Source: Thermovirga sp.
GTDB lineage: Bacteria; Synergistota; Synergistia; Synergistales; Thermovirgaceae
Assembly (NCBI RefSeq): GCF_017656375.1
Contig: NZ_JACDOB010000001.1
Coordinates: forward strand, 1-64,000
Direction of reading: 5' to 3'
DNA length: 64,000 nucleotides
The position numbers were made by a program, and so were the translations under genes. Below the pieces are notes generated by a model, which was not told the DNA's origin, did not search any database, and worked only from the letters and a program-made list of their open reading frames with translations. This document shows, one piece after another, positions 1 to 64,000 of the stretch. The stretch's first letter is position 1, and the number at the start of each line of letters is the position of its first letter.

Positions 1-54
<54 letters not shown>

Positions 55-56
55 AA

Positions 57-133
57 GGCGGTGTAGCTCAGATGGCGAGAGCATGCGGTTCATACCCGCA
101 GGGTCAGTGGTTCGATCCCACTCACCGCCACCA
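57..133 (+). tRNA. tRNA-Met(CAT), elongator
   Basis: A complete 77-nt cloverleaf. The acceptor GGCGGTG (57-63) pairs with CACCGCC (123-129), followed by discriminator A and encoded CCA (131-133). The anticodon CAT is at 91-93 in loop TTCATAC, with stem TGCGG/CCGCA. It lacks the three G-C pairs of the initiator, and the loop matches that of known bacterial elongator Met tRNAs. A CAT anticodon could also mark tRNA-Ile2, the TilS substrate, but the loop and stem favour Met. It lies 4 nt after the tRNA-fMet, so both are probably processed from one transcript. Confidence 0.88.
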
Positions 134-147
134 TTAGTTAAGATGAC

Positions 148-180
148 AAGAGGGTGGATTAATTCCTCCCTCTTATTTTA
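148..180 (+). terminator. Probable intrinsic terminator after the tRNA-Met pair
   Basis: AAGAGGG (148-154) pairs with CCCTCTT (168-174), and the loop contains a further GGA/TCC pairing. A short, imperfect T-rich tract (ATTTTA) follows. Its place just after the tRNA supports the call, but the T tract is weak. Confidence 0.55.
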
Positions 181-287
181 TGTTGTAGTAGGAATTATGC
201 TTTTTTTGAAAAAGATATTAGAATATAAAGTCGGCAGGACGATCAGTGTTTTGCGCAGAATAAAAGGCAAGCCAATCTTTTGGTAGG

Positions 288-1682
288 ATGGACAGCATGG
301 GGCTTAAAGTGAAAGATGATTATTGGTACATAAGGCGAGTTGTAGAAGCAGGTGAAAGGCAAGGGTGGTTGAAAAAACCTTCTAAAATGGTTGTTGCTGT
401 TTCTGGGGGGAGTGATTCAACAGCTTTATTATGGCTTCTTTGTCAGGTTTGGGATCCTGATAAGCTTGTAGTAGCTCATTTGGACCATGGCATACGGAAA
501 GAAACGTCAAGAAGGGATGCTATGTTTGTAAAGAATCTAGCTGAATCATGGGGGCTGGATCTAAAGCTGCAGAGAGTTGAAGTTCCTAAGCTATGCGAGA
601 AGGGAGAAAGCATAGAAGTTGCCGCGAGGCGAATTCGCTATGATTTTCTCGAAGAAACTGCACAGTCAGTAGGGGCCGAATGGATAGCTTTAGGGCACAC
701 TGCAAATGACCAAGCAGAGACAGTATTGCACAACATAATAAGGGGTTGCGGCATAAAAGGACTTTCTGGGATACCCCAAAGGCGAGGGAAAATAATACGA
801 CCCATCATTGATTTTTCTAGAAGAGAGCTCATGGAGCTTCTAAAAAGTAAAGGGATAGAGTGGGTGTCTGATGAAACGAACGAAGAGACTGTGTATACAA
901 GAAATAAAATTCGGCTTGATTTAATTCCTTACATAGAGCGTAATTTCAATAAGCAAGTTATCAAACATCTTTTAGGTATAGCAGAAATTGCAAGGCCGTT
1001 ATCCGATTTAGTAGAGAACCAGGCTTCAAAAGTAGACCTTTGGAGTAAGAGGGAAGTATACGGGCTACTAAAAGCCTGGGACAAAGATGTAATTCTTAAG
1101 AAAGGTATAGATGGCGCGGTGGAAGTTATTCTGCTGGAGGGGAAAAGAAGAAATTTAAGGCCTCTTTCCAGGGAACGAGTTCTTGTTCTTAGAGAGTTAT
1201 TGAAAAAGAGAAATTTTTGGCGTTTCCAGTGGGAAAAGAATATTGAGATAGCAGGAGAGAGAAGTTTAATAGCCCTTTGTTGCGGATCAGATTTAGAGAA
1301 TAAAAAAACAAGAGAGCAAGAGCGTATAATCCCTCAAGGGGAGGAGCAAGGAGAATTAGACTGGGATAGATGGAGTATCAGTTGGAAGAAAATTCGGCAT
1401 GAAGGAAGAAAAGTGAAGCTAGGTGTCTTTTCAGCGTTTATTCCTTGTAACAATAGCTATAAAATTATGAGTCTTGAGCAATTTTTGGCTTCCCGCTCCG
1501 TGGGAAAAGCCTTAAAAGAAAAAGTTAATATAGAAAAACATCTTATGAAGAGAAGGCCAGTTGTAACAGATGAGAAAAGTATCTTTTGGATTCCTGGAGT
1601 AGGTGGCCTAAGTTTGAAAATAGTTGGACAAGAAAGAGAGTTGTTAGTGCTAAAAGCTCATGAAGAAAGGAGATCTTTATAG
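288..1682 (+). CDS. tilS: tRNA(Ile)-lysidine synthase TilS
   Basis: TilS uses ATP and lysine to convert C34 of the CAU-anticodon tRNA-Ile2 to lysidine, which changes both codon reading and charging from Met to Ile. It is an essential cytoplasmic enzyme. The N-terminal PP-loop SGGSDS is at about residues 39-44, followed by the HLDHGIR and GHTANDQAETVL segments typical of the family. The length of 464 aa is normal for the long TilS form with C-terminal substrate-binding domains. The start is uncertain: the ATG at 288 has almost no space after its GGTAGG, while the ATG at 297 has GGATGG at a better distance. The tilS-hpt-ftsH order is common in bacteria. Here the gene also follows two CAT tRNAs. 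Confidence 0.95.
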   Translation: MDSMGLKVKDDYWYIRRVVEAGERQGWLKKPSKMVVAVSGGSDSTALLWLLCQVWDPDKLVVAHLDHGIRKETSRRDAMFVKNLAESWGLDLKLQRVEVPKLCEKGESIEVAARRIRYDFLEETAQSVGAEWIALGHTANDQAETVLHNIIRGCGIKGLSGIPQRRGKIIRPIIDFSRRELMELLKSKGIEWVSDETNEETVYTRNKIRLDLIPYIERNFNKQVIKHLLGIAEIARPLSDLVENQASKVDLWSKREVYGLLKAWDKDVILKKGIDGAVEVILLEGKRRNLRPLSRERVLVLRELLKKRNFWRFQWEKNIEIAGERSLIALCCGSDLENKKTREQERIIPQGEEQGELDWDRWSISWKKIRHEGRKVKLGVFSAFIPCNNSYKIMSLEQFLASRSVGKALKEKVNIEKHLMKRRPVVTDEKSIFWIPGVGGLSLKIVGQERELLVLKAHEERRSL

Positions 1683-1683
1683 G

Positions 1684-2223
1684 ATGAATAAATATGAATT
1701 AGGAGGCGTTCTCCTAGGTAGGGATGTTATAAAAAACAAAGTAAAAGAACTTGCTAAAGAAATCTCCTTGTATTATAAAAATAAGCCAGTGCACGTAATA
1801 GGAGTGCTCAAGGGTTCTGTTATCTTTCTTTCGGACCTTGTAAGGGAAGTTGATAGATCAATCCAGATGAAGTTGGATTTTTTAAGTGTGTCTTCATATG
1901 GAGCATCTACAAAATCTAGCGGGGTTGTTAAAATAAACAAGGATCTTGACGAAAGTGTGGTAAACAAAAATTTATTGATAGTTGAAGATATAGTTGATAC
2001 AGGTTTGACTTTACAATATTTAATCAATATTCTTAGAGAAAGGTCGCCAAAGGAAATAAAAGTATGTTCTCTTTTAGATAAACCAGAAAGGCGAATTGTA
2101 GATTTAAAAGCAGATTTTTATGGTTTTACTATTCCAGATGAATTTGTGGTTGGATATGGCCTAGATTATGGAGGTTATTGGAGAAACCTGCCAGACATTC
2201 ATATATTACGCAAAGTTGACTAA
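1684..2223 (+). CDS. hpt: Hypoxanthine phosphoribosyltransferase
   Basis: A purine salvage enzyme that transfers the ribose-5-phosphate of PRPP to hypoxanthine or guanine, giving IMP or GMP. The PRPP-binding signature LLIVEDIVDTGLTL lies in the middle of the protein, and the LKGSVIFLSDLVR segment matches the family N-terminal loop. From ATG 1684 the product is 179 aa, the usual size. This start has AAAGGAG at 1666-1672 and follows the tilS stop by 1 nt. An upstream in-frame ATG at 1660 would add 8 residues but lies inside tilS. It is transcribed with tilS and probably ftsH. Confidence 0.95.
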   Translation: MNKYELGGVLLGRDVIKNKVKELAKEISLYYKNKPVHVIGVLKGSVIFLSDLVREVDRSIQMKLDFLSVSSYGASTKSSGVVKINKDLDESVVNKNLLIVEDIVDTGLTLQYLINILRERSPKEIKVCSLLDKPERRIVDLKADFYGFTIPDEFVVGYGLDYGGYWRNLPDIHILRKVD

Positions 2224-2271
2224 ATAGCAGGACTTGATAGAGCCCCTAATATATAGAAAGGTGGGAAAACC

Positions 2272-4149
2272 TTGGGACGAATGGCAAAAAACTTAGGATT
2301 GTATTTGGTGCTTATAGTACTCGTAGTAAGTTTAGTTAATTTGTTCTTGTCGCCCAATAATGCGCCGTCTGAATATGAGCCTATTTCTTACAGTGAGTTT
2401 CTATCTGCGTTCAGGTCGGGGCAGATTGAGTCTGCGGAAATAGATGGAAACACCATAAGGGGAGAAAGGTTAGACGGGAAAAAGTACTCAACCATAGGAG
2501 TAGGTGTCGGGGAACTGGCAAAGGAAATGGCCGATAAAGGCGTAAATGTTAAAGTATTACCTCCACAGCAGGCGCCTTGGTGGGCTTCTATGATGACTTC
2601 TCTGTTTCCGACGTTGCTTTTGATAGGTGCATGGATTTTCATTCTGTATCACATGCAAGGTGGCGGGAATAGGGTCATGGGGTTTGCCAAAAGCAAAGCA
2701 AAGCTTTACTTGGATAACAGACCCAAAGTTACTTTTGCTGATGTGGCTGGATGTGATGAGTCAAAGGAAGAATTGGCTGAAGTTGTGGAGTATCTCAAAG
2801 ATCCCACCAAATTTTCAAGATTGGGAGCCAGAATCCCTAGAGGGGTGTTATTGTTAGGCCCTCCAGGTTCGGGGAAGACATTGCTTGCCAGAGCTTGTTC
2901 AGGGGAGGCCGATGTGCCATTTTTTAGCATAAGCGGATCTGATTTTGTTGAAATGTTTGTGGGAGTAGGTGCTGCTAGAGTAAGGGATATGTTTGAGCAA
3001 GCAAGGAAATATCAGCCATGCATAGTTTTCATTGATGAAATAGATGCAGTGGGACGTCACAGAGGCGCTGGATTAGGAGGAGGCCATGACGAAAGAGAGC
3101 AGACATTGAACCAGCTATTGGTGGAGATGGATGGTTTTGATGAGAACAGTGGAGTTATCTTAATAGCTGCTACTAACAGGCCAGACATCCTTGATCCTGC
3201 CCTTTTGAGGCCTGGTCGTTTTGATAGGCAGATAGTTGTGGATAGGCCCGATCTGAACGGACGTGAAGCTATTTTGAAAGTGCATGTCAAGAAAGTCAAG
3301 TTGGGTGATGACGTGGACCTAGCAGTTATAGCAAGAAGGACTCCTGGATTCGTCGGCGCTGACTTGGCGAATCTTGTAAATGAAGCAGCCCTTTTAGCCG
3401 CTAGAAAAGGGAAAGACAAGATAGGAATGGAGGAATTTGAAGAAGCCATAGATAGGATTATAGCAGGCCCTGAAAGGAGGAGTAGGCTTATCTCTGAAAG
3501 GGAGAAGGCAATAATAGCTTATCATGAGGTAGGACATGCTCTTGTAGCCAAACTTTTACCAGGGTGCGATCCAGTGCATAAGGTGTCAATTATTCCTAGA
3601 GGGCATAAAGCTTTGGGTTACACATTGCAGCTTCCAGAGGAAGATCGGTTCTTAATGTCCAAAAAGGAATTGCTGAACAGGATTTCTGTATTGCTTGGGG
3701 GTCGTGTAGCCGAGGAGTTGCACTTTGATGATGTGACCACAGGAGCGCAAAACGACCTCGAAAGGGCAACACAGATAGCCCGTCAGATGGTTACAGAATT
3801 TGGTATGAGTGACAGATTGGGGCCTGTAACGTTGGGCAAGAAACATCACGAAGTGTTCTTAGGAAGAGATATAATGGAAGATAGAAATTACAGTGATGAG
3901 GTAGCTTACGCTATAGATCAAGAGGTTCGAAGGATTGTTGATGAATGTTATGAGCAAGTGAAAGCTCTATTACAACATCACAAGGATGTCCACATAAAGG
4001 TTGCGGAAGTGCTTCTTGAAGAAGAAGTGATAGAAGGTGCAAGATTAGATGAAATCCTTAAAGAAGGTTTGAACGAGGAACAAAAGACAAGTGATCAAGG
4101 TGACCACGAAGACTCAGAGGGGTTGAAGGAGGCCAACCAGGAAATTTAA
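2272..4149 (+). CDS. ftsH: ATP-dependent zinc metalloprotease FtsH
   Basis: A membrane-anchored AAA+ protease that degrades unfolded or surplus membrane proteins and short-lived regulators. It has a TM helix at about residues 8-27, a short extracytoplasmic domain, and a second TM helix at about 105-127. The AAA module carries Walker A GPPGSGKT (196-203), Walker [12 protein letters not shown] and the second region of homology ending RPGRFDR. The zinc protease motif HEVGH is at 418-422. The length of 625 aa is typical. The start is probably TTG 2272, since AAAGGTGGG lies at good distance; ATG 2281 is the alternative. The C-terminal tail is acidic and variable. A terminator and uvrB follow. Confidence 0.97.
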
Positions 4150-4202
4150 ACTTGTTGGTATACGCTTGTAATCCTCCACAGAAAATTGCTGCGTTATAAT
4201 AT

Positions 4203-4241
4203 AAGGATGCCCAAAAATCACCACGGGTGTCCTTATTTTTT
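4203..4241 (+). terminator. Intrinsic terminator between ftsH and uvrB
   Basis: AAGGATGCCC (4203-4212) pairs with GGGTGTCCTT (4225-4234), a 10-bp stem with two G-U pairs and a 12-nt loop. ATTTTTT follows directly. A TATAAT hexamer sits just upstream at 4195-4200. Confidence 0.8.
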
Positions 4242-4269
4242 AAATAAAAGGAGTGGATAAAAAATAGCT

Positions 4270-6270
4270 ATGGATGAGCATTTTAAATTAGTTGTTCCAT
4301 GGTCTCCTGCAGGAGACCAGCCTGTTGCTATTTCCAAGCTAGTAGAGGGTTACAGAAAGGGGTTAAGCAAGCAGTGTCTAATGGGGGTTACTGGCAGCGG
4401 TAAAACTTATACCATGGCATGTGTCATAGAAAAGCTGCAGCTGCCGGTTCTAGTATTAGCCCATAATAAGACGCTGGCTGCTCAGCTATATAGTGAGTTT
4501 AAAAACTTTTTCCCTCATAATGCTGTTCATTATTTTGTGAGCTATTACGATTACTATCAGCCGGAGGCTTATGTTCCGGCTAGCGATGTTTATATAGAAA
4601 AAGATGCCTCAATAAATGAGAAGATTGAGAAATTGCGTCTTGCTACGACTAAGGCGTTATTGGAAAGAAACGATGTAATTGTTGTCTCTAGTGTCTCTTG
4701 CATTTATGGAATAGGCAAGAAAAAGAATTACGAAGAAGCAGTATTGGAAGTAAATACCGGATCTATTTTTTCGAGGAAAGAATTTTTTAAAAGGCTGGAC
4801 CGTAATTTCTATAAGAGAAATGACTACTCATTAGAACCAGGTACTTTTAGAGTCAGAGGTAACGTAATAGATATATTTCCTGCATATAGCGATAGCGCTG
4901 TAAGGATTGTATTTGAAGACGAAGAAGTCGAGGAGATAATGGAGATCGATCCCTTGAGCGGGAAGATCTCGGGAAGAAAAAATAGGATAAGAATTTATCC
5001 TTCACAGCACTACATTACATCTGAGGAATCCATAAACAAGGCACTAAAGGAGATAGAAAGAGAGCTTGAAGAACGATTGCAGGAGCTTAGAAGAGAAGGG
5101 AAATTGCTTGAGGCTCAAAGGCTTGAAAGCAGGACAAGATACGACATGGAAATGCTAAAAGAAGTGGGATATTGTTCGGGAATAGAGAATTATTCAAGAT
5201 ATCTTGATGGACGAGAGCCTGGAGAACAACCAGGAACCTTGCTGGATTTTTTCCCCGAGGATTTTTTAATTATTATTGACGAATCCCACATCACTATTCC
5301 GCAGATAAGAGGAATGTACAATGGAGATAGGTCAAGGAAACAAACTCTGGTCGATTTTGGGTTCAGGCTTCCGTCATGTTTGGATAACAGGCCGCTTAAG
5401 TGGGAAGAGTTTGTGGAGTACTTGAGAAAAGTCTGCTTTTTATCTGCTACCCCGGGCGATTGGGAGCTTTCAGTATCGGAGCAGGTAGTCGAACAAATAG
5501 TTCGTCCCACAGGTGTTGTGGATCCTGAAGTTGTGGTTTCCCCAGCAGAAAATCAAGTTGACGACCTTTTGGAAAGGCTTAGGGAAGTTCTTGCAAGAGG
5601 GCAGCGAGCTTTAGTAACGACCCTTACAAAAAGATCTGCAGAAGATATGGCAGAGTATTTTCAGGAACTTGGACTACCGGTTAAATATATACATTCAGAG
5701 CTGGATGCTTTCGAGAGGGTAGAATTGTTGAAGGAGCTCAGAAGAGGTGATATTTCGATACTTATAGGTGTGAACCTCTTAAGGGAAGGTATTGATCTTC
5801 CCGAAGTTTCTCTTGTTGCTATAACAGATGCCGATAGAGAAGGTTTTTTGCGCTCTCACAGGTCACTGATTCAGATGATAGGAAGAGCTGCAAGAAATAC
5901 GGCAGGAAAAGTTATTTTATATGCTGATCGACAGACGGATAGCATAAAGGCCGCCGTAGAAGAAACAGAGAGGAGAAGACGCCTACAGGTGGAGTTCAAC
6001 AGGCGAAATGGCATTGAACCAAGGTCGGTCAATAAAGAAATAATTTCCATACTTCCGCAGGGTCTTCAAGATACGCAGAACTTCGAAGCTTTTGATTTAA
6101 AAACAGAGAAAAAATGGACTAAAAGTGAGTTGGAAAGGTTGATGTGGGAGGCAGTGGAGAAATTGGATTTTGAGAGAGCAGCGGAAATCAGAGATATTAT
6201 CAATGAGAAGTTCCAAGGTGGTGGAGAGGTTGCCCCGAGAGATAATAGTAAGAGGCGCAAGAGAGCATAA
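4270..6270 (+). CDS. uvrB: Excinuclease ABC subunit B
   Basis: The damage-verification helicase of nucleotide excision repair. It is loaded by UvrA and recruits UvrC for incision. Walker A GVTGSGKT is at residues 39-46. The beta-hairpin region with YYDYYQPEAYVP follows, then DESH and helicase motif VI (QMIGRAARN). A C-terminal UVR motif (about residues 620-655) would contact UvrC. At 666 aa it is full length. AAAGGAG lies about 14 nt before ATG 4270, slightly far. Its last 41 nt or more overlap the start of uvrA in another frame, which suggests translational coupling. Confidence 0.97.
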   Translation: MDEHFKLVVPWSPAGDQPVAISKLVEGYRKGLSKQCLMGVTGSGKTYTMACVIEKLQLPVLVLAHNKTLAAQLYSEFKNFFPHNAVHYFVSYYDYYQPEAYVPASDVYIEKDASINEKIEKLRLATTKALLERNDVIVVSSVSCIYGIGKKKNYEEAVLEVNTGSIFSRKEFFKRLDRNFYKRNDYSLEPGTFRVRGNVIDIFPAYSDSAVRIVFEDEEVEEIMEIDPLSGKISGRKNRIRIYPSQHYITSEESINKALKEIERELEERLQELRREGKLLEAQRLESRTRYDMEMLKEVGYCSGIENYSRYLDGREPGEQPGTLLDFFPEDFLIIIDESHITIPQIRGMYNGDRSRKQTLVDFGFRLPSCLDNRPLKWEEFVEYLRKVCFLSATPGDWELSVSEQVVEQIVRPTGVVDPEVVVSPAENQVDDLLERLREVLARGQRALVTTLTKRSAEDMAEYFQELGLPVKYIHSELDAFERVELLKELRRGDISILIGVNLLREGIDLPEVSLVAITDADREGFLRSHRSLIQMIGRAARNTAGKVILYADRQTDSIKAAVEETERRRRLQVEFNRRNGIEPRSVNKEIISILPQGLQDTQNFEAFDLKTEKKWTKSELERLMWEAVEKLDFERAAEIRDIINEKFQGGGEVAPRDNSKRRKRA

Positions 6271-9055
6271 TCTTAAGAATATAGATTTAAAGTTACCTAA
6301 AGATAATCTGATAGTGATTACAGGCCCATCAGGGTCTGGTAAATCATCTTTGGCATTCGACACCATATGTGCAGAGGGTCAGCGTAGATACATAGAATCC
6401 CTTTCGTCATATGCAAGGCAGTTTCTTGGTGTTCAGGATAAACCTGATGTGGACGACATTGAAGGGCTTTCTCCCACCATATCAATTGAGCAGAAAGGCA
6501 TATCCCATAACCCTAGATCGACTGTTGGAACGGTAACCGAAATTTACGATTATTTGAGGCTGCTATTTGCGAGGGTAGGGGTTCCTTATTGTCCTACATG
6601 TGGCAGGGAACTTAAAAGATACACGGTGGATCAAATTTTAGATTATTTGTACAGGAAATTTTTGTCGGAGAAAGTAGAGATACTTTCACCTGTTGTTATG
6701 GGTAAAAAAGGGGAGTTCAAAAACCTATTTGTGCAATTACAAAAAAAGGGATTCTTGAGGGTCAAAGTTGATGGTTATACCTATTGGCTAGAAGAAGAAA
6801 TCATTTTAGAGAAAAACAAAAAGCACAGTATAGAAGTGTTAATAGACAGGGTCACTGTTAACGAAAAAAACAGGAGCAGATTGTCCGAATCAGTAGAGAA
6901 TTCAATAGAGTTGAGTAAAGGGTTTGTGAAGATAGAAAAGGGCAATCAACAAGTGATCCTTTCAGATCGTTTTGTGTGTCCTTTTTGTGATATTTCCTTC
7001 CCTGAATTAGAGCCCAGGCTTTTTTCGTTCAATAGCCCTTTTGGGGCTTGCCCAGATTGTGAAGGCTTAGGGAGCCATCAGTATTTTTCGGAAGATTTGG
7101 CAGTTGATAAGGAGCGTCCTATCTTAGAAGGGGGGATTTTACCCTGGAGTAAGAGGAATCATTATATGCTGCGAAAACTTAAAGCGCTATTTGAAGCTAT
7201 GGGTGAGAAATTGGAGGACAAATCATTTGCTGATCTAAGAGAAGACCTACAAAAGATAGTGTTATATGGTTCTTCCATGAAGGTTCCGATGAAGTTCATG
7301 GAGAGAGGCACAAGCATAGATTATATGGGACGGTACGAAGGTTTGATACCGTGGCTACAAACGAGATGGCGTGAGACTGAATCAGAATCGGTCAGGAATG
7401 AACTTTTGACCTATATGGACGAAGATATTTGTAAAAGTTGCAATGGGGCCAGATTGAGGGAGGAAGCCCGTAACGTTAAGATAGACGGCTACTCAATAGT
7501 GGATTTTATCAATATGCCTGTAGAAGAGCTTATAAAATTGTTAGAAAGCTTGCCCCTTGAGGGAAGTAAATCATATATTGGAGCGCAGATATTGGAAGAG
7601 ATAAAAAAACGACTCTCCTTTATGGTAGATATAGGAATAGGGTATCTTTCTCTTTCCAGAAAATCAGACACTTTAAGTTCTGGTGAAAGCCAAAGAATAC
7701 GCTTAGCAACCCAAATAGGAGCCAAACTTAGTGGGGTCTTATATGTGTTGGATGAACCAACTATTGGTCTTCATTCGAGAGATACAGAAAGATTGGTAAA
7801 AATTTTGAAATCCATAAGAGACCAGGGTAACACAGTTTTAGTAGTGGAACATGATAGAGATACTATGAAGATGGCAGATTACATTGTGGAAATTGGTCCT
7901 GGTCCTGGAGAGCATGGAGGGCAGGTAGTAGCAAAAGGCCCTCCCAAAAAAATAATAAAAAGCAATTCTCTTTCAGGTGCATATCTTGAGGGGCGTAGTT
8001 CTGGTATTGTGGTATGGCCTGAAAGGAGAGAACCAAGCGGGTGGTTAAGTTTTTCTAGTGCCTCGGAAAATAATTTAAAAGAAATAGATATCAAATTACC
8101 TTTAGGGCTTCTAACGTGTATTACGGGCGTATCTGGTTCAGGGAAAAGCACTCTATTATACGAGATTATCTATAAGGGATTAAAGAAGAAGCTTGATAAG
8201 GCTTACAAAGGGAAAATCGGGAAACAAGGAGAGATAAAAGGTTGGGAGCAACTTAAAAATGTGGTAATGATAGATCAAAGTCCTATTGGGAGAACCCCTC
8301 GCTCTAATCCAGCCACATATACGGGAGTATTTACTCCCATAAGAGAACTTTTTGCTCAGTTGCCAGAAGCTAGAATAAGGGGATATAAACCCGGGAGATT
8401 TAGCTTTAATGTCCATGGTGGGCGTTGTGAGGCCTGTCATGGCGAAGGAGAAGTTAAAATATCCATGCTTTTTATGCCGGATATGTATGTAAAGTGCGAG
8501 GTTTGCAATGGAACGAGATATAACAGGGAAACCCTTGAAGTTCGATTTAAGGGTAAAAACATAAGCGACGTCTTGAATATGACCGTTAGTGAGGCTTTGG
8601 AATTTTTTAAAGATGTCCCACGAATAAGGAATAAGCTCTCAGTATTGGAACAGGCAGGTATGGGATATGTGAAGCTGGGCCAACCTGCTACCACCTTGAG
8701 TGGCGGAGAAGCTCAAAGAGTAAAGCTGGCAGAAGAGCTTTCGAAAAGATTTAAAGGAAAAACATTATACCTTTTAGATGAGCCTACGACAGGATTGCAT
8801 TACTCTGATGTTAGAAAACTTTTATTATTGATTCATAAATTGGTCGACAAGGGGAATACAGTTGTTGTAATTGAACATAACTTGGATTTTATAGCTTCTT
8901 CCGACTATATAGTCGACCTCGGCCCCGAAGGTGGAATGGGGGGTGGATATGTAGTTGCGACAGGTTCACCATATGAAATACTTAAGAATAAAAAATCGTA
9001 TACAGGCCAGTATCTTGGCAAATATCTGAAGGAGATAGGGATGGTAAAAGGATAA
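6230..9055 (+). CDS. uvrA: Excinuclease ABC subunit A
   Basis: The damage-sensing ATPase of nucleotide excision repair, an ABC-type dimer with two nucleotide-binding domains. The first Walker A is GPSGSGKSS near the N-terminus and the second is GVSGSGKST in the C-terminal half. ABC signatures (LSSGESQRIRLA, LSGGEAQRVKLA) and zinc-finger cysteine pairs (CPTC, CPFC, CPDC, CEAC, CEVC) are present. The open frame extends back to 6170, but homology to UvrA N-termini (EIIVRGAREHNLKNIDL) begins at TTG 6230, which has AAGGTGG about 8 nt upstream. ATG 6203, GTG 6218 and GTG 6221 are alternatives. From 6230 the protein is 941 aa. Whatever the start, it overlaps uvrB. Confidence 0.97.
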   Translation: MPREIIVRGAREHNLKNIDLKLPKDNLIVITGPSGSGKSSLAFDTICAEGQRRYIESLSSYARQFLGVQDKPDVDDIEGLSPTISIEQKGISHNPRSTVGTVTEIYDYLRLLFARVGVPYCPTCGRELKRYTVDQILDYLYRKFLSEKVEILSPVVMGKKGEFKNLFVQLQKKGFLRVKVDGYTYWLEEEIILEKNKKHSIEVLIDRVTVNEKNRSRLSESVENSIELSKGFVKIEKGNQQVILSDRFVCPFCDISFPELEPRLFSFNSPFGACPDCEGLGSHQYFSEDLAVDKERPILEGGILPWSKRNHYMLRKLKALFEAMGEKLEDKSFADLREDLQKIVLYGSSMKVPMKFMERGTSIDYMGRYEGLIPWLQTRWRETESESVRNELLTYMDEDICKSCNGARLREEARNVKIDGYSIVDFINMPVEELIKLLESLPLEGSKSYIGAQILEEIKKRLSFMVDIGIGYLSLSRKSDTLSSGESQRIRLATQIGAKLSGVLYVLDEPTIGLHSRDTERLVKILKSIRDQGNTVLVVEHDRDTMKMADYIVEIGPGPGEHGGQVVAKGPPKKIIKSNSLSGAYLEGRSSGIVVWPERREPSGWLSFSSASENNLKEIDIKLPLGLLTCITGVSGSGKSTLLYEIIYKGLKKKLDKAYKGKIGKQGEIKGWEQLKNVVMIDQSPIGRTPRSNPATYTGVFTPIRELFAQLPEARIRGYKPGRFSFNVHGGRCEACHGEGEVKISMLFMPDMYVKCEVCNGTRYNRETLEVRFKGKNISDVLNMTVSEALEFFKDVPRIRNKLSVLEQAGMGYVKLGQPATTLSGGEAQRVKLAEELSKRFKGKTLYLLDEPTTGLHYSDVRKLLLLIHKLVDKGNTVVVIEHNLDFIASSDYIVDLGPEGGMGGGYVVATGSPYEILKNKKSYTGQYLGKYLKEIGMVKG

Positions 9056-9843
9056 TGAATAAAAAAGATAAGAATAAATATGGCAAAGAAGATAAAAAGT
9101 TGGAGGATGTTTGTTTTGGTAAAAATGCAACTGTAAGCTTTATTGAAGAACACCCAGAAAGATGTCTTTCGGTGTATATTGCAGAGAACGCCAATAAGAG
9201 TACATACAATAAGATCCTTGCCCTTTGCAAGAGCAGGGGGATACCTTTCCATAAAGTGCCAAGAGAATATTTGGACAAGCAGACGAGTTATTCTAATCAC
9301 CAAGGAGTAATGGTTAAAATAACTTCTTTGGATATATTTGAGATTGGGAAACTTTACGAAATAGCGAATGAACATGATAAGGGCCCTTTACTTTTCGTGG
9401 TTTTAGATCATGTGGAGGATGTGCAAAATTTTTCGTCCATAATAAGAACGGCAGAGGTTCTAGGAGCCTCGGGTGTTGTTTTTCCAAAGAGAAGATCGGC
9501 TTTACCTACAGGAACAGTACTAAAAGTTAGCTCCGGAGCTGCAGCTAGGTTGCCTTTGATTAGAGTTAACAGCATATTTAATGCTCTGGAGGTCATAAAA
9601 AGCAAAAACCTGTGGGTAATCGGTCTGGATATGGATGGAGAGAGCCTCTGCAATATGGAATTGCCAGAAAGATTGGCGATTGTAGTAGGCGGAGAAGATA
9701 GAGGATTGACTAGGACTGTTAAAAACAGTTGCGATGAGTTGGCTAAAATTCCTATGAGTGGAAAGACTGGTTCCCTGAATGCAGCTGTAGCAGCCTCTAT
9801 AGGCATATATGAATGGCGGAGAAGTGTTGACAAGCTTCAATAA
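9055..9843 (+). CDS. rlmB: SpoU-family 23S rRNA 2'-O-methyltransferase (RlmB/TrmH type)
   Basis: A SAM-dependent RNA ribose 2'-O-methyltransferase with a trefoil-knot (SPOUT) fold. An N-terminal substrate-binding domain (about residues 15-90) is followed by the SpoU catalytic domain. The three family motifs are visible: an N-rich motif around EDVQNFSSIIRTAEVLGA, VVGGEDRGL, and IPMSGKTGSLNAAVAASI. The 262-aa length fits RlmB, which methylates G2251 of 23S rRNA, but the exact target cannot be read from sequence. The ATG overlaps the uvrA stop by 1 nt (TAATG). The 3' end contains the promoter of the following tRNA-Val. Confidence 0.88.
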   Translation: MNKKDKNKYGKEDKKLEDVCFGKNATVSFIEEHPERCLSVYIAENANKSTYNKILALCKSRGIPFHKVPREYLDKQTSYSNHQGVMVKITSLDIFEIGKLYEIANEHDKGPLLFVVLDHVEDVQNFSSIIRTAEVLGASGVVFPKRRSALPTGTVLKVSSGAAARLPLIRVNSIFNALEVIKSKNLWVIGLDMDGESLCNMELPERLAIVVGGEDRGLTRTVKNSCDELAKIPMSGKTGSLNAAVAASIGIYEWRRSVDKLQ

Positions 9844-9855
9844 GCCAGGTAAAAT
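9827..9855 (+). promoter_or_regulatory. Promoter of tRNA-Val
   Basis: TTGACA (9827-9832), a 17-nt spacer and TAAAAT (9850-9855). The -35 lies within the last codons of rlmB. The predicted start is about 9862, some 9 nt before the tRNA 5' end. Confidence 0.85.
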
Positions 9856-9870
9856 GCAACTTGCTCGCTC

Positions 9871-9945
9871 GGGTGGTTAGTTCAGAGGGAGAACGCTTCC
9901 TTGACGCGGAAGAGGTCGCAGGTTCGAGTCCTGCACCACCCACCA
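9871..9945 (+). tRNA. tRNA-Val(GAC)
   Basis: The acceptor GGGTGGT (9871-9877) pairs with ACCACCC (9935-9941), followed by A and encoded CCA (9943-9945). The anticodon GAC is at 9903-9905 in loop TTGACGC, with stem CTTCC/GGAAG. It has its own promoter and terminator, so it is a monocistronic unit. Confidence 0.95.
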
Positions 9946-9957
9946 AATAGCCTAAAG

Positions 9958-9984
9958 AAGCGCCTAAAAGGCGCTTTTTTTTTT
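9958..9984 (+). terminator. Intrinsic terminator after tRNA-Val
   Basis: AAGCGCC (9958-9964), loop TAAAA, GGCGCTT (9970-9976) and an uninterrupted T run to 9984. This is a strong Rho-independent terminator. Confidence 0.92.
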
Positions 9985-10073
9985 ACCTTTCCGTTAATAT
10001 CCAGTTTAAGATTTTCAGCCAGCTTAAGTTTTTGGATTTATAATACATAATATATAAACTAGGAGGTAAGTGC

Positions 10074-10454
10074 ATGGCTGTTAAAGGTGTAGGAGTAGAT
10101 ATTTGCAGCATATCAAGGATCAGGGAAAAAATTCAGAAGGCAGAGTTCAAGAAAAAGGTTTTCACAGAAGAAGAAATTGTTTATGCTGATAAACACAAAA
10201 CTCCTGAAAGACATTATGCTTCTAGCTTTGCGGCCAAAGAAGCTTTTGTAAAGGCCGGAAAGTGGGGCATTGGGAAGATAGGGTTTAAAAACGTATGGGT
10301 AGAAAGAACCGATAATGGACCGGTTTTAAGATTCTCTCAAAAAGTTCAGGAATTGTTAGAGAAAGAGAAAATAAGTGGTGTTCATGTTAGTCTTTCTCAT
10401 GATGATGGATTTGCTGTAGCTTTTGTTGTAATTGAAGAGGAGCGTGGTGAGTAA
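10074..10454 (+). CDS. acpS: Holo-[acyl-carrier-protein] synthase AcpS
   Basis: Transfers 4'-phosphopantetheine from CoA to apo-ACP, activating fatty acid synthesis. The Mg2+-binding GVGVDICSI segment is at about residues 5-13 and FAAKEAFVKA carries the second metal-ligand glutamate. The length of 126 aa is typical. AGGAGG lies 8 nt upstream of the ATG. A TATAAT at 10039-10044 may be its -10 element, but I see no matching -35. It starts the acpS-nnr-tsaE-tsaB operon, whose genes all overlap. Confidence 0.95.
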   Translation: MAVKGVGVDICSISRIREKIQKAEFKKKVFTEEEIVYADKHKTPERHYASSFAAKEAFVKAGKWGIGKIGFKNVWVERTDNGPVLRFSQKVQELLEKEKISGVHVSLSHDDGFAVAFVVIEEERGE

Positions 10455-12018
10455 AGTGCGTCTTTATACCTGTGAAGCTATAAGAAAAATTGAAGACATA
10501 TTTGTTGGTGAATATGGGTTTGATTTTTCCCAACTGATGGATTATGCCGGGATCGCAACAGCCCAGGCAGTACTATCCAGATTCCCAGATATTAAAACTG
10601 CGACTGTCCTTTGTGGAGGAGGTAACAATGGAGGGGATGGTCTAGTAGTAGCAAGACAATTGCTTTTAAAGGGCATTAGTGTAAATGTTTTAGCAGCATC
10701 AACATTTGAAAAAGCTACCCCTCAAACCACTAAGAATAAAATAATTCTTGAAAAAATGGGAAAAACTATACATGAAACAAAGAAGATTGGCGATTCAGAG
10801 CTGATGAATCTGTTAAAACAGAGTGATGTTATAGTAGATGCCATTTTAGGGATAGGAGCCAAAGGGGCCCCAAGAGGAGAATCCTTGAGATTAATTAGGG
10901 CTATAAATCAAAGTGATTGCCCAGTAGTTTCAGTAGATTTGCCTAGTGGGATTGATGGATCCACTGGCCAAGTAATGGGAGAAGCTGTTCGAGCGACTGT
11001 GACGGTGACATTTTGGGCACCAAAAGTAGGGTTATATGTGATGCCAGGCAAAGAATATTCAGGCGAAGTTGTGGTAGCAAACAGCGAATTCCTTTCAACT
11101 TGCTTTTTTCCAGATGTGGCAGGTGTAGTAGAGAAGGATTTGTATTTGATAGATGCTCCTGAAGCTAAGGCACTCCTGCCAGAGGTGGCCTTAGCAACGC
11201 ATAAAGGCAAAAGAGGAAGCGTTCTCATCTTTGCGGGTTCTAAAAAATATAAAGGCGCAGCTATTTTATCGTCTCTTGGAGCCCTAAGGGCTGGTGCGGG
11301 AAGGGTAATACTTGTAGTACCAGTGGGATGTTGCCTAACTGGGGTAGGTCCGGAAACTATAGTATTTGAAGTGCCTTCCATGGATGGCACTTTGTCGGCT
11401 GACAGTTATGATATGGCAATGGATGAATTCGGTCATATCGTTTCTGCGATAGTAGTGGGCCCTGGTGTGGGGAGGACTAATGGAGTTAGAGAATTAGTAG
11501 CAAAAATATGGAAGGATTCTTCTGTATCCACTTGTATAGATGCCGATGCTATCTACTTTTTGCCGGCAATTATGGAACAGTTCGCCTGTCGGAAAGACAA
11601 TATTCTTGTAACTCCCCATGAGGGAGAGGCTGCTCGTTTGTTAGGTGTCAATTCGGCAGAAGTGTCTGCTAAAAGGCTTCAAATGGCAAGGCTTATAGCT
11701 GAAAAATATGCTACAGTTCTTTTAAAAGGGCCGGGGACGATTATTGATGATGGAAAGAAAACTGCGGTGATAAAGGATGCACATCCGTGCCTTTCTGTTC
11801 CTGGCTCAGGAGATGTTCTAAGTGGAGTTATTGGAGCCTTTATGGCTAGAGGACTTGGATGTTATGATTCGGCACTTTGTTCTGCCTATCTACATGCGAG
11901 AGCAGGGGTTACTCTGGGGTTATCCGTAGGCAACGATGGAGTATTAGCTAGTGAGATAGCCGGCCTGATACCAAAAGAAATTAGAAGATTATCGCAGCAG
12001 GAGTCCAATCATGGCTAG
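10447..12018 (+). CDS. nnr: Bifunctional NAD(P)H-hydrate epimerase / ADP-dependent dehydratase
   Basis: Repairs damaged nicotinamide cofactors. The N-terminal YjeF_N domain (about residues 1-215) epimerises NAD(P)HX; it holds the GGGNNGGDGLVVARQL loop and DLPSGIDGSTGQ. The C-terminal YjeF_C kinase-fold domain (about 225-515) is the ATP/ADP-dependent dehydratase, with VLIFAGSKKYKGAA, TPHEGEAARLL and the SVPGSGDVLSG anion hole. This fused architecture (about 500 aa) is common. The start is ambiguous: GTG 10447 gives 523 aa and follows GAGGAG closely, while GTG 10444, GTG 10456 or TTG 10432 are possible. All overlap or abut acpS. Confidence 0.93.
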   Translation: MSKVRLYTCEAIRKIEDIFVGEYGFDFSQLMDYAGIATAQAVLSRFPDIKTATVLCGGGNNGGDGLVVARQLLLKGISVNVLAASTFEKATPQTTKNKIILEKMGKTIHETKKIGDSELMNLLKQSDVIVDAILGIGAKGAPRGESLRLIRAINQSDCPVVSVDLPSGIDGSTGQVMGEAVRATVTVTFWAPKVGLYVMPGKEYSGEVVVANSEFLSTCFFPDVAGVVEKDLYLIDAPEAKALLPEVALATHKGKRGSVLIFAGSKKYKGAAILSSLGALRAGAGRVILVVPVGCCLTGVGPETIVFEVPSMDGTLSADSYDMAMDEFGHIVSAIVVGPGVGRTNGVRELVAKIWKDSSVSTCIDADAIYFLPAIMEQFACRKDNILVTPHEGEAARLLGVNSAEVSAKRLQMARLIAEKYATVLLKGPGTIIDDGKKTAVIKDAHPCLSVPGSGDVLSGVIGAFMARGLGCYDSALCSAYLHARAGVTLGLSVGNDGVLASEIAGLIPKEIRRLSQQESNHG

Positions 12019-12547
12019 CTTCAATGGTAAACATGTGGCAAAGGTGTGGACGAATAGTCCTGAGCAAACTTATTTATTAGGTAAAAAGGCCGCCGAGTTT
12101 GTATATGGTGGGCTATGTATTATGTTAAGTGGGGATTTGGGAAGCGGCAAGACAGTTTTCGTAAAGGGGTTGGTGCATGGCTTGGGGGAGGATGAAGCTA
12201 GAAGCCCATCGTTTAATTTGGTTAACGAATATGATGGAAGAATGAAAGTAGCTCATGCAGATTTATATAGGCTTAGGGAAACAGATGGTTACGAATTGGG
12301 ACTTTTTGATTATCTGAATGACGGTTATGTAGTAGTTGTGGAGTGGTGTGAAAGGTGGACATCCCCACCCTCTTATGATCTATGGAGTTTTTCTTTTGAA
12401 CTTGTAGGTATAGAGGAAGGGAACTTTTATGAGATAGGGAATAAAAGAAAAATCAATTTAAGCTGCGTTGGAGAAAAGGCTTGTAAGAATTTATCTATGT
12501 ATTTAGATGACATAAATGTGGGGGAAATAAAGGTATGTCTTTATTGA
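12011..12547 (+). CDS. tsaE: tRNA t6A biosynthesis ATPase TsaE
   Basis: The P-loop ATPase that powers the TsaBDE complex, which adds threonylcarbamoyl to A37 of ANN-reading tRNAs. Walker A GDLGSGKT is at residues 41-48, followed by the family segment SPSFNLVNEY and the acidic HADLYRL. Its 178 aa include a short, unconserved C-terminal extension relative to the ~150-aa family norm. It overlaps the preceding nnr by 8 nt and tsaB by 13 nt, so the three are surely co-translated. Confidence 0.93.
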   Translation: MASFNGKHVAKVWTNSPEQTYLLGKKAAEFVYGGLCIMLSGDLGSGKTVFVKGLVHGLGEDEARSPSFNLVNEYDGRMKVAHADLYRLRETDGYELGLFDYLNDGYVVVVEWCERWTSPPSYDLWSFSFELVGIEEGNFYEIGNKRKINLSCVGEKACKNLSMYLDDINVGEIKVCLY

Positions 12548-13197
12548 TAGGTTTAGACTGCAGCACTAAATGGACTGCGTTAGGAATGGTGGAAGATGGT
12601 AAGCCATTAGGGGAAATAAATGCCATATTAGGTAGACGGCAATCTTCGCAGCTTCCTCTTATGCTCAACACCCTGATGAATTTTTTGGGAAAAGGTATGG
12701 AAGAAATAACTCATATAGCGGTTGCAGTTGGGCCTGGCTATTTTACAGGGCTCAAAGTTGCTCTTTCTTATGCTAAATCATTGGCATTTGGGCTTGGTGC
12801 AAAAATCATCCCAGTCTCAACTCTTTGTGCCCTAGCATATCCTCATCTTGAGGAAGGGATGGAAGTAGCCTCAGTTTTCAGAGCCAAGAGCGATTGGGTT
12901 TACGTTGCAGCTTATAGGAAGCACAATTCGCAAATAGTGACAATATATGAGCCCACCTGTGTTAGAGTCGGTGAAGTTGCGAGCATCTTATGGGAGAAGT
13001 TGGCACCAAATGTGGTTGTCCTAGAGGATTTATCGGACTTTCTGCTTGAAGTGCCTACTTCCCGTAATGTTATTTTGATTAGAGATGGAACTGTCTCAGG
13101 TCTCAACGTGGCTAGATTGGGCTTGAAAAAAATACATTCTGCCGTTGCTCCCGCAAGAGTTGAGCCTCAATATTTGAGAGAACCAGACATAGGTTGA
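12535..13197 (+). CDS. tsaB: tRNA t6A biosynthesis protein TsaB
   Basis: A catalytically inactive ASKHA-fold partner of TsaD in t6A synthesis. The N-terminal LIGLDCSTKWTALGM resembles the ATPase phosphate-1 loop, and VAVGPGYFTGLKVALSYAKSLAFGL is the diagnostic TsaB segment. It is 220 aa, normal for the family. The partner gene tsaD is not in the window. No clear terminator follows; a 238-nt gap precedes the next gene. Confidence 0.92.
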   Translation: MSLLIGLDCSTKWTALGMVEDGKPLGEINAILGRRQSSQLPLMLNTLMNFLGKGMEEITHIAVAVGPGYFTGLKVALSYAKSLAFGLGAKIIPVSTLCALAYPHLEEGMEVASVFRAKSDWVYVAAYRKHNSQIVTIYEPTCVRVGEVASILWEKLAPNVVVLEDLSDFLLEVPTSRNVILIRDGTVSGLNVARLGLKKIHSAVAPARVEPQYLREPDIG

Positions 13198-13242
13198 TAA
13201 AAACTAACTATAGTTTATATATGAGGTTTTTTATAACCACAC

Positions 13243-13270
13243 TTGATATTTTCGTAGTAAGATATATCAT
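13243..13270 (+). promoter_or_regulatory. Promoter of the dehydrogenase cluster
   Basis: TTGATA (13243-13248), a 16-nt spacer and TATCAT (13265-13270), each matching five of six consensus bases. It implies a start near 13277 and a leader of roughly 160 nt before the first gene at 13436. The rest of 13198-13435 is AT-rich with no ORF. Confidence 0.6.
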
Positions 13271-13363
13271 ATATGAGAGATGAGTAATATAGTGAAAATT
13301 CTAACACAAATCCAGCCATAAATGTTACATGTCAAACTTATAGTTAACTTATCCTTTATAAGG

Positions 13364-13383
13364 AAGGAGGTGTAGTGATCTAA
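13364..13383 (+). promoter_or_regulatory. Consensus Shine-Dalgarno with a two-codon ORF in the leader
   Basis: AAGGAGGTG (13364-13372) is a full anti-SD match, yet it is followed only by GTG-ATC-TAA (13375-13383). No gene uses it; the next gene has its own SD (AGGGGGG near 13419). It could be a ribosome standby or minimal-ORF control element, or chance. Confidence 0.3.
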
Positions 13384-13435
13384 GGTTGTTTTGCTTTTTA
13401 GTCTTAATGCCTATTAGTTAGGGGGGATTGGCTGT

Positions 13436-13753
13436 ATGAAACTTATTGAGAAACATCCTATTCTTGAGTATAAGCACGGTAGGTTAGTCACTTTTACCTT
13501 TGATGGTGTTCCCATGCAGGGATATGAGGGTGAGCCTATCGCTGCAGCTCTGCACGCCAATGGAGTGAAGGTGTATCGAGAAACGCCTATACGCAAGCAG
13601 CCAAGGGGATTTTTCTGTGCTATAGGCAAATGTTCATCATGCTTTATGGTTGTCGATGGAGTCCCTAATGTGAGGACATGTATTACGCCGCTTCGTGAAG
13701 GTATGAAGGTCGAAACACAACGTGGCAAAGGTATTGTGAAAATGGACCTCTAA
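13436..13753 (+). CDS. (2Fe-2S)-binding small subunit of an amine/imino-acid dehydrogenase (HcnA-like)
   Basis: A 105-aa plant-type [2Fe-2S] ferredoxin-like protein (Fer2_4 family). The four cluster cysteines are visible at residues 61, 66, 69 and 82 (C-x4-C-x2-C-x12-C). Homologs are the small subunits or N-terminal domains of sarcosine oxidase alpha, hydrogen cyanide synthase HcnA, and opine or hydroxyproline dehydrogenases. It heads a cluster with two FAD proteins, a ferredoxin and a BFD-like protein, so it probably carries electrons within that complex. AGGGGGG precedes ATG 13436. The substrate of the complex cannot be read from this subunit. Confidence 0.85.
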   Translation: MKLIEKHPILEYKHGRLVTFTFDGVPMQGYEGEPIAAALHANGVKVYRETPIRKQPRGFFCAIGKCSSCFMVVDGVPNVRTCITPLREGMKVETQRGKGIVKMDL

Positions 13754-13763
13754 GTGAAAGGCG

Positions 13764-14873
13764 GTGGATGTTTTGCGAGAAACGGAAGTGTTGGTTGTAG
13801 GCGGTGGACCAGCTGGGCTTAGTGCTGCAATTGAAGCTGCTTCTTTTGGTGCGAAAGTTACTCTGATGGATAGTGACTTGGCGCTTGGAGGGCAGCTAAT
13901 CAAGCAGACTCATAAATTTTTTGGATCTAAGAATGAGCGTGCTGGTACAAGGGGCTTCAAGATCGCGGAAGAATTATTTAAGGAATTGAAGGAAAGAGAA
14001 GAAAATATTGAAACTTTTACCAATTGTACGGTGACAGGTTACTACAAAGAAGATGGAGTTGTTTCCTGTGTAAAAGGTGAAGATGAGTATTTTCATGTAA
14101 AGCCCAAAAAGATAGTTATGGCAACAGGGGCGCAAGAAAGAATAATTCCTTTCCCCAATAATCACCTTCCTGGAGTTTATGGGGCAGGTGCGGTGCAAAC
14201 TTTAATGAATGTATATGGCGTTGTACCGGGCGAAAGGGTCTTGATGGTGGGTGCAGGAAACATAGGCCTTATAGTGAGTTATCAGCTCATGCAAGCAGGA
14301 GTTAAAGTCGTGGGTATAGTGGAGGCCATGAATAAGATTGGTGGGTATTGGGTGCATGCTGCTAAGGTAAGGCGACTTGGTGTTCCCATATACCTGAGGC
14401 ATACAGTGAAAGAGGCAATAGGGGATCGTTTTGTGGAGGGAGCAGTTATACAAGAGATAGATGAAAAGTTCCAGCCAACGGGAAACGAAAAGAAATTGGA
14501 TGTAGATATAATCTGCCTCGCCGTTGGGCTTACCCCTACTTGTGAACTTTTATGGCAAGCTGGTTGTAAGATGTCATTTGTTCCTCAGTTGTGCGGTTAT
14601 GTAGCTCAAAGAGATAAAAATATGAGGACCAGCCACCCTGATATTTGGGTTGCTGGTGATGCTGCAGGAATAGAGGAAGCCTCTTCTGCCATGGTGGAAG
14701 GTCGTATTGCGGGCCTTGGAGTTGTAAAGGCATTAGGATATGGGGCCCCAGAGGAAATTCAAGGAAGGTTAGAGGAATATCACATGCGTTTAGCTGATCT
14801 TCGCGGTGGAGAAGTTGGAGCCAAAATTCGCGAGGGGATAGCTCTTTGTTCTGTTGAAAGTTGGGAGGTGTAA
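13764..14873 (+). CDS. FAD/NAD(P)-binding oxidoreductase subunit (HcnB/SoxA-like)
   Basis: A 369-aa pyridine-nucleotide-disulfide-oxidoreductase-fold protein. The FAD-binding VVGGGPAGLSAAIEA is near residues 11-25, a second dinucleotide fold LMVGAGNIGL begins near 159, and a late WVAGDAAGIEEASSAM segment binds the flavin. Homologs such as HcnB, sarcosine oxidase alpha and the alpha subunit of dye-linked L-proline dehydrogenase usually carry a BFD-like [2Fe-2S] domain at their C-terminus. Here that domain is a separate gene (15389-15673). The start is GTG 13764, or TTG 13773, which has better SD spacing. Gene order and spacing indicate one complex with the neighbouring four genes. Confidence 0.85.
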   Translation: MDVLRETEVLVVGGGPAGLSAAIEAASFGAKVTLMDSDLALGGQLIKQTHKFFGSKNERAGTRGFKIAEELFKELKEREENIETFTNCTVTGYYKEDGVVSCVKGEDEYFHVKPKKIVMATGAQERIIPFPNNHLPGVYGAGAVQTLMNVYGVVPGERVLMVGAGNIGLIVSYQLMQAGVKVVGIVEAMNKIGGYWVHAAKVRRLGVPIYLRHTVKEAIGDRFVEGAVIQEIDEKFQPTGNEKKLDVDIICLAVGLTPTCELLWQAGCKMSFVPQLCGYVAQRDKNMRTSHPDIWVAGDAAGIEEASSAMVEGRIAGLGVVKALGYGAPEEIQGRLEEYHMRLADLRGGEVGAKIREGIALCSVESWEV

Positions 14874-14877
14874 GCCA

Positions 14878-15384
14878 GTGGACGAAAAGGAAAAACTTTT
14901 TAATAGTGGAATTCTGACAGGAGAAAGGAAAGGGGCTATAAAACCTCCCAAGGAGTTATGGGAAACCAAAAAGAACGGATTGGTAGTAATTGAATGTCCC
15001 CAGAGGATACCATGTAATCCATGTCACACCAGCTGTCCTACAGGAGCAGTGAAACCATTTGAGGACATAAACGACCAGCCGCAGATTGACTACGAGAAGT
15101 GCACCGGCTGCGCCCGTTGCGTTGCTGTGTGCCCAGGGCTTGCATGTTTCGTTATAGACCTTACTTGGGGGGCTGAAGATAAGGCATTGATAAAACTTGC
15201 ATATGAAATGCTACCAACTCCTGAAGAGGGCCAGGTTGTAGATTGCCTCAACCGGTTTGGGGAGCCTGTGGCCAAAGGCAAGGTAGTGAAAATTACGGAA
15301 CCCATGAAAGATAAAACTCTTGTCGTCCATGTGGAAATTCCTAAAGATCTTGTAATGGATATTAGGGCCATAAGGGTGGTGTAG
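14878..15384 (+). CDS. 4Fe-4S ferredoxin-type subunit of the dehydrogenase complex
   Basis: A 168-aa iron-sulfur protein from GTG 14878, chosen because GGGAGGTG lies about 8 nt upstream; the longer frame from 14854 would run back into the previous gene. Two [4Fe-4S] motifs are present. One is spaced C-x5-C-x2-C-x3-C-P, with a wider first gap than the usual CxxC. The other, CTGCARCVAVCP, is canonical. The C-terminal part, from about residue 95, contains a beta-rich stretch of unknown role. This gene is not part of the classical HcnABC set, so it is a candidate electron exit to soluble ferredoxin. Confidence 0.82.
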   Translation: MDEKEKLFNSGILTGERKGAIKPPKELWETKKNGLVVIECPQRIPCNPCHTSCPTGAVKPFEDINDQPQIDYEKCTGCARCVAVCPGLACFVIDLTWGAEDKALIKLAYEMLPTPEEGQVVDCLNRFGEPVAKGKVVKITEPMKDKTLVVHVEIPKDLVMDIRAIRVV

Positions 15385-15388
15385 ATAA

Positions 15389-15673
15389 ATGTCTAATAAA
15401 CAAGACGATATAATAATTTGCCGTTGTGAAGAGGTAACTCTGGGGGAGATAAGAGAATGGATAGCAAAGGGATATGACACCTTTGACGAGCTTAAAAGGG
15501 TTCTTCGTGTGGGCATGGGGCCATGCCAGGGACGTGGGTGCAGAGACATTATTCTGCGGGAAATAGCGAAAATGACTGGCAAACCTTATGCTGAAATCCC
15601 TCCAGGGCGATTCCGCCCGCCTGCAAAGCCAGTAAAACTTGGAGCGATAGCAAAGGCTGGTGAAGCTGAATGA
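15389..15673 (+). CDS. BFD-like [2Fe-2S]-binding protein
   Basis: A 94-aa protein with cysteines at residues 11, 13, 46 and 51 (CxC-x32-CxxxxC), the signature of the bacterioferritin-associated-ferredoxin fold. Such domains are fused to the C-terminus of HcnB, NirB or sarcosine oxidase alpha, or occur as the small delta subunit of archaeal dye-linked proline dehydrogenase. Standing alone between the ferredoxin and the catalytic FAD subunit, it very probably bridges them. Its stop overlaps the next start (ATGA). Confidence 0.85.
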   Translation: MSNKQDDIIICRCEEVTLGEIREWIAKGYDTFDELKRVLRVGMGPCQGRGCRDIILREIAKMTGKPYAEIPPGRFRPPAKPVKLGAIAKAGEAE

Positions 15674-16821
15674 CGTGGAAGAACACTGCAGATGCGGTTA
15701 TAGTTGGTGGAGGAATACAGGGGTGCTCTATAGCGTATCATTTAGCCAAATTTGGCATGAAAAATGTTGTTGTCCTAGAAAAGAATACTGTGTGTTCAGG
15801 GTCTACTGGAAGATGTGGAGCTGGTATTAGGGCCCAGTGGGGTACTGAGATGAACTGTCGTTTTGGGTTGGCAAGCCTTGAGAAGTTTGAACAGCTCCAT
15901 GAAGAATTAGGCATGGATTGCGGATTGCACCAGGGCGGATATTTGATGGTGGCTTACAAGGAGAGCGAGTTTGAGCAGCTCAAAAAAAATATTGCATTGC
16001 AAAACAAACTTGGCATAAAAAGCAGAGTAGTAACTTATGATGAGGCACGAGAGATATGCCCTGGTTTGTCTGCCGATGACGCTGTAGGTTTTACATATCA
16101 TAATAGAGACGGTCATGCTGATCCATTTTTGACTACTTTTGCATATCAGGAAGCCGCTAAGCGTTTAGGAGTCATTTTCCACAAATTTACTGAGTGTATG
16201 GACGTTAAAGTTGAAAATGGAGAGGTAAAGGGAGTGTCTACCAATAGAGGGGATATTTATGCTCCTGTTGTTGTCAATGCCGCTGGTGGTTATTCTCAGG
16301 AAGTGGCTAAAATGGCAGGAGTAGATATACCAAATTTTTCAGAGAGGCATGAAATTATCATAACTGAGCCTGTGGAAAAGGGAGTTTGCCCTCCGATGCT
16401 AATGAGTTTTTCGGGTAACTACTACATCCAACAAAGACCTCATGGTTCTATAATAGGAGGTTGCAGCCCTGAAGGCCATCCTGAGGATTATACTTGTGGA
16501 AACTCTTGGCAATTTCTCGAAAAGATGTCCAAGACCATCACTAAATTGCTTCCCAGAACGAAAGGCATAAGAGTGGTTAGACAGTGGTCAGGTTTATATA
16601 ATATGACCCCAGATAGGCAACCTATTCTTTGTGAAGCCGATAATGTAAAGGGATTCTACTTGTCTGTAGGTTACTCTGGTCATGGATTTATGTTTGGACC
16701 TATATCTGGTGAACTTTTGGCCCAGAAAATACTTGGTCAGGAACCCAGGATATCCATAGAGCCCTTGCATTACAAGAGGTTTGAAAGAGGAGAACTTATT
16801 ATAGAGCCTGCGGTAGTTTAG
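15670..16821 (+). CDS. FAD-dependent DAO-family amine/imino-acid dehydrogenase, catalytic subunit
   Basis: A 383-aa flavoprotein of the D-amino-acid oxidase/SoxB/HcnC group. The N-terminal Rossmann motif VIVGGGIQGCSIAYHL is followed by CSGSTGRCGAGIRAQ, and the C-terminal SVGYSGHGFMFGP closes the FAD site. Members oxidise the C-N bond of secondary or small amines (sarcosine, glycine, proline, D-hydroxyproline, opines). Substrate specificity cannot be told by eye. As the last gene before a strong terminator it completes the cluster, and it overlaps the BFD gene by 4 nt. Oxidation of an amino or imino acid here would yield a 2-oxoacid or a precursor for the adjacent kor genes. Confidence 0.85.
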   Translation: MTWKNTADAVIVGGGIQGCSIAYHLAKFGMKNVVVLEKNTVCSGSTGRCGAGIRAQWGTEMNCRFGLASLEKFEQLHEELGMDCGLHQGGYLMVAYKESEFEQLKKNIALQNKLGIKSRVVTYDEAREICPGLSADDAVGFTYHNRDGHADPFLTTFAYQEAAKRLGVIFHKFTECMDVKVENGEVKGVSTNRGDIYAPVVVNAAGGYSQEVAKMAGVDIPNFSERHEIIITEPVEKGVCPPMLMSFSGNYYIQQRPHGSIIGGCSPEGHPEDYTCGNSWQFLEKMSKTITKLLPRTKGIRVVRQWSGLYNMTPDRQPILCEADNVKGFYLSVGYSGHGFMFGPISGELLAQKILGQEPRISIEPLHYKRFERGELIIEPAVV

Positions 16822-16841
16822 AGATGGCCTATTTAAGCGAC

Positions 16842-16870
16842 GGGGAGTGGGATAACCTACTCCCCTTTTT
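16842..16870 (+). terminator. Intrinsic terminator after the dehydrogenase cluster
   Basis: GGGGAGTGGG (16842-16851), loop ATAA, CCTACTCCCC (16856-16865), then TTTTT. The 10-bp stem has one G-U pair. Confidence 0.9.
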
Positions 16871-16891
16871 ATGTGAAAAAGAGGGGACATA

Positions 16892-16919
16892 AAGTGGACG
16901 GAATACGTTCACTTTTTTC
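16892..16919 (+). terminator. Second hairpin with T tract upstream of korD (terminator or operator)
   Basis: AAGTGGACG (16892-16900), loop GAATA, CGTTCACTT (16906-16914), then further T residues to 16918. It lies 22 nt after a strong terminator and 39 nt before the predicted korD promoter, so it may be a back-up terminator or an operator-like inverted repeat. Confidence 0.5.
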
Positions 16920-16957
16920 TGAATATTTTAGATCATATCAAAACATAACAAAAAGGG

Positions 16958-16986
16958 TTGTCCTTTTCCTCACAAAATGGCATAAT
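16958..16986 (+). promoter_or_regulatory. Promoter of korDABC
   Basis: TTGTCC (16958-16963), a 17-nt spacer and CATAAT (16981-16986). The predicted start near 16993 leaves a leader of about 46 nt before TTG 17039. Confidence 0.6.
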
Positions 16987-17038
16987 GTCTGATGGTTTAT
17001 TGAAGCCCGAGCAAACCCTTGGGAGGAAGGTGATTTTT

Positions 17039-17242
17039 TTGTCGAAGAGCTTTACGGTTGAGGTTAATAAGAAGTGGTGTAAGGGATGCGGCTTGTGTAT
17101 AGCTGTATGTCCCAAGAAGGTTTTAGAATTGGACTCCGACGTAAAATGTGAGCCAGTTCGTATGGAAGATTGTATTGGATGCAGACAATGTGAAAATATT
17201 TGTCCCGATTTGGCAATCACCGTTGAGGAGAGTGGACAGTAA
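17039..17242 (+). CDS. korD: 2-oxoacid:ferredoxin oxidoreductase, ferredoxin (delta) subunit
   Basis: A 67-aa 2[4Fe-4S] ferredoxin subunit that carries electrons out of the TPP-dependent core. Both motifs are complete: CKGCGLCIAVCP and CIGCRQCENICP. The open frame extends back to 16958, but TTG 17039 is the likely start: GGGAGGAAGGTG lies just upstream, and the longer version would begin inside the predicted promoter. The stop overlaps the korA ATG by 1 nt. The D-A-B-C order is the common arrangement for 2-oxoglutarate:ferredoxin oxidoreductase operons. Confidence 0.88.
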   Translation: MSKSFTVEVNKKWCKGCGLCIAVCPKKVLELDSDVKCEPVRMEDCIGCRQCENICPDLAITVEESGQ

Positions 17243-18375
17243 TGAGAAAAGCAGAATTTTGGCAGGGTAATGTTGCAATTGCGCATGGTGCTATTGCGGC
17301 TGGTTGTAGGTTTTTTGGTGGGTATCCTATAACTCCTTCATCAGAAATCGCTGAAGTTATGGCAGAGGAATTACCAAGAGTTAATGGTAAATTTATACAG
17401 ATGGAGGACGAGATAGGAGGAATCGCAGCAGCGATAGGAGCTTCTATAGCTGGAGTCAAAGCTATGACGGCTACTTCCGGTCCTGGTTTTTCTCTTAAGC
17501 AGGAAAATTTGGGATTAGCCTACATGGCTGAAATTCCTCTCGTCGTTGTGGATGTTATGAGAGGAGGTCCATCTACTGGGTTGCCTACCTCTATTTCTCA
17601 GCAGGATGTTATGCAGGCTAGATGGGGAACCCACGGAGATCATGCTACCATTGCTTATTCTCCTGCATCCGTTCAGGAGTGCTATGAGATAACAGTAAAA
17701 GCCTTTAACATGGCTGAGAGGTTTAGGCAGCCTGTTTTGATAATGAGTGACGAAGTTTTGGGGCATATGAGAGAAAAGGTTTATGTTCCAGCAAAGGAAG
17801 AAATAAAATTGGTAAACAGGAAGAAGCCGACTGCAGACCCTGAAGAATTTATGGCTTATAAGGCTGATCCGGAAGATAATATCCCCCCAATGGCTGGATT
17901 TGGCGATGGATACCGTTGGCATGTTACTGGTTTGACGCACAACGAGTGGGGTTTCCCGACCAATGATAAAGACGAAATAGCCAAAAAATCCAAGAGGTTG
18001 ATGGATAAGGTTGATGCATATAGGGATGAGATAGTGGAGTATGATACAGAGTTCACAGAAGATGCGGATATCATAGTTGTGAGTTATGGCAGTGTGGCAA
18101 GAAGCGCCTTAACGGCAGTAAAGCTAGCAAGAGAAGCTGGAATGAAGGTTGGCTATTTTAGGCCTGTAACTCTTTGGCCGTTCCCAGATAAAGAGATAGA
18201 AGCCCTTGCAGAGAAGGCGAGGCGTATCGTTGTTCCTGAGCTTAATTATGGTCAAATGGTTTTAGAAGTAGAAAGAGCCGTTCACGGCAAGGCTGATGTG
18301 CTTCCTCTCAATATGGTCAACGGAGAGCTCTTTAAGCCTAAGGATATTTTGCAATTTGTTAAGGAGGTGGCTTAA
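17242..18375 (+). CDS. korA: 2-oxoacid (probably 2-oxoglutarate):ferredoxin oxidoreductase subunit alpha
   Basis: A 377-aa pyrimidine-binding and transketolase C-terminal domain subunit. It contains the FFGGYPITPSSEIAEVMAEE segment and MEDEIGGIAAAIGASIAG, which positions the cofactor pyrimidine, followed by ATSGPGFSLKQENLGLAYMAE, all typical of KorA/VorB proteins. The enzyme oxidatively decarboxylates a 2-oxoacid with CoA to acyl-CoA, CO2 and reduced ferredoxin. The sequence looks KorA-like, but 2-oxoglutarate and branched-chain specificities are hard to separate by eye. The next gene starts 2 nt after its stop. Confidence 0.88.
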   Translation: MRKAEFWQGNVAIAHGAIAAGCRFFGGYPITPSSEIAEVMAEELPRVNGKFIQMEDEIGGIAAAIGASIAGVKAMTATSGPGFSLKQENLGLAYMAEIPLVVVDVMRGGPSTGLPTSISQQDVMQARWGTHGDHATIAYSPASVQECYEITVKAFNMAERFRQPVLIMSDEVLGHMREKVYVPAKEEIKLVNRKKPTADPEEFMAYKADPEDNIPPMAGFGDGYRWHVTGLTHNEWGFPTNDKDEIAKKSKRLMDKVDAYRDEIVEYDTEFTEDADIIVVSYGSVARSALTAVKLAREAGMKVGYFRPVTLWPFPDKEIEALAEKARRIVVPELNYGQMVLEVERAVHGKADVLPLNMVNGELFKPKDILQFVKEVA

Positions 18376-18377
18376 AT

Positions 18378-19208
18378 ATGCCCCGCCCCGAGATAGAAAA
18401 TTGGTTGCGTAAGAGGTTTTTCCCGCATATATGGTGTCCTGGGTGTGGACATGGGGTAATACTGCATGCCTTGCTCAGAGCTCTAGTGAGCTGTGGCAAA
18501 AAGAAAGAGGAGACTGTGATAGCTTCAGGTATAGGTTGTTCTAGCAGGATGCCTGGATACATAGATGCTTGTACTGTGCACACTACTCACGGGAGATCTT
18601 TGGCTTTTGCGACAGGTATAAAGCTGGCGAATCCCGACCTTACGGTAATTGATGTAATGGGTGATGGCGATTGTTCTGCAATAGGTGGCAACCATTTTAT
18701 TCATGCTTGCAGGCGTAACATAGATATAACGGCCATAGTAATGAATAACAATATATATGGTATGACTGGAGGGCAAGCTTCTCCAACTACACCTCCTGGC
18801 TCTAAAGCGACTACTGCTCCTTATGGAGCAATAGATCCCCCATTCGATATTTGTCAGCTTGCAATTGGAGCAGGGGCTACTTATGTGGCTCGTGCAACCA
18901 TAGCAAACCCAGTGATGTGCGAGAGATATATAAAAGCAGCTATTGAGCATAAAGGTTTCTCTGTGGTAGAAATAGTATCAAGTTGCCATACCCAGTATGG
19001 TAGGAGAAACAAGAGGAGAACTCCAGTAGATAATCTTAACTATCTCAAGGCTGCCTCTGTTCCTGTCGCAAAGGCGAAGGAAATGTCGGAAGAAGAATTG
19101 GCTGGCAAGATTACTATTGGTGAGTTTGTCAAGATAGAGGGTAAACCGGACTATACTGAGTTGTACGAAAAGGTTATAGAAGCTGCAGGGGGGAAGCATC
19201 ATGAGTAG
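18378..19208 (+). CDS. korB: 2-oxoacid (probably 2-oxoglutarate):ferredoxin oxidoreductase subunit beta
   Basis: A 276-aa thiamine-diphosphate-binding subunit. The CPGCGHG motif near residue 21 and the TPP diphosphate/Mg2+ motif GDGDCSAIGGNHFIHA, ending in NNNIYGMTGGQ, are clearly visible. It pairs with KorA to form the active site. The length agrees with KorB (about 280 aa). It lacks the extra C-terminal extension and cysteines of pyruvate-type beta subunits, as far as can be seen. It overlaps korC by 8 nt. Confidence 0.9.
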   Translation: MPRPEIENWLRKRFFPHIWCPGCGHGVILHALLRALVSCGKKKEETVIASGIGCSSRMPGYIDACTVHTTHGRSLAFATGIKLANPDLTVIDVMGDGDCSAIGGNHFIHACRRNIDITAIVMNNNIYGMTGGQASPTTPPGSKATTAPYGAIDPPFDICQLAIGAGATYVARATIANPVMCERYIKAAIEHKGFSVVEIVSSCHTQYGRRNKRRTPVDNLNYLKAASVPVAKAKEMSEEELAGKITIGEFVKIEGKPDYTELYEKVIEAAGGKHHE

Positions 19209-19746
19209 CCGCTACGAGATTCGTTTTGCAGGTTCTGGAGGACAAGGAGTTATCTTGGCTGCCGTTGTAACTGGTGAAGCGGCTGCGCTTTACGAGGAGT
19301 TGAATTCTGTTCAAAGCCAAGCTTATGGGCCAGAGGCAAGGGGGGGCAAATCCAAATCGGAAGTTGTAATATCGAAAGATGAGATTGATTATCCTAAAGC
19401 TATGGAGCCAGACCTTCAAATTATCTTAAACCAAGCCTCTTGTGATGAGTTTGCTGTTGATACAAAGAAGGGCGGAGTAGTGATTCTCGACGATACATAT
19501 GTTAAGGAAGCTCCCGAGATAGATGCTGAAGTTTACATGGTCCCTATAGTAAAGACAGCTAGAGAAAAGATAGGTCGCGAGCTTGTAACCAATATGGTGG
19601 CTTTGGGTGCTATGGCTAAAATTCTGGAGAGAAAAGGAATAATAAAACCGGAAAACATCAAAAAAGCTATTTTAGCAAGAGTTCCTAAAGGGACTGAGGA
19701 GTTAAATGCTAAAGCATTTGATGAAGGGTATGCTTTGATTAACTAA
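19201..19746 (+). CDS. korC: 2-oxoacid:ferredoxin oxidoreductase subunit gamma
   Basis: A 181-aa gamma-domain subunit (POR/KorC family). The N-terminal IRFAGSGGQGVILAAVV and the SQAYGPEARGGKSKSEVVIS segment are diagnostic. It completes the four-subunit complex begun at korD. A hairpin terminator follows within 30 nt, so the operon ends here. Confidence 0.92.
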   Translation: MSSRYEIRFAGSGGQGVILAAVVTGEAAALYEELNSVQSQAYGPEARGGKSKSEVVISKDEIDYPKAMEPDLQIILNQASCDEFAVDTKKGGVVILDDTYVKEAPEIDAEVYMVPIVKTAREKIGRELVTNMVALGAMAKILERKGIIKPENIKKAILARVPKGTEELNAKAFDEGYALIN

Positions 19747-19771
19747 AAAGAGCTTAAACAATTACAATATG

Positions 19772-19825
19772 AGGAGGATGCCAGTGGCCTTTGACTTTTT
19801 GTGCTGGTATCCTCCTTTTGCTTTT
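19772..19825 (+). terminator. Terminator after korC
   Basis: AGGAGGATGCCAG (19772-19784) pairs with CTGGTATCCTCCT (19804-19816) with one G-U pair. The loop is long (19 nt) and the T tract is interrupted (TTTGCTTTT). Confidence 0.75.
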
Positions 19826-19875
19826 AAGAGGGAAGAGCAATTGAATGTGTAGCTGAAAGGACGGTTGTCGCTTAC

Positions 19876-21249
19876 ATGGATTTAAAAAAGGGTGAGAAGA
19901 TAAGACTTTTGGTGGAGTCTGTCAACAGCCAGGGAGATGGAGTAGCGCGGTTAGGTAAAGAAAGGTTTGTGTTTTTTGTTCCGGGGGCGTTACCAGGAGA
20001 AGAAGTGGAAGGCGATATTAAAATATTAAAAAAACACTACGGAGTTGTGAAATTAACTAACATATTCACTTCTAGCCCTTATAGAACAACTCCTTCGTGT
20101 CCTTGGTACAATGCATGTGGAGGATGTTCCCTGCAGCATGCAGATTATTCAATGCAACTGGAAATAAAAAGACGTATAGTGTCAGATGCACTTATGAAAA
20201 GCGTAGGCATAGAATCTTTGCATAAAGTATTGGAGTGTATTCCTTCACCTCAGAAATGGTGTTATCGAAACAAAGCGTCTTTCCCGGTCAAAAAAAGCAG
20301 AAAAAATTTAAATATAGGATTTTACATGAAGGGGTCGCATCGTATTGTTCCTATAAGCTCCTGCAATATTGTGACGAGGGATCTTGATGGCCTTTATAAG
20401 CTTTTGTTGAAAAATATATCTTTTCTTGGTATTGATGGCTATGATGAAAAGAGAGGCACAGGTGATTTAAGGCATATTGTTTTAAGGCAGACCACTAGGG
20501 GAGATAAAGCCGTTATATTAGTTCTCAGGTGTTTTGGCCGAAGGAACGAAAAAAAACTTAAGGAGTTTATATTATCACTGAGTAGAATTTTAGGTGAAAA
20601 AGTTTCCTTTCATGTAAACTTGAACCCTCATAGGGGTAATAGGATTTTTGGAGAAAAAACTATTACGATTGCAGGAAAAGACAGTCTAGAGGAAGTGATA
20701 TGTAAAGAGGTTGTATCTTTTGGCCCAACTTCTTTTTTTCAAGTTAACAGAGAGATAGCCGAATTGTTATTCAGAGAAGTTAAGGATTTGCTTGAAGCAG
20801 AAGGTGCAGAACAAGTAACTGAACTTTACTGTGGGGTTGGTGCAATCACCGTAACTTATGCAAGAAGCGTAAAATCGGCAACTGTTGTGGAATCTTGGCC
20901 AGAATCCGTTAGATTTTTGCGAAAGAACATAGAAGTGAACAAGATGAGTAACGTTCATGTTTTAGAAGGTGAAGTGGAAAACTTTCCAGGTAATATATTA
21001 TTTGGAGAAAATAAAGTGGTCATTTTAGACCCACCAAGAAGTGGATGCTCTAGAAGTGTGCTAGAAGGTATCAATAGAGGAAGACCTAAAGCTGTGATAT
21101 ATGTATCTTGTAATCCAGCTACATTGGCAAGGGATATAGCTACGCTTGTTGATGGTGGATACGAACTTGCTTTTGTTAAGCCCTTTGATATGTTTCCCAT
21201 GACAGCTCACGTTGAGAGCCTTGCATTGTTGACCAGGAAAGATACATGA
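19876..21249 (+). CDS. rlmCD: 23S rRNA (uracil-5-)-methyltransferase, RumA/RlmCD family
   Basis: A SAM-dependent m5U methyltransferase. An N-terminal TRAM RNA-binding domain (about residues 1-60, with GDGVARLG) is followed by iron-sulfur cysteines in CPWYNACGGC, then a Rossmann methyltransferase domain. The motif DPPRSGCSR and the catalytic-cysteine motif VSCNPATLARD are present. At 457 aa it matches RumA-type enzymes. Whether it acts on U747, U1939 or both, or on tRNA U54, cannot be settled by sequence inspection. It lies alone between the kor terminator and the tRNA-Gly promoter. Confidence 0.88.
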   Translation: MDLKKGEKIRLLVESVNSQGDGVARLGKERFVFFVPGALPGEEVEGDIKILKKHYGVVKLTNIFTSSPYRTTPSCPWYNACGGCSLQHADYSMQLEIKRRIVSDALMKSVGIESLHKVLECIPSPQKWCYRNKASFPVKKSRKNLNIGFYMKGSHRIVPISSCNIVTRDLDGLYKLLLKNISFLGIDGYDEKRGTGDLRHIVLRQTTRGDKAVILVLRCFGRRNEKKLKEFILSLSRILGEKVSFHVNLNPHRGNRIFGEKTITIAGKDSLEEVICKEVVSFGPTSFFQVNREIAELLFREVKDLLEAEGAEQVTELYCGVGAITVTYARSVKSATVVESWPESVRFLRKNIEVNKMSNVHVLEGEVENFPGNILFGENKVVILDPPRSGCSRSVLEGINRGRPKAVIYVSCNPATLARDIATLVDGGYELAFVKPFDMFPMTAHVESLALLTRKDT

Positions 21250-21289
21250 ATGTTGGAGCAACAATAATTTGGTTTGCGTATCTTGGAGG

Positions 21290-21318
21290 TTGAAAAAAAC
21301 AACCAAGCTATATATAAT
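21290..21318 (+). promoter_or_regulatory. Promoter of tRNA-Gly
   Basis: TTGAAA (21290-21295), a 17-nt spacer and TATAAT (21313-21318). The expected start is near 21325, about 8 nt before the tRNA. Confidence 0.85.
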
Positions 21319-21332
21319 AACTCGGGCAGAGG

Positions 21333-21408
21333 GCGGACATAGCTCAGTTGGTAGAGCATCGGCTTCCCAAGCCGAGGGTCGCGGGTTCGAATCCCGTTGT
21401 CCGCTCCA
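21333..21408 (+). tRNA. tRNA-Gly(CCC)
   Basis: The acceptor GCGGACA (21333-21339) pairs with TGTCCGC, followed by discriminator T and encoded CCA (21406-21408). The anticodon CCC is at 21366-21368 in loop TTCCCAA, with stem TCGGC/GCCGA. It is a 76-nt cloverleaf with its own promoter and terminator. Confidence 0.95.
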
Positions 21409-21435
21409 TTAATGTCATTAATGTCTAGATAGAAT

Positions 21436-21464
21436 AAAATGGAGGGGATATCCCTCCATTTTTT
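21436..21464 (+). terminator. Intrinsic terminator after tRNA-Gly
   Basis: AAAATGGAGGG (21436-21446), loop GATAT, CCCTCCATTTT (21452-21462), then more T. This is a strong Rho-independent structure. Confidence 0.92.
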
Positions 21465-21533
21465 GTATAAACAACACTAACGCTTTAAAGAGTATGGTGA
21501 AAAATAAACGTTTTTTCTGAAATTGCATTAAAA

Positions 21534-21562
21534 TTGACAATAATTTCTTGCGAGTCTAAAAT
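21534..21562 (+). promoter_or_regulatory. Promoter of the V-ATPase operon
   Basis: A perfect TTGACA (21534-21539), a 17-nt spacer and TAAAAT (21557-21562). The predicted start is near 21569, about 50 nt before the first gene. A second TATAAT at 21590-21595 has no good -35. Confidence 0.8.
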
Positions 21563-21617
21563 TAATAGGACTTTGTGTTTTGCATAACGTATAATCTTTT
21601 GAAGGGGGGTGCTAGCG

Positions 21618-21944
21618 GTGGCTAAAAATTTAACGGAGGAGATAAGGGCGTCGGAGGAGCAAGCGCAAAAGATACTTTTAGAGGCAAAGACCAAAGCCTC
21701 TCAAATAATTTCTGAAGCTCGCACAGAGTCAGAGCAAGCTGTAAAATCATTCAGGCAGCAAATGCATAGGTCCTTCAGGGATGAGTTGGTAAGTATAGAA
21801 AAAGAGGCTGAAAAAGAAGTTGAAGAAGCATTGCGTGAAGGACAAAATAAGGCAGAGAGCTTAATAGAGAAATATAAAAGTAAAGTTGACGAGGTAGCTG
21901 CCTGGATAGCGGGAGAGGTGATGACCCGGTATGGCAGTAACTAA
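21618..21944 (+). CDS. V-type ATP synthase peripheral-stalk subunit G/H
   Basis: A 108-aa, highly charged, heptad-rich protein that is almost entirely predicted coiled coil (Ala/Glu/Lys-rich from about residue 8 to 85). It is typical of the small G/H stalk subunit that pairs with subunit E. The start GTG 21618 is preferred over GTG 21609 because GGGGGGTG (about 21604-21611) needs spacing. Its end overlaps subunit I by 14 nt. It is assigned mostly from composition and its position at the head of the V-ATPase operon, since sequence identity in this family is low. Confidence 0.8.
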   Translation: MAKNLTEEIRASEEQAQKILLEAKTKASQIISEARTESEQAVKSFRQQMHRSFRDELVSIEKEAEKEVEEALREGQNKAESLIEKYKSKVDEVAAWIAGEVMTRYGSN

Positions 21945-23940
21945 ATTTAAAAAGGCTTCTTTAGTGTTATTAGGAGAGGTGGAAGAAGAGGTTATTTCTA
22001 TTTTGCAGTCTATGGCGTGTTGTGAGATCTTGCCGGAGACAGCAGAAGCTAAAACTCACAGCTGGGCTGAAGTTATAAAGTCCACTGATGAGGCTTTGTC
22101 TGACGTGAGGTTCTTGTTGCGTTTTTTGGAGCCTTACTTTATGGAAGAATCGGGGAAATTGGAGCGTCTTCTAGGTGAGAAACCTACATTTACTATGGAG
22201 GAGCTGGAGGGTACAGCTAAAAATACAGATTTGGCTAGTTTATCAGCTAAAGTGCGAAAAGTTGAAAGGCGTTTGCTGGAGATAAGAACGACATTTTCAA
22301 AGATTGAGTCTAATGAGGGGATCTTGAGGAAGCTTGAGGGCTTTCCGTATTCGTTGTCTATCATTTCAAGCGGCACTTCACGGATATCTAGCGTGGTTGG
22401 CACTTTACCTGTTGTATATCTTGAAAAATTCAAAGATGCTGTACAAGAATTATTGGCCACTGATGGAGAGGTTTTTGTTGCATCTTTTGGGCCCAAAGAA
22501 ACGGACGCTACAGTGGTATTGATGTACGATAAGGAAAGGGCAAATCAGGTTGGAGAGATATGCGAAAAGGTTCCATTTACTAAATTGGACTTCCCAGGAG
22601 AATTAAAAGACACCCCTGAGGAAGAGTTATCCAAATTAGAACAGGCAAAAGATAAGCTTGCCAAAGAAGAAGAAAGTCTTAGAAAAGAAGCTTCGATGCT
22701 TGCCTCTGAATGGGTTCCAACGCTCAGGAAGTTGTTGGACTATTACTCTGTCGTTAGAACTCGTTATGAAACGTTGATTGGTACTGCTAGGACTCAAAAG
22801 ACAAGTTTTATCCGTTTTTGGGTTCCAGAGGCCTCAGTAGGGCGTTTGAAAAAGGAGCTAGCTAAGTTTGAAGAATGCATAGAACTTAAACTAGAGGATC
22901 CTGATGAGAGCGACCAGCCGCCAACCTTACTGGAAAATCCTAGATGGGCTTTGCCTTTTGAGCCTTTGACCAGGCTGTATGGTGCTCCAAAATACGGGGA
23001 AATAGATCCTACGGTTCCTATGGCACCATTTATGTTTTTGTTTTTCGGGATGTGCTTAGGTGATGGTGGATATGGGATTCTGGTAGCCTCAGCGATAATA
23101 TATTTGCTCTCAAAGTACAAAATTGTGGGAGATACAAGGAATTTCCTCAATCTTTTACTTCTAGGAGCTTTTTCGACCATAGCAGTGGGAGCTTTAACGG
23201 GTAGCTGGATGGGAGATATGGTTGATGCGTTCCCATTCCTTGCTTTGCTTCAACCAATCAAGGAAAAACTTGCTGTTTTGAATCCTATGTCTGATCCTAT
23301 AACCTTTTTAGGAATATCCCTTGCTCTTGGTGTAATTCAAATCCTTTTTGGGCTTTTCATAGCGTTTTGGGACAGTCTTAGAAAAAAGGATTACATGGCT
23401 GCGTTTGGTGATAATGGTGGTTGGATTTCTCTTATAGTTGGTCTACTTTTGCTTGGAGGAGTTAAGAGTGGTTTCCTTTCTGGTTTTTCTGCTGGATTAC
23501 TTGGGAAAATGCTTTCAATTTTGGGTGCAGTCGTGTTGATTGCTACACAAGGTAGGGAAAAATCTGGACTTTTCAGAAAATTGCTTTCTGGAGTGTTGAG
23601 CTTATATAACATAACTTCGTACTTAGGGGATATATTGAGCTACAGTAGGCTTTTGGCTTTAGGATTAGCTACATCGGCAATAGCAATGATAGTCAATACG
23701 TTAACTACGCTAGTAATATCTATACCGTTCATTGGCTGGGTATTGAGCATCATAATATTTGTGGGAGGACATCTTTTTAGTGTGGTAGTAAATACTCTGG
23801 GAGCATTTATACATTCTTTGCGTTTACAATATGTTGAGTTTTTTAGCAAGTTTTATAGTGGAGGAGGAAAAATCTTCCAACCTTTGGAGTATAAGACTCG
23901 TTACGTCAAAATTGTTGGGAATAATCTGTTAGATCAATGA
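21931..23940 (+). CDS. atpI: V-type ATP synthase subunit I (a-type membrane subunit)
   Basis: A 669-aa membrane subunit that forms the ion half-channels beside the c ring. The N-terminal ~340 residues are cytoplasmic and coiled coil-rich and contact the peripheral stalks. The C-terminal half has about seven to eight hydrophobic helices, including MFLFFGMCLGDGGYGILVAS and GDILSYSRLLALGLAT; the arginine in SYSRLLALGLA corresponds to the essential channel Arg of the family. The length is normal. A 76-nt AT-rich gap separates it from the proteolipid gene. Confidence 0.93.
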   Translation: MAVTKFKKASLVLLGEVEEEVISILQSMACCEILPETAEAKTHSWAEVIKSTDEALSDVRFLLRFLEPYFMEESGKLERLLGEKPTFTMEELEGTAKNTDLASLSAKVRKVERRLLEIRTTFSKIESNEGILRKLEGFPYSLSIISSGTSRISSVVGTLPVVYLEKFKDAVQELLATDGEVFVASFGPKETDATVVLMYDKERANQVGEICEKVPFTKLDFPGELKDTPEEELSKLEQAKDKLAKEEESLRKEASMLASEWVPTLRKLLDYYSVVRTRYETLIGTARTQKTSFIRFWVPEASVGRLKKELAKFEECIELKLEDPDESDQPPTLLENPRWALPFEPLTRLYGAPKYGEIDPTVPMAPFMFLFFGMCLGDGGYGILVASAIIYLLSKYKIVGDTRNFLNLLLLGAFSTIAVGALTGSWMGDMVDAFPFLALLQPIKEKLAVLNPMSDPITFLGISLALGVIQILFGLFIAFWDSLRKKDYMAAFGDNGGWISLIVGLLLLGGVKSGFLSGFSAGLLGKMLSILGAVVLIATQGREKSGLFRKLLSGVLSLYNITSYLGDILSYSRLLALGLATSAIAMIVNTLTTLVISIPFIGWVLSIIIFVGGHLFSVVVNTLGAFIHSLRLQYVEFFSKFYSGGGKIFQPLEYKTRYVKIVGNNLLDQ

Positions 23941-24010
23941 GTAAAATTTAAAAGAGCAAAATAAAATAATTCATTTGAGACAACTTTAAAAGTTTTCGAG
24001 AGGGGTGTAA

Positions 24011-24493
<483 letters not shown>

Positions 24494-24516
24494 TATTGCT
24501 GTGAGAGGTGAACGTT

Positions 24517-25098
24517 ATGTCTTTGCAAGATATAAAGAAGAAAATTGAATCAGAAGCAGAACAAGAAGCAAAAGAGATAATTGAGAAGGCTAGAGAACAG
24601 GCGGAGAAAATAAAACTTTCTGCAGAGGAAGAGATAAGGAAAATAAAAGAACAATATGATAAAAAACTTGAAGCTGAAAGGCCTGAGATTTTCAGGCGTA
24701 AGAGGATAGTTGCTAACTTAGAAACCAAAAAGATGGAATTGGGGTCTAAAAGATATTTGGTTGATCTTGCCTTTTCAAAATCAGTTGAGCATTTGGCTAG
24801 TATGGACAAAAATAAATACCAACAGTTTGTAAGTGCTCTACTTGAAAAAGCAGCAGGCGATGGGGAAGGTCTATTGTTAGTCGGTGAAAATGAACAGGTT
24901 ATAACAGAGGAATGGATAGAAGGTTTCAATAAAAAACACAAAACTCATATCGTGTTAGATAAGAAACGTATGAAAACAGCCGGAGGTTTTATCCTAAGTA
25001 AAGGCAGGGTGGATGTAAATTGTACCTTTGAGGCATTGGTTAAAAGCCTTAAAGAGGATATTGAAATTGATGTGTTTAACAAGCTTTTCTCGTCCTGA
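24517..25098 (+). CDS. atpE: V-type ATP synthase subunit E
   Basis: A 193-aa peripheral-stalk subunit: a long charged N-terminal coiled coil (about residues 1-75) and a globular C-terminal domain that binds the catalytic head. ATG 24517 is chosen because GAGAGGTG lies about 7 nt upstream; GTG 24508 would overlap that SD. The C-terminal pattern (GGFILSKGRVDVNCTFEALV) is characteristic of the NtpE/AtpE family, with the conserved glycine pair before a strand. Confidence 0.9.
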   Translation: MSLQDIKKKIESEAEQEAKEIIEKAREQAEKIKLSAEEEIRKIKEQYDKKLEAERPEIFRRKRIVANLETKKMELGSKRYLVDLAFSKSVEHLASMDKNKYQQFVSALLEKAAGDGEGLLLVGENEQVITEEWIEGFNKKHKTHIVLDKKRMKTAGGFILSKGRVDVNCTFEALVKSLKEDIEIDVFNKLFSS

Positions 25099-25119
25099 GG
25101 AAGTGAGGTTTTTGGAATC

Positions 25120-26133
25120 ATGATTCCTAAAAATGGGTACACCTATGCGGTTTCCAGGCTTAAGGCTATGGCAAATAGGCTGTTAGATAACAATAGCATT
25201 ATTAGACTGTGGGAAAGTGAAACCTTTTCTTCAGCGATGAAGTTGCTCTCTGAGACACATTATGCGCAGTGGCTTTCTGAGATGAAAAACGAGAATGACT
25301 TTGAATCGCTGATATCGTCTGAACTCAACTATGTGGTGTCAGAAACACGTTCGATATCTCCTGATAAGAGGATACCAATATTGTTTCAGTTGCCTTTTGA
25401 CTTCCATAACATAAAGGTGCTTGTTAAAGACAAAATAACTCGCACTGGTAATCAGGGAAGAAGAATAGACCTATTAACTTCCTTAGGAAATGTTTCAGTT
25501 GAAGATCTAATTTTAGCTGTCGAGAGTGAAGATTACAGACTTTTACCTTTTGGTTTGCATGCTGTGTTGCCTGAAAGTCTCTCCATCTGGGAACAGAGCC
25601 ATGATGTGCTCATGGTGGAAAAGAGGCTTGATGCGGCCTTGTTTGAATTGATGAAAAGTATTGCGGAAAGCATAGAAATAGAAGGCGTTAAAAAATGGGT
25701 CCGAGCAAAGATTGACGCAGAAAACATTCGAAATGTGTTGAGGCTTGTTAGATTTGGTTTGGAAATAGGGAAGATATCTTCATTCCTTCATGAAGGTGGA
25801 TTTATCTCGAAGGAAAAGCTGTTGCTTTTAGTGAACGAACCCTTAGAGGGATGGGGACGCCTTGTAGGATTTGCCGACGCTGCTATGGCTCTGTCTGAAA
25901 TTACTGATTTTTCTGATACAGAAAAGTCTTTGACGGAGCTTGAAAAATCCTTGGATGATTATGTGACTGGTGTTTTAGGTCCATATCGTTACGATGCTTT
26001 TGCTCCTGAAAACATTTTAGCCTTTCTGTGGGCTAAAGATATAGAGGCGAAAAATTTACGTATAATCTTGGTGGGTAAGGCTAACGATGTAGACAAGGAT
26101 GTTATAAGGGGGTTGCTTAGAAATGTCCTCTAA
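25120..26133 (+). CDS. atpC: V-type ATP synthase subunit C
   Basis: A 337-aa, mostly helical central-stalk subunit (homologous to eukaryotic subunit d and NtpC) that links the rotor c ring to subunits D and F. The segments YTYAVSRLKAMANRLLD at the N-terminus and AKNLRIILVGKAND near the C-terminus are the recognisable family blocks. ATG 25120 sits 19 nt after the subunit E stop. It overlaps subunit F by 11 nt. Confidence 0.9.
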   Translation: MIPKNGYTYAVSRLKAMANRLLDNNSIIRLWESETFSSAMKLLSETHYAQWLSEMKNENDFESLISSELNYVVSETRSISPDKRIPILFQLPFDFHNIKVLVKDKITRTGNQGRRIDLLTSLGNVSVEDLILAVESEDYRLLPFGLHAVLPESLSIWEQSHDVLMVEKRLDAALFELMKSIAESIEIEGVKKWVRAKIDAENIRNVLRLVRFGLEIGKISSFLHEGGFISKEKLLLLVNEPLEGWGRLVGFADAAMALSEITDFSDTEKSLTELEKSLDDYVTGVLGPYRYDAFAPENILAFLWAKDIEAKNLRIILVGKANDVDKDVIRGLLRNVL

Positions 26134-26464
26134 TAGCCTCAAGTTAAAAATGGCAGCGGTTGGCGATTACGAGAGCATACTGCCTTTTCAGGCGGTAGGG
26201 GCGGAACCTTTCTTTCTGGATGAAGGGGAAAAAGACAAACTTCAAGAGTTACTTTTTCGTTTTGCTAGGGAGGGTTATGCTGTAGTTTTTCTTCTGGATA
26301 CTATATTTAAAGAGAGAAAAGATTTAGTTACGGAAATAAACGAAAATTACGACGTTAGTATAATACCTATTCCGGGAGTCAAAGGCTCCATAGGAGCAGG
26401 TGTAGAAGCAATAAGAAAAAGTGTGGAAAAAGCAGTCGGAATGGATATATTTGCTGTAAGATGA
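26123..26464 (+). CDS. atpF: V-type ATP synthase subunit F
   Basis: A 113-aa central-stalk rotor component (NtpG-like). The N-terminal LKMAAVGDYESILPFQAVGAE and the C-terminal PIPGVKGSIGAGVEAIRKSVEKAVG match the family. It binds subunit D and the catalytic domain. Its coding start overlaps subunit C. Confidence 0.9.
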   Translation: MSSNSLKLKMAAVGDYESILPFQAVGAEPFFLDEGEKDKLQELLFRFAREGYAVVFLLDTIFKERKDLVTEINENYDVSIIPIPGVKGSIGAGVEAIRKSVEKAVGMDIFAVR

Positions 26465-26503
26465 TGAGTCAAATTAAATTAAAGGATTTGATAGGTGGTG
26501 GCC

Positions 26504-28303
26504 ATGGAGAAAATCATTAAAGGAGCCATAGCGAAGATTTCTGGACCCCTGGTTGTAGCAGAGGGTATGACCGGAGCTTCCATGTACGATGTTGTCAGGG
26601 TAGGAGAACTAGGTTTGGTGGGTGAAATAATCGAATTAAAAGGGGATTTGGCGTCTATACAGGTCTATGAAGAAACTTCAGGCTTGAAGCCTAAAGAACC
26701 GGTAGTAAGCACTGGTGCGCCCTTAAGTGTGGAGTTAGGACCGGGTTTAATTGAGCAATTTTATGATGGAGTTCAAAGACCTTTGGCGCTTATAGAGCAG
26801 GCAGCACAAAGCCCATTTATAACAAGAGGGATACATGTGCCTTCTCTACCAAGGGATAAGAAATGGCATTTTAAGCCAGTTGTTGAAATGGGGACAGAGG
26901 TTGAAGGTGGAGATGTGCTGGGCATAGTGAAGGAAACAGTTCTAGTAGATCATAAGATTATGGTTCCTCCTGGCGTGAAAGGGAAGGTAAAGGAAATAAA
27001 AGAAGGAGAATTTACAGTAGAAGAACCTATCGCTGTAATAGGTACTGAAAATGGAGATGTCGAGGTGGCCATGTTACAACGCTGGCCGGTAAGGTTGCCT
27101 AGACCTGTTGCTAGGAGACTGCCGCCCAATGTACCTTTGGTAACAGGACAGCGTGTTGTTGATACGTTCTTCCCGATGGCTAGAGGTGGAGCGGCATGTG
27201 TGCCGGGTCCTTTTGGCTCGGGTAAGACTGTTATTCAGCACCAGTTGGCCAAATGGGCAGATGCAGAGATTGTGGTTTATGTTGGTTGTGGTGAGCGTGG
27301 AAATGAGATGACCGACGTGCTTTTAGAGTTCCCTGAGTTGGAAGACCCAAGATCAGGGCAACCTCTCATGAAGAGAACAGTTCTAATAGCCAATACTTCC
27401 AATATGCCAGTTGCTGCGAGAGAAGCTAGCATATATACGGGAATTACCATTGCTGAATATTACAGAGACATGGGTTACTCTGTGGCACTGATGGCTGATT
27501 CTACCAGCCGCTGGGCCGAAGCTCTTAGAGAAATTGGGGGAAGGCTGGAGGAAATGCCTGGAGAGGAAGGATATCCTGCTTATTTAGGCACGAGATTGGC
27601 CTCTTTCTATGAGAGAGCGGGTCGTGCGATTTGCTTGGGAAAAGATGGCAGAGAAGGATCAATAAGTGCTATCGGTGCTGTTTCACCGCCAGGTGGAGAC
27701 TTGTCAGAGCCAGTTAGTCAGAATACCCTTAGGGTAACAAAAGTTTTCTGGGGACTGGACGCAAGCTTGGCATATCAAAGGCATTTCCCCGCCATAAATT
27801 GGCTTTTGAGTTATTCCCTTTATGCTGAGTCGTTGGGCGAATATTGGGATGATCGTTACGATGGCGAATGGAGTAAGATGAGAACTCAAGCTATGAGTTT
27901 GCTGGAAGAAGAGGATAGGCTCAAGGAAATAGTTAGATTAGTGGGTATTGATGCTCTATCTAAGGAAGAGAGAATGATCTTGGAAACTGCAAAATCTATA
28001 AGAGAAGATTTTCTGCATCAGAACGCTTTCCATGAAGTGGATACTTATGCCTCAATGGATAAGCAGTTCAAAATGCTCAAGACGATATTGTATTTCCATG
28101 AATTAAGCATGGATGCATTAAAGAAAGGTGCACTTTTGAATGACATCTTAAAATTGGAAGTAAGAGAGAAGATAGCGAGAATGCGCTATGTAAGCGAAGA
28201 CAGGTTAGAAGATATAGATAAGCTTGAACCTGAAATAAAGAGACAAATCGAAGGGCTTTTACCAGAGGGGGGCTTTAGTGATGTTGCTGCCGAAAGAGTA
28301 TAA
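26504..28303 (+). CDS. atpA: V-type ATP synthase catalytic subunit A
   Basis: The catalytic ATPase subunit of the A3B3 head. Walker A GPFGSGKT is at residues 235-242, followed by the [10 protein letters not shown] block and [17 protein letters not shown]. The long non-homologous insert typical of A subunits (about residues 115-190) is visible as [20 protein letters not shown]. From ATG 26504 the protein is 599 aa, the standard length; GTG 26495 is an alternative. It overlaps subunit B by about 23 nt. Confidence 0.97.
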
Positions 28304-29672
28304 AACTATTTCAGACTTGTCAGGACCCCTTGTTGTAGTAGAAAAAGTTGAAGATGTACGTTACGACGAGCTAGTGGAAATAGAGCTTGGAAATGGAGAA
28401 ATAAGACGAGGCCGAGTGTTGGAGATAGCCAAGGATAGGGCGCTTGTCCAGATCTTTGAGGGAACCACCGGGATTGACGTTCAATCGACGAAAGTGCGGT
28501 TCACAGGTAAGGTCCTTACCTTGCCAGTAAGCAAGGATATGCTAGGTAGGATTTTTAATGGTAGAGGAGAACCCATAGATGGTGGTGCTCCTATAATCCC
28601 TGAAAAGAAATTAGACATTAATGGGTATCCTATGAACCCATATTCGAGAGATTATCCTTCTGAGTTTATTCAAACTGGAATTTCAACAATCGATGGGATG
28701 AATCCTATGGTAAGAGGGCAGAAACTGCCTATTTTTTCCGGTAGTGGTATGCCTCATAATAGGATAGCTGCCCAGGTTGCTAGGCAGGCGACGGTTTTGG
28801 GGGAGCATGAAGATTTCGCTGTTGTATTTGCTGCCATGGGAATAACCTTTGAAGAGGCTTCTTTCTTCATGGAGGACTTTCGTAGGACGGGTTCTATTGA
28901 GAGAACAGTAATGTTTGTAAACTTGGCAGATGATCCGGCTATTGAGCGAATAACAACTCCCAGATTAGCGTTGACGTGTGCGGAATATTTGGCCTTCGAG
29001 CACGATTATCAAGTGCTGGTCATTTTGACGGACTTGACCAACTATTGTGAGGCTCTTAGGGAAATTTCAGCAGCGAGGAAGGAAGTTCCAGGAAGGCGAG
29101 GATATCCAGGATATCTTTACACGGACCTTGCAACGATGTACGAAAGGGCTGGCAGATTGAAAGGAAAGAAAGGTTCTATAACTCAGTTCCCAATACTTAC
29201 CATGCCTGAGGATGATAAGACCCATCCTATTCCTGACCTTACCGGATATATAACGGAAGGGCAGATTATATTGAGTAGGACGCTCCATAGAAAGGGTATT
29301 TATCCTCCCGTAGATGTTTTGCCGTCCTTGTCTCGATTGAAAGATAAAGGTATAGGTAAAGGAAAGACTAGGGAGGATCATGCTGATTTGATGAACCAGC
29401 TGTTTGCTGCATATGCCCGAGGTAAGGAAGCAAAGGAGCTTGCAACTATTTTGGGTGAGGGAGCACTTACGGAAGAGGATAAGGCTTTTGCGAAATTTGC
29501 CGATGAGTTTGAGAACACCTACGTGCGACAAGGTGAGTATGAGAACCGCACAATCGAGGAGACTCTAGAGAAAGGGTGGGACCTATTGACCCTTATTCCT
29601 GTTTCAGAGCTCAAACGAGTTCGAGATGAGTATATTGAAAAGTATCTAAAACCCAGACTGGAGAAAAAATAG
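28281..29672 (+). CDS. atpB: V-type ATP synthase subunit B
   Basis: A 463-aa non-catalytic nucleotide-binding-fold subunit of the head. It has no Walker A lysine in the P-loop position ([20 protein letters not shown]), as expected for B. The blocks [15 protein letters not shown] and [29 protein letters not shown] are family hallmarks. ATG 28281 is preferred, with GAGGGGGGC upstream; GTG 28278 would add one residue. It is translationally coupled with subunit A. Confidence 0.97.
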
Positions 29673-29736
29673 CTAGTATTTTAAAACCATATGATCTAGA
29701 TAAAATAAATGAGCATCACGATTGGAAGGTGACCTT

Positions 29737-30363
29737 ATGGCAAAAAAACTAAACGTCAACCCTAATAGGATGGAACTTTCCAGGCTAAAAAAGCGACTCG
29801 TAGTTGCCAAAAGGGGGCATAAGCTGTTAAAGGATAAGCAAGATGCTCTTATAAAAGCGTTTCTTGATTTAGCCAGGGAGATCAAAAAGCTTCGGGAAGA
29901 AGTAGAAGAGGAGCTAGCAGAATGTTATAGGAGTTTTCTTTTGGCTAGAGCACAAACGCTACCTGCTATGTTGGAACAATCTTTGATGATAACTGGCACC
30001 AAGATAAATCTTTCTGTTAAGTATAAAAATGTAATGAGCGTAGTGGTTCCAGAATATCAAGTGGAGCAAAGTGGGAGCATACTGAACTATGGATTAGCGA
30101 CGTCCCCAGGTTCTTTAGATGTGGCTCTTGAACGATTTTCCAGTGTAATACCCAAGCTTATTTCTCTGGCTGCTAAAGAGAAGAGCTTGAATTTAATGGC
30201 GGCAGAGATTGAAAGAACGCGCAGAAGGGTTAATGCCCTAGAGCATGTCCTCATACCATCCTTTGCTGAGACCATACATTATATAAAAATGAAGCTAGAT
30301 GAGCAGGAAAGGGCTACTTTGAGTAGGTTAATGCGTGTAAAGGAGATTGTAAGATCTCATTAA
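29737..30363 (+). CDS. atpD: V-type ATP synthase subunit D
   Basis: A 208-aa central shaft subunit, an antiparallel coiled-coil protein equivalent to F-type gamma. The N-terminal LNVNPNRMELSRLKKRLVVAKRGHKLLKDKQDAL and the C-terminal RRVNALEHVLIPSFAETIHYIKMKL blocks are diagnostic. ATG 29737 has GGAAGGTGA at normal distance; TTG 29722 would place it inside the SD. It closes the V-ATPase operon. No clear terminator precedes the rnpB promoter. Confidence 0.95.
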   Translation: MAKKLNVNPNRMELSRLKKRLVVAKRGHKLLKDKQDALIKAFLDLAREIKKLREEVEEELAECYRSFLLARAQTLPAMLEQSLMITGTKINLSVKYKNVMSVVVPEYQVEQSGSILNYGLATSPGSLDVALERFSSVIPKLISLAAKEKSLNLMAAEIERTRRRVNALEHVLIPSFAETIHYIKMKLDEQERATLSRLMRVKEIVRSH

Positions 30364-30402
30364 ATGTAGTTTAGTAGCTAGGAGTAATGTGTCTGCCCAT
30401 TA

Positions 30403-30411
30403 TGGTAAAAT
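30403..30411 (+). promoter_or_regulatory. Extended -10 promoter of rnpB
   Basis: TGGTAAAAT (30403-30411) is an extended -10 (TGn plus TAAAAT) lying 6 nt before the RNase P RNA 5' end at 30418. No convincing -35 is visible, which fits an extended -10 promoter. Confidence 0.6.
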
Positions 30412-30417
30412 ATGAGT

Positions 30418-30776
30418 GGAGTATCCAAAGCGGTCGCTGTCTCCTAGTGAGATGGAGGAAAGTCCGGACTCCAGAGGGCAGGGTGCTGGAGAAATTCCAG
30501 TGGGTGCGAACCTAAGGAAAGTGCCACAGAAACATACCGCCTTGTGCTCTAAAATTGGGTTCAATTTTAGAGCACAAGGTAAGGGTGAAAAGGTAAGGTA
30601 AGAGCTTACCAGCTGCAGGGTGACCTGTAGGCTAGGCAAACCCCGCCCGGAGCAAGGCCGAATAGGAGGGGATGAGGTGGCCCGCTGACCCTCGGGTACG
30701 GCCGCATGAGGCATGGCGCAAGCTGTGTCCCAGATAAATGACCGCCTTGTACAGAATCCGGCTTATTGGATGCTCC
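30418..30776 (+). ncRNA. rnpB: RNase P RNA (class A)
   Basis: The catalytic RNA that matures tRNA 5' ends. The conserved blocks are present in order: GAGGAAAGTCCGGACTCC (about 30455-30472), the ACAGAAACATACCGCC region, AAGGGTGAAAAGG, and at the 3' side GACC...ACAGAATCCGGCTTAT. The terminal helix P1 pairs GGAGTATCCAA (30418-30428) with TTGGATGCTCC (30766-30776). The internal P12 hairpin is a perfect 18-bp stem (30540-30557 with 30562-30579). Confidence 0.95.
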
Positions 30777-30813
30777 ATTTTATTGCGAAAATAGTTTATT
30801 TGATTAAAGATTG

Positions 30814-30865
30814 GGACTTTTGACCTCAGTGGAAACGTTAAGGGGGGTCAGAAGTCCTTTTTTTT
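30814..30865 (+). terminator. Intrinsic terminator between rnpB and mraZ
   Basis: GGACTTTTGACC (30814-30825) pairs with GGTCAGAAGTCC (30846-30857), a 12-bp stem with one G-U pair and a 20-nt loop, followed by eight T residues. It should isolate the dcw operon from rnpB transcription. Confidence 0.88.
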
Positions 30866-30881
30866 GTGTTTAAATAGTGGT

Positions 30882-30921
30882 AAAGTGGTAGAAAGTGGCA
30901 TGAAGTGTCACAAAATGGGAG
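30882..30921 (+). promoter_or_regulatory. MraZ-box direct repeats upstream of mraZ
   Basis: Three 10-nt tandem repeats lie at 30882-30891 (AAAGTGGTAG), 30892-30901 (AAAGTGGCAT) and 30902-30911 (GAAGTGTCAC), with a degenerate fourth at 30912-30921. They match the AAAGTG(G/T)NNN operator type recognised by MraZ in other bacteria. An extra GTGG lies at 30877. The last repeat runs into the mraZ SD, so binding should repress the dcw operon. Confidence 0.82.
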
Positions 30922-30929
30922 GAATTCCC

Positions 30930-31355
30930 ATGTTGGTTGGGACGTACGAACATAGAATGGATTCAAAGGGTAGAGTTGTTCTTCCTTCGAAGTTGAGGGA
31001 GGAGATAGGAGAAGGTGCTTTTGCAACGATAGGTATAGATCGTTGCGTCTCTATTTACTCGGCCGCAGAATGGGAAAAAGTATTAGAGCGCCTAGGGCAG
31101 TTGCCTTTTTCTAAGGGAAAGGCAAGAGATTTTAGCAGGCTACTGATGGCATCTGCTTATGAAGCCCAATTTGACACATCTGGAAGAATTTTGATACCTC
31201 CTCATTTGAGAAATCATGCTTCTTTGAAGCAAGAAGTGACAATCATAGGAGTCGGAGATCATATTGAGCTTTGGGATACGTCAATCTGGAAGGAATACAT
31301 GGAAAGAATCCGCAGTGAGCTTCCGAATATAGCTGAGGAGGTGGAGGGGCTGTGA
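30930..31355 (+). CDS. mraZ: Transcriptional regulator MraZ
   Basis: A 141-aa DNA-binding protein with two SpoVT/AbrB-like domains. It controls its own operon by binding the direct repeats just upstream. GTYEHRMDSKGRVVLPSKLR (about residues 4-23) and the second AQFDTSGRILIPPHLR domain are diagnostic. ATG 30930 is the start: GGGAGGAAT lies 6 nt upstream and homology begins there. The open frame runs back to 30864 through the terminator and the operator, so that extension is rejected. It overlaps rsmH by 4 nt. Confidence 0.95.
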   Translation: MLVGTYEHRMDSKGRVVLPSKLREEIGEGAFATIGIDRCVSIYSAAEWEKVLERLGQLPFSKGKARDFSRLLMASAYEAQFDTSGRILIPPHLRNHASLKQEVTIIGVGDHIELWDTSIWKEYMERIRSELPNIAEEVEGL

Positions 31356-32263
31356 TAGAACATGTTCCCGTTATGGTTGAAGAAGTCTGTGATGCTGTTA
31401 GTCATGCGCCTTCTCTTCATAAAATTGTAGATGCCACTTTAGGTTTGGGAGGATACACAAAAGCCTTTTTAACGCGCTGGCCAGATGTTTCTGTTCTTGG
31501 AATAGATAAAGATCCTTTAGCTATTCAAGTAGCAAAAGATAATTTAGCTGATTTTCACAACAGAGTTAAATTCCACAACGGCGATTTTAGAAATTTAGCA
31601 AATATTTTGTTAGAAGAAAATTTTATGGAGCCGGATGCAATAGTTTTTGATTTAGGAGTTTCTAATCTCCAGATATCCCAGGGAGAAAGAGGGTTTTCTT
31701 TTGATATAGATGGTCCCTTAGACATGCGAATGGGAGTTGGAGGAACTTTAACGGCAGATGAAATAGTAAATAGTTACTCTAAGGAAGAGTTGGCAAATAT
31801 TTTTCGCAGATATGGAGAAGAAAAATATGCAGCCAGAATTGCTTGGGGGATATGTAAATATAGGCAAGAGAAGGGATCAATCAAGACAACTGGTCAGTTA
31901 GTGGAAGTTATTAGAAAAACCCTGCCAGCTCCCGTGCAAAGAAAAATGGGAAAAAACCCTGCAAGGCGAGTTTTTCAGGCATTAAGGATAGAAGTAAATG
32001 ATGAACTAAGAGCGTTAGAAGATGTCATGGCTGCATGCAAGAAGGTTGTTAAAGGAGGAACGATAATAGTAGTTGTGAGTTATCACTCCTTAGAAGATAA
32101 AATAATTAAAAAACAATTTAAAGAGTGGGCGACTACAGGGCTTGGCAAAATGCTAACAAAAAAAGTCTTGAAACCTTCGGAGGAGGAAATATCAAGAAAC
32201 AAGAAGGCTCGGAGTGCCAAATTGCGTTGTTTTATTTTTAGTAGCGAGGGCAAGGATGCCTAG
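31352..32263 (+). CDS. rsmH: 16S rRNA (cytosine1402-N4)-methyltransferase
   Basis: Methylates N4 of C1402 in 16S rRNA (formerly MraW). The SAM-binding ATLGLGGYTKAFL, the block FDLGVSNLQISQGERGFSF and the RVFQALRIEVNDEL segment are visible. At 303 aa it is full length. GTG 31352 overlaps the mraZ stop (GTGA) and has GGAGGGG upstream. It is the second gene of the dcw cluster, as usual. Confidence 0.95.
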   Translation: MIEHVPVMVEEVCDAVSHAPSLHKIVDATLGLGGYTKAFLTRWPDVSVLGIDKDPLAIQVAKDNLADFHNRVKFHNGDFRNLANILLEENFMEPDAIVFDLGVSNLQISQGERGFSFDIDGPLDMRMGVGGTLTADEIVNSYSKEELANIFRRYGEEKYAARIAWGICKYRQEKGSIKTTGQLVEVIRKTLPAPVQRKMGKNPARRVFQALRIEVNDELRALEDVMAACKKVVKGGTIIVVVSYHSLEDKIIKKQFKEWATTGLGKMLTKKVLKPSEEEISRNKKARSAKLRCFIFSSEGKDA

Positions 32264-32270
32264 GGGGGCG

Positions 32271-32726
32271 ATGCTAGTGAATAACGAGCTCACTTCTGTT
32301 GCTAAATACAAGTTTGATGTTTTCTCAAAGGACATAAAGCTTAGTCGTATTATGGTTGTTGCTCTTATTTTAATTTTTTTGGCTGTTGGAGGTTTGTTAA
32401 GTATAAGGCTTTACGCTTTGAATCTTGAATATCAATTAGCCCGTTTGGAGGAGAAGGTCACAATACAAGAAGAAATAAACTTGAAATTAGAAAAAAAGTT
32501 GGCAACACTGGTTAGCCCTGGTCGAGTTTTTGACTATGCGAAAGCAGAACTAGGGATGAATACCAATAGTTATGTTGACATAGTGCGTATAAAAAATAAT
32601 AATGGCACGGTGTTGGCAGCGAAAAATCTAGAAGTTGGAAAAGATGGAAACCAAACTAATATAAATAGTACTTCCTTGTTGGCAAAACTGTTGAATTTTG
32701 TGACAGAGAAGGCGTTTGCTAGATAG
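32271..32726 (+). CDS. ftsL: Cell division protein FtsL-like
   Basis: A 151-aa bitopic membrane protein. A TM helix lies at about residues 28-50, followed by a coiled coil (about 53-85, heptads of L/E/K) and a short C-terminal region. The family shares little sequence, so the call rests on topology and position between rsmH and ftsI. FtsL forms the FtsLBQ complex that activates FtsWI. The start is ATG 32271, or GTG 32277, which has better spacing from AGGGGGG (32262-32268). Confidence 0.75.
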   Translation: MLVNNELTSVAKYKFDVFSKDIKLSRIMVVALILIFLAVGGLLSIRLYALNLEYQLARLEEKVTIQEEINLKLEKKLATLVSPGRVFDYAKAELGMNTNSYVDIVRIKNNNGTVLAAKNLEVGKDGNQTNINSTSLLAKLLNFVTEKAFAR

Positions 32727-32770
32727 TTATTAGTATGCCCATTCCCCAAAATGAAAGGCTTTAGTGACTT

Positions 32771-34423
32771 ATGAAGAGAAGCATAGGCATTCACTGGATT
32801 TTGCTTTTTTTAGTATTTTGTTTAGTTTTTTTTAGACTTTATCAACTCCATTTTTACCCTGATCCTAGGATCAAGCAGCAGTCGGAATCTCAATATTGGT
32901 CAAAGTTAAGTTTGAGTTCCCCTCGAGGCCGTATAGTTGATAGGAATGGGGTTCCTTTAGCTATTTCTGTTCCTGCTATTACTTTTTTTGTGGACCCTCT
33001 TTTTTGGAGGCCGGAAAATGCAGATTTACTAAAGCCTATTATTTCGAGAGAGAGGTATTTTAGGCTCAAAGGTAATCTCAAGGGAAGATATTTCCCTGTT
33101 GCAAAGAAAGTCGACCTTGAAAATGCAAACGAGATAATAGAAAAAGATATTCCAGGGTTATTTTGGGTAAAGGAGTATAAAAGATTTTACCCACATGGAG
33201 AGTTGATGCCGCAGGTATTGGGATTTTGCGACATAGATGATAGAGGCTTATCAGGGCTTGAATATCTTTGGGATTTTCTATTGTACACACCTCCGGAAAT
33301 GCTAACAGTTACTAAAGACGCATCAGGTAAAATAATAAATTTTCCCACATATAGTGACAGAAGTTGGGATGGGAGCCGTAAGGGAGAGGTTCGTCTTACT
33401 ATAGATTCGAGGGTGCAGCATGTCGTGGAAAAATATTTAAGAAAAGCCTTTGAACTCCACCACGCTGATTGGGCTGCCGCTGTCTTAATTAATCCTAAAA
33501 CAGGAGAAATATTAGCTTCCTCGAGTTTCCCTGATTTTGATCCCAATATAAGAAAGACTTTTTTAAGGTCGGAATCATTGCGAAATAATGTCATTTCAAG
33601 AGTTTATGAACCAGGGTCAACTTTAAAACCTGTAATGATGGGAATAGCATTAACGGAAGGGAAGGCTTCACCTCAAAAAGATCATTTTTATTGTACTGGT
33701 AAAATACGGGTTGCAGATACTACTATACATGACGTCAAACCTCATGGAAGCTTAGACCTTGAAGGTGTAATAATCAATTCATGCAATATAGGTATGGCAA
33801 CCATAGGTATGAGGTTAGATCCGAAAAAAACATACAATCACTTAATTAGGTTTGGATTTGGGATGAAGACGGGTATAGAGCTTCCTGGAGAGGAAAAAGG
33901 CTTGCTTAATACTCCGGAATTGTGGAGAGGTTCTGTTCCAGCAAATGTAGCAATAGGTCAAGGGATAGGTGTTACTCCTTTACAGCTTGCAAGGGCAATA
34001 GCAGCTATAGCCAATGGGGGTTATATAGTAAAACCTTTTATAGTGAAGGAGGCGGTTACTCCTGAAGGTGAAGTGGTATACAGGGGCAAACCGGAAAGGC
34101 TAGGACAAGTTATATCCACTGAAACGTCTCGTTGGCTCAAAACTGCTATGGAAAACGTCGTAAAGCGAGGAACAGGGCAAGCTGTTTATAGAAAAGATAC
34201 CAGGATAGCCGGAAAAACTGGGACAGCTCAGGTTGCTAGAGGGGGCGTTTATCAAAAGGGAGTATTTGTTTCTTCTTTTGTGGGTTTTTGGCCAGTGGAC
34301 GATCCTGAAAACTTGCTTTTAGTTGTTATAGGATATCCCAAAGGAAGGGAGTATTTCGGCAGTGTTGTAGCAGCCCCTGTTTTTAGGGATGTTATGGAGG
34401 AAATATTGAAAATTTCCAAGTGA
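32771..34423 (+). CDS. ftsI: Penicillin-binding protein FtsI-like (class B transpeptidase)
   Basis: The septal D,D-transpeptidase. An N-terminal TM helix (about residues 7-27) anchors it, followed by the PBP dimer domain starting SSPRGRIVDRNG. The catalytic SxxK is STLK at 283-286, SxN is SCN at 337-339 and KTG is at 482-484. At 550 aa it is typical. It acts in the periplasmic (extracytoplasmic) space with FtsW. It overlaps the upstream open frame of murE, but the likely murE start is downstream. Confidence 0.93.
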   Translation: MKRSIGIHWILLFLVFCLVFFRLYQLHFYPDPRIKQQSESQYWSKLSLSSPRGRIVDRNGVPLAISVPAITFFVDPLFWRPENADLLKPIISRERYFRLKGNLKGRYFPVAKKVDLENANEIIEKDIPGLFWVKEYKRFYPHGELMPQVLGFCDIDDRGLSGLEYLWDFLLYTPPEMLTVTKDASGKIINFPTYSDRSWDGSRKGEVRLTIDSRVQHVVEKYLRKAFELHHADWAAAVLINPKTGEILASSSFPDFDPNIRKTFLRSESLRNNVISRVYEPGSTLKPVMMGIALTEGKASPQKDHFYCTGKIRVADTTIHDVKPHGSLDLEGVIINSCNIGMATIGMRLDPKKTYNHLIRFGFGMKTGIELPGEEKGLLNTPELWRGSVPANVAIGQGIGVTPLQLARAIAAIANGGYIVKPFIVKEAVTPEGEVVYRGKPERLGQVISTETSRWLKTAMENVVKRGTGQAVYRKDTRIAGKTGTAQVARGGVYQKGVFVSSFVGFWPVDDPENLLLVVIGYPKGREYFGSVVAAPVFRDVMEEILKISK

Positions 34424-34470
34424 TTGTTGTTCGTTTGGTAAATTCTATAAAGTTGACAGGGGGAGCAGAA

Positions 34471-36009
34471 ATGATTACGTTGAGAGATCTAGTTGCCTTA
34501 CTTGAGGAAAAAAGATATTTAAAAGGAATTTTTGTTCCTGATGGTGCCGTTATAGAAAGTTATTTTGATGTTGAGATCCATGATTGCTGCCACAATTCAA
34601 AAAAAGTTACAAGAGGTTCTTTATTTGCTTGTATTAAAGGAAGTAAATTTGATGGACATGAATATTCGCAAGATGCCTGTAGAAATGGTGCATGTGTCAT
34701 ATTGGCAGATAGACCAGTCAAAGCCGATGTTCCCTATATCGTGGTGGATAGCGTTCGTGATGTCTTAGGAGAAGTGGCTAGCGCAATTTGGGGGAGGCCT
34801 TCAGAAAAGCTAATTATGGTAGCTGTGACTGGAACCAATGGTAAAACAACTACAACATACATGGTCAGGTCTATCTTGGAGGAAGCTGGAATAAAGACGG
34901 GATTGCTGGGTACCGTGATTTATGACGACGGGAAAAATATATCAGAAGCTTCTAGGACTACTCCGGAAGCTTCTGATATTCAAAGGTTACTGGCAAATAT
35001 GATAAAAAACGATTGCAAGGCATGTGTAATGGAAGCTTCATCCCATGGGATCGCTCAAGGTAGATTGAATGGGTGTAATTATGATGTGGCCATATTTACC
35101 AATTTAACGCCAGAGCATCTAGATTACCATGGAGATATGCAGTCTTATTTTAAAACTAAATCCACACTATTCACAAGCTTTATGAAAAAGGGGGAAACAG
35201 GTTTTGTCGTAAACGGGGATGATGAGTACGGAAGAAAGTTGATTGATAAATATCGAGATAGAGTCATTTCTTTCACAATGAAGGAACTTGTTCCAGGTGG
35301 TAAAGAATATTTAAGGGCTTTAATAAAAAAAATGGATCTTTTAGGAACACCCGTCGAAGTTAAATCATCAATTGAAAAATACGATGGCATAGTTGTTAAT
35401 ATTCCCATAATTGGAGAGTACAATGTGGCAAATGCCTTGGGAGCAATTGGTGCAGCTGCCCTTTTGGGAATAGATGCAAATTTTGTAGTTAACGGCATAA
35501 ACAGCATGGGGGATGTTCCAGGAAGGTTGGAAAAGTATATGTTTAAAAACGGCCCTACAGCTGTGATAGATTATGCTCATACTCCAGATGCCTTAGAAAA
35601 AGCTTTAGGGGCTTTGAGAAAAATATGCAACGGCAAACTTTGGGTAATTTTTGGCTTAGGAGGAAACAGGTATCAAGCGAACCGCCCAATAATGGGCGAG
35701 GTGGCTTCGAAGATGGCTGATAGGGTAATTATTACCTCGGATAATCCCAGGAACGAGGACCCTTACCAAATCGCGATGCAGATTAAAGAAGGAGCTGATA
35801 GAATAGGTGGGGTTCCAATAGACATAATTTTAGATAGGAAAGAAGCAGTGTTTAGCGCGCTGGATAGCGCAGCAGAGAATGATATCGTATTGATAGCGGG
35901 GAAAGGGCCAGAGAGAAACATCATATATGCTGATAAGGTTATCCCATATAATGATGGAGAAGCAGTTGAAGAGTGGGGCACCTTGAGAGGTAGAGAAAAA
36001 TGGAGCTAG
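34471..36009 (+). CDS. murE: UDP-MurNAc-tripeptide ligase MurE (meso-DAP type)
   Basis: Adds the third amino acid to UDP-MurNAc-L-Ala-D-Glu. The ATP site is VTGTNGKTTTTYM. The substrate-specificity motif DNPR begins at residue 424; DNPR is the meso-diaminopimelate form, so the peptidoglycan is predicted to be DAP-type. From ATG 34471 the protein is 512 aa, and GGGGGAG lies at 34459-34465. TTG 34420 would overlap ftsI and is less likely. It overlaps murF by 10 nt. Confidence 0.95.
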   Translation: MITLRDLVALLEEKRYLKGIFVPDGAVIESYFDVEIHDCCHNSKKVTRGSLFACIKGSKFDGHEYSQDACRNGACVILADRPVKADVPYIVVDSVRDVLGEVASAIWGRPSEKLIMVAVTGTNGKTTTTYMVRSILEEAGIKTGLLGTVIYDDGKNISEASRTTPEASDIQRLLANMIKNDCKACVMEASSHGIAQGRLNGCNYDVAIFTNLTPEHLDYHGDMQSYFKTKSTLFTSFMKKGETGFVVNGDDEYGRKLIDKYRDRVISFTMKELVPGGKEYLRALIKKMDLLGTPVEVKSSIEKYDGIVVNIPIIGEYNVANALGAIGAAALLGIDANFVVNGINSMGDVPGRLEKYMFKNGPTAVIDYAHTPDALEKALGALRKICNGKLWVIFGLGGNRYQANRPIMGEVASKMADRVIITSDNPRNEDPYQIAMQIKEGADRIGGVPIDIILDRKEAVFSALDSAAENDIVLIAGKGPERNIIYADKVIPYNDGEAVEEWGTLRGREKWS

Positions 36010-37394
36010 AGAAAGCTTTGCTCTTGGAAGAAGTTGCGGAAAGATTAGAAGCGATTTTTATAAAAGGTAAAAATATATTTCTAGATAAAGCTATAAGCAT
36101 TGATACTAGAACTATGGGTCGAGCACAAGGTTTTATTGCCCTAAGGGGATCTAAAACAGATGGGCACGATTATGTCAAAGACGCACTTAAGAAAGAGGCA
36201 AGTTATTTGATTGTTGAAAAAAACAGGTTAGATGACATTATACCTGCGGCAAGACAGCAACAAGTTTCAATACTTGCAGTAGAAGATACTGATTTAGCTT
36301 TGAAAAAGCTAGCACAATACATTTTTACTGAAAAGAGCAAACTAAAAGAAGTTGTTGCTGTTACTGGAACTGCTGGGAAAACTACCACCAGAGAGTGTTT
36401 AGCTAGGATGCTGAGCTCTAAGTTTAGGGTTCATTCTGCTATTAAAAGCCACAATACATGGATAGGTTGTGCTTTGACTATAGTCTCTATGCCTCTTGAT
36501 ACAGAGATCTTAGTTCTTGAGATGGGAACTAATCATCCTGGAGAAATAATGGAAATGGTAGAACTATTCCCACCTTCCATAGGGGTTATTACATCGGTTG
36601 GCCCCGGCCATCTTGAAGGGCTTTCTGACATATATGGAGTAGTTAAGGCTAAAACTGAAATTTTAACTTCTCGTAATTTGCACTCTCTTTATTATAATGC
36701 CGACATAAGTCTTTTAAAATCGGCTGTGGATGGGTATCCGTCTAGGTTTAAGAAGGTAGGAGTAGGCTTTGAAAGAGGTGAAGTAAAGTTAACTGTAAAC
36801 AAGTTTGCATTGAATGAAGATAAAGCGCATCTAAGGGTTGTGGTTAGGGAAGGCAATGATAAATATGTCATTGATTCGTCCTTGTTTGGTTCGCAAAATG
36901 CCTACGCAATTGGCCTTGCTGTGGCAGTATCAAAAGATTTATCTGTATCGCCTGCGGGCATTGCTATAGCGATGAAAGATTTTTCCTCTTTAGAAGGACG
37001 GGGTAAGATTGGCAAGACACCGAGTGGTATTTTGTATGTGGATGAAACATATAATGCCAATCCACTCTCACTAAAGGCTTCTTTAGATAATATTAGAACG
37101 TTGGAGATAAAGGGGAAAAAAGTGTTGGTGCTAGGTAGCATGAAAGAACTTGGGGATCACAGCGACTATTGGCATAAGGCTGTTTTAAGAGAAACTGAAT
37201 TTGCAGATGTCGTAATTTTGGTGGGAGACGAGTGGCCTGCTAGGGGGTTAGCTCCTTCCATCATCAGGTGTAAAAATAACCAGCAGGTTAGCTCGTTATT
37301 AAAGAAAATACTAAAGCCAAAAGATGTGGTCCTTTTGAAGGGATCAAGATCCAATAGACTGGAAGAGATAATTCATAATATGAGGGAATGGTAA
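36000..37394 (+). CDS. murF: UDP-MurNAc-tripeptide:D-Ala-D-Ala ligase MurF
   Basis: Adds D-Ala-D-Ala to complete the UDP-MurNAc-pentapeptide. The ATP-binding VTGTAGKTTTRECLARML is a variant of the usual GTNGKTT (Ala for Asn), and LEMGTNHPGEI and VDETYNANPLS are the family blocks. Its length of 464 aa is standard. It is translationally coupled to murE and separated from mraY by 1 nt. Confidence 0.95.
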   Translation: MELEKALLLEEVAERLEAIFIKGKNIFLDKAISIDTRTMGRAQGFIALRGSKTDGHDYVKDALKKEASYLIVEKNRLDDIIPAARQQQVSILAVEDTDLALKKLAQYIFTEKSKLKEVVAVTGTAGKTTTRECLARMLSSKFRVHSAIKSHNTWIGCALTIVSMPLDTEILVLEMGTNHPGEIMEMVELFPPSIGVITSVGPGHLEGLSDIYGVVKAKTEILTSRNLHSLYYNADISLLKSAVDGYPSRFKKVGVGFERGEVKLTVNKFALNEDKAHLRVVVREGNDKYVIDSSLFGSQNAYAIGLAVAVSKDLSVSPAGIAIAMKDFSSLEGRGKIGKTPSGILYVDETYNANPLSLKASLDNIRTLEIKGKKVLVLGSMKELGDHSDYWHKAVLRETEFADVVILVGDEWPARGLAPSIIRCKNNQQVSSLLKKILKPKDVVLLKGSRSNRLEEIIHNMREW

Positions 37395-37395
37395 T

Positions 37396-38361
37396 ATGAA
37401 TAATTACTTTGTATTACTTATAGGAATCAGCGCATTCTTTGTTAGTCTGTTGTTGCAGCGCTTATGGATATCTTACTGCGTGAGAAAAAGTATGTCGCAA
37501 AGAATGAAAGAGTATGGTCCAAGCCACCATCTTACTCTTAAAGCTGGAACACCCTCAATGGGTGGAGTAGTTTTTATCCTTACGTTTCTGTTTTTTGCGT
37601 TAATTTTTTGCTTTGTAGAAAGTTTTGACTTGAAAACGTTACTGCCTCTTGTTGGAATACCTTGTACTGCTGGGTTAATTGGGTTTCTAGATGATTTTCT
37701 TAAACATAAGAAAAATTCCAGCGAGGGCTTTTCTAGCTTGGGCAAATTTTTTCTTCAAGTGTTTCTCTCTATGCCTTGGGTGTACTTCCTAGTGGTAAGT
37801 GGTAATACTCAAATTTTGTATGGAATTGAAGTCTGGGGATCAGTAGCAGGTTTTCTCTTTTTATTTTTGTTAGTAGGCTCGATGAATGCTGTCAATATAA
37901 CAGATGGCTTAGATGGCCTTGCAGCTGGTTGTTGTGCTATTTCTTTTGTTGGCATGTTGTTTCTTTTTAATTTTTCAAGATTGGAGCTTTTAGTTTGTGT
38001 GGTGGGGCTTGCAATTTCTGTTTCATTTTTGTGGCACAATGCTCATCCTGCAAAAGTTTTCATGGGTGATACAGGGTCTCATTTTTTGGGAGGTCTTTTA
38101 GCGTCTCTTTGTATATGCTCAGGCAACGCAATGATGCTAATACCTTTTGCCTTTATTATGGGTATAGAGACAGTCTCTGTAATATTACAACTGTGGTCCA
38201 TTCATTTAAGGGGCAAGAAAATATTCAGAATGAGCCCTATACATCATCATTTTGAGCTTATAGGCTGGAAGGAAACCCAGGTAGTAACTAGGTTTTGGTT
38301 ATCTCACGCTGTGGGTATGTCTGTTTTAATATGGGGGATCGGGCAAATTCTACCTAAGTGA
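37396..38361 (+). CDS. mraY: Phospho-N-acetylmuramoyl-pentapeptide transferase MraY
   Basis: The first membrane step of lipid II synthesis. It transfers phospho-MurNAc-pentapeptide to undecaprenyl phosphate, giving lipid I. It has about ten hydrophobic helices. The motifs GTPSMGGVVF, FLDDFLKHKK, NAVNITDGLDGLA and FMGDTGSHFLGG hold the catalytic aspartates, and MSPIHHHFEL is the histidine loop. At 321 aa it is complete. Confidence 0.96.
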   Translation: MNNYFVLLIGISAFFVSLLLQRLWISYCVRKSMSQRMKEYGPSHHLTLKAGTPSMGGVVFILTFLFFALIFCFVESFDLKTLLPLVGIPCTAGLIGFLDDFLKHKKNSSEGFSSLGKFFLQVFLSMPWVYFLVVSGNTQILYGIEVWGSVAGFLFLFLLVGSMNAVNITDGLDGLAAGCCAISFVGMLFLFNFSRLELLVCVVGLAISVSFLWHNAHPAKVFMGDTGSHFLGGLLASLCICSGNAMMLIPFAFIMGIETVSVILQLWSIHLRGKKIFRMSPIHHHFELIGWKETQVVTRFWLSHAVGMSVLIWGIGQILPK

Positions 38362-38411
38362 AGTTAAAAACTTGCATTACGGAAATATCCTACGTGTAAG
38401 GGGAGAAAAAA

Positions 38412-39797
38412 TTGAAAATCACAACAAAAGTGAAAGATCTAAAAACCGGTAGCAAAGTAACAATCGTAGGAGCAGGAGTTAGTGGGAGAGCGTTGGCTCT
38501 TTTAGCTGCTCGTTCAGGTTTTTCTGTTTTTGTAACCGATAGAACAAGTATTTCGCAAGAAACACAGGAGGAGTTCAAAAAAGATGGCATAAAATATGAA
38601 GAAGATGGGCATACAGAAAAAGCACTAGAAACCGACGCTTTGGTATTAAGTTCAGGGATACCTCCGAAATCACCAATAGTTAAGGACGCCATAAATAGAG
38701 GCATTCCTATAGTTGGCGAGCTTGACTTTGTGTTCCCATACATACAAAGCAAGGTTATTGGGGTAACAGGAACCAATGGGAAAACTACTACCACGTCCCT
38801 CATAAGCCATTTATTAAAAGAAGGAGGATTTAAAGTCGAGGCCGTGGGTAATATAGGTAATGCCTTGGCTGATTATGCTTTTTCGGATTATGAATGGCTT
38901 GTGGTAGAGGTAAGCAGCTTCCAACTTTATTGGAGCGAGCGAGCAAGCTTCGATATTTCGGTTATAACAAATATTGTGCCCGATCATCTTGATTGGCATG
39001 GTTCTTATGAAGAATATTTCATGGCTAAAACGAAGATATTTAAGTTAACTAATGATAAGGGCATAGGTATCTGTCAAGCTAGTGATATGGACAAGATAAA
39101 GGAAATGTTACGGACAAGACTTAGAATAATTCCTTTTGTAGGTAAGAGAACTAATTGTACAGGAGATGGCATCTTTTTTGAGGATAAAAGCTGCATGTTA
39201 TGTGACAACAGCAATAAAATTAAACTGTTTAACCTGAAGAAAGTTAATTTAATAGGAGCTCACAATCTAGAAAATGCATCCATGTCTGCTGCTGTGGGAT
39301 ACTATGCAGGTTTAAGTCCGCAGTTGATAGAAAGTGGAATTGAAACTTTTAAGGCGCTACCTCATAGATGTGAAGAGGTTGTTCAATTTTCTGGTGTAAG
39401 GTTTGTCAATGATTCTAAGGGTACTAATGTGGCTGCGACTGTTGCAGCGTTAAATTCTATAGAAGGCAAAATAATAATAATTTTGGGGGGGAAAGGTAAA
39501 GGAGAGGAATATACTGCCCTTGCTGAAGCTGTAAAGCAACGTACTGAAGCAGCAGTGTTAATTGGGGAGGAAAAATTCAAACTAGCAGAGGCTTTAATGC
39601 AAAAGAGTTACTCGAACTTTCATGTAGTCGATACTATGGAAGAAGCTGTAAAAAAAGCTGTACGCTTAGCTTCTCCTGGAGTCACGATTTTACTTTCGCC
39701 TGCGTGTACTAGTTGGGATATGTATAAAAGTTACAAGGCAAGGGGAGAACATTTTAGGAAAATTGTAGAAGAGATAACTGGACAACAGAAGGGATAG
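38412..39797 (+). CDS. murD: UDP-MurNAc-L-Ala:D-Glu ligase MurD
   Basis: Adds D-glutamate in the cytoplasmic Mur pathway. GVTGTNGKTTTTSLISHLL is the ATP site and VEVSSFQLY and NSKGTN are family motifs. The length is 461 aa. The start is TTG 38412, with AAGGGGAG at 38398-38405 and good spacing. The 50-nt gap from mraY is one of the largest within the operon but holds no terminator. Confidence 0.95.
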   Translation: MKITTKVKDLKTGSKVTIVGAGVSGRALALLAARSGFSVFVTDRTSISQETQEEFKKDGIKYEEDGHTEKALETDALVLSSGIPPKSPIVKDAINRGIPIVGELDFVFPYIQSKVIGVTGTNGKTTTTSLISHLLKEGGFKVEAVGNIGNALADYAFSDYEWLVVEVSSFQLYWSERASFDISVITNIVPDHLDWHGSYEEYFMAKTKIFKLTNDKGIGICQASDMDKIKEMLRTRLRIIPFVGKRTNCTGDGIFFEDKSCMLCDNSNKIKLFNLKKVNLIGAHNLENASMSAAVGYYAGLSPQLIESGIETFKALPHRCEEVVQFSGVRFVNDSKGTNVAATVAALNSIEGKIIIILGGKGKGEEYTALAEAVKQRTEAAVLIGEEKFKLAEALMQKSYSNFHVVDTMEEAVKKAVRLASPGVTILLSPACTSWDMYKSYKARGEHFRKIVEEITGQQKG

Positions 39798-39799
39798 AA

Positions 39800-40948
39800 A
39801 TGAAGGAAGCCCTTCAAACTTTGGGAACTAATCAAAAAGATGCAGGGCCATACAAGGATAAAAGAGGTAAAGGGATTCTTTACTTGCTGTTGTGGGGAAT
39901 TCCTTTGCTGCTTAATACGTTAGGAATCATAATGATAACCTCCGTTGGTACAAGCTTTTCGATAGTTAGATGGAATGCTCCTTTTGTCCTAGCTATTAAA
40001 CAAATTCAATGGACTATTATAGCTGTCTTAGGAATGCTGACTTGCTATGCTATTCCATTAAGATTATGGAAAAAGTATTCCGGCTTATTGTGGTCTTTTG
40101 CGTTATTCTTAATGTATTTGACGTTACTCCCAGGAATGCAAAAAGTATATGGCGCTTCTAGATGGATAAACTTGGGTTTTTTTTCAATTCAACCATCGGA
40201 GGTGCTTTTTGTTTTTTCTGTTATACATGTAGCTAGAAAAATGCATGAGAAGAATATCACAAAAAGGTGGGCCTTTTTAAGGCTGTTTTTTATATTTATG
40301 TTATCTGTAGTTCCGTTTATTTTTCAGCCTGACTATGGCGGGGCAATCTTGTTATTTGTTCTTATGATGGGGATTTATGTAGAAAAGTTTGGATGGCTTT
40401 ATCCTTTGGTAATAGGGGGAAGTATGGGGGTTTTGGGGTTTATGCCTTTGCTTGTGTCTAGTCCTTACAGGATGGCAAGAGTGCTTGCGTTTTTGGACCC
40501 GTGGCAGGATCCGAGAGGTAAGGGGTTTCAAATTATTCAAGGGTTTATTGCCTTCGCTAATGGAGGACTTTGGGGGGTAGGTTTAGGGCAAGGGCTGCAA
40601 AAGCTAAAGTACCTTCCTGCTGCTCATACAGATTTTATCTTTGCTGCTATAGGAGAAGAACTTGGATTTGTAGGAACCTCATTGGTTTTACTGCTTTTTG
40701 TTTTATGGTTTGTGACGATATTGTGGTTTTACGTTAACATACAAGACGCCTTTGTGCGTACTTTGCTGTGGGGAATAGCAATATCTGTAGCCTTACCCTT
40801 GATTGTCAATTTAGGTGGGGTGTTAAAGCTATTTCCTATGACTGGTGTTCCGATGCCATTTATAAGCTACGGAGGTAGCTCTCTAGTAATGATGTGGGCG
40901 AGAGTTGGTTTTTTGTTGAGAGGTATAAGAGATGGGCTATCAGAGTAG
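39800..40948 (+). CDS. ftsW: Septal peptidoglycan glycosyltransferase FtsW
   Basis: A SEDS-family membrane glycosyltransferase that polymerises lipid II with FtsI. It has about nine to ten TM helices, with QPDYGGAIL carrying the catalytic aspartate, LPAAHTDFIFAAIGEELGF and the C-terminal PFISYGGSSLV as family signatures. Its length of 382 aa is standard. Its position after murD and before murG points to FtsW rather than RodA. Confidence 0.93.
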   Translation: MKEALQTLGTNQKDAGPYKDKRGKGILYLLLWGIPLLLNTLGIIMITSVGTSFSIVRWNAPFVLAIKQIQWTIIAVLGMLTCYAIPLRLWKKYSGLLWSFALFLMYLTLLPGMQKVYGASRWINLGFFSIQPSEVLFVFSVIHVARKMHEKNITKRWAFLRLFFIFMLSVVPFIFQPDYGGAILLFVLMMGIYVEKFGWLYPLVIGGSMGVLGFMPLLVSSPYRMARVLAFLDPWQDPRGKGFQIIQGFIAFANGGLWGVGLGQGLQKLKYLPAAHTDFIFAAIGEELGFVGTSLVLLLFVLWFVTILWFYVNIQDAFVRTLLWGIAISVALPLIVNLGGVLKLFPMTGVPMPFISYGGSSLVMMWARVGFLLRGIRDGLSE

Positions 40949-42038
40949 GAATTTCAAGTTGGCCATAGGCGCAGGTGGTACAGGAGGACATATAATACCA
41001 GCTTTGGCCTTTGCAAATTGGTTGAAGAATACTGAGCCCCAAGTGGATATTAAATTCTTTTGTGGTTCTAGGGAAATAGAGAAGGAGGTATATAACGTTC
41101 ACTCCTTTGCCCCTTATATTTTACCTATTGAAGGTTCTCCTATGTGGGGTAACCCGTTGCGGCGAGCTAAGAGGTTATGGCGGTTGATAAGGTCTTTTGG
41201 TATTACCCATAAGCAATTTAAGCGTTGGATGCCGGATGCAGTTATTGTTTTTGGGGGATATGTATCTTTGCCTTTGTTGTATGCTTCCCTCAAACTAAAA
41301 CTTCCTGTTTTTGTACATGAACAAAATGTTGTAGCTGGCAAAGTAACAAAGCTTGCGAGCATGATAGGCATAACGGTATTGTCGGGCTGGGAAAAATTAG
41401 AAGGGGTTAAAAAATATAAACATGTTGGTGTTCCTGTAAGAGAATTTCAATATTTGCCCAGATTGGAAGCTTGGCATAAACTTAATATAGGAGGTTCGTT
41501 TCCATCAGGTCCAATAGTATTGAGCCTTGGGGGGTCTCTTTTTAGTGAAAAAATGCAGAATCTAACGCTGAAGTTGGCGGAGAGAGAGTGCTTCAAAGAA
41601 TGGTTTTTCTTATCCCTTGGGAATGCGGCTTGTCCTAAGAGATTGAAGGAGAATGTGTATTTATTGCCAAGAACGTGGGAAATCTATAAGTTGTATTCCC
41701 TGGCAGATATAGTTATTACAAGAGCAGGTGCCTCTACTTTGGCAGAGCTGGTTGATTGGAATATTCCGGCAGTTATTGTTCCATGGCTGCAATCCGCAGA
41801 TGGTCACCAATTGGCCAATGCAAAGTTGTTCGAAAGAAATGGTTATGGTCGCATATGGATGGAGACTGAAAACAATATAGAAATCTTGGAGAGAAACCTA
41901 CTGGAATTGAATTCAAGCTTACCCAAGAAAGGTACAAGAACTTCAAGACGTTTGGGAAATAGGCCGTCTGAACTAATTTGGATGGAGATAGTGGAAAATG
42001 TGAAAGGAGATGTGAATATTGACAGCAAGGGGCAATAA
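40932..42038 (+). CDS. murG: UDP-GlcNAc:lipid I N-acetylglucosaminyltransferase MurG
   Basis: Converts lipid I to lipid II at the inner face of the membrane. The N-terminal glycine-rich GAGGTGGHIIPALAFA, VHEQNVVAGKVTK, and the UDP-GlcNAc-binding ITRAGASTLAEL are visible. At 368 aa it is full length. It overlaps ftsW by 17 nt and murC by 20 nt. The C-terminal part is slightly degenerate relative to the QxDN motif (LQSADGHQLANA), but functional residues appear kept. Confidence 0.93.
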   Translation: MGYQSRNFKLAIGAGGTGGHIIPALAFANWLKNTEPQVDIKFFCGSREIEKEVYNVHSFAPYILPIEGSPMWGNPLRRAKRLWRLIRSFGITHKQFKRWMPDAVIVFGGYVSLPLLYASLKLKLPVFVHEQNVVAGKVTKLASMIGITVLSGWEKLEGVKKYKHVGVPVREFQYLPRLEAWHKLNIGGSFPSGPIVLSLGGSLFSEKMQNLTLKLAERECFKEWFFLSLGNAACPKRLKENVYLLPRTWEIYKLYSLADIVITRAGASTLAELVDWNIPAVIVPWLQSADGHQLANAKLFERNGYGRIWMETENNIEILERNLLELNSSLPKKGTRTSRRLGNRPSELIWMEIVENVKGDVNIDSKGQ

Positions 42039-43458
42039 GCTAGATAAATATAAACGATTTCATCTAATGGGCATAGGTGGGGCAGGAATGAGTGGTTTGG
42101 CTTTATTGTTATCCCAGTTGGGATATGAAGTTAGTGGTTGTGATGTTGCCCATAGCTGTTACGTAGAGAAGATAAGTAAGAGGGGAATAGATTTCAAAAT
42201 AGGCCATGGTAAAGATCATATTGAAGAGTTTGCGCCCGACGCATTGGTGTGTAGTAGCGCGATACCAGCGGGAAATGCAGAGCTGAAATTTGCCTCAAGC
42301 AAGGGAATACCCATTTTTAAAAGGGCTGAGGTTTTAAGCTGGCTTTTCAATGATCGCTCCGGAATAGGTGTGGCTGGAACACATGGAAAGACTACTACTG
42401 CGTCAATGATAGGTTTGATGTTTGAGCTAGCTAACATGAACCCAACAGTAGCTATAGGTGGAGAATTGTGTGATATAGGTGGCAATGCCAAATTAGGGGA
42501 AGGCTCCCATATGATAGCCGAGCTAGATGAGAGTGATGGTTCTTTTGAGCTGTTTCGCAGCGAGGTTGCTGTTGTAACAAATGCTGATTGGGATCACGTT
42601 GATCATTATCCTCATTTTCATTCGGTTGTTAATGCCTTTGAAAGATTTTTATGTAACAGAAAAGATGATGGGGTTGCGGTACTTTGCGGAGAAGACAAAG
42701 GTGTACAAGTGCTTATAGAAGATAGTGCTTTAGATAACGTGGTTACCTATGGATGGGGAACTTCGTGGGACTGGGGAGCTATTGATGTGTCTCATAAAGC
42801 CGGTGGAGGGACAAGCTTTAAAGTTTTACATAAAGGGAAGTTTATTGATACCGTAGAACTTAGGGTATCTGGAGATCATAATGTTTTAAATGCGTTGGCT
42901 GCATGTGCTGTGGCCAATTTGTATTCTATACCAATGGAGGTTATCAAGGAAGCGTTAAAACGATTTAGTGGAGCAAAGAGACGCTTGCAACACATGGGTA
43001 AGATAGGAGAAGTTGATATATTCGATGATTATGGTCATCACCCTTCAGAAATTAATGCTACATTGATGGCGCTGAAGAAGATATTCCCTGAAAGAAGAAT
43101 TACTGCAATCTTCCAGCCCCATAGGTATACCAGAACTGCTGCTATGTATAAAGAATTTGCCGAATCTCTAATGGTAGCAGATAAAGTGTTTTTGATGCCA
43201 ATATATCCAGCTGATGAAGCTCCTATTGAAGGGGTAAGTTCGAGTTTGATATATAACGCCATCATTGACAAAAATAGAGAAAAATTTAGCCTTTGTTCAA
43301 ATAGTGATGAAGTTGTTGATAGAGTTTGTGAAGGGGTTGAAAGCGGAGACGTTATTCTTACAATAGGTGCGGGCGATGTGTTTATGGTAGGAGATAAAAT
43401 AATTAAAATACTGCAGGGTAGGGATTTGAGCATTAATGCAGTGGCTGTCGAAGCTTAA
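42019..43458 (+). CDS. murC: UDP-MurNAc:L-alanine ligase MurC
   Basis: Adds L-alanine, the first residue of the stem peptide. The N-terminal MGIGGAGMSGLALLL, the ATP-binding GVAGTHGKTTTASM, and DDYGHHPSEI are diagnostic. The length is 479 aa. TTG 42019 follows AAAGGAGA (42003-42010) with correct spacing. It overlaps both murG and murB. Confidence 0.95.
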   Translation: MTARGNKLDKYKRFHLMGIGGAGMSGLALLLSQLGYEVSGCDVAHSCYVEKISKRGIDFKIGHGKDHIEEFAPDALVCSSAIPAGNAELKFASSKGIPIFKRAEVLSWLFNDRSGIGVAGTHGKTTTASMIGLMFELANMNPTVAIGGELCDIGGNAKLGEGSHMIAELDESDGSFELFRSEVAVVTNADWDHVDHYPHFHSVVNAFERFLCNRKDDGVAVLCGEDKGVQVLIEDSALDNVVTYGWGTSWDWGAIDVSHKAGGGTSFKVLHKGKFIDTVELRVSGDHNVLNALAACAVANLYSIPMEVIKEALKRFSGAKRRLQHMGKIGEVDIFDDYGHHPSEINATLMALKKIFPERRITAIFQPHRYTRTAAMYKEFAESLMVADKVFLMPIYPADEAPIEGVSSSLIYNAIIDKNREKFSLCSNSDEVVDRVCEGVESGDVILTIGAGDVFMVGDKIIKILQGRDLSINAVAVEA

Positions 43459-44359
43459 AGAAAATTTATCTGGGAATATATCTGAGAATTTATCTTTGGC
43501 ATCCATAACCTCTTTTAAAGTGGGAGGGCCAGCTAAAGTATATATATGTCCAAGGACGGAGAGGGATATTTCAGAAATCATGTCCTTCTCTTATAGAGAG
43601 AGTATCCCCTTGTGGGTTTTAGGTGGAGGAACAAATGTTCTGGTTCATGACAATGGTTTATCTGGAATAGTCGTTGGTACATCTAAGCTAAGGGGGATGA
43701 CATGGGAAGTAAAAGGTCCTAACGTATATGTTCGTGTGGATAGCGGGGTTACTTTGCCAGAATTAGTGGCGATTTCATTGAAAAATGGATGGTCCGGTTT
43801 GGAGTTCGCTGCGGGGATACCTGGAACTATCGGAGGGGCGTTAGCAGGTAATGCTGGGGCGAATGGTAGAGCTGTGGGATACTTAGCTGAGTGGATAAGG
43901 ACAGTAGAGAGAGATGGAAGGATCATTGAATGGAAGAAGGAAGATCTTAAGTTCTCCTATCGATATTCAAGCGTGTATTCCCCTAGCAGAGTTATCTCCC
44001 AGTGTTGCCTAAAACTTGATGTGTCTGATAGGACTAAAGTTCTCGAGAGGTTTATGGAATACAAAAGGCGAAGGGGTTTTCAACCTAAAAACAAAAGAAC
44101 TGCAGGTTGTGTGTTCAAAAACCCTTCTGCTGATGTAAGTGCTGGAATGTTGCTTGAACAAGCGGGGTGTAAAGGCCTGACAAAGGGAGGAGCTTTTGTC
44201 TCTCGAGAGCATGCAAACTTTATAGAAGTAAGGGGAAATGCCAGAGCTTCAGATATATATTTTCTCATAGAATATTGCAGGGAAAAGGTATACGTTTATT
44301 CGGGAATTGTCTTAGATCTTGAAATAAAATTACTTGGTGGTCCATGGGTGTATGGTTAA
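43436..44359 (+). CDS. murB: UDP-N-acetylenolpyruvoylglucosamine reductase MurB
   Basis: An FAD-dependent enzyme that reduces enolpyruvyl-UDP-GlcNAc to UDP-MurNAc. The FAD-domain segments FKVGGPAKVYICP, LGGGTNVLVHD and GLEFAAGIPGTIGGALAGNAG are typical, and the catalytic serine/glutamate region includes NKRTAGCVFKNP. At 307 aa it resembles the shorter type II/IIb MurB. It begins within murC (23-nt overlap). Confidence 0.95.
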   Translation: MQWLSKLKENLSGNISENLSLASITSFKVGGPAKVYICPRTERDISEIMSFSYRESIPLWVLGGGTNVLVHDNGLSGIVVGTSKLRGMTWEVKGPNVYVRVDSGVTLPELVAISLKNGWSGLEFAAGIPGTIGGALAGNAGANGRAVGYLAEWIRTVERDGRIIEWKKEDLKFSYRYSSVYSPSRVISQCCLKLDVSDRTKVLERFMEYKRRRGFQPKNKRTAGCVFKNPSADVSAGMLLEQAGCKGLTKGGAFVSREHANFIEVRGNARASDIYFLIEYCREKVYVYSGIVLDLEIKLLGGPWVYG

Positions 44360-45143
44360 TAAATGGCTGAAAAGGGTATCTTTTTTAGCATTATTGGTAG
44401 GTGCAATATTTGCGATAGAAGAAAATTTTCAAACCTTAAGACTCAAGGATGTTGCTATTCCGTCCCTTGTAGTCCTTTCGGATTCGGTTCTGTGGCCTAG
44501 AATACAGCCAAGAGATGTTAGGTTGTGGCCTCTTTTCTGCATAGATAAGGGGAAGGTTGTCCGGAAGATAGAGAGAAATGTACCAGTTAGAGTGTTTATC
44601 AAATGTACAGGATGGGGGCATTTTTTATTTAATGCACACCCTCTAAAACCGAAGTTCATGGTATTCTGGGAAGGTAGTAAATGGTTTATCACAGAAGATG
44701 GCTTAATGTGGCCAGCGAATCATCCTATGAATAGAATTATTGCGATCCAAAAGCCAGAGGAAAGTCCGATAGTAATTTGGTCTGTTAAAGATAACACAAA
44801 GTACCGAATAGCCCCTGACGAAATAATAAATTCACCTATACCGTTAAGTAAGCTAGAATATTGGAAGAGGTTACTAGAAGATAATGATTTTTATAATAAT
44901 GTAAAAAGGCTCTCGGTATTTACAGAAGGAAATAGTATTTATTTGGAAATTTTTATGCAACTTGGCAATCAAAAAGTAAAAGTGAAATTGCCAGCCTCTG
45001 GTAGGAACTGGCACATGTTGCTTAAAGCCGTGAAAAATATATTGAAAGACCCGGAAATACGAGGAAGTGACGTGTTTATCGATACGACATATGAAGGTAA
45101 AATTCTTGTAAGAAAAGAGGATAAATCTGCTGGAGTTCAGTAA
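44352..45143 (+). CDS. ftsQ: Probable cell division protein FtsQ/DivIB-like
   Basis: A 263-aa bitopic membrane protein with an N-terminal cytoplasmic stub, a TM helix (about residues 8-22) and a large extracytoplasmic domain. WVRK/VIER-like POTRA sequence is hard to recognise, but the FITEDGLMWP block resembles the (V/I)D..G.xF(P) segment of FtsQ, and DVFIDTTYEGKILVR resembles the C-terminal strand. Its place between murB and ftsA is exactly where ftsQ sits in this cluster. ATG 44352 overlaps the murB stop. Sequence similarity alone would not secure the name. Confidence 0.65.
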   Translation: MVNKWLKRVSFLALLVGAIFAIEENFQTLRLKDVAIPSLVVLSDSVLWPRIQPRDVRLWPLFCIDKGKVVRKIERNVPVRVFIKCTGWGHFLFNAHPLKPKFMVFWEGSKWFITEDGLMWPANHPMNRIIAIQKPEESPIVIWSVKDNTKYRIAPDEIINSPIPLSKLEYWKRLLEDNDFYNNVKRLSVFTEGNSIYLEIFMQLGNQKVKVKLPASGRNWHMLLKAVKNILKDPEIRGSDVFIDTTYEGKILVRKEDKSAGVQ

Positions 45144-45169
45144 TTCCTCGAGAAGGAGGAGTTTCACCT

Positions 45170-46489
45170 ATGGTGAAGAAAGAAAAGAATATCATTACAG
45201 GAATAGACATAGGCACTAAAGAAATTAAACTAGTTGTAGCAGAAAAGAAAAAGGATTCCGTAATTATTTTAGATCTAAAGAAAACAGCTTCGAAAGGCAT
45301 AAGAAAGGGAAAGATAGTTGATTCACCTCCTGTAGTTGAGTCAATAAGAAAAGTATTAGATGAGTCTGAGCGGAATTTGGGCTTTCCTATTGAAAGTGCT
45401 TATGTTGCTTATGGAGGGCACTTCATTAAAGAGTATGAGAGAAAGGTTGAGTTGAACCTTGATAGTAAAAGAAGAAGGATTGTTTTTTCTGATATAAAAG
45501 AAGCGATGAATCTAGCCCTAGAAGATGTTGAGAGTATAGGTAATGTGATTCATGCTTTTTCTATTGATTATGGAGTAGATAATGAGTGGGGGATTGAAAA
45601 CCCCATTGGGAGAGAAGCTTCTCTTTTGAAGATGCATTTGTTCGTCCTCGAAGGAAATAAAGAAGAGATAGAGATTGCATCAAGTTGTGCTGAGAGAGCT
45701 GGTCTTAAGGTTAAAGGCATATTTCATAAATCTGTGATTTCTCCTTTTGGATGCTTTTCATCAAAACCTGACGAATTAGTCTTGTATGTTGATTTAGGCG
45801 CGGGGACAACTACTGCAAGCTTACTTAAAGGGACTAAAGTTTTGAACGTAGATATATATCCCGTAGGTGGTAGCCATATAACAAGCGATTTATCATATAT
45901 CCTGAGAATACCTTTAGAAAAATCCGAAGCCCTCAAAAAGATAGTTTCAATAAATGAACCAGAAGAGAATCTAGATGATGAGCTAGAGTTTGAAGTGAAC
46001 GGCGAAAAAATTGTCTGTAGAGTTGGTGATGTAGTAGAAATAATTAAACATAGAATAGAAGAGTTGTTTATAGATTTAATATTAAATGATTTACAGAGGA
46101 AAAAATCTCTTGATTACCCCTCTTTCTCCAAGATTGTGATTTCTGGAGGGGTAAGTAAAATGCAAGGATTACCTACATTTATCCAAAATTTATGTGGAAT
46201 ACCTGTAGAGATAGGTTTGCCCGCCTTAGATATGCCTGAAAACGAAAGAGGGTCGGATAATGTTTCAATAGCCGGCCTAATAAATTATACGATCTTTAAG
46301 GAAGCCCATCCTTATGCAATTTTAAATAGTTGCATTGGCGGAGGAGCGATATCTTTTGATGAAGAGGATCCAGTTTTTAATTCATCAATAGCTGAAAAGG
46401 TGAGAAAAGCGAAACAAAAGAGATTCAAGGGGCAACAGGTAAAAAAGGTTATTGCCACTTTTAAAAAAGTGATAAAAGAGCTTTTTTGA
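45170..46489 (+). CDS. ftsA: Cell division protein FtsA
   Basis: An actin-like ATPase that tethers FtsZ to the membrane. The N-terminal ITGIDIGTKEIKLVVA, the phosphate-2 block LYVDLGAGTTTASLLKG and VISGGVSKMQGLPTFIQ (adenosine motif) are visible. The C-terminus ends with a basic amphipathic stretch that could serve as the membrane-targeting helix. At 439 aa it is slightly longer than many FtsA proteins. It is followed by ftsZ after 17 nt. Confidence 0.93.
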   Translation: MVKKEKNIITGIDIGTKEIKLVVAEKKKDSVIILDLKKTASKGIRKGKIVDSPPVVESIRKVLDESERNLGFPIESAYVAYGGHFIKEYERKVELNLDSKRRRIVFSDIKEAMNLALEDVESIGNVIHAFSIDYGVDNEWGIENPIGREASLLKMHLFVLEGNKEEIEIASSCAERAGLKVKGIFHKSVISPFGCFSSKPDELVLYVDLGAGTTTASLLKGTKVLNVDIYPVGGSHITSDLSYILRIPLEKSEALKKIVSINEPEENLDDELEFEVNGEKIVCRVGDVVEIIKHRIEELFIDLILNDLQRKKSLDYPSFSKIVISGGVSKMQGLPTFIQNLCGIPVEIGLPALDMPENERGSDNVSIAGLINYTIFKEAHPYAILNSCIGGGAISFDEEDPVFNSSIAEKVRKAKQKRFKGQQVKKVIATFKKVIKELF

Positions 46490-46506
46490 GCTTGGAGGGA
46501 TAATAA

Positions 46507-47643
46507 ATGACTGAATTGTTTGAGGTTGAGAGCTCAGAGCGACATGTGAGAGAGGTCATAAAAGTAGTAGGTGTAGGTGGTGGTGGCGGCAATGCTTTAA
46601 ATCACATAGTAAGAAGTGGAGTTAGAGGCGTGGAATTTATAGCAGCCAACACTGATGTTGCTCACCTAGGGCTATCTGAAGCAGATCAAAAAATAGTTCT
46701 TGGCAGAGATTTAACAAAGGGATTGGGGGCTGGTGCAGATCCCGGAATAGGGCTTAAAGCTGCAGAGGAATCAGCAGAAGAGTTAAGAGAATCTCTAAGC
46801 GGCGCTGACATGATTTTCCTCACTGCTGGAATGGGAGGCGGAACGGGTACAGGAGCATCTCCCGTTATAGCTAAAATAGCAAAAGAAACAGGAGCTCTGG
46901 TTGTTGCAGTAGTGACGAAGCCCTTCACGTTTGAGGGCAAAAGGAGAATAGCCCAAGCAGAAGAAGGAATACGCAATTTGAAGGAAGAAGTCGATGCATT
47001 GATTATTATACCTAATGACAAACTTTTGGAGATAACTGACAGGCGAACGACTCTGTCGGAGGCTTTCAAGTTGGCTGACGAGGTTTTACGACAAGCTGTG
47101 CAGGGTGTTACAGATTTGATATTGCGTCCTGGTTTCATAAACGTCGATTTTGCAGACGTCCGGACTGTAATGAAGGATGCTGGTACGGCAATCATGGGTA
47201 TTGGATATGGTGATGGTGAGGATAGAGCGATAATAGCGGCCCAGGCTGCTATAAATAGTCCGTTGATGGATGTTCCCATTGGAGGAGCAAGTGGAATTCT
47301 ATTCAATGTGACGGGCAGCAACAATGTCGGAATTCACGAAATTCAGGAAGCAGCCAGAATAATAACAGAGGCTGCAGATCCTGATGCCACTATAATATGG
47401 GGTCATGTTACAGATCCTGATATTGATGAGGATAAGATTGTAATAACCGTTATTGCTACTGGTTTTCCTGATAACCCTGGCAAAATGAGATCTTTGAAAG
47501 CAGGACAAAGAGCGCTCGGAATAGATTTTGTTGAATCAGAGATAAAACTTGCTAGTGACCAAGAATCAATGAACGTAGGAGAATTGGTATTCGAAAGTGA
47601 ATTGGACATCCCTCCAATTATAAGGAAAAGAAAAAAAAGCTAA
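46507..47643 (+). CDS. ftsZ: Cell division GTPase FtsZ
   Basis: A tubulin-like GTPase that forms the Z ring. [14 protein letters not shown] is the first nucleotide loop and the tubulin signature GGGTGTG is at residues 110-116. The T7-loop ([15 protein letters not shown]) and a conserved C-terminal peptide ([11 protein letters not shown]) that binds FtsA are present. At 378 aa it is full length. It is the last gene of the dcw set here. No terminator is visible and a radical SAM gene follows after 27 nt. Confidence 0.97.
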
Positions 47644-47670
47644 ACAAACATATGGTAAGTGTGGAGGCAT

Positions 47671-49188
47671 ATGAGCAATAGAGGAAAGAGATATTTGATG
47701 AAAAAGACATATAGAGGAATTAGGCAAAACATCTCAACTAAGAAACTCCTAAAGGACGAGCTATGGATGGATAGCCTTAGTGAAGGTGGCGACCCTTTAT
47801 GGGCAATGGCATATCCAGCAAGGTATGCTGTAGGGATGGCAAATTTAGGTTTCCAGTATATTTGCACTTACCTTAAAGAGCTTGGGGTAGCGGTAGAGCG
47901 TTTTTTCGATGATATAGAGGGCGACCGATCCTTGGAAGAGGGCCGCCCTGTAGGGAATTTCCCTATAATTACTTTTTCCGTAGTATATGAACCAGATGTA
48001 AAGAAAATGCTTAACATGCTTAATAGGTGGGGAGTTTCTCCTCTTTGGAAGGACCGAGCAGAAAAGAGAGAGCCGATAATTGGTGTAGGTGGTAGTTTAT
48101 CAGTTATAAATCCTTTGATATTTTCCCATATTGCAGACTTTGTAGTGCTAGGCGATGGGGAGGAAGTAATACCTTATTTGGTAAAAACTGTTCGTGGTTT
48201 TTCTGAAACAGGCGATAGGAATGAGTTTTGGGAATTCATAGCGGAACATCCTTCTATATTTGTACCTCCATTACATTTAGATATGTTGCGCAGAGGAGAG
48301 ACCTTAGAGCGCAAAAAGTCTTTTTGCCTAGATTTGTCTAAAGCTAAAGGGCATGCTTTGTGGGTATCTCCCCACACTGTCTTTCCCGACACTCTTCTGA
48401 TCGAAACACAGAGAGGGTGTTTTAGAGGGTGTCCATATTGTACTATCCCATCATGTTTTGGCAGGCCTAGATTCAGACAGTTAAAGGAAGTAATAGATGA
48501 CATAAGAAAAGCATCAAAATTAGGAATTAGAAGGTTGGGGGTTATAGCTCCAGAATCAGGGGATTACCCTTGGATTAAAGAAGTGTTGAAAGAAATAAGA
48601 GATGCTCGGTTAGAGGTATCCTTCGCTTCGTTGAGAATCGATAATATAAGCGATCTTTTATTGGAGACTTTAGTTGAAGGTGGCCAAAGGCAAATTACCA
48701 TAGCCCCAGAGACAGGAGACCAATATTTCAGAGTGTGTTGTGGAAAAAATTTTACAAATGAGCATATCTTAGATACTTTGCAAAAAGCTCAAAAAATAGG
48801 TCTTAGGAAGGTAAAAATGTATTTTATGTTAGGGTTACCAAACGAGGAGGATAAACATATACTTGAAACCGCTAAACTCATTATGGAAGTTAAGAAAAAC
48901 ACAGGTATGAATGTAGTGGCTTCTGTCGGCTTGTTTATTCCTAAACCTCAAACTCCCTGGGCGAATATGGGATTCTCCCATTCCACTTATAAAAATAAAG
49001 TTTCTTTGCTGAAAAGTGCTATTGCGGGCTTGAAAGGTTCAGAGATAAGAGTTCAAAGTGCAAGAGAGGCGAAAGAGGAGTATAGGATCACATGGGCAAA
49101 TGCTGACGATACGTTAGATTATTTTTATTCGGATGTTGCTCCCAATAGGAATAAAACAGTAGAACAACTTAAAAATTTAGGATTTTAG
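47671..49188 (+). CDS. Radical SAM protein of unknown function (TIGR03960-like)
   Basis: A 505-aa protein with a [4Fe-4S] SAM-binding motif CFRGCPYC (C250, C254, C257). An N-terminal B12-binding-like domain (about residues 40-200) has the pattern typical of TIGR03960-type proteins. The ITIAPETGDQYFR and KMYFMLGLPNEED blocks are common in tRNA/protein-modifying radical SAM enzymes. ATG 47671 follows GTGGAGG at normal distance. Position after ftsZ is not evidence of function. No substrate can be proposed from sequence. Confidence 0.8.
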   Translation: MSNRGKRYLMKKTYRGIRQNISTKKLLKDELWMDSLSEGGDPLWAMAYPARYAVGMANLGFQYICTYLKELGVAVERFFDDIEGDRSLEEGRPVGNFPIITFSVVYEPDVKKMLNMLNRWGVSPLWKDRAEKREPIIGVGGSLSVINPLIFSHIADFVVLGDGEEVIPYLVKTVRGFSETGDRNEFWEFIAEHPSIFVPPLHLDMLRRGETLERKKSFCLDLSKAKGHALWVSPHTVFPDTLLIETQRGCFRGCPYCTIPSCFGRPRFRQLKEVIDDIRKASKLGIRRLGVIAPESGDYPWIKEVLKEIRDARLEVSFASLRIDNISDLLLETLVEGGQRQITIAPETGDQYFRVCCGKNFTNEHILDTLQKAQKIGLRKVKMYFMLGLPNEEDKHILETAKLIMEVKKNTGMNVVASVGLFIPKPQTPWANMGFSHSTYKNKVSLLKSAIAGLKGSEIRVQSAREAKEEYRITWANADDTLDYFYSDVAPNRNKTVEQLKNLGF

Positions 49189-49229
49189 TGGCCATGATAA
49201 AAAATTTAATGGGATAGAGGTGAGAAAAG

Positions 49230-49898
49230 GTGAACATAAGGAGAGGCAGGAATTTCAAAAAAAAGAAGCCGTTTTTTTCCTTTGGGTACTTCTTGCTCCC
49301 TATGCTGGGATTGTTGGCATTAGGATTCCTTATTTTGGGGGTAAGGTTGTTGTTTTTTCAGCCCCACAATGAATACGAGCCTATAGAAAGCTTGGAGGAC
49401 TCTGTAGTTGTAGTAGAGCAACCCAAGGAGAATCCAACGACACAAGAAGCTTTAAATAATGGTCATGAAGAGGGCTATGAAGAAGAGAAGATAATAACAG
49501 CCGTACCTGTCAAAGTGCCAAGTTACAAAGAGACAGAGGATGCAAATTCCAAGCTGGCTCAAAAATCTACAGAAGAAGATGTAACTCGACATGGGCAATC
49601 GCAAAGTAGTGCATCAAATAATGAAGAGAGGGCCAAAGCTGAAACTTTTTACCCATCTACCCAAGGGGCTTTTTGGAGTGTGCAGGTTGGAGCATTCACC
49701 AAGAAAGTATCGGCAGAGAATTTAGCCAGGGAACTGCAAAAAGCAGGTTACGATGTTTTTATCGTTTCAGCTGAAGTAGGAGGGAAGAAGTATCACAGAG
49801 TGAGAGTTAAAGCTGGGGATACCAAACAAGAAGCTCAAAAGGTCGCAGGGAAACTTTCTGCTGCAGGATATCCAACTTTTATAGCTTACGAAAAATAG
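49230..49898 (+). CDS. SPOR-domain membrane protein
   Basis: A 222-aa bitopic protein: a basic N-terminus, a TM helix at about residues 19-43, a charged low-complexity linker (about 45-145) and a C-terminal SPOR domain (about 147-222; FWSVQVGAFTKKVSAENLAR...). SPOR domains bind denuded glycan strands at the septum. The cluster with ftsZ and the dcw genes suggests a division role, such as that of FtsN, but its identity as FtsN is unproven. The GTG start at 49230 is preceded by AGAGGTGAG. Confidence 0.82.
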   Translation: MNIRRGRNFKKKKPFFSFGYFLLPMLGLLALGFLILGVRLLFFQPHNEYEPIESLEDSVVVVEQPKENPTTQEALNNGHEEGYEEEKIITAVPVKVPSYKETEDANSKLAQKSTEEDVTRHGQSQSSASNNEERAKAETFYPSTQGAFWSVQVGAFTKKVSAENLARELQKAGYDVFIVSAEVGGKKYHRVRVKAGDTKQEAQKVAGKLSAAGYPTFIAYEK

Positions 49899-49918
49899 AA
49901 TGAGGGGTTTAACTGTAA

Positions 49919-51154
49919 ATGAGTGGTTTTGTTAAGGAAACTCTTCCAAGAATAGAGACATTGGATGTAATAAAGCAAGCTTTAAATTTCCCATGGGAGG
50001 TCAAAAAGCAGAAAGGGGATCTCCTGGCTGCTGTTGGTAAACGTTTAGCTGAAGATGTGTATGCCAGTGAAAATTATCCTCCTTTTTCAAGGAGTACCCG
50101 GGATGGATACGCGGTAAGGGCCATAGATACACTAGGAGCCTCTCAAACATCTCCTTCTTTCTTGGAAGTAATTGGTGAAATTCAAATGGGGATAATTCCC
50201 GATATAGAAATTACTGAGGGGACCGCAGCCCTTATATATACTGGAGCGGCTCTGCCTAAGGGAGCAGATGCGGTGGTAATGGTTGAGTACACTTCGGCGT
50301 TGCAGAACACCTTAGAAATAAGAAAGCCAGTGCAGAGAGGAGAAAATGTAATCATTAGAGGAGAAGACGTTGAAAAAGGAAAATTGTTATTGAAGAAAAA
50401 CTCCCTATTTGATTTCAGAAGCGCAAGTCTTCTTTCAGGGCTTGGTATAGTACAAGTTAAGGTCATTGATCTTTCTATTGGAGTAATAAGTACTGGAGAC
50501 GAAATTGTGCCTGAAGATACACCTGTTATTGAACCAGGCAAGGTAAGAGACAGCAATTCCACAATGATAGCAGCTTTATTAATGAGAGAAGGTTACGGAG
50601 TCAAAAAGTATGGAATAGCGCGAGATGATATTGAAGATTTGATGAGGATGACTATTAAAGCAATGGAAGAAAATGATGTAGTTATTTTAAGCGGAGGGTC
50701 TTCTGTAAGCTCAAGAGATTTTACGCTGGATGTCATGAACAACATTGGGGAGCCTGGATTGGTTGTGAGAGGTCTTAATATCTCTCCAGGCAAACCTACA
50801 TTAGTAGGGGGTAATAGAGAAAACCAGAAACTTGTCATAGGGTTACCGGGACATCCTTTATCTTGTTCTGTCGTAATGTTGACTTTCGTGTTGCCCTTGC
50901 TCTCCAGTTTGTCAGGAGCCGAGGAAGACTCTATATGGAAGAAAAGAATTTCCCTGCCCGCTGGGAAAGACATCTATGGGAGGAGTGGAGTTGAAGAGTT
51001 TATTCCTGCTGTTGTAGATGAAGAAGTAGTCAACCCATCAATGGCTAAATCGGGATTTGTATCTGCCTTGCAGAGCGCAGATGGTTTGGTGAGACTCCCG
51101 GAGGATAAAGAGACCATAAGGAAGGGCGAGTTTGTGGAGGTATGGCTTTGGTGA
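49919..51154 (+). CDS. moeA: Molybdopterin molybdenumtransferase MoeA (paralog 1)
   Basis: Inserts molybdate (or tungstate) into adenylylated molybdopterin. The SRSTRDGYAVRA block, the MoCF-binding motif ILSGGSSVSSRDFT and GLPGHPLSCSVVM are visible, with N-terminal linker, MPT-binding and C-terminal domains. Its 411 aa are normal. It overlaps the second MoeA gene by 4 nt (GTGA), so the paralogs are translated together. Confidence 0.93.
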   Translation: MSGFVKETLPRIETLDVIKQALNFPWEVKKQKGDLLAAVGKRLAEDVYASENYPPFSRSTRDGYAVRAIDTLGASQTSPSFLEVIGEIQMGIIPDIEITEGTAALIYTGAALPKGADAVVMVEYTSALQNTLEIRKPVQRGENVIIRGEDVEKGKLLLKKNSLFDFRSASLLSGLGIVQVKVIDLSIGVISTGDEIVPEDTPVIEPGKVRDSNSTMIAALLMREGYGVKKYGIARDDIEDLMRMTIKAMEENDVVILSGGSSVSSRDFTLDVMNNIGEPGLVVRGLNISPGKPTLVGGNRENQKLVIGLPGHPLSCSVVMLTFVLPLLSSLSGAEEDSIWKKRISLPAGKDIYGRSGVEEFIPAVVDEEVVNPSMAKSGFVSALQSADGLVRLPEDKETIRKGEFVEVWLW

Positions 51155-53067
51155 AAAAAACATGCAAGGAACATATTAGCCTAAAAGAAATATTGCTGCT
51201 TTTAAAGGAGAATATTGTCCCTTTAAACAAAACAATTTCATTGTCTACAACTGATTCCCATTCCGTATTTGTTGGGAAGATTCTTGCAAAAGATGTTTAT
51301 TCCGAGCGTAATGTTCCTCATTATCCTGCATCTGCTGTGGATGGCTACGCAGTACGAGCATGTGACACTGGTTACGCTAGTCCAGCTACACCAGTTAAAA
51401 TAGAAAAAGGCAACTTTTTATGGGTGAACACAGGTTCTGTCGTTCCTGAAAATTTTGATGCAGTGGTTATGGTTGAAGATACCACAATTGATGAGCATAG
51501 CTTATATGTCTTTAACGCTGTTTCCAAGGGAACAAACGTGCGTCCAGTAGGTGAAGATATAGCTAAGGGGAACATTATTGCAAGGAAAGGAGATTTACTG
51601 TCTATCTTCCATAAAGCCTTATTCGTGGCGGCAGGAGTCAAGGAAATAGAAGTCAAGGCTCCCCCAAGGGCTTGTTTTGTACCTACAGGAAACGAAATTG
51701 TTGATATCAACACACTCAAAGAATTGAAGCAACTTCCACCGGGGAAAATCCCAGAAACCAATTCTGTTCTCCTAGCTGAATTATTTCAAAAATGGGGATA
51801 TTCCCTTGATGTATTACCGTTAACCAAAGATGATCCCAAGGCCTTAGGTGACATCTTAAAGCTTGCGATAAAAGACTATGACTTAGTGCTTATGGGCGCG
51901 GGTACTGCTAAAGGCAAAAGAGATCACAGCGCGAAAGTTCTTTCGGAACAAGGTAAGTTAGTGTTTAGATGGGTAAGAATGAAACCCGGCAGACCCGTCA
52001 TTATGGCAGTTGTCGAGGGCAAGCCTGTGGTTGCTTTACCTGGATTCCCTGTTTCAACGCTGGTTGCGTCTTGGTCCGTGGTGTATCCTCTACTTCAACT
52101 TTTAGAGAAAGGGAAGATAAGTGAAGAGTATTTATCGGAAGCAATAGGAACAAGAGAAGTTATCAAAGTCGAATTAGGGGATCATTATTCGGCTCGACAG
52201 GGCGTTTCAGAATGGCTAAAAGTCCAATGTGCTGAAATAAATGGGCGCAAAATGAGTTGGGTCACGTCTTCTGGTGCTAGTTCAATGATGCCCTTGACGG
52301 AGGCTGATGGCTTTTCGCTTGTGAACGAGGAAGCATTAGAAATCCCAAAGGGAAGTCTTATTGATGTTTGGCTAGTCAGAAAAAACAACTGGGAAAGACG
52401 AGCAGTATATCAAGGGTCAAATGATCCAGGAATTGAACATACAATAGGTTTTATCAGAGCCAAAAATGCGGATTTGATTATAAGGTCTGTAGGGAGCTTG
52501 GGCGGGGTACTTGCCCTTGCGAGAGGGGAGTGCCATATTGCTGCTTGTCATTTGTTAGATCCGAAAACAGGAGAATATAACACTTCGTATATTGAAAAAT
52601 TTGACGTAAAAAAAGAATGGGAACGAGTTGTCCTGTATAAAAGACTACAAGGCCTTATTGTTAGGAGAGGAAACCCCAAAAAAATAAAGGGCATATCAGA
52701 TTTAGCTAAAGAAGTTGTAATAGTGAATAGACAAGCGGGTTCAGGAACTAGGGTGTTATTGGATTATTTACTTGGTAAGGCTAATATTGCTCCTACGGAT
52801 GTTAAGGGATATGAGAATATAGCAGTTACTCATTTTGATGCTGCGTCCAAAGTAGCCTATGGCAGTGCGGATGTGGCACTAGGCATAAAGGCAGTAGCAG
52901 ATGCTCTTGATTTGGATTTTGTGCCGTTAATAGAGGAACCTTTTGAAATTGTAATACCTAAACGACACTTTGAGCATTATGGAGTAAAGGCATTTTTGGA
53001 TTCTATAAATGAGAAGGCTTGGAAAGAAACTATAATTAACCTTGGAGGGTATAGGTTGATACGATGA
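51151..53067 (+). CDS. MoeA paralog 2 fused to a periplasmic-binding-protein-like domain
   Basis: A 638-aa fusion. Residues about 1-400 are a MoeA module (SAVDGYAVRAC, VMVEDTT, LMGAGTAKGKRDHSAKV, ALPGFPVSTLV). Residues about 415-638 resemble the substrate-binding/PBP_like domain found in molybdate-responsive LysR-type regulators and ModE-like proteins (NRQAGSGTRVLLDYLL, VAYGSADVALGIKAVADAL). Its canonical GGSSVSS loop is changed to GAGTAKGKRD. Two MoeA proteins, with one carrying a small-molecule-binding domain, suggest specialisation (for example metal or oxyanion choice). GTG 51151 creates the 4-nt overlap with moeA; ATG 51142 is an alternative but too close to the SD. Confidence 0.88.
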   Translation: MKKTCKEHISLKEILLLLKENIVPLNKTISLSTTDSHSVFVGKILAKDVYSERNVPHYPASAVDGYAVRACDTGYASPATPVKIEKGNFLWVNTGSVVPENFDAVVMVEDTTIDEHSLYVFNAVSKGTNVRPVGEDIAKGNIIARKGDLLSIFHKALFVAAGVKEIEVKAPPRACFVPTGNEIVDINTLKELKQLPPGKIPETNSVLLAELFQKWGYSLDVLPLTKDDPKALGDILKLAIKDYDLVLMGAGTAKGKRDHSAKVLSEQGKLVFRWVRMKPGRPVIMAVVEGKPVVALPGFPVSTLVASWSVVYPLLQLLEKGKISEEYLSEAIGTREVIKVELGDHYSARQGVSEWLKVQCAEINGRKMSWVTSSGASSMMPLTEADGFSLVNEEALEIPKGSLIDVWLVRKNNWERRAVYQGSNDPGIEHTIGFIRAKNADLIIRSVGSLGGVLALARGECHIAACHLLDPKTGEYNTSYIEKFDVKKEWERVVLYKRLQGLIVRRGNPKKIKGISDLAKEVVIVNRQAGSGTRVLLDYLLGKANIAPTDVKGYENIAVTHFDAASKVAYGSADVALGIKAVADALDLDFVPLIEEPFEIVIPKRHFEHYGVKAFLDSINEKAWKETIINLGGYRLIR

Positions 53068-54038
53068 ACGATTCTTACGGAAGAGAATTAAATTACTTGA
53101 GAATTTCGGTAACTGATCGTTGTAACTTCAGGTGTGTATATTGTATGCCTCAAGAAGGAGTAACTTTTATTCCCCACGAGAGAATAATGACTTTTGAGGA
53201 CATAGATTTCCTATTGAACGTTCTTATACCTATGGGGATCAAAAAGGTTAGGTTTACAGGTGGGGAACCTTTGGTTCGAAAAGGGGTTACTGAATTCTTA
53301 AAGAAACTGAAACAAAAAAGACCACAGCTTAAGATAGCGCTTACCACCAATGGTTCGTTGGTCAAATTTTTTGTGGAAGAAATAAGAGATATAGGCCTTT
53401 CTGGGTTGAACATCAGCTTAGATACCATAAATAAGGATAAGTTTAAGGATATAACAAGAGTTAACGAATTTGAAAACGTTGTGGAGGGTATTGATATAAT
53501 TGGAAAGGCACTAAGGGTACCTCTTAAAATAAACACTGTGGTCATAAAAGGTTTTAACGACGATGAGATAGAGGACTTGATAGAGTTTGCGAGAAAGAAA
53601 AATGCAGTTATCCGTTTCATAGAATTTATGCCTTTGGATGAGAGCGTTTGGTCTATGGATAATTTTTTGCCTGCTGATGAGATCCTCTCACGTCTCCCTG
53701 GTGGTTTAGAAGTTTGGGAAAAAGAAGAAACTTCTGCAAGTCATAGCATGAATGGGCCTGCTGTTTACTATAAGAATATATATACTGGCCAGAGAATAGG
53801 CATAATAGCTGCTGTTTCCAATCATTTTTGTGATAAATGTAATAGGCTTAGAGTGACAGCCAATGGAGAGTTGAGAACATGCCTTTTTGCCCCCAAAGGC
53901 AAAAACATATTACCTTTATTGCGAGCTAGAGACAAGGAAACATTGGAAGAAACTATAAGGTCTGAGGTGCGCATGAAGCCTAAGGGGTGGATGTTTTTGG
54001 CTAATACCCAGAAGCATATGTGGCAAATAGGAGGTTAA
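53064..54038 (+). CDS. moaA: GTP 3',8-cyclase MoaA
   Basis: A radical SAM enzyme that starts molybdenum-cofactor synthesis from GTP. The N-terminal [4Fe-4S] motif CNFRCVYC uses C20, C24 and C27. The C-terminal second cluster is CxxC-x13-C (FCDKCNRL..TCLF), and the protein ends with the Gly-Gly tail required for activity. At 324 aa it is complete. It overlaps the previous gene by 4 nt. Confidence 0.97.
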   Translation: MNDSYGRELNYLRISVTDRCNFRCVYCMPQEGVTFIPHERIMTFEDIDFLLNVLIPMGIKKVRFTGGEPLVRKGVTEFLKKLKQKRPQLKIALTTNGSLVKFFVEEIRDIGLSGLNISLDTINKDKFKDITRVNEFENVVEGIDIIGKALRVPLKINTVVIKGFNDDEIEDLIEFARKKNAVIRFIEFMPLDESVWSMDNFLPADEILSRLPGGLEVWEKEETSASHSMNGPAVYYKNIYTGQRIGIIAAVSNHFCDKCNRLRVTANGELRTCLFAPKGKNILPLLRARDKETLEETIRSEVRMKPKGWMFLANTQKHMWQIGG

Positions 54039-54047
54039 AGAAAAATT

Positions 54048-54536
54048 ATGAATAACAAGTTAACCCACTTGGATTCATCTGGTAAACCACGCATGGTGGA
54101 TGTAAGTGGAAAAGATGTAACGCTGAGAGAGGCTATAGCCGAAGGACGAGTGGTGCTTCCTTCGGCTATCTTAGAAACGATAAAAGAGGGGAAAAATAAG
54201 AAAGGCAATGTGCTGTTTATAGCGGAAACAGCGGGTATAATGGCTTGCAAGAAGACCCCTGAGCTCATACCGTTATGTCATTCCATACGATTAGATAGCG
54301 TCTCTGTAAGTTGCGACTTAGATGAGCAAAATTCATGTGTTGTCATTCGCTGCAAGGTTGTTGCGAGGGAAGTTACAGGAGTAGAGATGGAGGCTTTAAC
54401 TGGGGTTTCGATAGCGGCGTTAACCATATATGATATGTGCAAGGGAATAGATAAAGGGATGAAAATAGAGGGTATACGCCTTTTGAAGAAAAGCGGAGGC
54501 AAATCAGGTGTATATTGTGCAGGAGGAGTAGAATGA
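54048..54536 (+). CDS. moaC: Cyclic pyranopterin monophosphate synthase MoaC
   Basis: Converts the MoaA product to cyclic pyranopterin monophosphate. The motifs MVDVSGKDVTLREA, KKTPELIPLCHSI and VEMEALTGVSIAALTIYDMCKGID are all present. The length is 162 aa. It overlaps the following gene by 4 nt (ATGA), which has a strong SD (AGGAGGAG) inside moaC. Confidence 0.97.
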   Translation: MNNKLTHLDSSGKPRMVDVSGKDVTLREAIAEGRVVLPSAILETIKEGKNKKGNVLFIAETAGIMACKKTPELIPLCHSIRLDSVSVSCDLDEQNSCVVIRCKVVAREVTGVEMEALTGVSIAALTIYDMCKGIDKGMKIEGIRLLKKSGGKSGVYCAGGVE

Positions 54537-55375
54537 AAAATAGAATCTTGGGTTTATCGTATGTGAATACCCCATCATCATTACCCGTAGTATTAGTTCA
54601 TGCTCAAAATAATGGAGAAACTTTAGTTAATGGAAGAAAGGCAAAAATATTATTGCTTCCACCTAAGGAAAAGGTTAATACATTTTGTGAAATTGATGAA
54701 TCTGATTTTCTAATAATAAGATTGTCGAAAGGCGTCTTTCCCCTTGAGGAAGGGGATTTTGTTTTTTTTAGTAAAGGAGGCGTTTTGCTTCAGGTGGCTG
54801 AGCAAAACGATATATATAGCATATGTAAGGTAGTTAAAGAAGGTTTTCTAGTCGTTTCAGAACCCTTGGAAAAATGGAAACCCATGAAAGTTGCTGTCCT
54901 TACGGTTAGTGATAAGGGTAGTAGGGGAGAAAGAAAGGATACTTCTGGTCCGGCTCTTAAAGATGCAGTGATAGATATTGGAGGTTTGGTGAAGGATTCT
55001 CGAATTGTTCCAGACGAGCAGGGAAAAATATTAGAAGTCATACGTTCATGGATAAGTAGTGAGTACGAGTTGATTCTAATAACTGGTGGTACGGGGTTAT
55101 CTCCGCGAGATGTAACTCCAGAGAGCCTTTTGAAATTAGAGGGGAAAGAAGTTCCAGGAATAGGAGAATACATGAGATGGAGGACCTCATATTATACCCT
55201 TAGGTCTATATTGTCTAGGTGTATGGCTAAAGCCGTAGGTAAAAGTTTGATTATTGCTTTGCCAGGAAGTAAAAAAGCTGTTTTAGAATGTTTTTATGCT
55301 GTAGCGCCAGTGATAAGACATGCTGTTGAAATTATAACTGGTAAAGCTGGAGAATGCGCGCATAATCACAATTAA
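54533..55375 (+). CDS. mog: Molybdopterin adenylyltransferase MogA with an extra N-terminal domain
   Basis: The C-terminal part (about residues 116-275) is MogA/MoaB-like: VAVLTVSDKGSRGERKDTSGP, ITGGTGLSPRDVTPE and IALPGSKKAVLEC. It adenylates molybdopterin before metal insertion. The first ~114 residues form a separate domain (IIRLSKGVFPLEEGDFVFF) that I cannot identify. It may be a degenerate MOSC-like domain, since MOSC-MogA fusions exist, but I do not see the usual conserved cysteine motif. From ATG 54533 the protein is 280 aa against about 170 for MogA alone. There is no moaD, moaE or mobA in the window. Confidence 0.88.
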   Translation: MKNRILGLSYVNTPSSLPVVLVHAQNNGETLVNGRKAKILLLPPKEKVNTFCEIDESDFLIIRLSKGVFPLEEGDFVFFSKGGVLLQVAEQNDIYSICKVVKEGFLVVSEPLEKWKPMKVAVLTVSDKGSRGERKDTSGPALKDAVIDIGGLVKDSRIVPDEQGKILEVIRSWISSEYELILITGGTGLSPRDVTPESLLKLEGKEVPGIGEYMRWRTSYYTLRSILSRCMAKAVGKSLIIALPGSKKAVLECFYAVAPVIRHAVEIITGKAGECAHNHN

Positions 55376-55402
55376 TTGTGGGAGGGTATCAAAGGGATAG
55401 AG

Positions 55403-56284
55403 ATGGTTACATTGGAGGTTCAAAGATGTATTATCATCACTGGGATGTCGGGCGGCGGGAAATCTACGGTCCTTCATTTGTTAGAAGATAACGGAATGTA
55501 CCCTATAGATAATATTCCTCCTACGTTGTTGCCACAACTGCTGACAGTGTTATCCAAGCACGAAGCTGCAATTAAAAACGGTGTTGCTGCTGTGGTAGAT
55601 GTAAGGGGAGATAACTTACTGAAAGATTTATTCTATGTCATAGATGTTTTGCGAGGAGAGAAAATAGAAATAACACTACTTTTCCTTGAAGCTTCTGACG
55701 AAACCCTTTTGAGTCGTTATGAGATGACAAAACGGAAGCATCCTCTGGCCGTAAATATATCTGTATTAGACGCCATAAAGGAAGAACGAACAAAAATCGC
55801 TCCAGTACTGGAAAGAGCTGATATTATTCTCGATACGTCTAATCTTACGCTTCCTGAACTACGAGAGAAACTTTTTGCATGTTTATCTATCGAAAAAGAA
55901 CCTTTCACTATATTATTATCATCTTTTGGATTTAAGTATGGAATTCCCTTAGATTGTGATTTTCTTTTCGATGTTCGTTTCTTGCCTAACCCGTATTATG
56001 ATGAATTCCTTAGGCCACTTTCGGGTAAAGATGAGAGGGTAAAATCATATCTTATGACTTTCAATGAAGTAGAAGAGTTTACGAATTATATCATTTCAAT
56101 GTTGGAATACGTGTTGCCCTTATACAGAAATACCTGCAAGCAGCAAATAAGTGTGGCTGTAGGATGTACTGGTGGGCGACATCGTTCTGTAGCAATAGTA
56201 GATTTGCTTTGGGAACATTTTAATAAGAGTTACGAGAGAATAATAGTACGTCACAGAGATATTGAAAAAGAGCAGGAGAGTTAA
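55403..56284 (+). CDS. rapZ: RNase adapter protein RapZ / YvcJ-family nucleotide-binding protein
   Basis: A 293-aa P-loop protein. Walker A GMSGGGKS is at residues 14-21 and the conserved C-terminal CTGGRHRSVAIVD lies in the last 30 residues. In Enterobacteria RapZ controls GlmS synthesis via sRNAs; in Gram-positives YvcJ binds nucleotides and influences competence. Which role applies here is unknown. ATG 55403 follows AAAGGGAT at normal distance; TTG 55376 would be 9 codons longer. The rapZ-yvcK-whiA order is widely conserved. Confidence 0.9.
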   Translation: MVTLEVQRCIIITGMSGGGKSTVLHLLEDNGMYPIDNIPPTLLPQLLTVLSKHEAAIKNGVAAVVDVRGDNLLKDLFYVIDVLRGEKIEITLLFLEASDETLLSRYEMTKRKHPLAVNISVLDAIKEERTKIAPVLERADIILDTSNLTLPELREKLFACLSIEKEPFTILLSSFGFKYGIPLDCDFLFDVRFLPNPYYDEFLRPLSGKDERVKSYLMTFNEVEEFTNYIISMLEYVLPLYRNTCKQQISVAVGCTGGRHRSVAIVDLLWEHFNKSYERIIVRHRDIEKEQES

Positions 56285-56286
56285 AA

Positions 56287-57432
56287 ATGAATTGGTGGAC
56301 CACATTTACCCTTGGGATCTTGGCAGGCGGCGTATTAGTGTTTGTGTTGCTTCTTGTTTTCAAAGAGGAGCAGCAATATGAAGAAGAAAAGAGATTCCCA
56401 ATTTCTTCGGTTCGCACAAGGGAGCGCTCTATTATGTCTAAAGCTGTAAGTTTACGTTTGGCTCAGGGGCCTCGTATTGTGGCTGTAGGAGGTGGTACCG
56501 GACTATCCACTTTATTGAGTGGTTTAAAGGCATATACAAAAAATATAACTGCCGTTGTCACAGTGACCGATGAAGGCGGGAGTTCTGGTAGGTTGAGATC
56601 TGAGTGGGGAATGTTGCCTCCAGGAGATATAAGAAATTGTTTGGTTGCCCTTGCTGAGAATCACGATTCTCTTCATAAGATTCTTAATTTTCGTTTTGAC
56701 AGAGGTGAACTAGCTGGCCATAGCTTAGGTAACCTTATCTTATTAGCAGTTACAGAAATGACAGGCGATTTCCGTTTAGCTGTTGAAGAGTTGAATAAAT
56801 TGTTAGCCATGAGGGGACAGGTCCTTCCTGTTACAACTGAGGCAATAACCATTGTGGGAAGGACTAAAGATGGCCAAGCTCTAAGAGGGGAGTTGGAAAT
56901 TGCGAAAAGGGGTTATCAACTAGATACAATATGGATAGAACCTAGAGGGGCAAAAGCAGCTAAGGGAGTTTTGGAAGCTATCGAAAACGCTGATTTGATA
57001 GTATTAGGTCCAGGTAGCTTGTTTACCAGCGTGCTTCCCAACCTTTTGATAGAGGATGTTGCAGCAAGAATGAGGTTAAACAACATTGCTCCTAAAGTTT
57101 ATGTGGCCAACTTGATGACTCAGCCAGGCGAAACTGATGGTCTTGATATACTTGCTCATTTAAAGTGGGTAGAGAAGACTTTAGGAATGTTACCTGAGCA
57201 TGTGGTGGCAAATGAAGGGGAAATACCCAATAATCATTTGTTAGAATATAGAAAGAAAGGGGCGAGCCCACTTCATATTGATAAATCTCAACTAAACTTT
57301 CTTAAAAGAAAGGGAGTTAATGTAATCAGGGGAGATTTTGTCCTTATCTCCGAAGAAGGAACCATAAGGCATCATTCTCAAAAACTTGCAGAGACTATAA
57401 TGAAGATAGCGCGAGAGGTACGTGAAAGTTAA
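56287..57432 (+). CDS. yvcK: YvcK/CofD-family gluconeogenesis factor with an N-terminal membrane anchor
   Basis: A 381-aa protein. The CofD-like fold begins at RIVAVGGGTGLSTLLSGLK (about residue 61), followed by VTDEGGSSGRLR and the PPGDIRNCLVAL segment. YvcK binds UDP-GlcNAc and supports growth on gluconeogenic carbon and cell-wall synthesis. Unlike the soluble ~320-aa proteins of Bacillus, this one has a hydrophobic helix at about residues 6-25 followed by a charged linker, predicting a membrane anchor. Its start follows the rapZ stop by 2 nt. Confidence 0.9.
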   Translation: MNWWTTFTLGILAGGVLVFVLLLVFKEEQQYEEEKRFPISSVRTRERSIMSKAVSLRLAQGPRIVAVGGGTGLSTLLSGLKAYTKNITAVVTVTDEGGSSGRLRSEWGMLPPGDIRNCLVALAENHDSLHKILNFRFDRGELAGHSLGNLILLAVTEMTGDFRLAVEELNKLLAMRGQVLPVTTEAITIVGRTKDGQALRGELEIAKRGYQLDTIWIEPRGAKAAKGVLEAIENADLIVLGPGSLFTSVLPNLLIEDVAARMRLNNIAPKVYVANLMTQPGETDGLDILAHLKWVEKTLGMLPEHVVANEGEIPNNHLLEYRKKGASPLHIDKSQLNFLKRKGVNVIRGDFVLISEEGTIRHHSQKLAETIMKIAREVRES

Positions 57433-57434
57433 AT

Positions 57435-58355
57435 ATGGAAAAGATCAAAGATATTTTATGGGATGAATGGGTGCAAAGACCCACAGGACATAAAGATGCC
57501 ACTGAAGAAATAGCTGGAATCATTTCCGGCATGAAAAGCAGAGAAAATGGGCAGCACGTAATATGCCAAAGTGGCAGGTTGTGGGTTTTTAGAAGATTGA
57601 GGAAAATATGGAATCTCTCGTGTTGGACAGATATTGTGGATCTTTCTTCTATTCTCATAATACCTAAGGATTTTAAAGGGAAAGTGCTACTTCAATTTCC
57701 CTCTGTACTGTATAAAAAAATTTTAGGACTAAAAAGTTCTAAAAAAGCAAACATTTCATGGACATGGCTTGGTGGTTTCCTGGGAGCTTGCGCTTCTTTT
57801 TACCTGCCAAAGACAGGTTACTACTTGACTTTTAGGGGGCACCACGGTCAGCTGGGAGATCATATCGACTTGGTGTATCGTTTTCTTTTAAACAATGGAT
57901 TTCCAGCAAAGATACGGCATAAGACAGATGTAAGTGAGGTAATAATAAGAGACCAACAAAGTATAGTGGCCCTATTAGTGAAGGTGAATTTACACAGAAC
58001 CTCGCTGGAACTAGAGCAAAAAGCACTTTTAAGAGCTTTGAGGGATACGGCTAATAAGATAGTTAATTGTGATGCTGCTAATATAAAAAAAACATTGGAA
58101 GCAGCACGGAAGCAGATCGAAATAGCAAATGATATTTTGGCAATAAAGAAGATCGTTAACCTGCCTGATTCATACGTAGATTTGGCTGAGAAGAGAATAG
58201 CTTATCCTACGGCAACATTGAAAGAGTTGGGGACGCTTTTAGAGAGACCTGTGAGCAAAAGTACGATAGAATATAGATGGAAGAAGATGGAAAAAATTTT
58301 AATGACAGGACCTAAAAAGATTGCGAAGGGGGATGGTCAAAATGTATTACGGTAA
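57435..58355 (+). CDS. whiA: DNA-binding regulator WhiA
   Basis: A 306-aa protein with an N-terminal LAGLIDADG-homing-endonuclease-like domain (FLGACASFYLPKTGYYLTFRG) and a C-terminal WhiA helix-turn-helix (about residues 215-300, ending TLKELGTLLERPVSKSTIEYR). In Streptomyces it controls sporulation and in Bacillus it links division and chromosome segregation to metabolism. It is best known from monoderms but also occurs in Thermotoga. It overlaps the following debranching-enzyme gene. Confidence 0.9.
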   Translation: MEKIKDILWDEWVQRPTGHKDATEEIAGIISGMKSRENGQHVICQSGRLWVFRRLRKIWNLSCWTDIVDLSSILIIPKDFKGKVLLQFPSVLYKKILGLKSSKKANISWTWLGGFLGACASFYLPKTGYYLTFRGHHGQLGDHIDLVYRFLLNNGFPAKIRHKTDVSEVIIRDQQSIVALLVKVNLHRTSLELEQKALLRALRDTANKIVNCDAANIKKTLEAARKQIEIANDILAIKKIVNLPDSYVDLAEKRIAYPTATLKELGTLLERPVSKSTIEYRWKKMEKILMTGPKKIAKGDGQNVLR

Positions 58356-60288
58356 AGCGGACGTAAATACTTTTGAAAGAGGAGCTAGCAGAGAATTTTT
58401 AGTATCAAATGGAAAGGGTGGATATGCGTTTTCTACAGTTATAGGAGCTAATACCAGAAAGGAACATGGATTACTTGTAGTCCCTGGAGAGAGAACATCT
58501 ACACCAACTGTTTATGTCAGCAAAGTGGAAGAAACCCTTTTCGCTAGAAATAAAAAATATCAGTTATCAACAAATCAATATAAAGAAACCATATATCCTG
58601 ATGGTTATAGGTATATACAAGAATATGAAGAAAGCCCCCTTCCTACAACGTTATATGTCATTTATAACATAATGCTTAAGAAGACAATTTTCATGCCCAA
58701 GGGGCTTCCTTGTACAGTGATTAAATACGAGCTATTGACAAGTCACGAGAGAGTGCAACTGGAAATAAGACCTTTATGTGCTCACAGGGGAATAGACAGC
58801 ATCTTAGAAAGCGAAACATTTGAGGCAGATATTTCAAAACAGGTTCTTTCCGTAAGCGGGAATAAATGTCAAAGCCATCTATATGCGACTAAAGGTGAAT
58901 GGATCTATAAGCCATTGAAGTTTGAGAACGTCATATATACAAAGAATGAGAGTAATGGGAAAAATATAGAGACCCTATGGTCTCCTGGCCTCGTTTCCTT
59001 GGAAATGGGAGAAGGTGACACTATTTATATTGCCATAAGTTCAGAGCCTATGCAGCTGGATGAGGCTAAACTGGCTAATATGGAAGCAGAAACTATAAAA
59101 TGGCTTAAAAGCAAGACCAAAAGAGCTCCTACTCAAAATGTGACAATAGCTTCAGAGTTAATGAGATCCGCATCTAACTGTATAAAGGAAACGGAAGATG
59201 GTGGAGCTAGTGTCATATCAGGATATCCGTCGGTAAGAGAATTATCAAGAGACGCGTTTATTGCTTTACCAGGTTTAACACGAGCTAACGGAGAACCCAT
59301 GCTTGGGTTTAAGGTCTTAAAGACATGGCTTTCAAGAGCTAAAGAATGTGGTTATATTATGCCTTTGGAGATTGACCCTGTAACCAGAGAGCCTAAATTA
59401 GCAGCTGTAGACTGTGGCCTTTGGTTCATATATGCATTTGCCAAGTTGATGGATCAAACTGAAAGTTCAACTGCTATGCAATCCTGGTGGGACGATTTAA
59501 AGCTTATAGTAGATAAATACTTTGAGGGCATACCCGAGCTAGATTTGGTTTGCGCTGATGATGGCCTATTAGAGATCAGGACTAATAATCCTGAGAGAAA
59601 CTGGATGAATGGAGCCGTGGATTCTAAGCCAGTAGTTGAACGAAGGGGTAAATTGGTAGAAATTAATGCCCTCTGGTATTTTGTTTTGAGGGAAATGGAG
59701 CAATATTCTGATGTTATGGAAGATGAAAATTCTAAGAAGAAGTACGGGGAGATGGCTAATAAAGTTGCTTCTTCATTTCCTGAGGTATTTTGGAAAAAAG
59801 AGGGATATTTAAAAGATTGGGTAGATGGCAATGAATGTGATGATGCAATAAGGTGTAATCAGATATTGGCTGTATCTTTACCCGTATCTCCCTTGGATCC
59901 CGAGAGGGGTAGGTCTGTAGTAGAGACCTGCTGGAGGGAGTTGTATACTACCTATGGTTTGAGGACCCTTGACCCTCATCATGATAAATACAAAGGGCGA
60001 TGTGAAGGGCGATGGGATCAAAAAGAGAAAGCTCGTTTTAGGGGCATGGCGTGGCCGTGGCTTTTAGGCCAGTTTATTTCTGCTTTTGTTAAGTTTAACC
60101 CAGACAAGAAAGATATAGTCCAATATTTTATCAAGCCATTTAGAGCCCATTTGAGAAGGGGATGTATTGGAGGAATAGCGGAGAATTTCGATGGGAGCAT
60201 GCCATATTTGCCTCATGGGGATGTAGTATCCATACTTAGTGTAGGAGAGGTCTTGAGAGTTATTTATGAAGATTTAGCTGAGATGTAG
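58342..60288 (+). CDS. Glycogen debranching enzyme (amylo-alpha-1,6-glucosidase-like)
   Basis: A 648-aa protein. The N-terminal domain (about residues 1-200) is the bacterial glycogen-debranching type (FLVSNGKGGYAFSTVIGANTRK) and the C-terminal part (about 290-640) is the GDE_C (alpha,alpha)6-barrel, GH133-like (GYPSVRELSRDAFIALPGL, FRGMAWPWLLGQF). It would release alpha-1,6 branches of storage glucan. ATG 58342 has AAGGGGGATG upstream and overlaps the whiA stop by 14 nt; in-frame starts at 58333 or 58321 are less likely. The terminator at 60311 closes this operon. Confidence 0.85.
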   Translation: MYYGKADVNTFERGASREFLVSNGKGGYAFSTVIGANTRKEHGLLVVPGERTSTPTVYVSKVEETLFARNKKYQLSTNQYKETIYPDGYRYIQEYEESPLPTTLYVIYNIMLKKTIFMPKGLPCTVIKYELLTSHERVQLEIRPLCAHRGIDSILESETFEADISKQVLSVSGNKCQSHLYATKGEWIYKPLKFENVIYTKNESNGKNIETLWSPGLVSLEMGEGDTIYIAISSEPMQLDEAKLANMEAETIKWLKSKTKRAPTQNVTIASELMRSASNCIKETEDGGASVISGYPSVRELSRDAFIALPGLTRANGEPMLGFKVLKTWLSRAKECGYIMPLEIDPVTREPKLAAVDCGLWFIYAFAKLMDQTESSTAMQSWWDDLKLIVDKYFEGIPELDLVCADDGLLEIRTNNPERNWMNGAVDSKPVVERRGKLVEINALWYFVLREMEQYSDVMEDENSKKKYGEMANKVASSFPEVFWKKEGYLKDWVDGNECDDAIRCNQILAVSLPVSPLDPERGRSVVETCWRELYTTYGLRTLDPHHDKYKGRCEGRWDQKEKARFRGMAWPWLLGQFISAFVKFNPDKKDIVQYFIKPFRAHLRRGCIGGIAENFDGSMPYLPHGDVVSILSVGEVLRVIYEDLAEM

Positions 60289-60310
60289 CCTGTACTTTAA
60301 GCTAGCGATA

Positions 60311-60344
60311 AAACTAAAGGCGAGCATTAGCTCGCCTTTAGTTT
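60311..60344 (+). terminator. Terminator after the debranching-enzyme gene
   Basis: AAACTAAAGGCGAGC (60311-60325), loop ATTA, GCTCGCCTTTAGTTT (60330-60344). This is a perfect 15-bp stem flanked by A and T runs, so it could work in both directions. Confidence 0.85.
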
Positions 60345-60402
60345 GGGCCTAAATATTAAATATATTTTTAAACTTTTTTACTTGTAGAAGGAGGAACTAT
60401 AG

Positions 60403-61422
60403 ATGAATGGTAAGGTAAAAGTAGCCATAAATGGCTTCGGAAGGATTGGAAGGCTTGCTCTTAGGGCAATGTACGAATACAAACAGGATTGGCCTTTTGA
60501 AATCGTTGCTACAAATAGTAGGACAGATGCTGAGCAGAGAGCATATTTGCTAAAATATGACTCAGTTCATAGACGCTTCAAAGGCAGTGTAAAAGTAGAG
60601 GGAGATTCCCTCAACGTCAACGGTACCAAAGTGGAGGTTTTGAAATATCAAAATATCCAAGACCTCCCTTGGGGAGAGAAGAATATCGATATAGTAATAG
60701 AGTCATCAGGTAGATATACTGACGTAGAAAAGGCAAAGGGACATATCGAGGCAGGAGCAAAGAAAGTGGTAATAACAGCACCAGCAAAAGGTGATGTTCC
60801 CACAATAGTGATGGGGGTAAACGAGGAAGTATATGATCCACAAAAACATTCTATAGTTTCTAATGCATCCTGTACGACCAATTGTTTGGCTCCTGTTGTG
60901 AAGGTTCTGCACGAATGTTTCGGTATTAAAAAGGGGCTTATGACAACCACTCATTCTTATACTAATGACCAAAAGACTCTTGATGCATCTCATAAAAAGC
61001 TACATAGAGGTAGAGCAGCAGCACTTTCTATAATTCCCACAACGACAGGAGCAGCGAGCGCCATAGGAAAGGTAATACCAGACCTGAATGGCAAGCTTGA
61101 TGGTATGGCTCTTAGAGTTCCTACTCCGGACGTATCTGCAGTGGATTTAGTTGCTGTCCTCAACACAAGTACTACAGCTGAAGAAATTAACGAAGTTATG
61201 AAAGAATATGCTGAAGGAAAACTTAAAGGTATATTGGGTTACGAGACAGAGGATTTGGTATCTTCTGATTTTGTTGGGGATAGCAGGTCCTCCATTTTTG
61301 CTGCTCGCCATACCGTTTGTTTGGGAGATATGGCTAAAGTTATAGCATGGTACGATAACGAGTGGGGATATGCATGTAGAGTTTTGGATTTGGTTGAGTA
61401 TATAGTTCAAAAAGGGCTGTAA
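60403..61422 (+). CDS. gap: Glyceraldehyde-3-phosphate dehydrogenase (type I)
   Basis: The glycolytic/gluconeogenic enzyme that oxidises glyceraldehyde-3-phosphate with NAD+. NAD-binding INGFGRIGRLALRAM is near the N-terminus and the catalytic Cys157 lies in SNASCTTNCLAP. The length is 339 aa. AGGAGG lies about 8 nt before ATG 60403. The AT-rich stretch 60345-60385 contains possible -10 elements, but I see no convincing -35. It begins the gap-pgk-tpi operon. Confidence 0.97.
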   Translation: MNGKVKVAINGFGRIGRLALRAMYEYKQDWPFEIVATNSRTDAEQRAYLLKYDSVHRRFKGSVKVEGDSLNVNGTKVEVLKYQNIQDLPWGEKNIDIVIESSGRYTDVEKAKGHIEAGAKKVVITAPAKGDVPTIVMGVNEEVYDPQKHSIVSNASCTTNCLAPVVKVLHECFGIKKGLMTTTHSYTNDQKTLDASHKKLHRGRAAALSIIPTTTGAASAIGKVIPDLNGKLDGMALRVPTPDVSAVDLVAVLNTSTTAEEINEVMKEYAEGKLKGILGYETEDLVSSDFVGDSRSSIFAARHTVCLGDMAKVIAWYDNEWGYACRVLDLVEYIVQKGL

Positions 61423-61427
61423 TAACA

Positions 61428-62615
61428 ATGAGAATGAGAAAGGTCAACTCCGAGGTCATAAAAAACAAAAAAGTTTTGTTAAGGGTGGACTTTAATGTTC
61501 CTTTGAAGGAGGGGCAGGTTGCTGATGGATCTAGAATAAAAGCCCATCTTGAAACTATTAGTTTCCTTAGGGCCAATGGTGCGATAACAGCTTTAGTTTC
61601 ACATTTAGGTAGGCCTAAGGGAAAACGAGATGAAAAGTACTCTTTAAGGCCAGTTGCTGCTTATTTAAAAGAGGTTCTTTCTGTGGACGTAGAGTTCGTT
61701 GAAGATTGTGTAGGCCAGCCAGTGGAAAGAGCTCTATGTAACGCAAAGGCAAAAGACATTTTGTTGTTAGAAAATTGTCGATTCCATCCAGAAGAAGAAA
61801 AAAACGATGAAGATTTCGCGGCTCTTTTAGCGGCTCCATTTGAAGTGTTTGTTATGGATGCTTTTAGTGTGGCCCATAGGGCTCATGCCTCTACGCAGGG
61901 AATTACAAAGTTTTTGCCTTCTTATGCAGGCTTCCTCATAGAGAAAGAAGTAAGTATTTTGGGATCTGTTAGAGATAATCCTGTATCTCCTTTGGTTCTT
62001 ATTCTTGGAGGATCCAAGGTCACGGACAAAATAGGAGTTATAGAGCATATGTCAAACAAAGCATCTACTATATTGGTGGGAGGCGCTATGGCTTTCCCCT
62101 TTTTAGCTGCTAAAGGATATTCGGTGGGAAAGTCAAAATGCGATGAAGAAAACGTAAATAGCGCAAAACATATATTGAAAGCTTTAGAAGACAAAGAAGT
62201 TGAAATTGTTTTACCTGTAGATGTTGTGGTGGGTGCAAGTGTAGAAGCCAAAGAATCTGAAGGTATAGTCGACGTTGATGCGATCCCTGATCACTTAATG
62301 GGATTGGATATAGGACCAAAGACGGTAGAGGTGTTTTCTGAACATTTGCGTAGCGCTAAGTCAATAGTATGGAACGGGCCGTTAGGATTGTTCGAAAACC
62401 CCGCCTTCTCAAAGGGGACGAAAGGTATTGGTAATGTGGTTAGCTCAAAAGCAAAAGAAGGAGCTGTTGTAGTCATTGGTGGGGGAGATACAGCTGCTGC
62501 GGCTAAGGCTCTCGGCTTTGCAGATGAAGTTACTCATGTATCCACTGGAGGCGGTGCAAGTTTGGAATTTTTAGAGGGGAAAACCCTTCCAGGGATTGAA
62601 CCTCTTTTAGGGTAA
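61428..62615 (+). CDS. pgk: Phosphoglycerate kinase
   Basis: Makes ATP from 1,3-bisphosphoglycerate. The N-terminal VLLRVDFNVPLKEGQV and LVSHLGRPKGK bind substrate, and the C-terminal GGGDTAAAAKALGFADEVTHVSTGGGASLEFLEG binds nucleotide. The length is 395 aa. The start is ATG 61428 (or ATG 61434), 5 nt after gap. Confidence 0.97.
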   Translation: MRMRKVNSEVIKNKKVLLRVDFNVPLKEGQVADGSRIKAHLETISFLRANGAITALVSHLGRPKGKRDEKYSLRPVAAYLKEVLSVDVEFVEDCVGQPVERALCNAKAKDILLLENCRFHPEEEKNDEDFAALLAAPFEVFVMDAFSVAHRAHASTQGITKFLPSYAGFLIEKEVSILGSVRDNPVSPLVLILGGSKVTDKIGVIEHMSNKASTILVGGAMAFPFLAAKGYSVGKSKCDEENVNSAKHILKALEDKEVEIVLPVDVVVGASVEAKESEGIVDVDAIPDHLMGLDIGPKTVEVFSEHLRSAKSIVWNGPLGLFENPAFSKGTKGIGNVVSSKAKEGAVVVIGGGDTAAAAKALGFADEVTHVSTGGGASLEFLEGKTLPGIEPLLG

Positions 62616-62651
62616 TGCTTTAAAAAACAAAATAGGAAAGAGGTAGGAGCG

Positions 62652-63473
62652 GTGGAAAAGAGGGTAAAGCCTTTAGTCTTAGCTGCTAATTGGAAGATGA
62701 ATCTTGGCCCTGCTGAAGCTATAGATTATATCGAAAGATTTAATGACATTGTGGAAGGCGATGCAAGAATGGCTAGGTCTATAAGAGATCGTGAGGTGGA
62801 AGTAATATTTTTCCCCCCGATGATCTCGCTACCTTATATATGCCAATATAACAAAAAGTACAATTACTACTTTGGGGCCCAGAATGCTCACTGGCTTTCC
62901 AAAGGGGCATATACTGGAGAAACGGCCATTCCTATGTTAAAGGAGTTGGGCGTTATGCATGTTTTGGTGGGGCATAGCGAAAGGCGATGGATATTTCATG
63001 AGAACGATGAAATGATAAGCCTCAAAATCAAAGCCTGTAGTGAATTCAATGTCCTGCCGGTTCTTTGTGTAGGAGAAAGAGAAGAGGATCGTCTTAAAAA
63101 TAAAACAAAGGAGGTCGTTGAAAAGCAAGTAAGAGAGGGGCTTTCGTTTTTAAAAGAGTTGAAAGAGCCAAATCTTTTATATATTGCTTATGAGCCTGTT
63201 TGGGCTATAGGTACGGGCAAAACGGCTTCTCCAGAAGATGCTCAACGTGCAAATGCGTTTATAAGAGAAGTTATTCATTCTCTTTACGGTGGAACTGTTG
63301 CCGAAAGCGTACGAATTTTGTATGGAGGAAGTGTAAAGCCTGAGAACACTAAAGATCTGATAATGCAAAAAGATGTTGATGGACTTTTGGTAGGAGGAGC
63401 TTCTTTAGATCCTCATAAGTTTTACAGAATCATTTCCAACGTTATAGATATTTTAGAAACGACTAAAGCTTAG
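62652..63473 (+). CDS. tpiA: Triosephosphate isomerase
   Basis: Interconverts dihydroxyacetone phosphate and glyceraldehyde-3-phosphate. The catalytic histidine H108 is in VLVGHSERR, and the catalytic glutamate E181 is in AYEPVWAIGTGK. The C-terminal RILYGGSVKPEN binds phosphate. Its 273 aa are about 20 longer than the usual ~250; the extra residues are mainly in loops of the first half (VEGDARMARSIRDREVEV). GTG 62652 has AGAGGTAGGAG upstream. Confidence 0.96.
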   Translation: MEKRVKPLVLAANWKMNLGPAEAIDYIERFNDIVEGDARMARSIRDREVEVIFFPPMISLPYICQYNKKYNYYFGAQNAHWLSKGAYTGETAIPMLKELGVMHVLVGHSERRWIFHENDEMISLKIKACSEFNVLPVLCVGEREEDRLKNKTKEVVEKQVREGLSFLKELKEPNLLYIAYEPVWAIGTGKTASPEDAQRANAFIREVIHSLYGGTVAESVRILYGGSVKPENTKDLIMQKDVDGLLVGGASLDPHKFYRIISNVIDILETTKA

Positions 63474-63488
63474 GGGGGGACCTACCTT

Positions 63489-64000
63489 TTGCCTAAAAAG
63501 ATATTGATAATTGGAACAGGAGGTACTATTTCCAGCATTGATACAGGTGAGGGCTTATCTTCATCCCTCCCGGTAGAGGAAATATTGTACTTTTGTACTG
63601 ATCAACTGAAGGATTTGGACTTTCAAGCAGATATAAGGGATATTATCAATATCGATAGCACTTTGATTCAACCTGAAGACTGGATAAAGATAGCAGAAGA
63701 GATTGAGCTGGAATATCCTCAATATGATGGCTTTGTCATACTGCATGGGACTGACACTTTGGCATATACCGCTTCAATGTTATCTTTTATGCTTAGGAAT
63801 CCAGCAAAGCCCATAGTCTTCACTGGCTCCATGATTCCAGCTCCAATTGAACACAGTGATGCAATTAATAATGTAGCGGACTCCATACGCTTTGCAGTAG
63901 ATGGATGCCCCGGGGTATTTGTGGCGTTTAACCATAAAGTAATTAGGGCACCTAGAGCAAGCAAAATAGCTTCAGAGGACATAGATGCCTTCGCAAGTGT
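63489..64000 (+). CDS. ansA: L-asparaginase (type I), 3' end beyond the window
   Basis: Hydrolyses L-asparagine to aspartate and ammonia. Only about 170 N-terminal residues are inside the window; the frame is still open at 64000. The catalytic threonine motif GTGGTIS is near residue 10, and the second HGTDTLAYTA motif is present. The start is TTG 63489, with AGGGGGGAC about 9 nt upstream. It lies 15 nt after the tpiA stop and is likely co-transcribed with it. Confidence 0.88.
   Translation, partial: MPKKILIIGTGGTISSIDTGEGLSSSLPVEEILYFCTDQLKDLDFQADIRDIINIDSTLIQPEDWIKIAEEIELEYPQYDGFVILHGTDTLAYTASMLSFMLRNPAKPIVFTGSMIPAPIEHSDAINNVADSIRFAVDGCPGVFVAFNHKVIRAPRASKIASEDIDAFAS

Follow-up and report, generated by a model that had tools for sequence, protein, structure and literature searches.

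Many bacteria and archaea carry two MoeA proteins; why they do so is an open question, and has been stated as such for bacteria (PMC10102598; this paper, PMC11733289, PMC13197769 and PMC13262936 are cited here for the passages considered). The usual answer is that one copy serves molybdenum and the other tungsten. The window analysed here (the first 64,000 nucleotides of contig NZ_JACDOB010000001.1 of Thermovirga sp.) poses the question anew, with a plain moeA overlapping a second one that encodes 638 residues, the final 220 or so being a PF12727 PBP domain. If the oxyanion-site arginines are instead split reciprocally between such copies, one shared enzyme would be predicted; this would account for the need for both genes in Desulfovibrio, indicate which residues to swap, and bear on the production of tungsten enzymes in new hosts.

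The Fusion Gene and Its Locus

The open reading frame and its GTGA overlap with the upstream moeA, as described in the initial annotation, were found in place (Table 1), GTG 51151–51153 of the fusion overlapping TGA 51152–51154. Since GGAGG lies 10 bases 5' of this GTG but only 1 base 5' of the alternative ATG, the GTG was judged by eye to be the better start.

Table 1. Features of the moeA region in the window.
Feature	Position	Strand	Basis or remark
moeA, plain paralog (411 aa), partner of the fusion	49919..51154	+	Pfam MoeA_N, MoCF_biosynth and MoeA_C, all above cut-off
GGAGG, putative ribosome-binding site 5' of the fusion	51136..51140	+	Read from sequence
GTGA start/stop overlap of both moeA genes	51151..51154	+	Sequence
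moeA-PBP fusion gene; 638 aa from GTG, 641 aa from ATG 51142	51151..53067	+	
Altered catalytic loop GAGTAKGKRD, fusion residues 249–258	51895..51924	+	Sequence
KPGRP motif, fusion residues 278–282; K279 retained, R in place of K282 (Cnx1E K297 position)	51982..51996	+	
PF12727 PBP_like domain, fusion residues 417–638	52399..53064	+	Pfam match, AlphaFold2 model, fold matches
moaA (GTP 3',8-cyclase), overlaps the fusion stop	53064..54038	+	TIGR02666, 347.8 bits (cut-off 284.05)
moaC	54048..54536	+	TIGR00581 and NF006870 (PRK09364), above cut-off
MoaB/Mog-type MoCF protein; N-terminal ~120 aa without Pfam match	54515..55375	+	

The fusion matched MoeA_N (E 1.1e-34, 119.9 bits) and MoCF_biosynth (2.1e-22, 79.8 bits) above the cut-offs, and PBP_like with E 2.1e-61 and 206.9 bits (cut-off 27), at residues 444–622 of the 641-residue form. 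MoeA_C remained below the Pfam cut-off in the fusion (16.7 versus 22.1 bits), whereas the partner passed with 43.6, and the whole-protein cut-off of NF011068 (534) was narrowly missed with 528.8 bits. The protein is of a known type, a MoeA metal-insertion enzyme with an oxyanion-binding domain: the same MoeA core with C-terminal PF12727 is found in the MoeA-PBP fusions (MoeA1 of Megrian et al. 2025; NF011068/PRK14498; DVU0951), which are usually contiguous with a plain MoeA, as here, although not, by locus tags, in D. vulgaris. This architecture, the adjacent pair and a "tungsten-specific" role have been published, Synergistota being one of the groups used as examples (PMC11733289), and metal sensing or selection by the PBP domain, raised in the initial annotation, is likewise an already published hypothesis. 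In the literature searched, nothing was found linking MoeA to the names COG1910, PBP_like or "LysR substrate".

Fold and Relatives of the PBP Domain

The AlphaFold2 model of the C-terminal domain (pLDDT 92.6, pTM 0.87) matched best a phosphate receptor (Z 19.9), followed by ModA (18.9) and tungstate-bound WtpA (17.6), so that the expected PBP-like domain of about 220 residues is supported by both its family and a predicted substrate-binding fold (Z 17–20). Phosphate receptors, ModA and WtpA are transport receptors; the fused domain, unlike them, would be cytoplasmic. Since the LysR effector domain of NtcB also reached Z 17.1, the fold leaves the choice of ligand unfixed. Profile comparisons gave no clear sequence link to TupA or ModA (hhalign P 0.03 and 0.46), and LysR_substrate stayed below its Pfam cut-off (16.3 versus 28 bits).

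In all 20 of the stand-alone proteins examined, PF12727 likewise follows N-terminal parts that appeared DNA-binding-like by eye; the ligand domain is the same as that of the fusion and the N-terminal part differs. A single clade of fusion PBPs apart from these proteins was rejected (AU p 0.0002). L002, a PF12727 match of 58.2 bits in the Thermovirga genome, was set aside as PstS-like by eye.

Metal-Site Residues in Synergistota

Residue positions are those of E. coli MoeA unless Cnx1E is named. The reported loop change was borne out, with GAGTAKGKRD in the fusion and GGSSVSSRD in the partner. As A254, K255 and D259 were present in 70/70 non-identical Synergistota fusion cores, it is not a chance change, and the A-K-G of these fusions differs from the S-A-G of Chloroflexota and Thermoproteota fusions; in the fusion model residues 254–256 (model numbering) had pLDDT below 50. 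A further difference from the known MoeA-PBP kind is arginine at the Cnx1E K297 position, R282 in 70/70 Synergistota fusions against K282 in 63/63 partners.

The window fusion carries K279, R282, V345 and K350, and its plain partner S279, K282, V345 and P350. The partner, which keeps S254, is therefore itself altered, a point absent from the initial annotation. Equivalents of Cnx1E D242, D274, K294, G296 and S328 are present in the fusion (D228, D259, K279, G281 and S303), while those of S269 (the loop serine), R369 and S400 are replaced by A254, V345 and A371. Cnx1E R369 and K294, both involved in initial molybdate binding (PMC13262936), align with R345 and K279, respectively. This alignment ruled out R350 as the R369 equivalent, and the loss of arginine is accordingly considered at both R345 and R350.

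Among the Synergistota partners R345 and R350 were gone in 63/63 and K279 in 53/63. The canonical site is complete in neither paralog, a finding that goes beyond the published passages considered; because R345 was absent from both copies in 55/63 pairs, no combined site would be fully canonical either. The loss of different parts of one metal-binding site suggests that the two copies work jointly.

In another explanation considered, only one paralog would be catalytic; the other would be a pseudo-enzyme activating or regulating it, and the PBP domain would serve as a metal sensor. The DNA-binding-like relatives of PF12727 speak for this, as do the partners of Methylobacterium, Sinorhizobium and Mesorhizobium, which lack T100, E188, D228, S254 and S303 and still lie beside the fusion, the alignment of such decayed sequences being unsure. 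In Synergistota, however, both copies retain D59, T100, E188, D228 and D259, and we regard this explanation as unlikely. A purely regulatory fusion, offered in the initial annotation, is not favoured, since the window fusion retains these five residues, K279 and a basic residue at 350, and the assembly holds only two MoeA_N genes, the paired ones, for six AFOR_N matches.

Pairing and Distribution in Synergistota

A first scan of genome contigs with the single fusion protein as query found no relative. A full fusion was present in 38/61 Synergistota genomes, in 38/38 of them with a plain moeA directly upstream (cut or broken in L005, L014 and L029). Nineteen fusion-less genomes of at least 90% completeness were examined; MoeA_N was wholly absent from 16 and occurred once in the other three. 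The two genes are thus mostly retained or missing together. In one genome, G040, the fusion has decayed but the plain gene next to it remains.

The order ftsA, ftsZ, SPOR, moeA, moeA-PBP, moaA, moaC, moaB, rapZ, yvcK, whiA was found in 12/12 Synergistota regions, one with merely a fusion fragment. This position between ftsA-ftsZ-SPOR and rapZ-yvcK-whiA raises the idea that the plain paralog, like actinobacterial Glp, functions in cell division, which the gene retained in G040 would also suit. It is highly improbable: the partner and the fusion scored 237 and 176.2 bits with NF045515 (cut-off 475), and the 16 fusion-less genomes devoid of MoeA_N lack the plain gene too.

The Arginine Split in Other Phyla

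Counts were made on 99 pairs (63 Synergistota, 11 Chloroflexota, 25 Thermoproteota), phylum labels of sampled relatives following the genome at the centre of each draw. ORFs covering fewer than 370 core-model columns and identical cores were left out, so that 7/70 Synergistota, 6/17 Chloroflexota and 1/26 Thermoproteota fusions have no counted partner. Six of these seven Synergistota cases have cut or broken plain ORFs, and the partner of L036 duplicates another exactly; of the six Chloroflexota fusions, four (L173, L174, L175, L181) had been fetched without a neighbouring partner. As near-identical sequences were retained, the counts are of sequences and not of independent events.

In Chloroflexota the fusion lacks R345 and has R350, and the partner the reverse, in 10/11 pairs; in Thermoproteota the split was opposite in 19/25. 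Five Thermoproteota pairs of two plain MoeAs comprised two split as R/- and -/R and three as R/- and R/R. Both arginines were kept by 11 of 14 lone Chloroflexota MoeAs (one match to the MoeA alignment at E 1e-15, with two of the 14 genomes rechecked with MoeA_N). R350 was absent from 2/14 of these and from 5/5 lone Thermoproteota MoeAs, each the sole MoeA_N of its genome; its loss therefore needs no partner, and "exactly one R350 per pair" was rejected as proof of a heterodimer.

Reciprocal change extends beyond the oxyanion site. A screen covered 125 columns that are conserved in 34 MoeAs lacking a neighbouring fusion (other MoeAs being present in some of these genomes); 11 columns were reciprocal in Synergistota, 15 in Chloroflexota and 6 in Thermoproteota, only R350 and V255 being common to all three. 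In each of the three lineages V255 has gone from the fusion while most partners retain it, a pattern pointing rather to shared descent or to a change linked to the PBP domain. One clade of MoeA cores with the archaeal fusions gave AU p 0.013 with 68 rows and 0.086 with 52 rows and more loop columns removed, and the cross grouping 0.41 and 0.095; non-orthology of bacterial and archaeal fusions was consequently not upheld. No archaeal pair was found among the 60 plasmid records listed of 87.

A bolder reading, which we hold only tentatively, is an obligate heteromeric insertase with its oxyanion site divided between the chains: Chloroflexota and Thermoproteota would have divided R345 and R350 in opposite ways, the PBP domain would have been fused to either chain, at least twice, and Synergistota would have gone furthest, the fusion having A254/K255 while its partner has lost K279 and R350.

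Tungsten or Molybdenum

Besides the six AFOR_N matches, the Thermovirga genome has a TupA-like receptor scoring 370.8 bits, short of the cut-off (400), with a permease-like ORF after it. No ModA was recognised among its three SBP_bac_11 matches above cut-off; one scored best (under cut-off) with a phosphonate receptor, another with TupA, and the third looked PstS-like by eye.

According to a published proposal, the copies are two separate homodimeric insertases, of which the PBP fusion handles tungsten and the plain MoeA molybdenum. MoeA-PBP co-occurs with TupA in 86% of cases (PMC11733289), and the Synergistota fusions and partners differ uniformly at position 282, where R291 of Methylorubrum MoeA1 favours tungsten (PMC13197769). 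Methylorubrum also divides the two metals between two MoeAs (PMC13197769), although MoeA1 is probably not the PBP fusion. Against the proposal, the fusion DVU0951 and the plain DVU2990 of D. vulgaris (cofitness 0.85) are both required for the tungsten cofactor of AOR (PMC10102598), the Thermovirga genome has no recognised ModA, and the Synergistota partner, without R350, R345 and mostly K279, looks less able to hold molybdate alone. We consider such a division of labour rather unlikely.

An even chance is given to one cooperative, tungsten-leaning insertase of two proteins with the fusion as its oxyanion-handling subunit. The adjacent MoeAs, each lacking different canonical residues and not one for molybdenum and the other for tungsten, would act jointly, perhaps as a physical complex or heterodimer, on a single MPT-AMP to metal-pterin conversion; the PBP domain would bind tungstate or molybdate and pass the anion to the MoeA site, and the product in Thermovirga would most likely be mainly the tungsten form of the pyranopterin cofactor. 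The PBP fold and family, the presence of PF12727 behind DNA-binding-like parts elsewhere, the pair behaving as a unit, the split of R345/R350 and the need for both genes in D. vulgaris favour this explanation, and the AFOR_N matches, the TupA-like receptor and R282 favour the tungsten lean. Joint insertion is opposed by the R345 missing from both chains, the R350 loss in lone MoeAs, the reciprocal change outside the oxyanion site, the plain gene kept in G040, the active site reported as conserved in both archaeal copies (PMC11733289), and Methylorubrum, where moeA3 and moeA5 deletions barely alter W-FDH activity (PMC13197769).

By the gene order of Microvirga alone (degenerate partner, fusion, mobB, MoeA), moeA3 and moeA5 probably correspond to the PBP fusion and its partner; "PBP" and "periplasmic" are absent from the main text of PMC13197769. 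The experiments conflict, Desulfovibrio needing both paralogs and the probable Methylorubrum fusion being dispensable, so that a PBP fusion with its partner would not always be the tungsten insertase. M. extorquens MoeA1, a tungstate insertase, shares with the Synergistota fusions the arginine at the Cnx1E K297 position and, presumably, tungsten use, but requires MobB (PMC13197769) and has alanine where the window fusion has S303, which speaks against the latter being of this tungsten type.

Pairing of the fusion with a plain MoeA

The fusion gene had been described in the initial annotation as an open reading frame of 638 residues with a GTGA overlap to the preceding moeA and an altered loop, all of which was borne out by the sequence, and its C-terminal PBP domain (PF12727) was confirmed as well. 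MoeA_N genes in the assembly (99.2% complete) numbered exactly two, both of them members of this pair. The full fusion was present in 38 of 61 Synergistota genomes, that of the window counted, and in all 38 a plain moeA lay directly upstream, its reading frame being cut or broken in L005, L014 and L029. The fusion-less Synergistota genomes (n = 19, each at least 90% complete; G032, G038 and G039 left out of the count) contained no MoeA_N in 16 cases and one in three. In the Synergistota genome G040 the plain moeA was intact and the fusion gene decayed. Of the 25 Thermoproteota partners in the pair set, 19 were located upstream on the fusion's strand and six on the opposite one. On a Cetobacterium somerae plasmid one gene run comprised AOR, a hypothetical gene, fdhD, tatA, tatC, moeA and moeA-PBP.

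Coordinates of the features in the window and in the fetched loci
Sequence	Feature	Position	Strand	Length
Window	Conserved ftsA-ftsZ-(radical SAM)-SPOR ... rapZ-yvcK-whiA block enclosing Mo/W-cofactor genes (12/12 Synergistota regions)	45170-58355		
Window	Plain moeA (partner)	49919-51154	+	411 aa
Window	GTGA overlap	51151-51154		
Window	moeA-PBP (fusion)	51151-53067	+	638 aa
Window	N-terminal part of the MoaB/Mog protein	54515-54870		
L271 (G040)	Plain moeA and decayed fusion	6581-8620		
L213	C. somerae plasmid gene run	1-5815		
L214	Alphaproteobacterial partner	2739-3830		
L219	Alphaproteobacterial partner	2696-3823		
L221	Alphaproteobacterial partner	2702-3826		

Distribution of the active-site residues

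Alignment of 275 MoeA cores, to which Cnx1E and the named plasmid-borne pairs were added later, showed D59, T100, E188, D228 and D259 (E. coli MoeA numbering) retained in 70/70 Synergistota fusions and 63/63 partners. All fusions had A254, K255, R282 and R or K at position 350, whereas all partners had S254, K282 and P or A at 350; position 371 was A in 54/70 fusions and S in 63/63 partners, and K or R occupied position 279 in all 70 fusions and in only 10 of the 63 partners. Since S254 was retained in 17/17 Chloroflexota and 26/26 Thermoproteota fusions, A254/K255 is a Synergistota trait within this sample.

A role is known for R350 of E. coli MoeA. K294 and R369 of Cnx1E, which align with positions 279 and 345, are named as residues of initial molybdate binding (PMC13262936). 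The states at 345/350 (R or K scored as kept, a dash denoting loss) differed between lineages. Synergistota fusions were -/R in 55/63 pairs and R/R in eight, with partners -/- in 63/63; in the window pair these positions read V/K (fusion) and V/P (partner). Chloroflexota fusions were -/R with an R/- partner in 10/11 pairs, one partner being R/R, and Thermoproteota fusions were R/- with a -/R partner in 19/25 and -/- in six. Two Betaproteobacteria combined an R/- fusion with an R/R partner, and the Cetobacterium pair a -/R fusion with a K/- partner. Lone MoeAs were R/R (11), R/- (2) or -/R (1) in Chloroflexota (n = 14) and R/- in 5/5 Thermoproteota. Three alphaproteobacterial partners (L214, L219, L221) were strongly decayed MoeAs still adjoining the fusion, with T100, E188, D228, S254 and S303 gone in an unsure alignment; FDH or ABC-transporter genes were found near these pairs.

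The two MoeAs most likely constitute one functional insertase; the residue split is a fact of the sequences, and we infer the complex and its metal. The PBP domain would collect the oxyanion, the fusion would supply K279 and R282 together with the basic residue at position 350, and the partner would contribute the loop Ser, K282 and S371.

Relation to published work

Cloacibacillus porcorum and Thermanaerovibrio acidaminovorans belong to the Synergistota. Both appear among the small bacterial clades of MoeA-PBP, the kind to which the fusion belongs, described from archaea and a few bacteria by Megrian et al. 2025 (PMC11733289). These authors note contiguous copies, a groove that connects the PBP and MoeA sites, and TupA co-occurrence in 86% of cases, and they propose tungsten specificity; the architecture and the tungsten idea are already known. 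Work on D. vulgaris mutants led to the inference that the AOR tungsten cofactor depends on both DVU0951 (with PF12727) and DVU2990, a Mo/W split being argued against (PMC10102598); a single joint insertase fits this phenotype. In P. furiosus, radioactive peaks of W enzymes coincide with MoeA1, MoeA2 and MoaB (PMC10221389). The Methylorubrum tungstate insertase is MoeA1 with MobB, and moeA3 and moeA5 are dispensable (PMC13197769); going by Microvirga gene order, these two probably correspond to the PBP fusion and to its degenerate partner, and the phenotype does not fit a joint insertase as a general rule. In the literature searched, from which many subscription papers are absent, we found no report of how the residues are split, of the A-K-G loop in Synergistota or of the ftsAZ neighbourhood.

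PBP domain

The AlphaFold2 model of the PBP domain (22 sequences) had pLDDT 92.6 and pTM 0.87, and that of the full-length fusion pLDDT 91.7, falling below 50 at residues 1-3 and at loop residues 254-256. When VIA-align was applied to the 1000 best Foldseek chains, Z reached 19.9 for phosphate receptors, 18.9 for ModA, 18.5 for tungstate-bound ModA and 17.6 for tungstate-bound M. acetivorans ModA/WtpA, followed by LysR-type effector domains (17.1); the ligand cannot be read from the modelled fold alone. The stand-alone PF12727 proteins (L222-L241, n = 20; Thermoproteota, Chloroflexota and one Hippea relative) had several dissimilar N-terminal parts, DNA-binding-like as judged by eye, a diversity that suggests repeated recruitment of the domain. 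A separate single clade for the PBPs of 28 fusions against the 20 stand-alone proteins was rejected (AU p 0.0002); as this 48-row tree is unrooted, it allows both repeated capture by MoeA and the reverse direction.

Phylogeny of the MoeA cores

In a 68-row tree the fusions and partners of Synergistota, Chloroflexota and Cetobacterium grouped adjacently (support 93/94), with the Thermoproteota and proteobacterial fusions placed apart from them. A single clade of all fusions gave p 0.013 in the 68-row sample and 0.086 in a second one, and archaeal fusions grouped with bacterial partners gave 0.41 in the first and 0.095 in the second. These samples did not include Methanomicrobiales, the sister group in PMC11733289.

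Genomic neighbourhood

The genome of the window contained six AFOR_N matches and a TupA-like receptor that scored below the NCBIfam cut-off and was succeeded by a permease-like ORF; no ModA was recognised among its SBP_bac_11 matches. The MoaB/Mog protein carried an N-terminal part of about 120 residues in which Pfam gave no match, even at a threshold of E 1. The order ftsA, ftsZ, SPOR, moeA, moeA-PBP, moaA, moaC, moaB, rapZ, yvcK, whiA was found in 12/12 Synergistota regions fetched, with only a fragment of moeA-PBP in G040, and a radical-SAM gene was seen between ftsZ and SPOR in 9/12. The names ftsA, ftsZ, rapZ, yvcK and whiA are presumed assignments made from the window sequence. This placement of Mo/W-cofactor genes deserves note, since the actinobacterial protein Glp, which is related to MoeA, works with FtsZ (PMC11733289).
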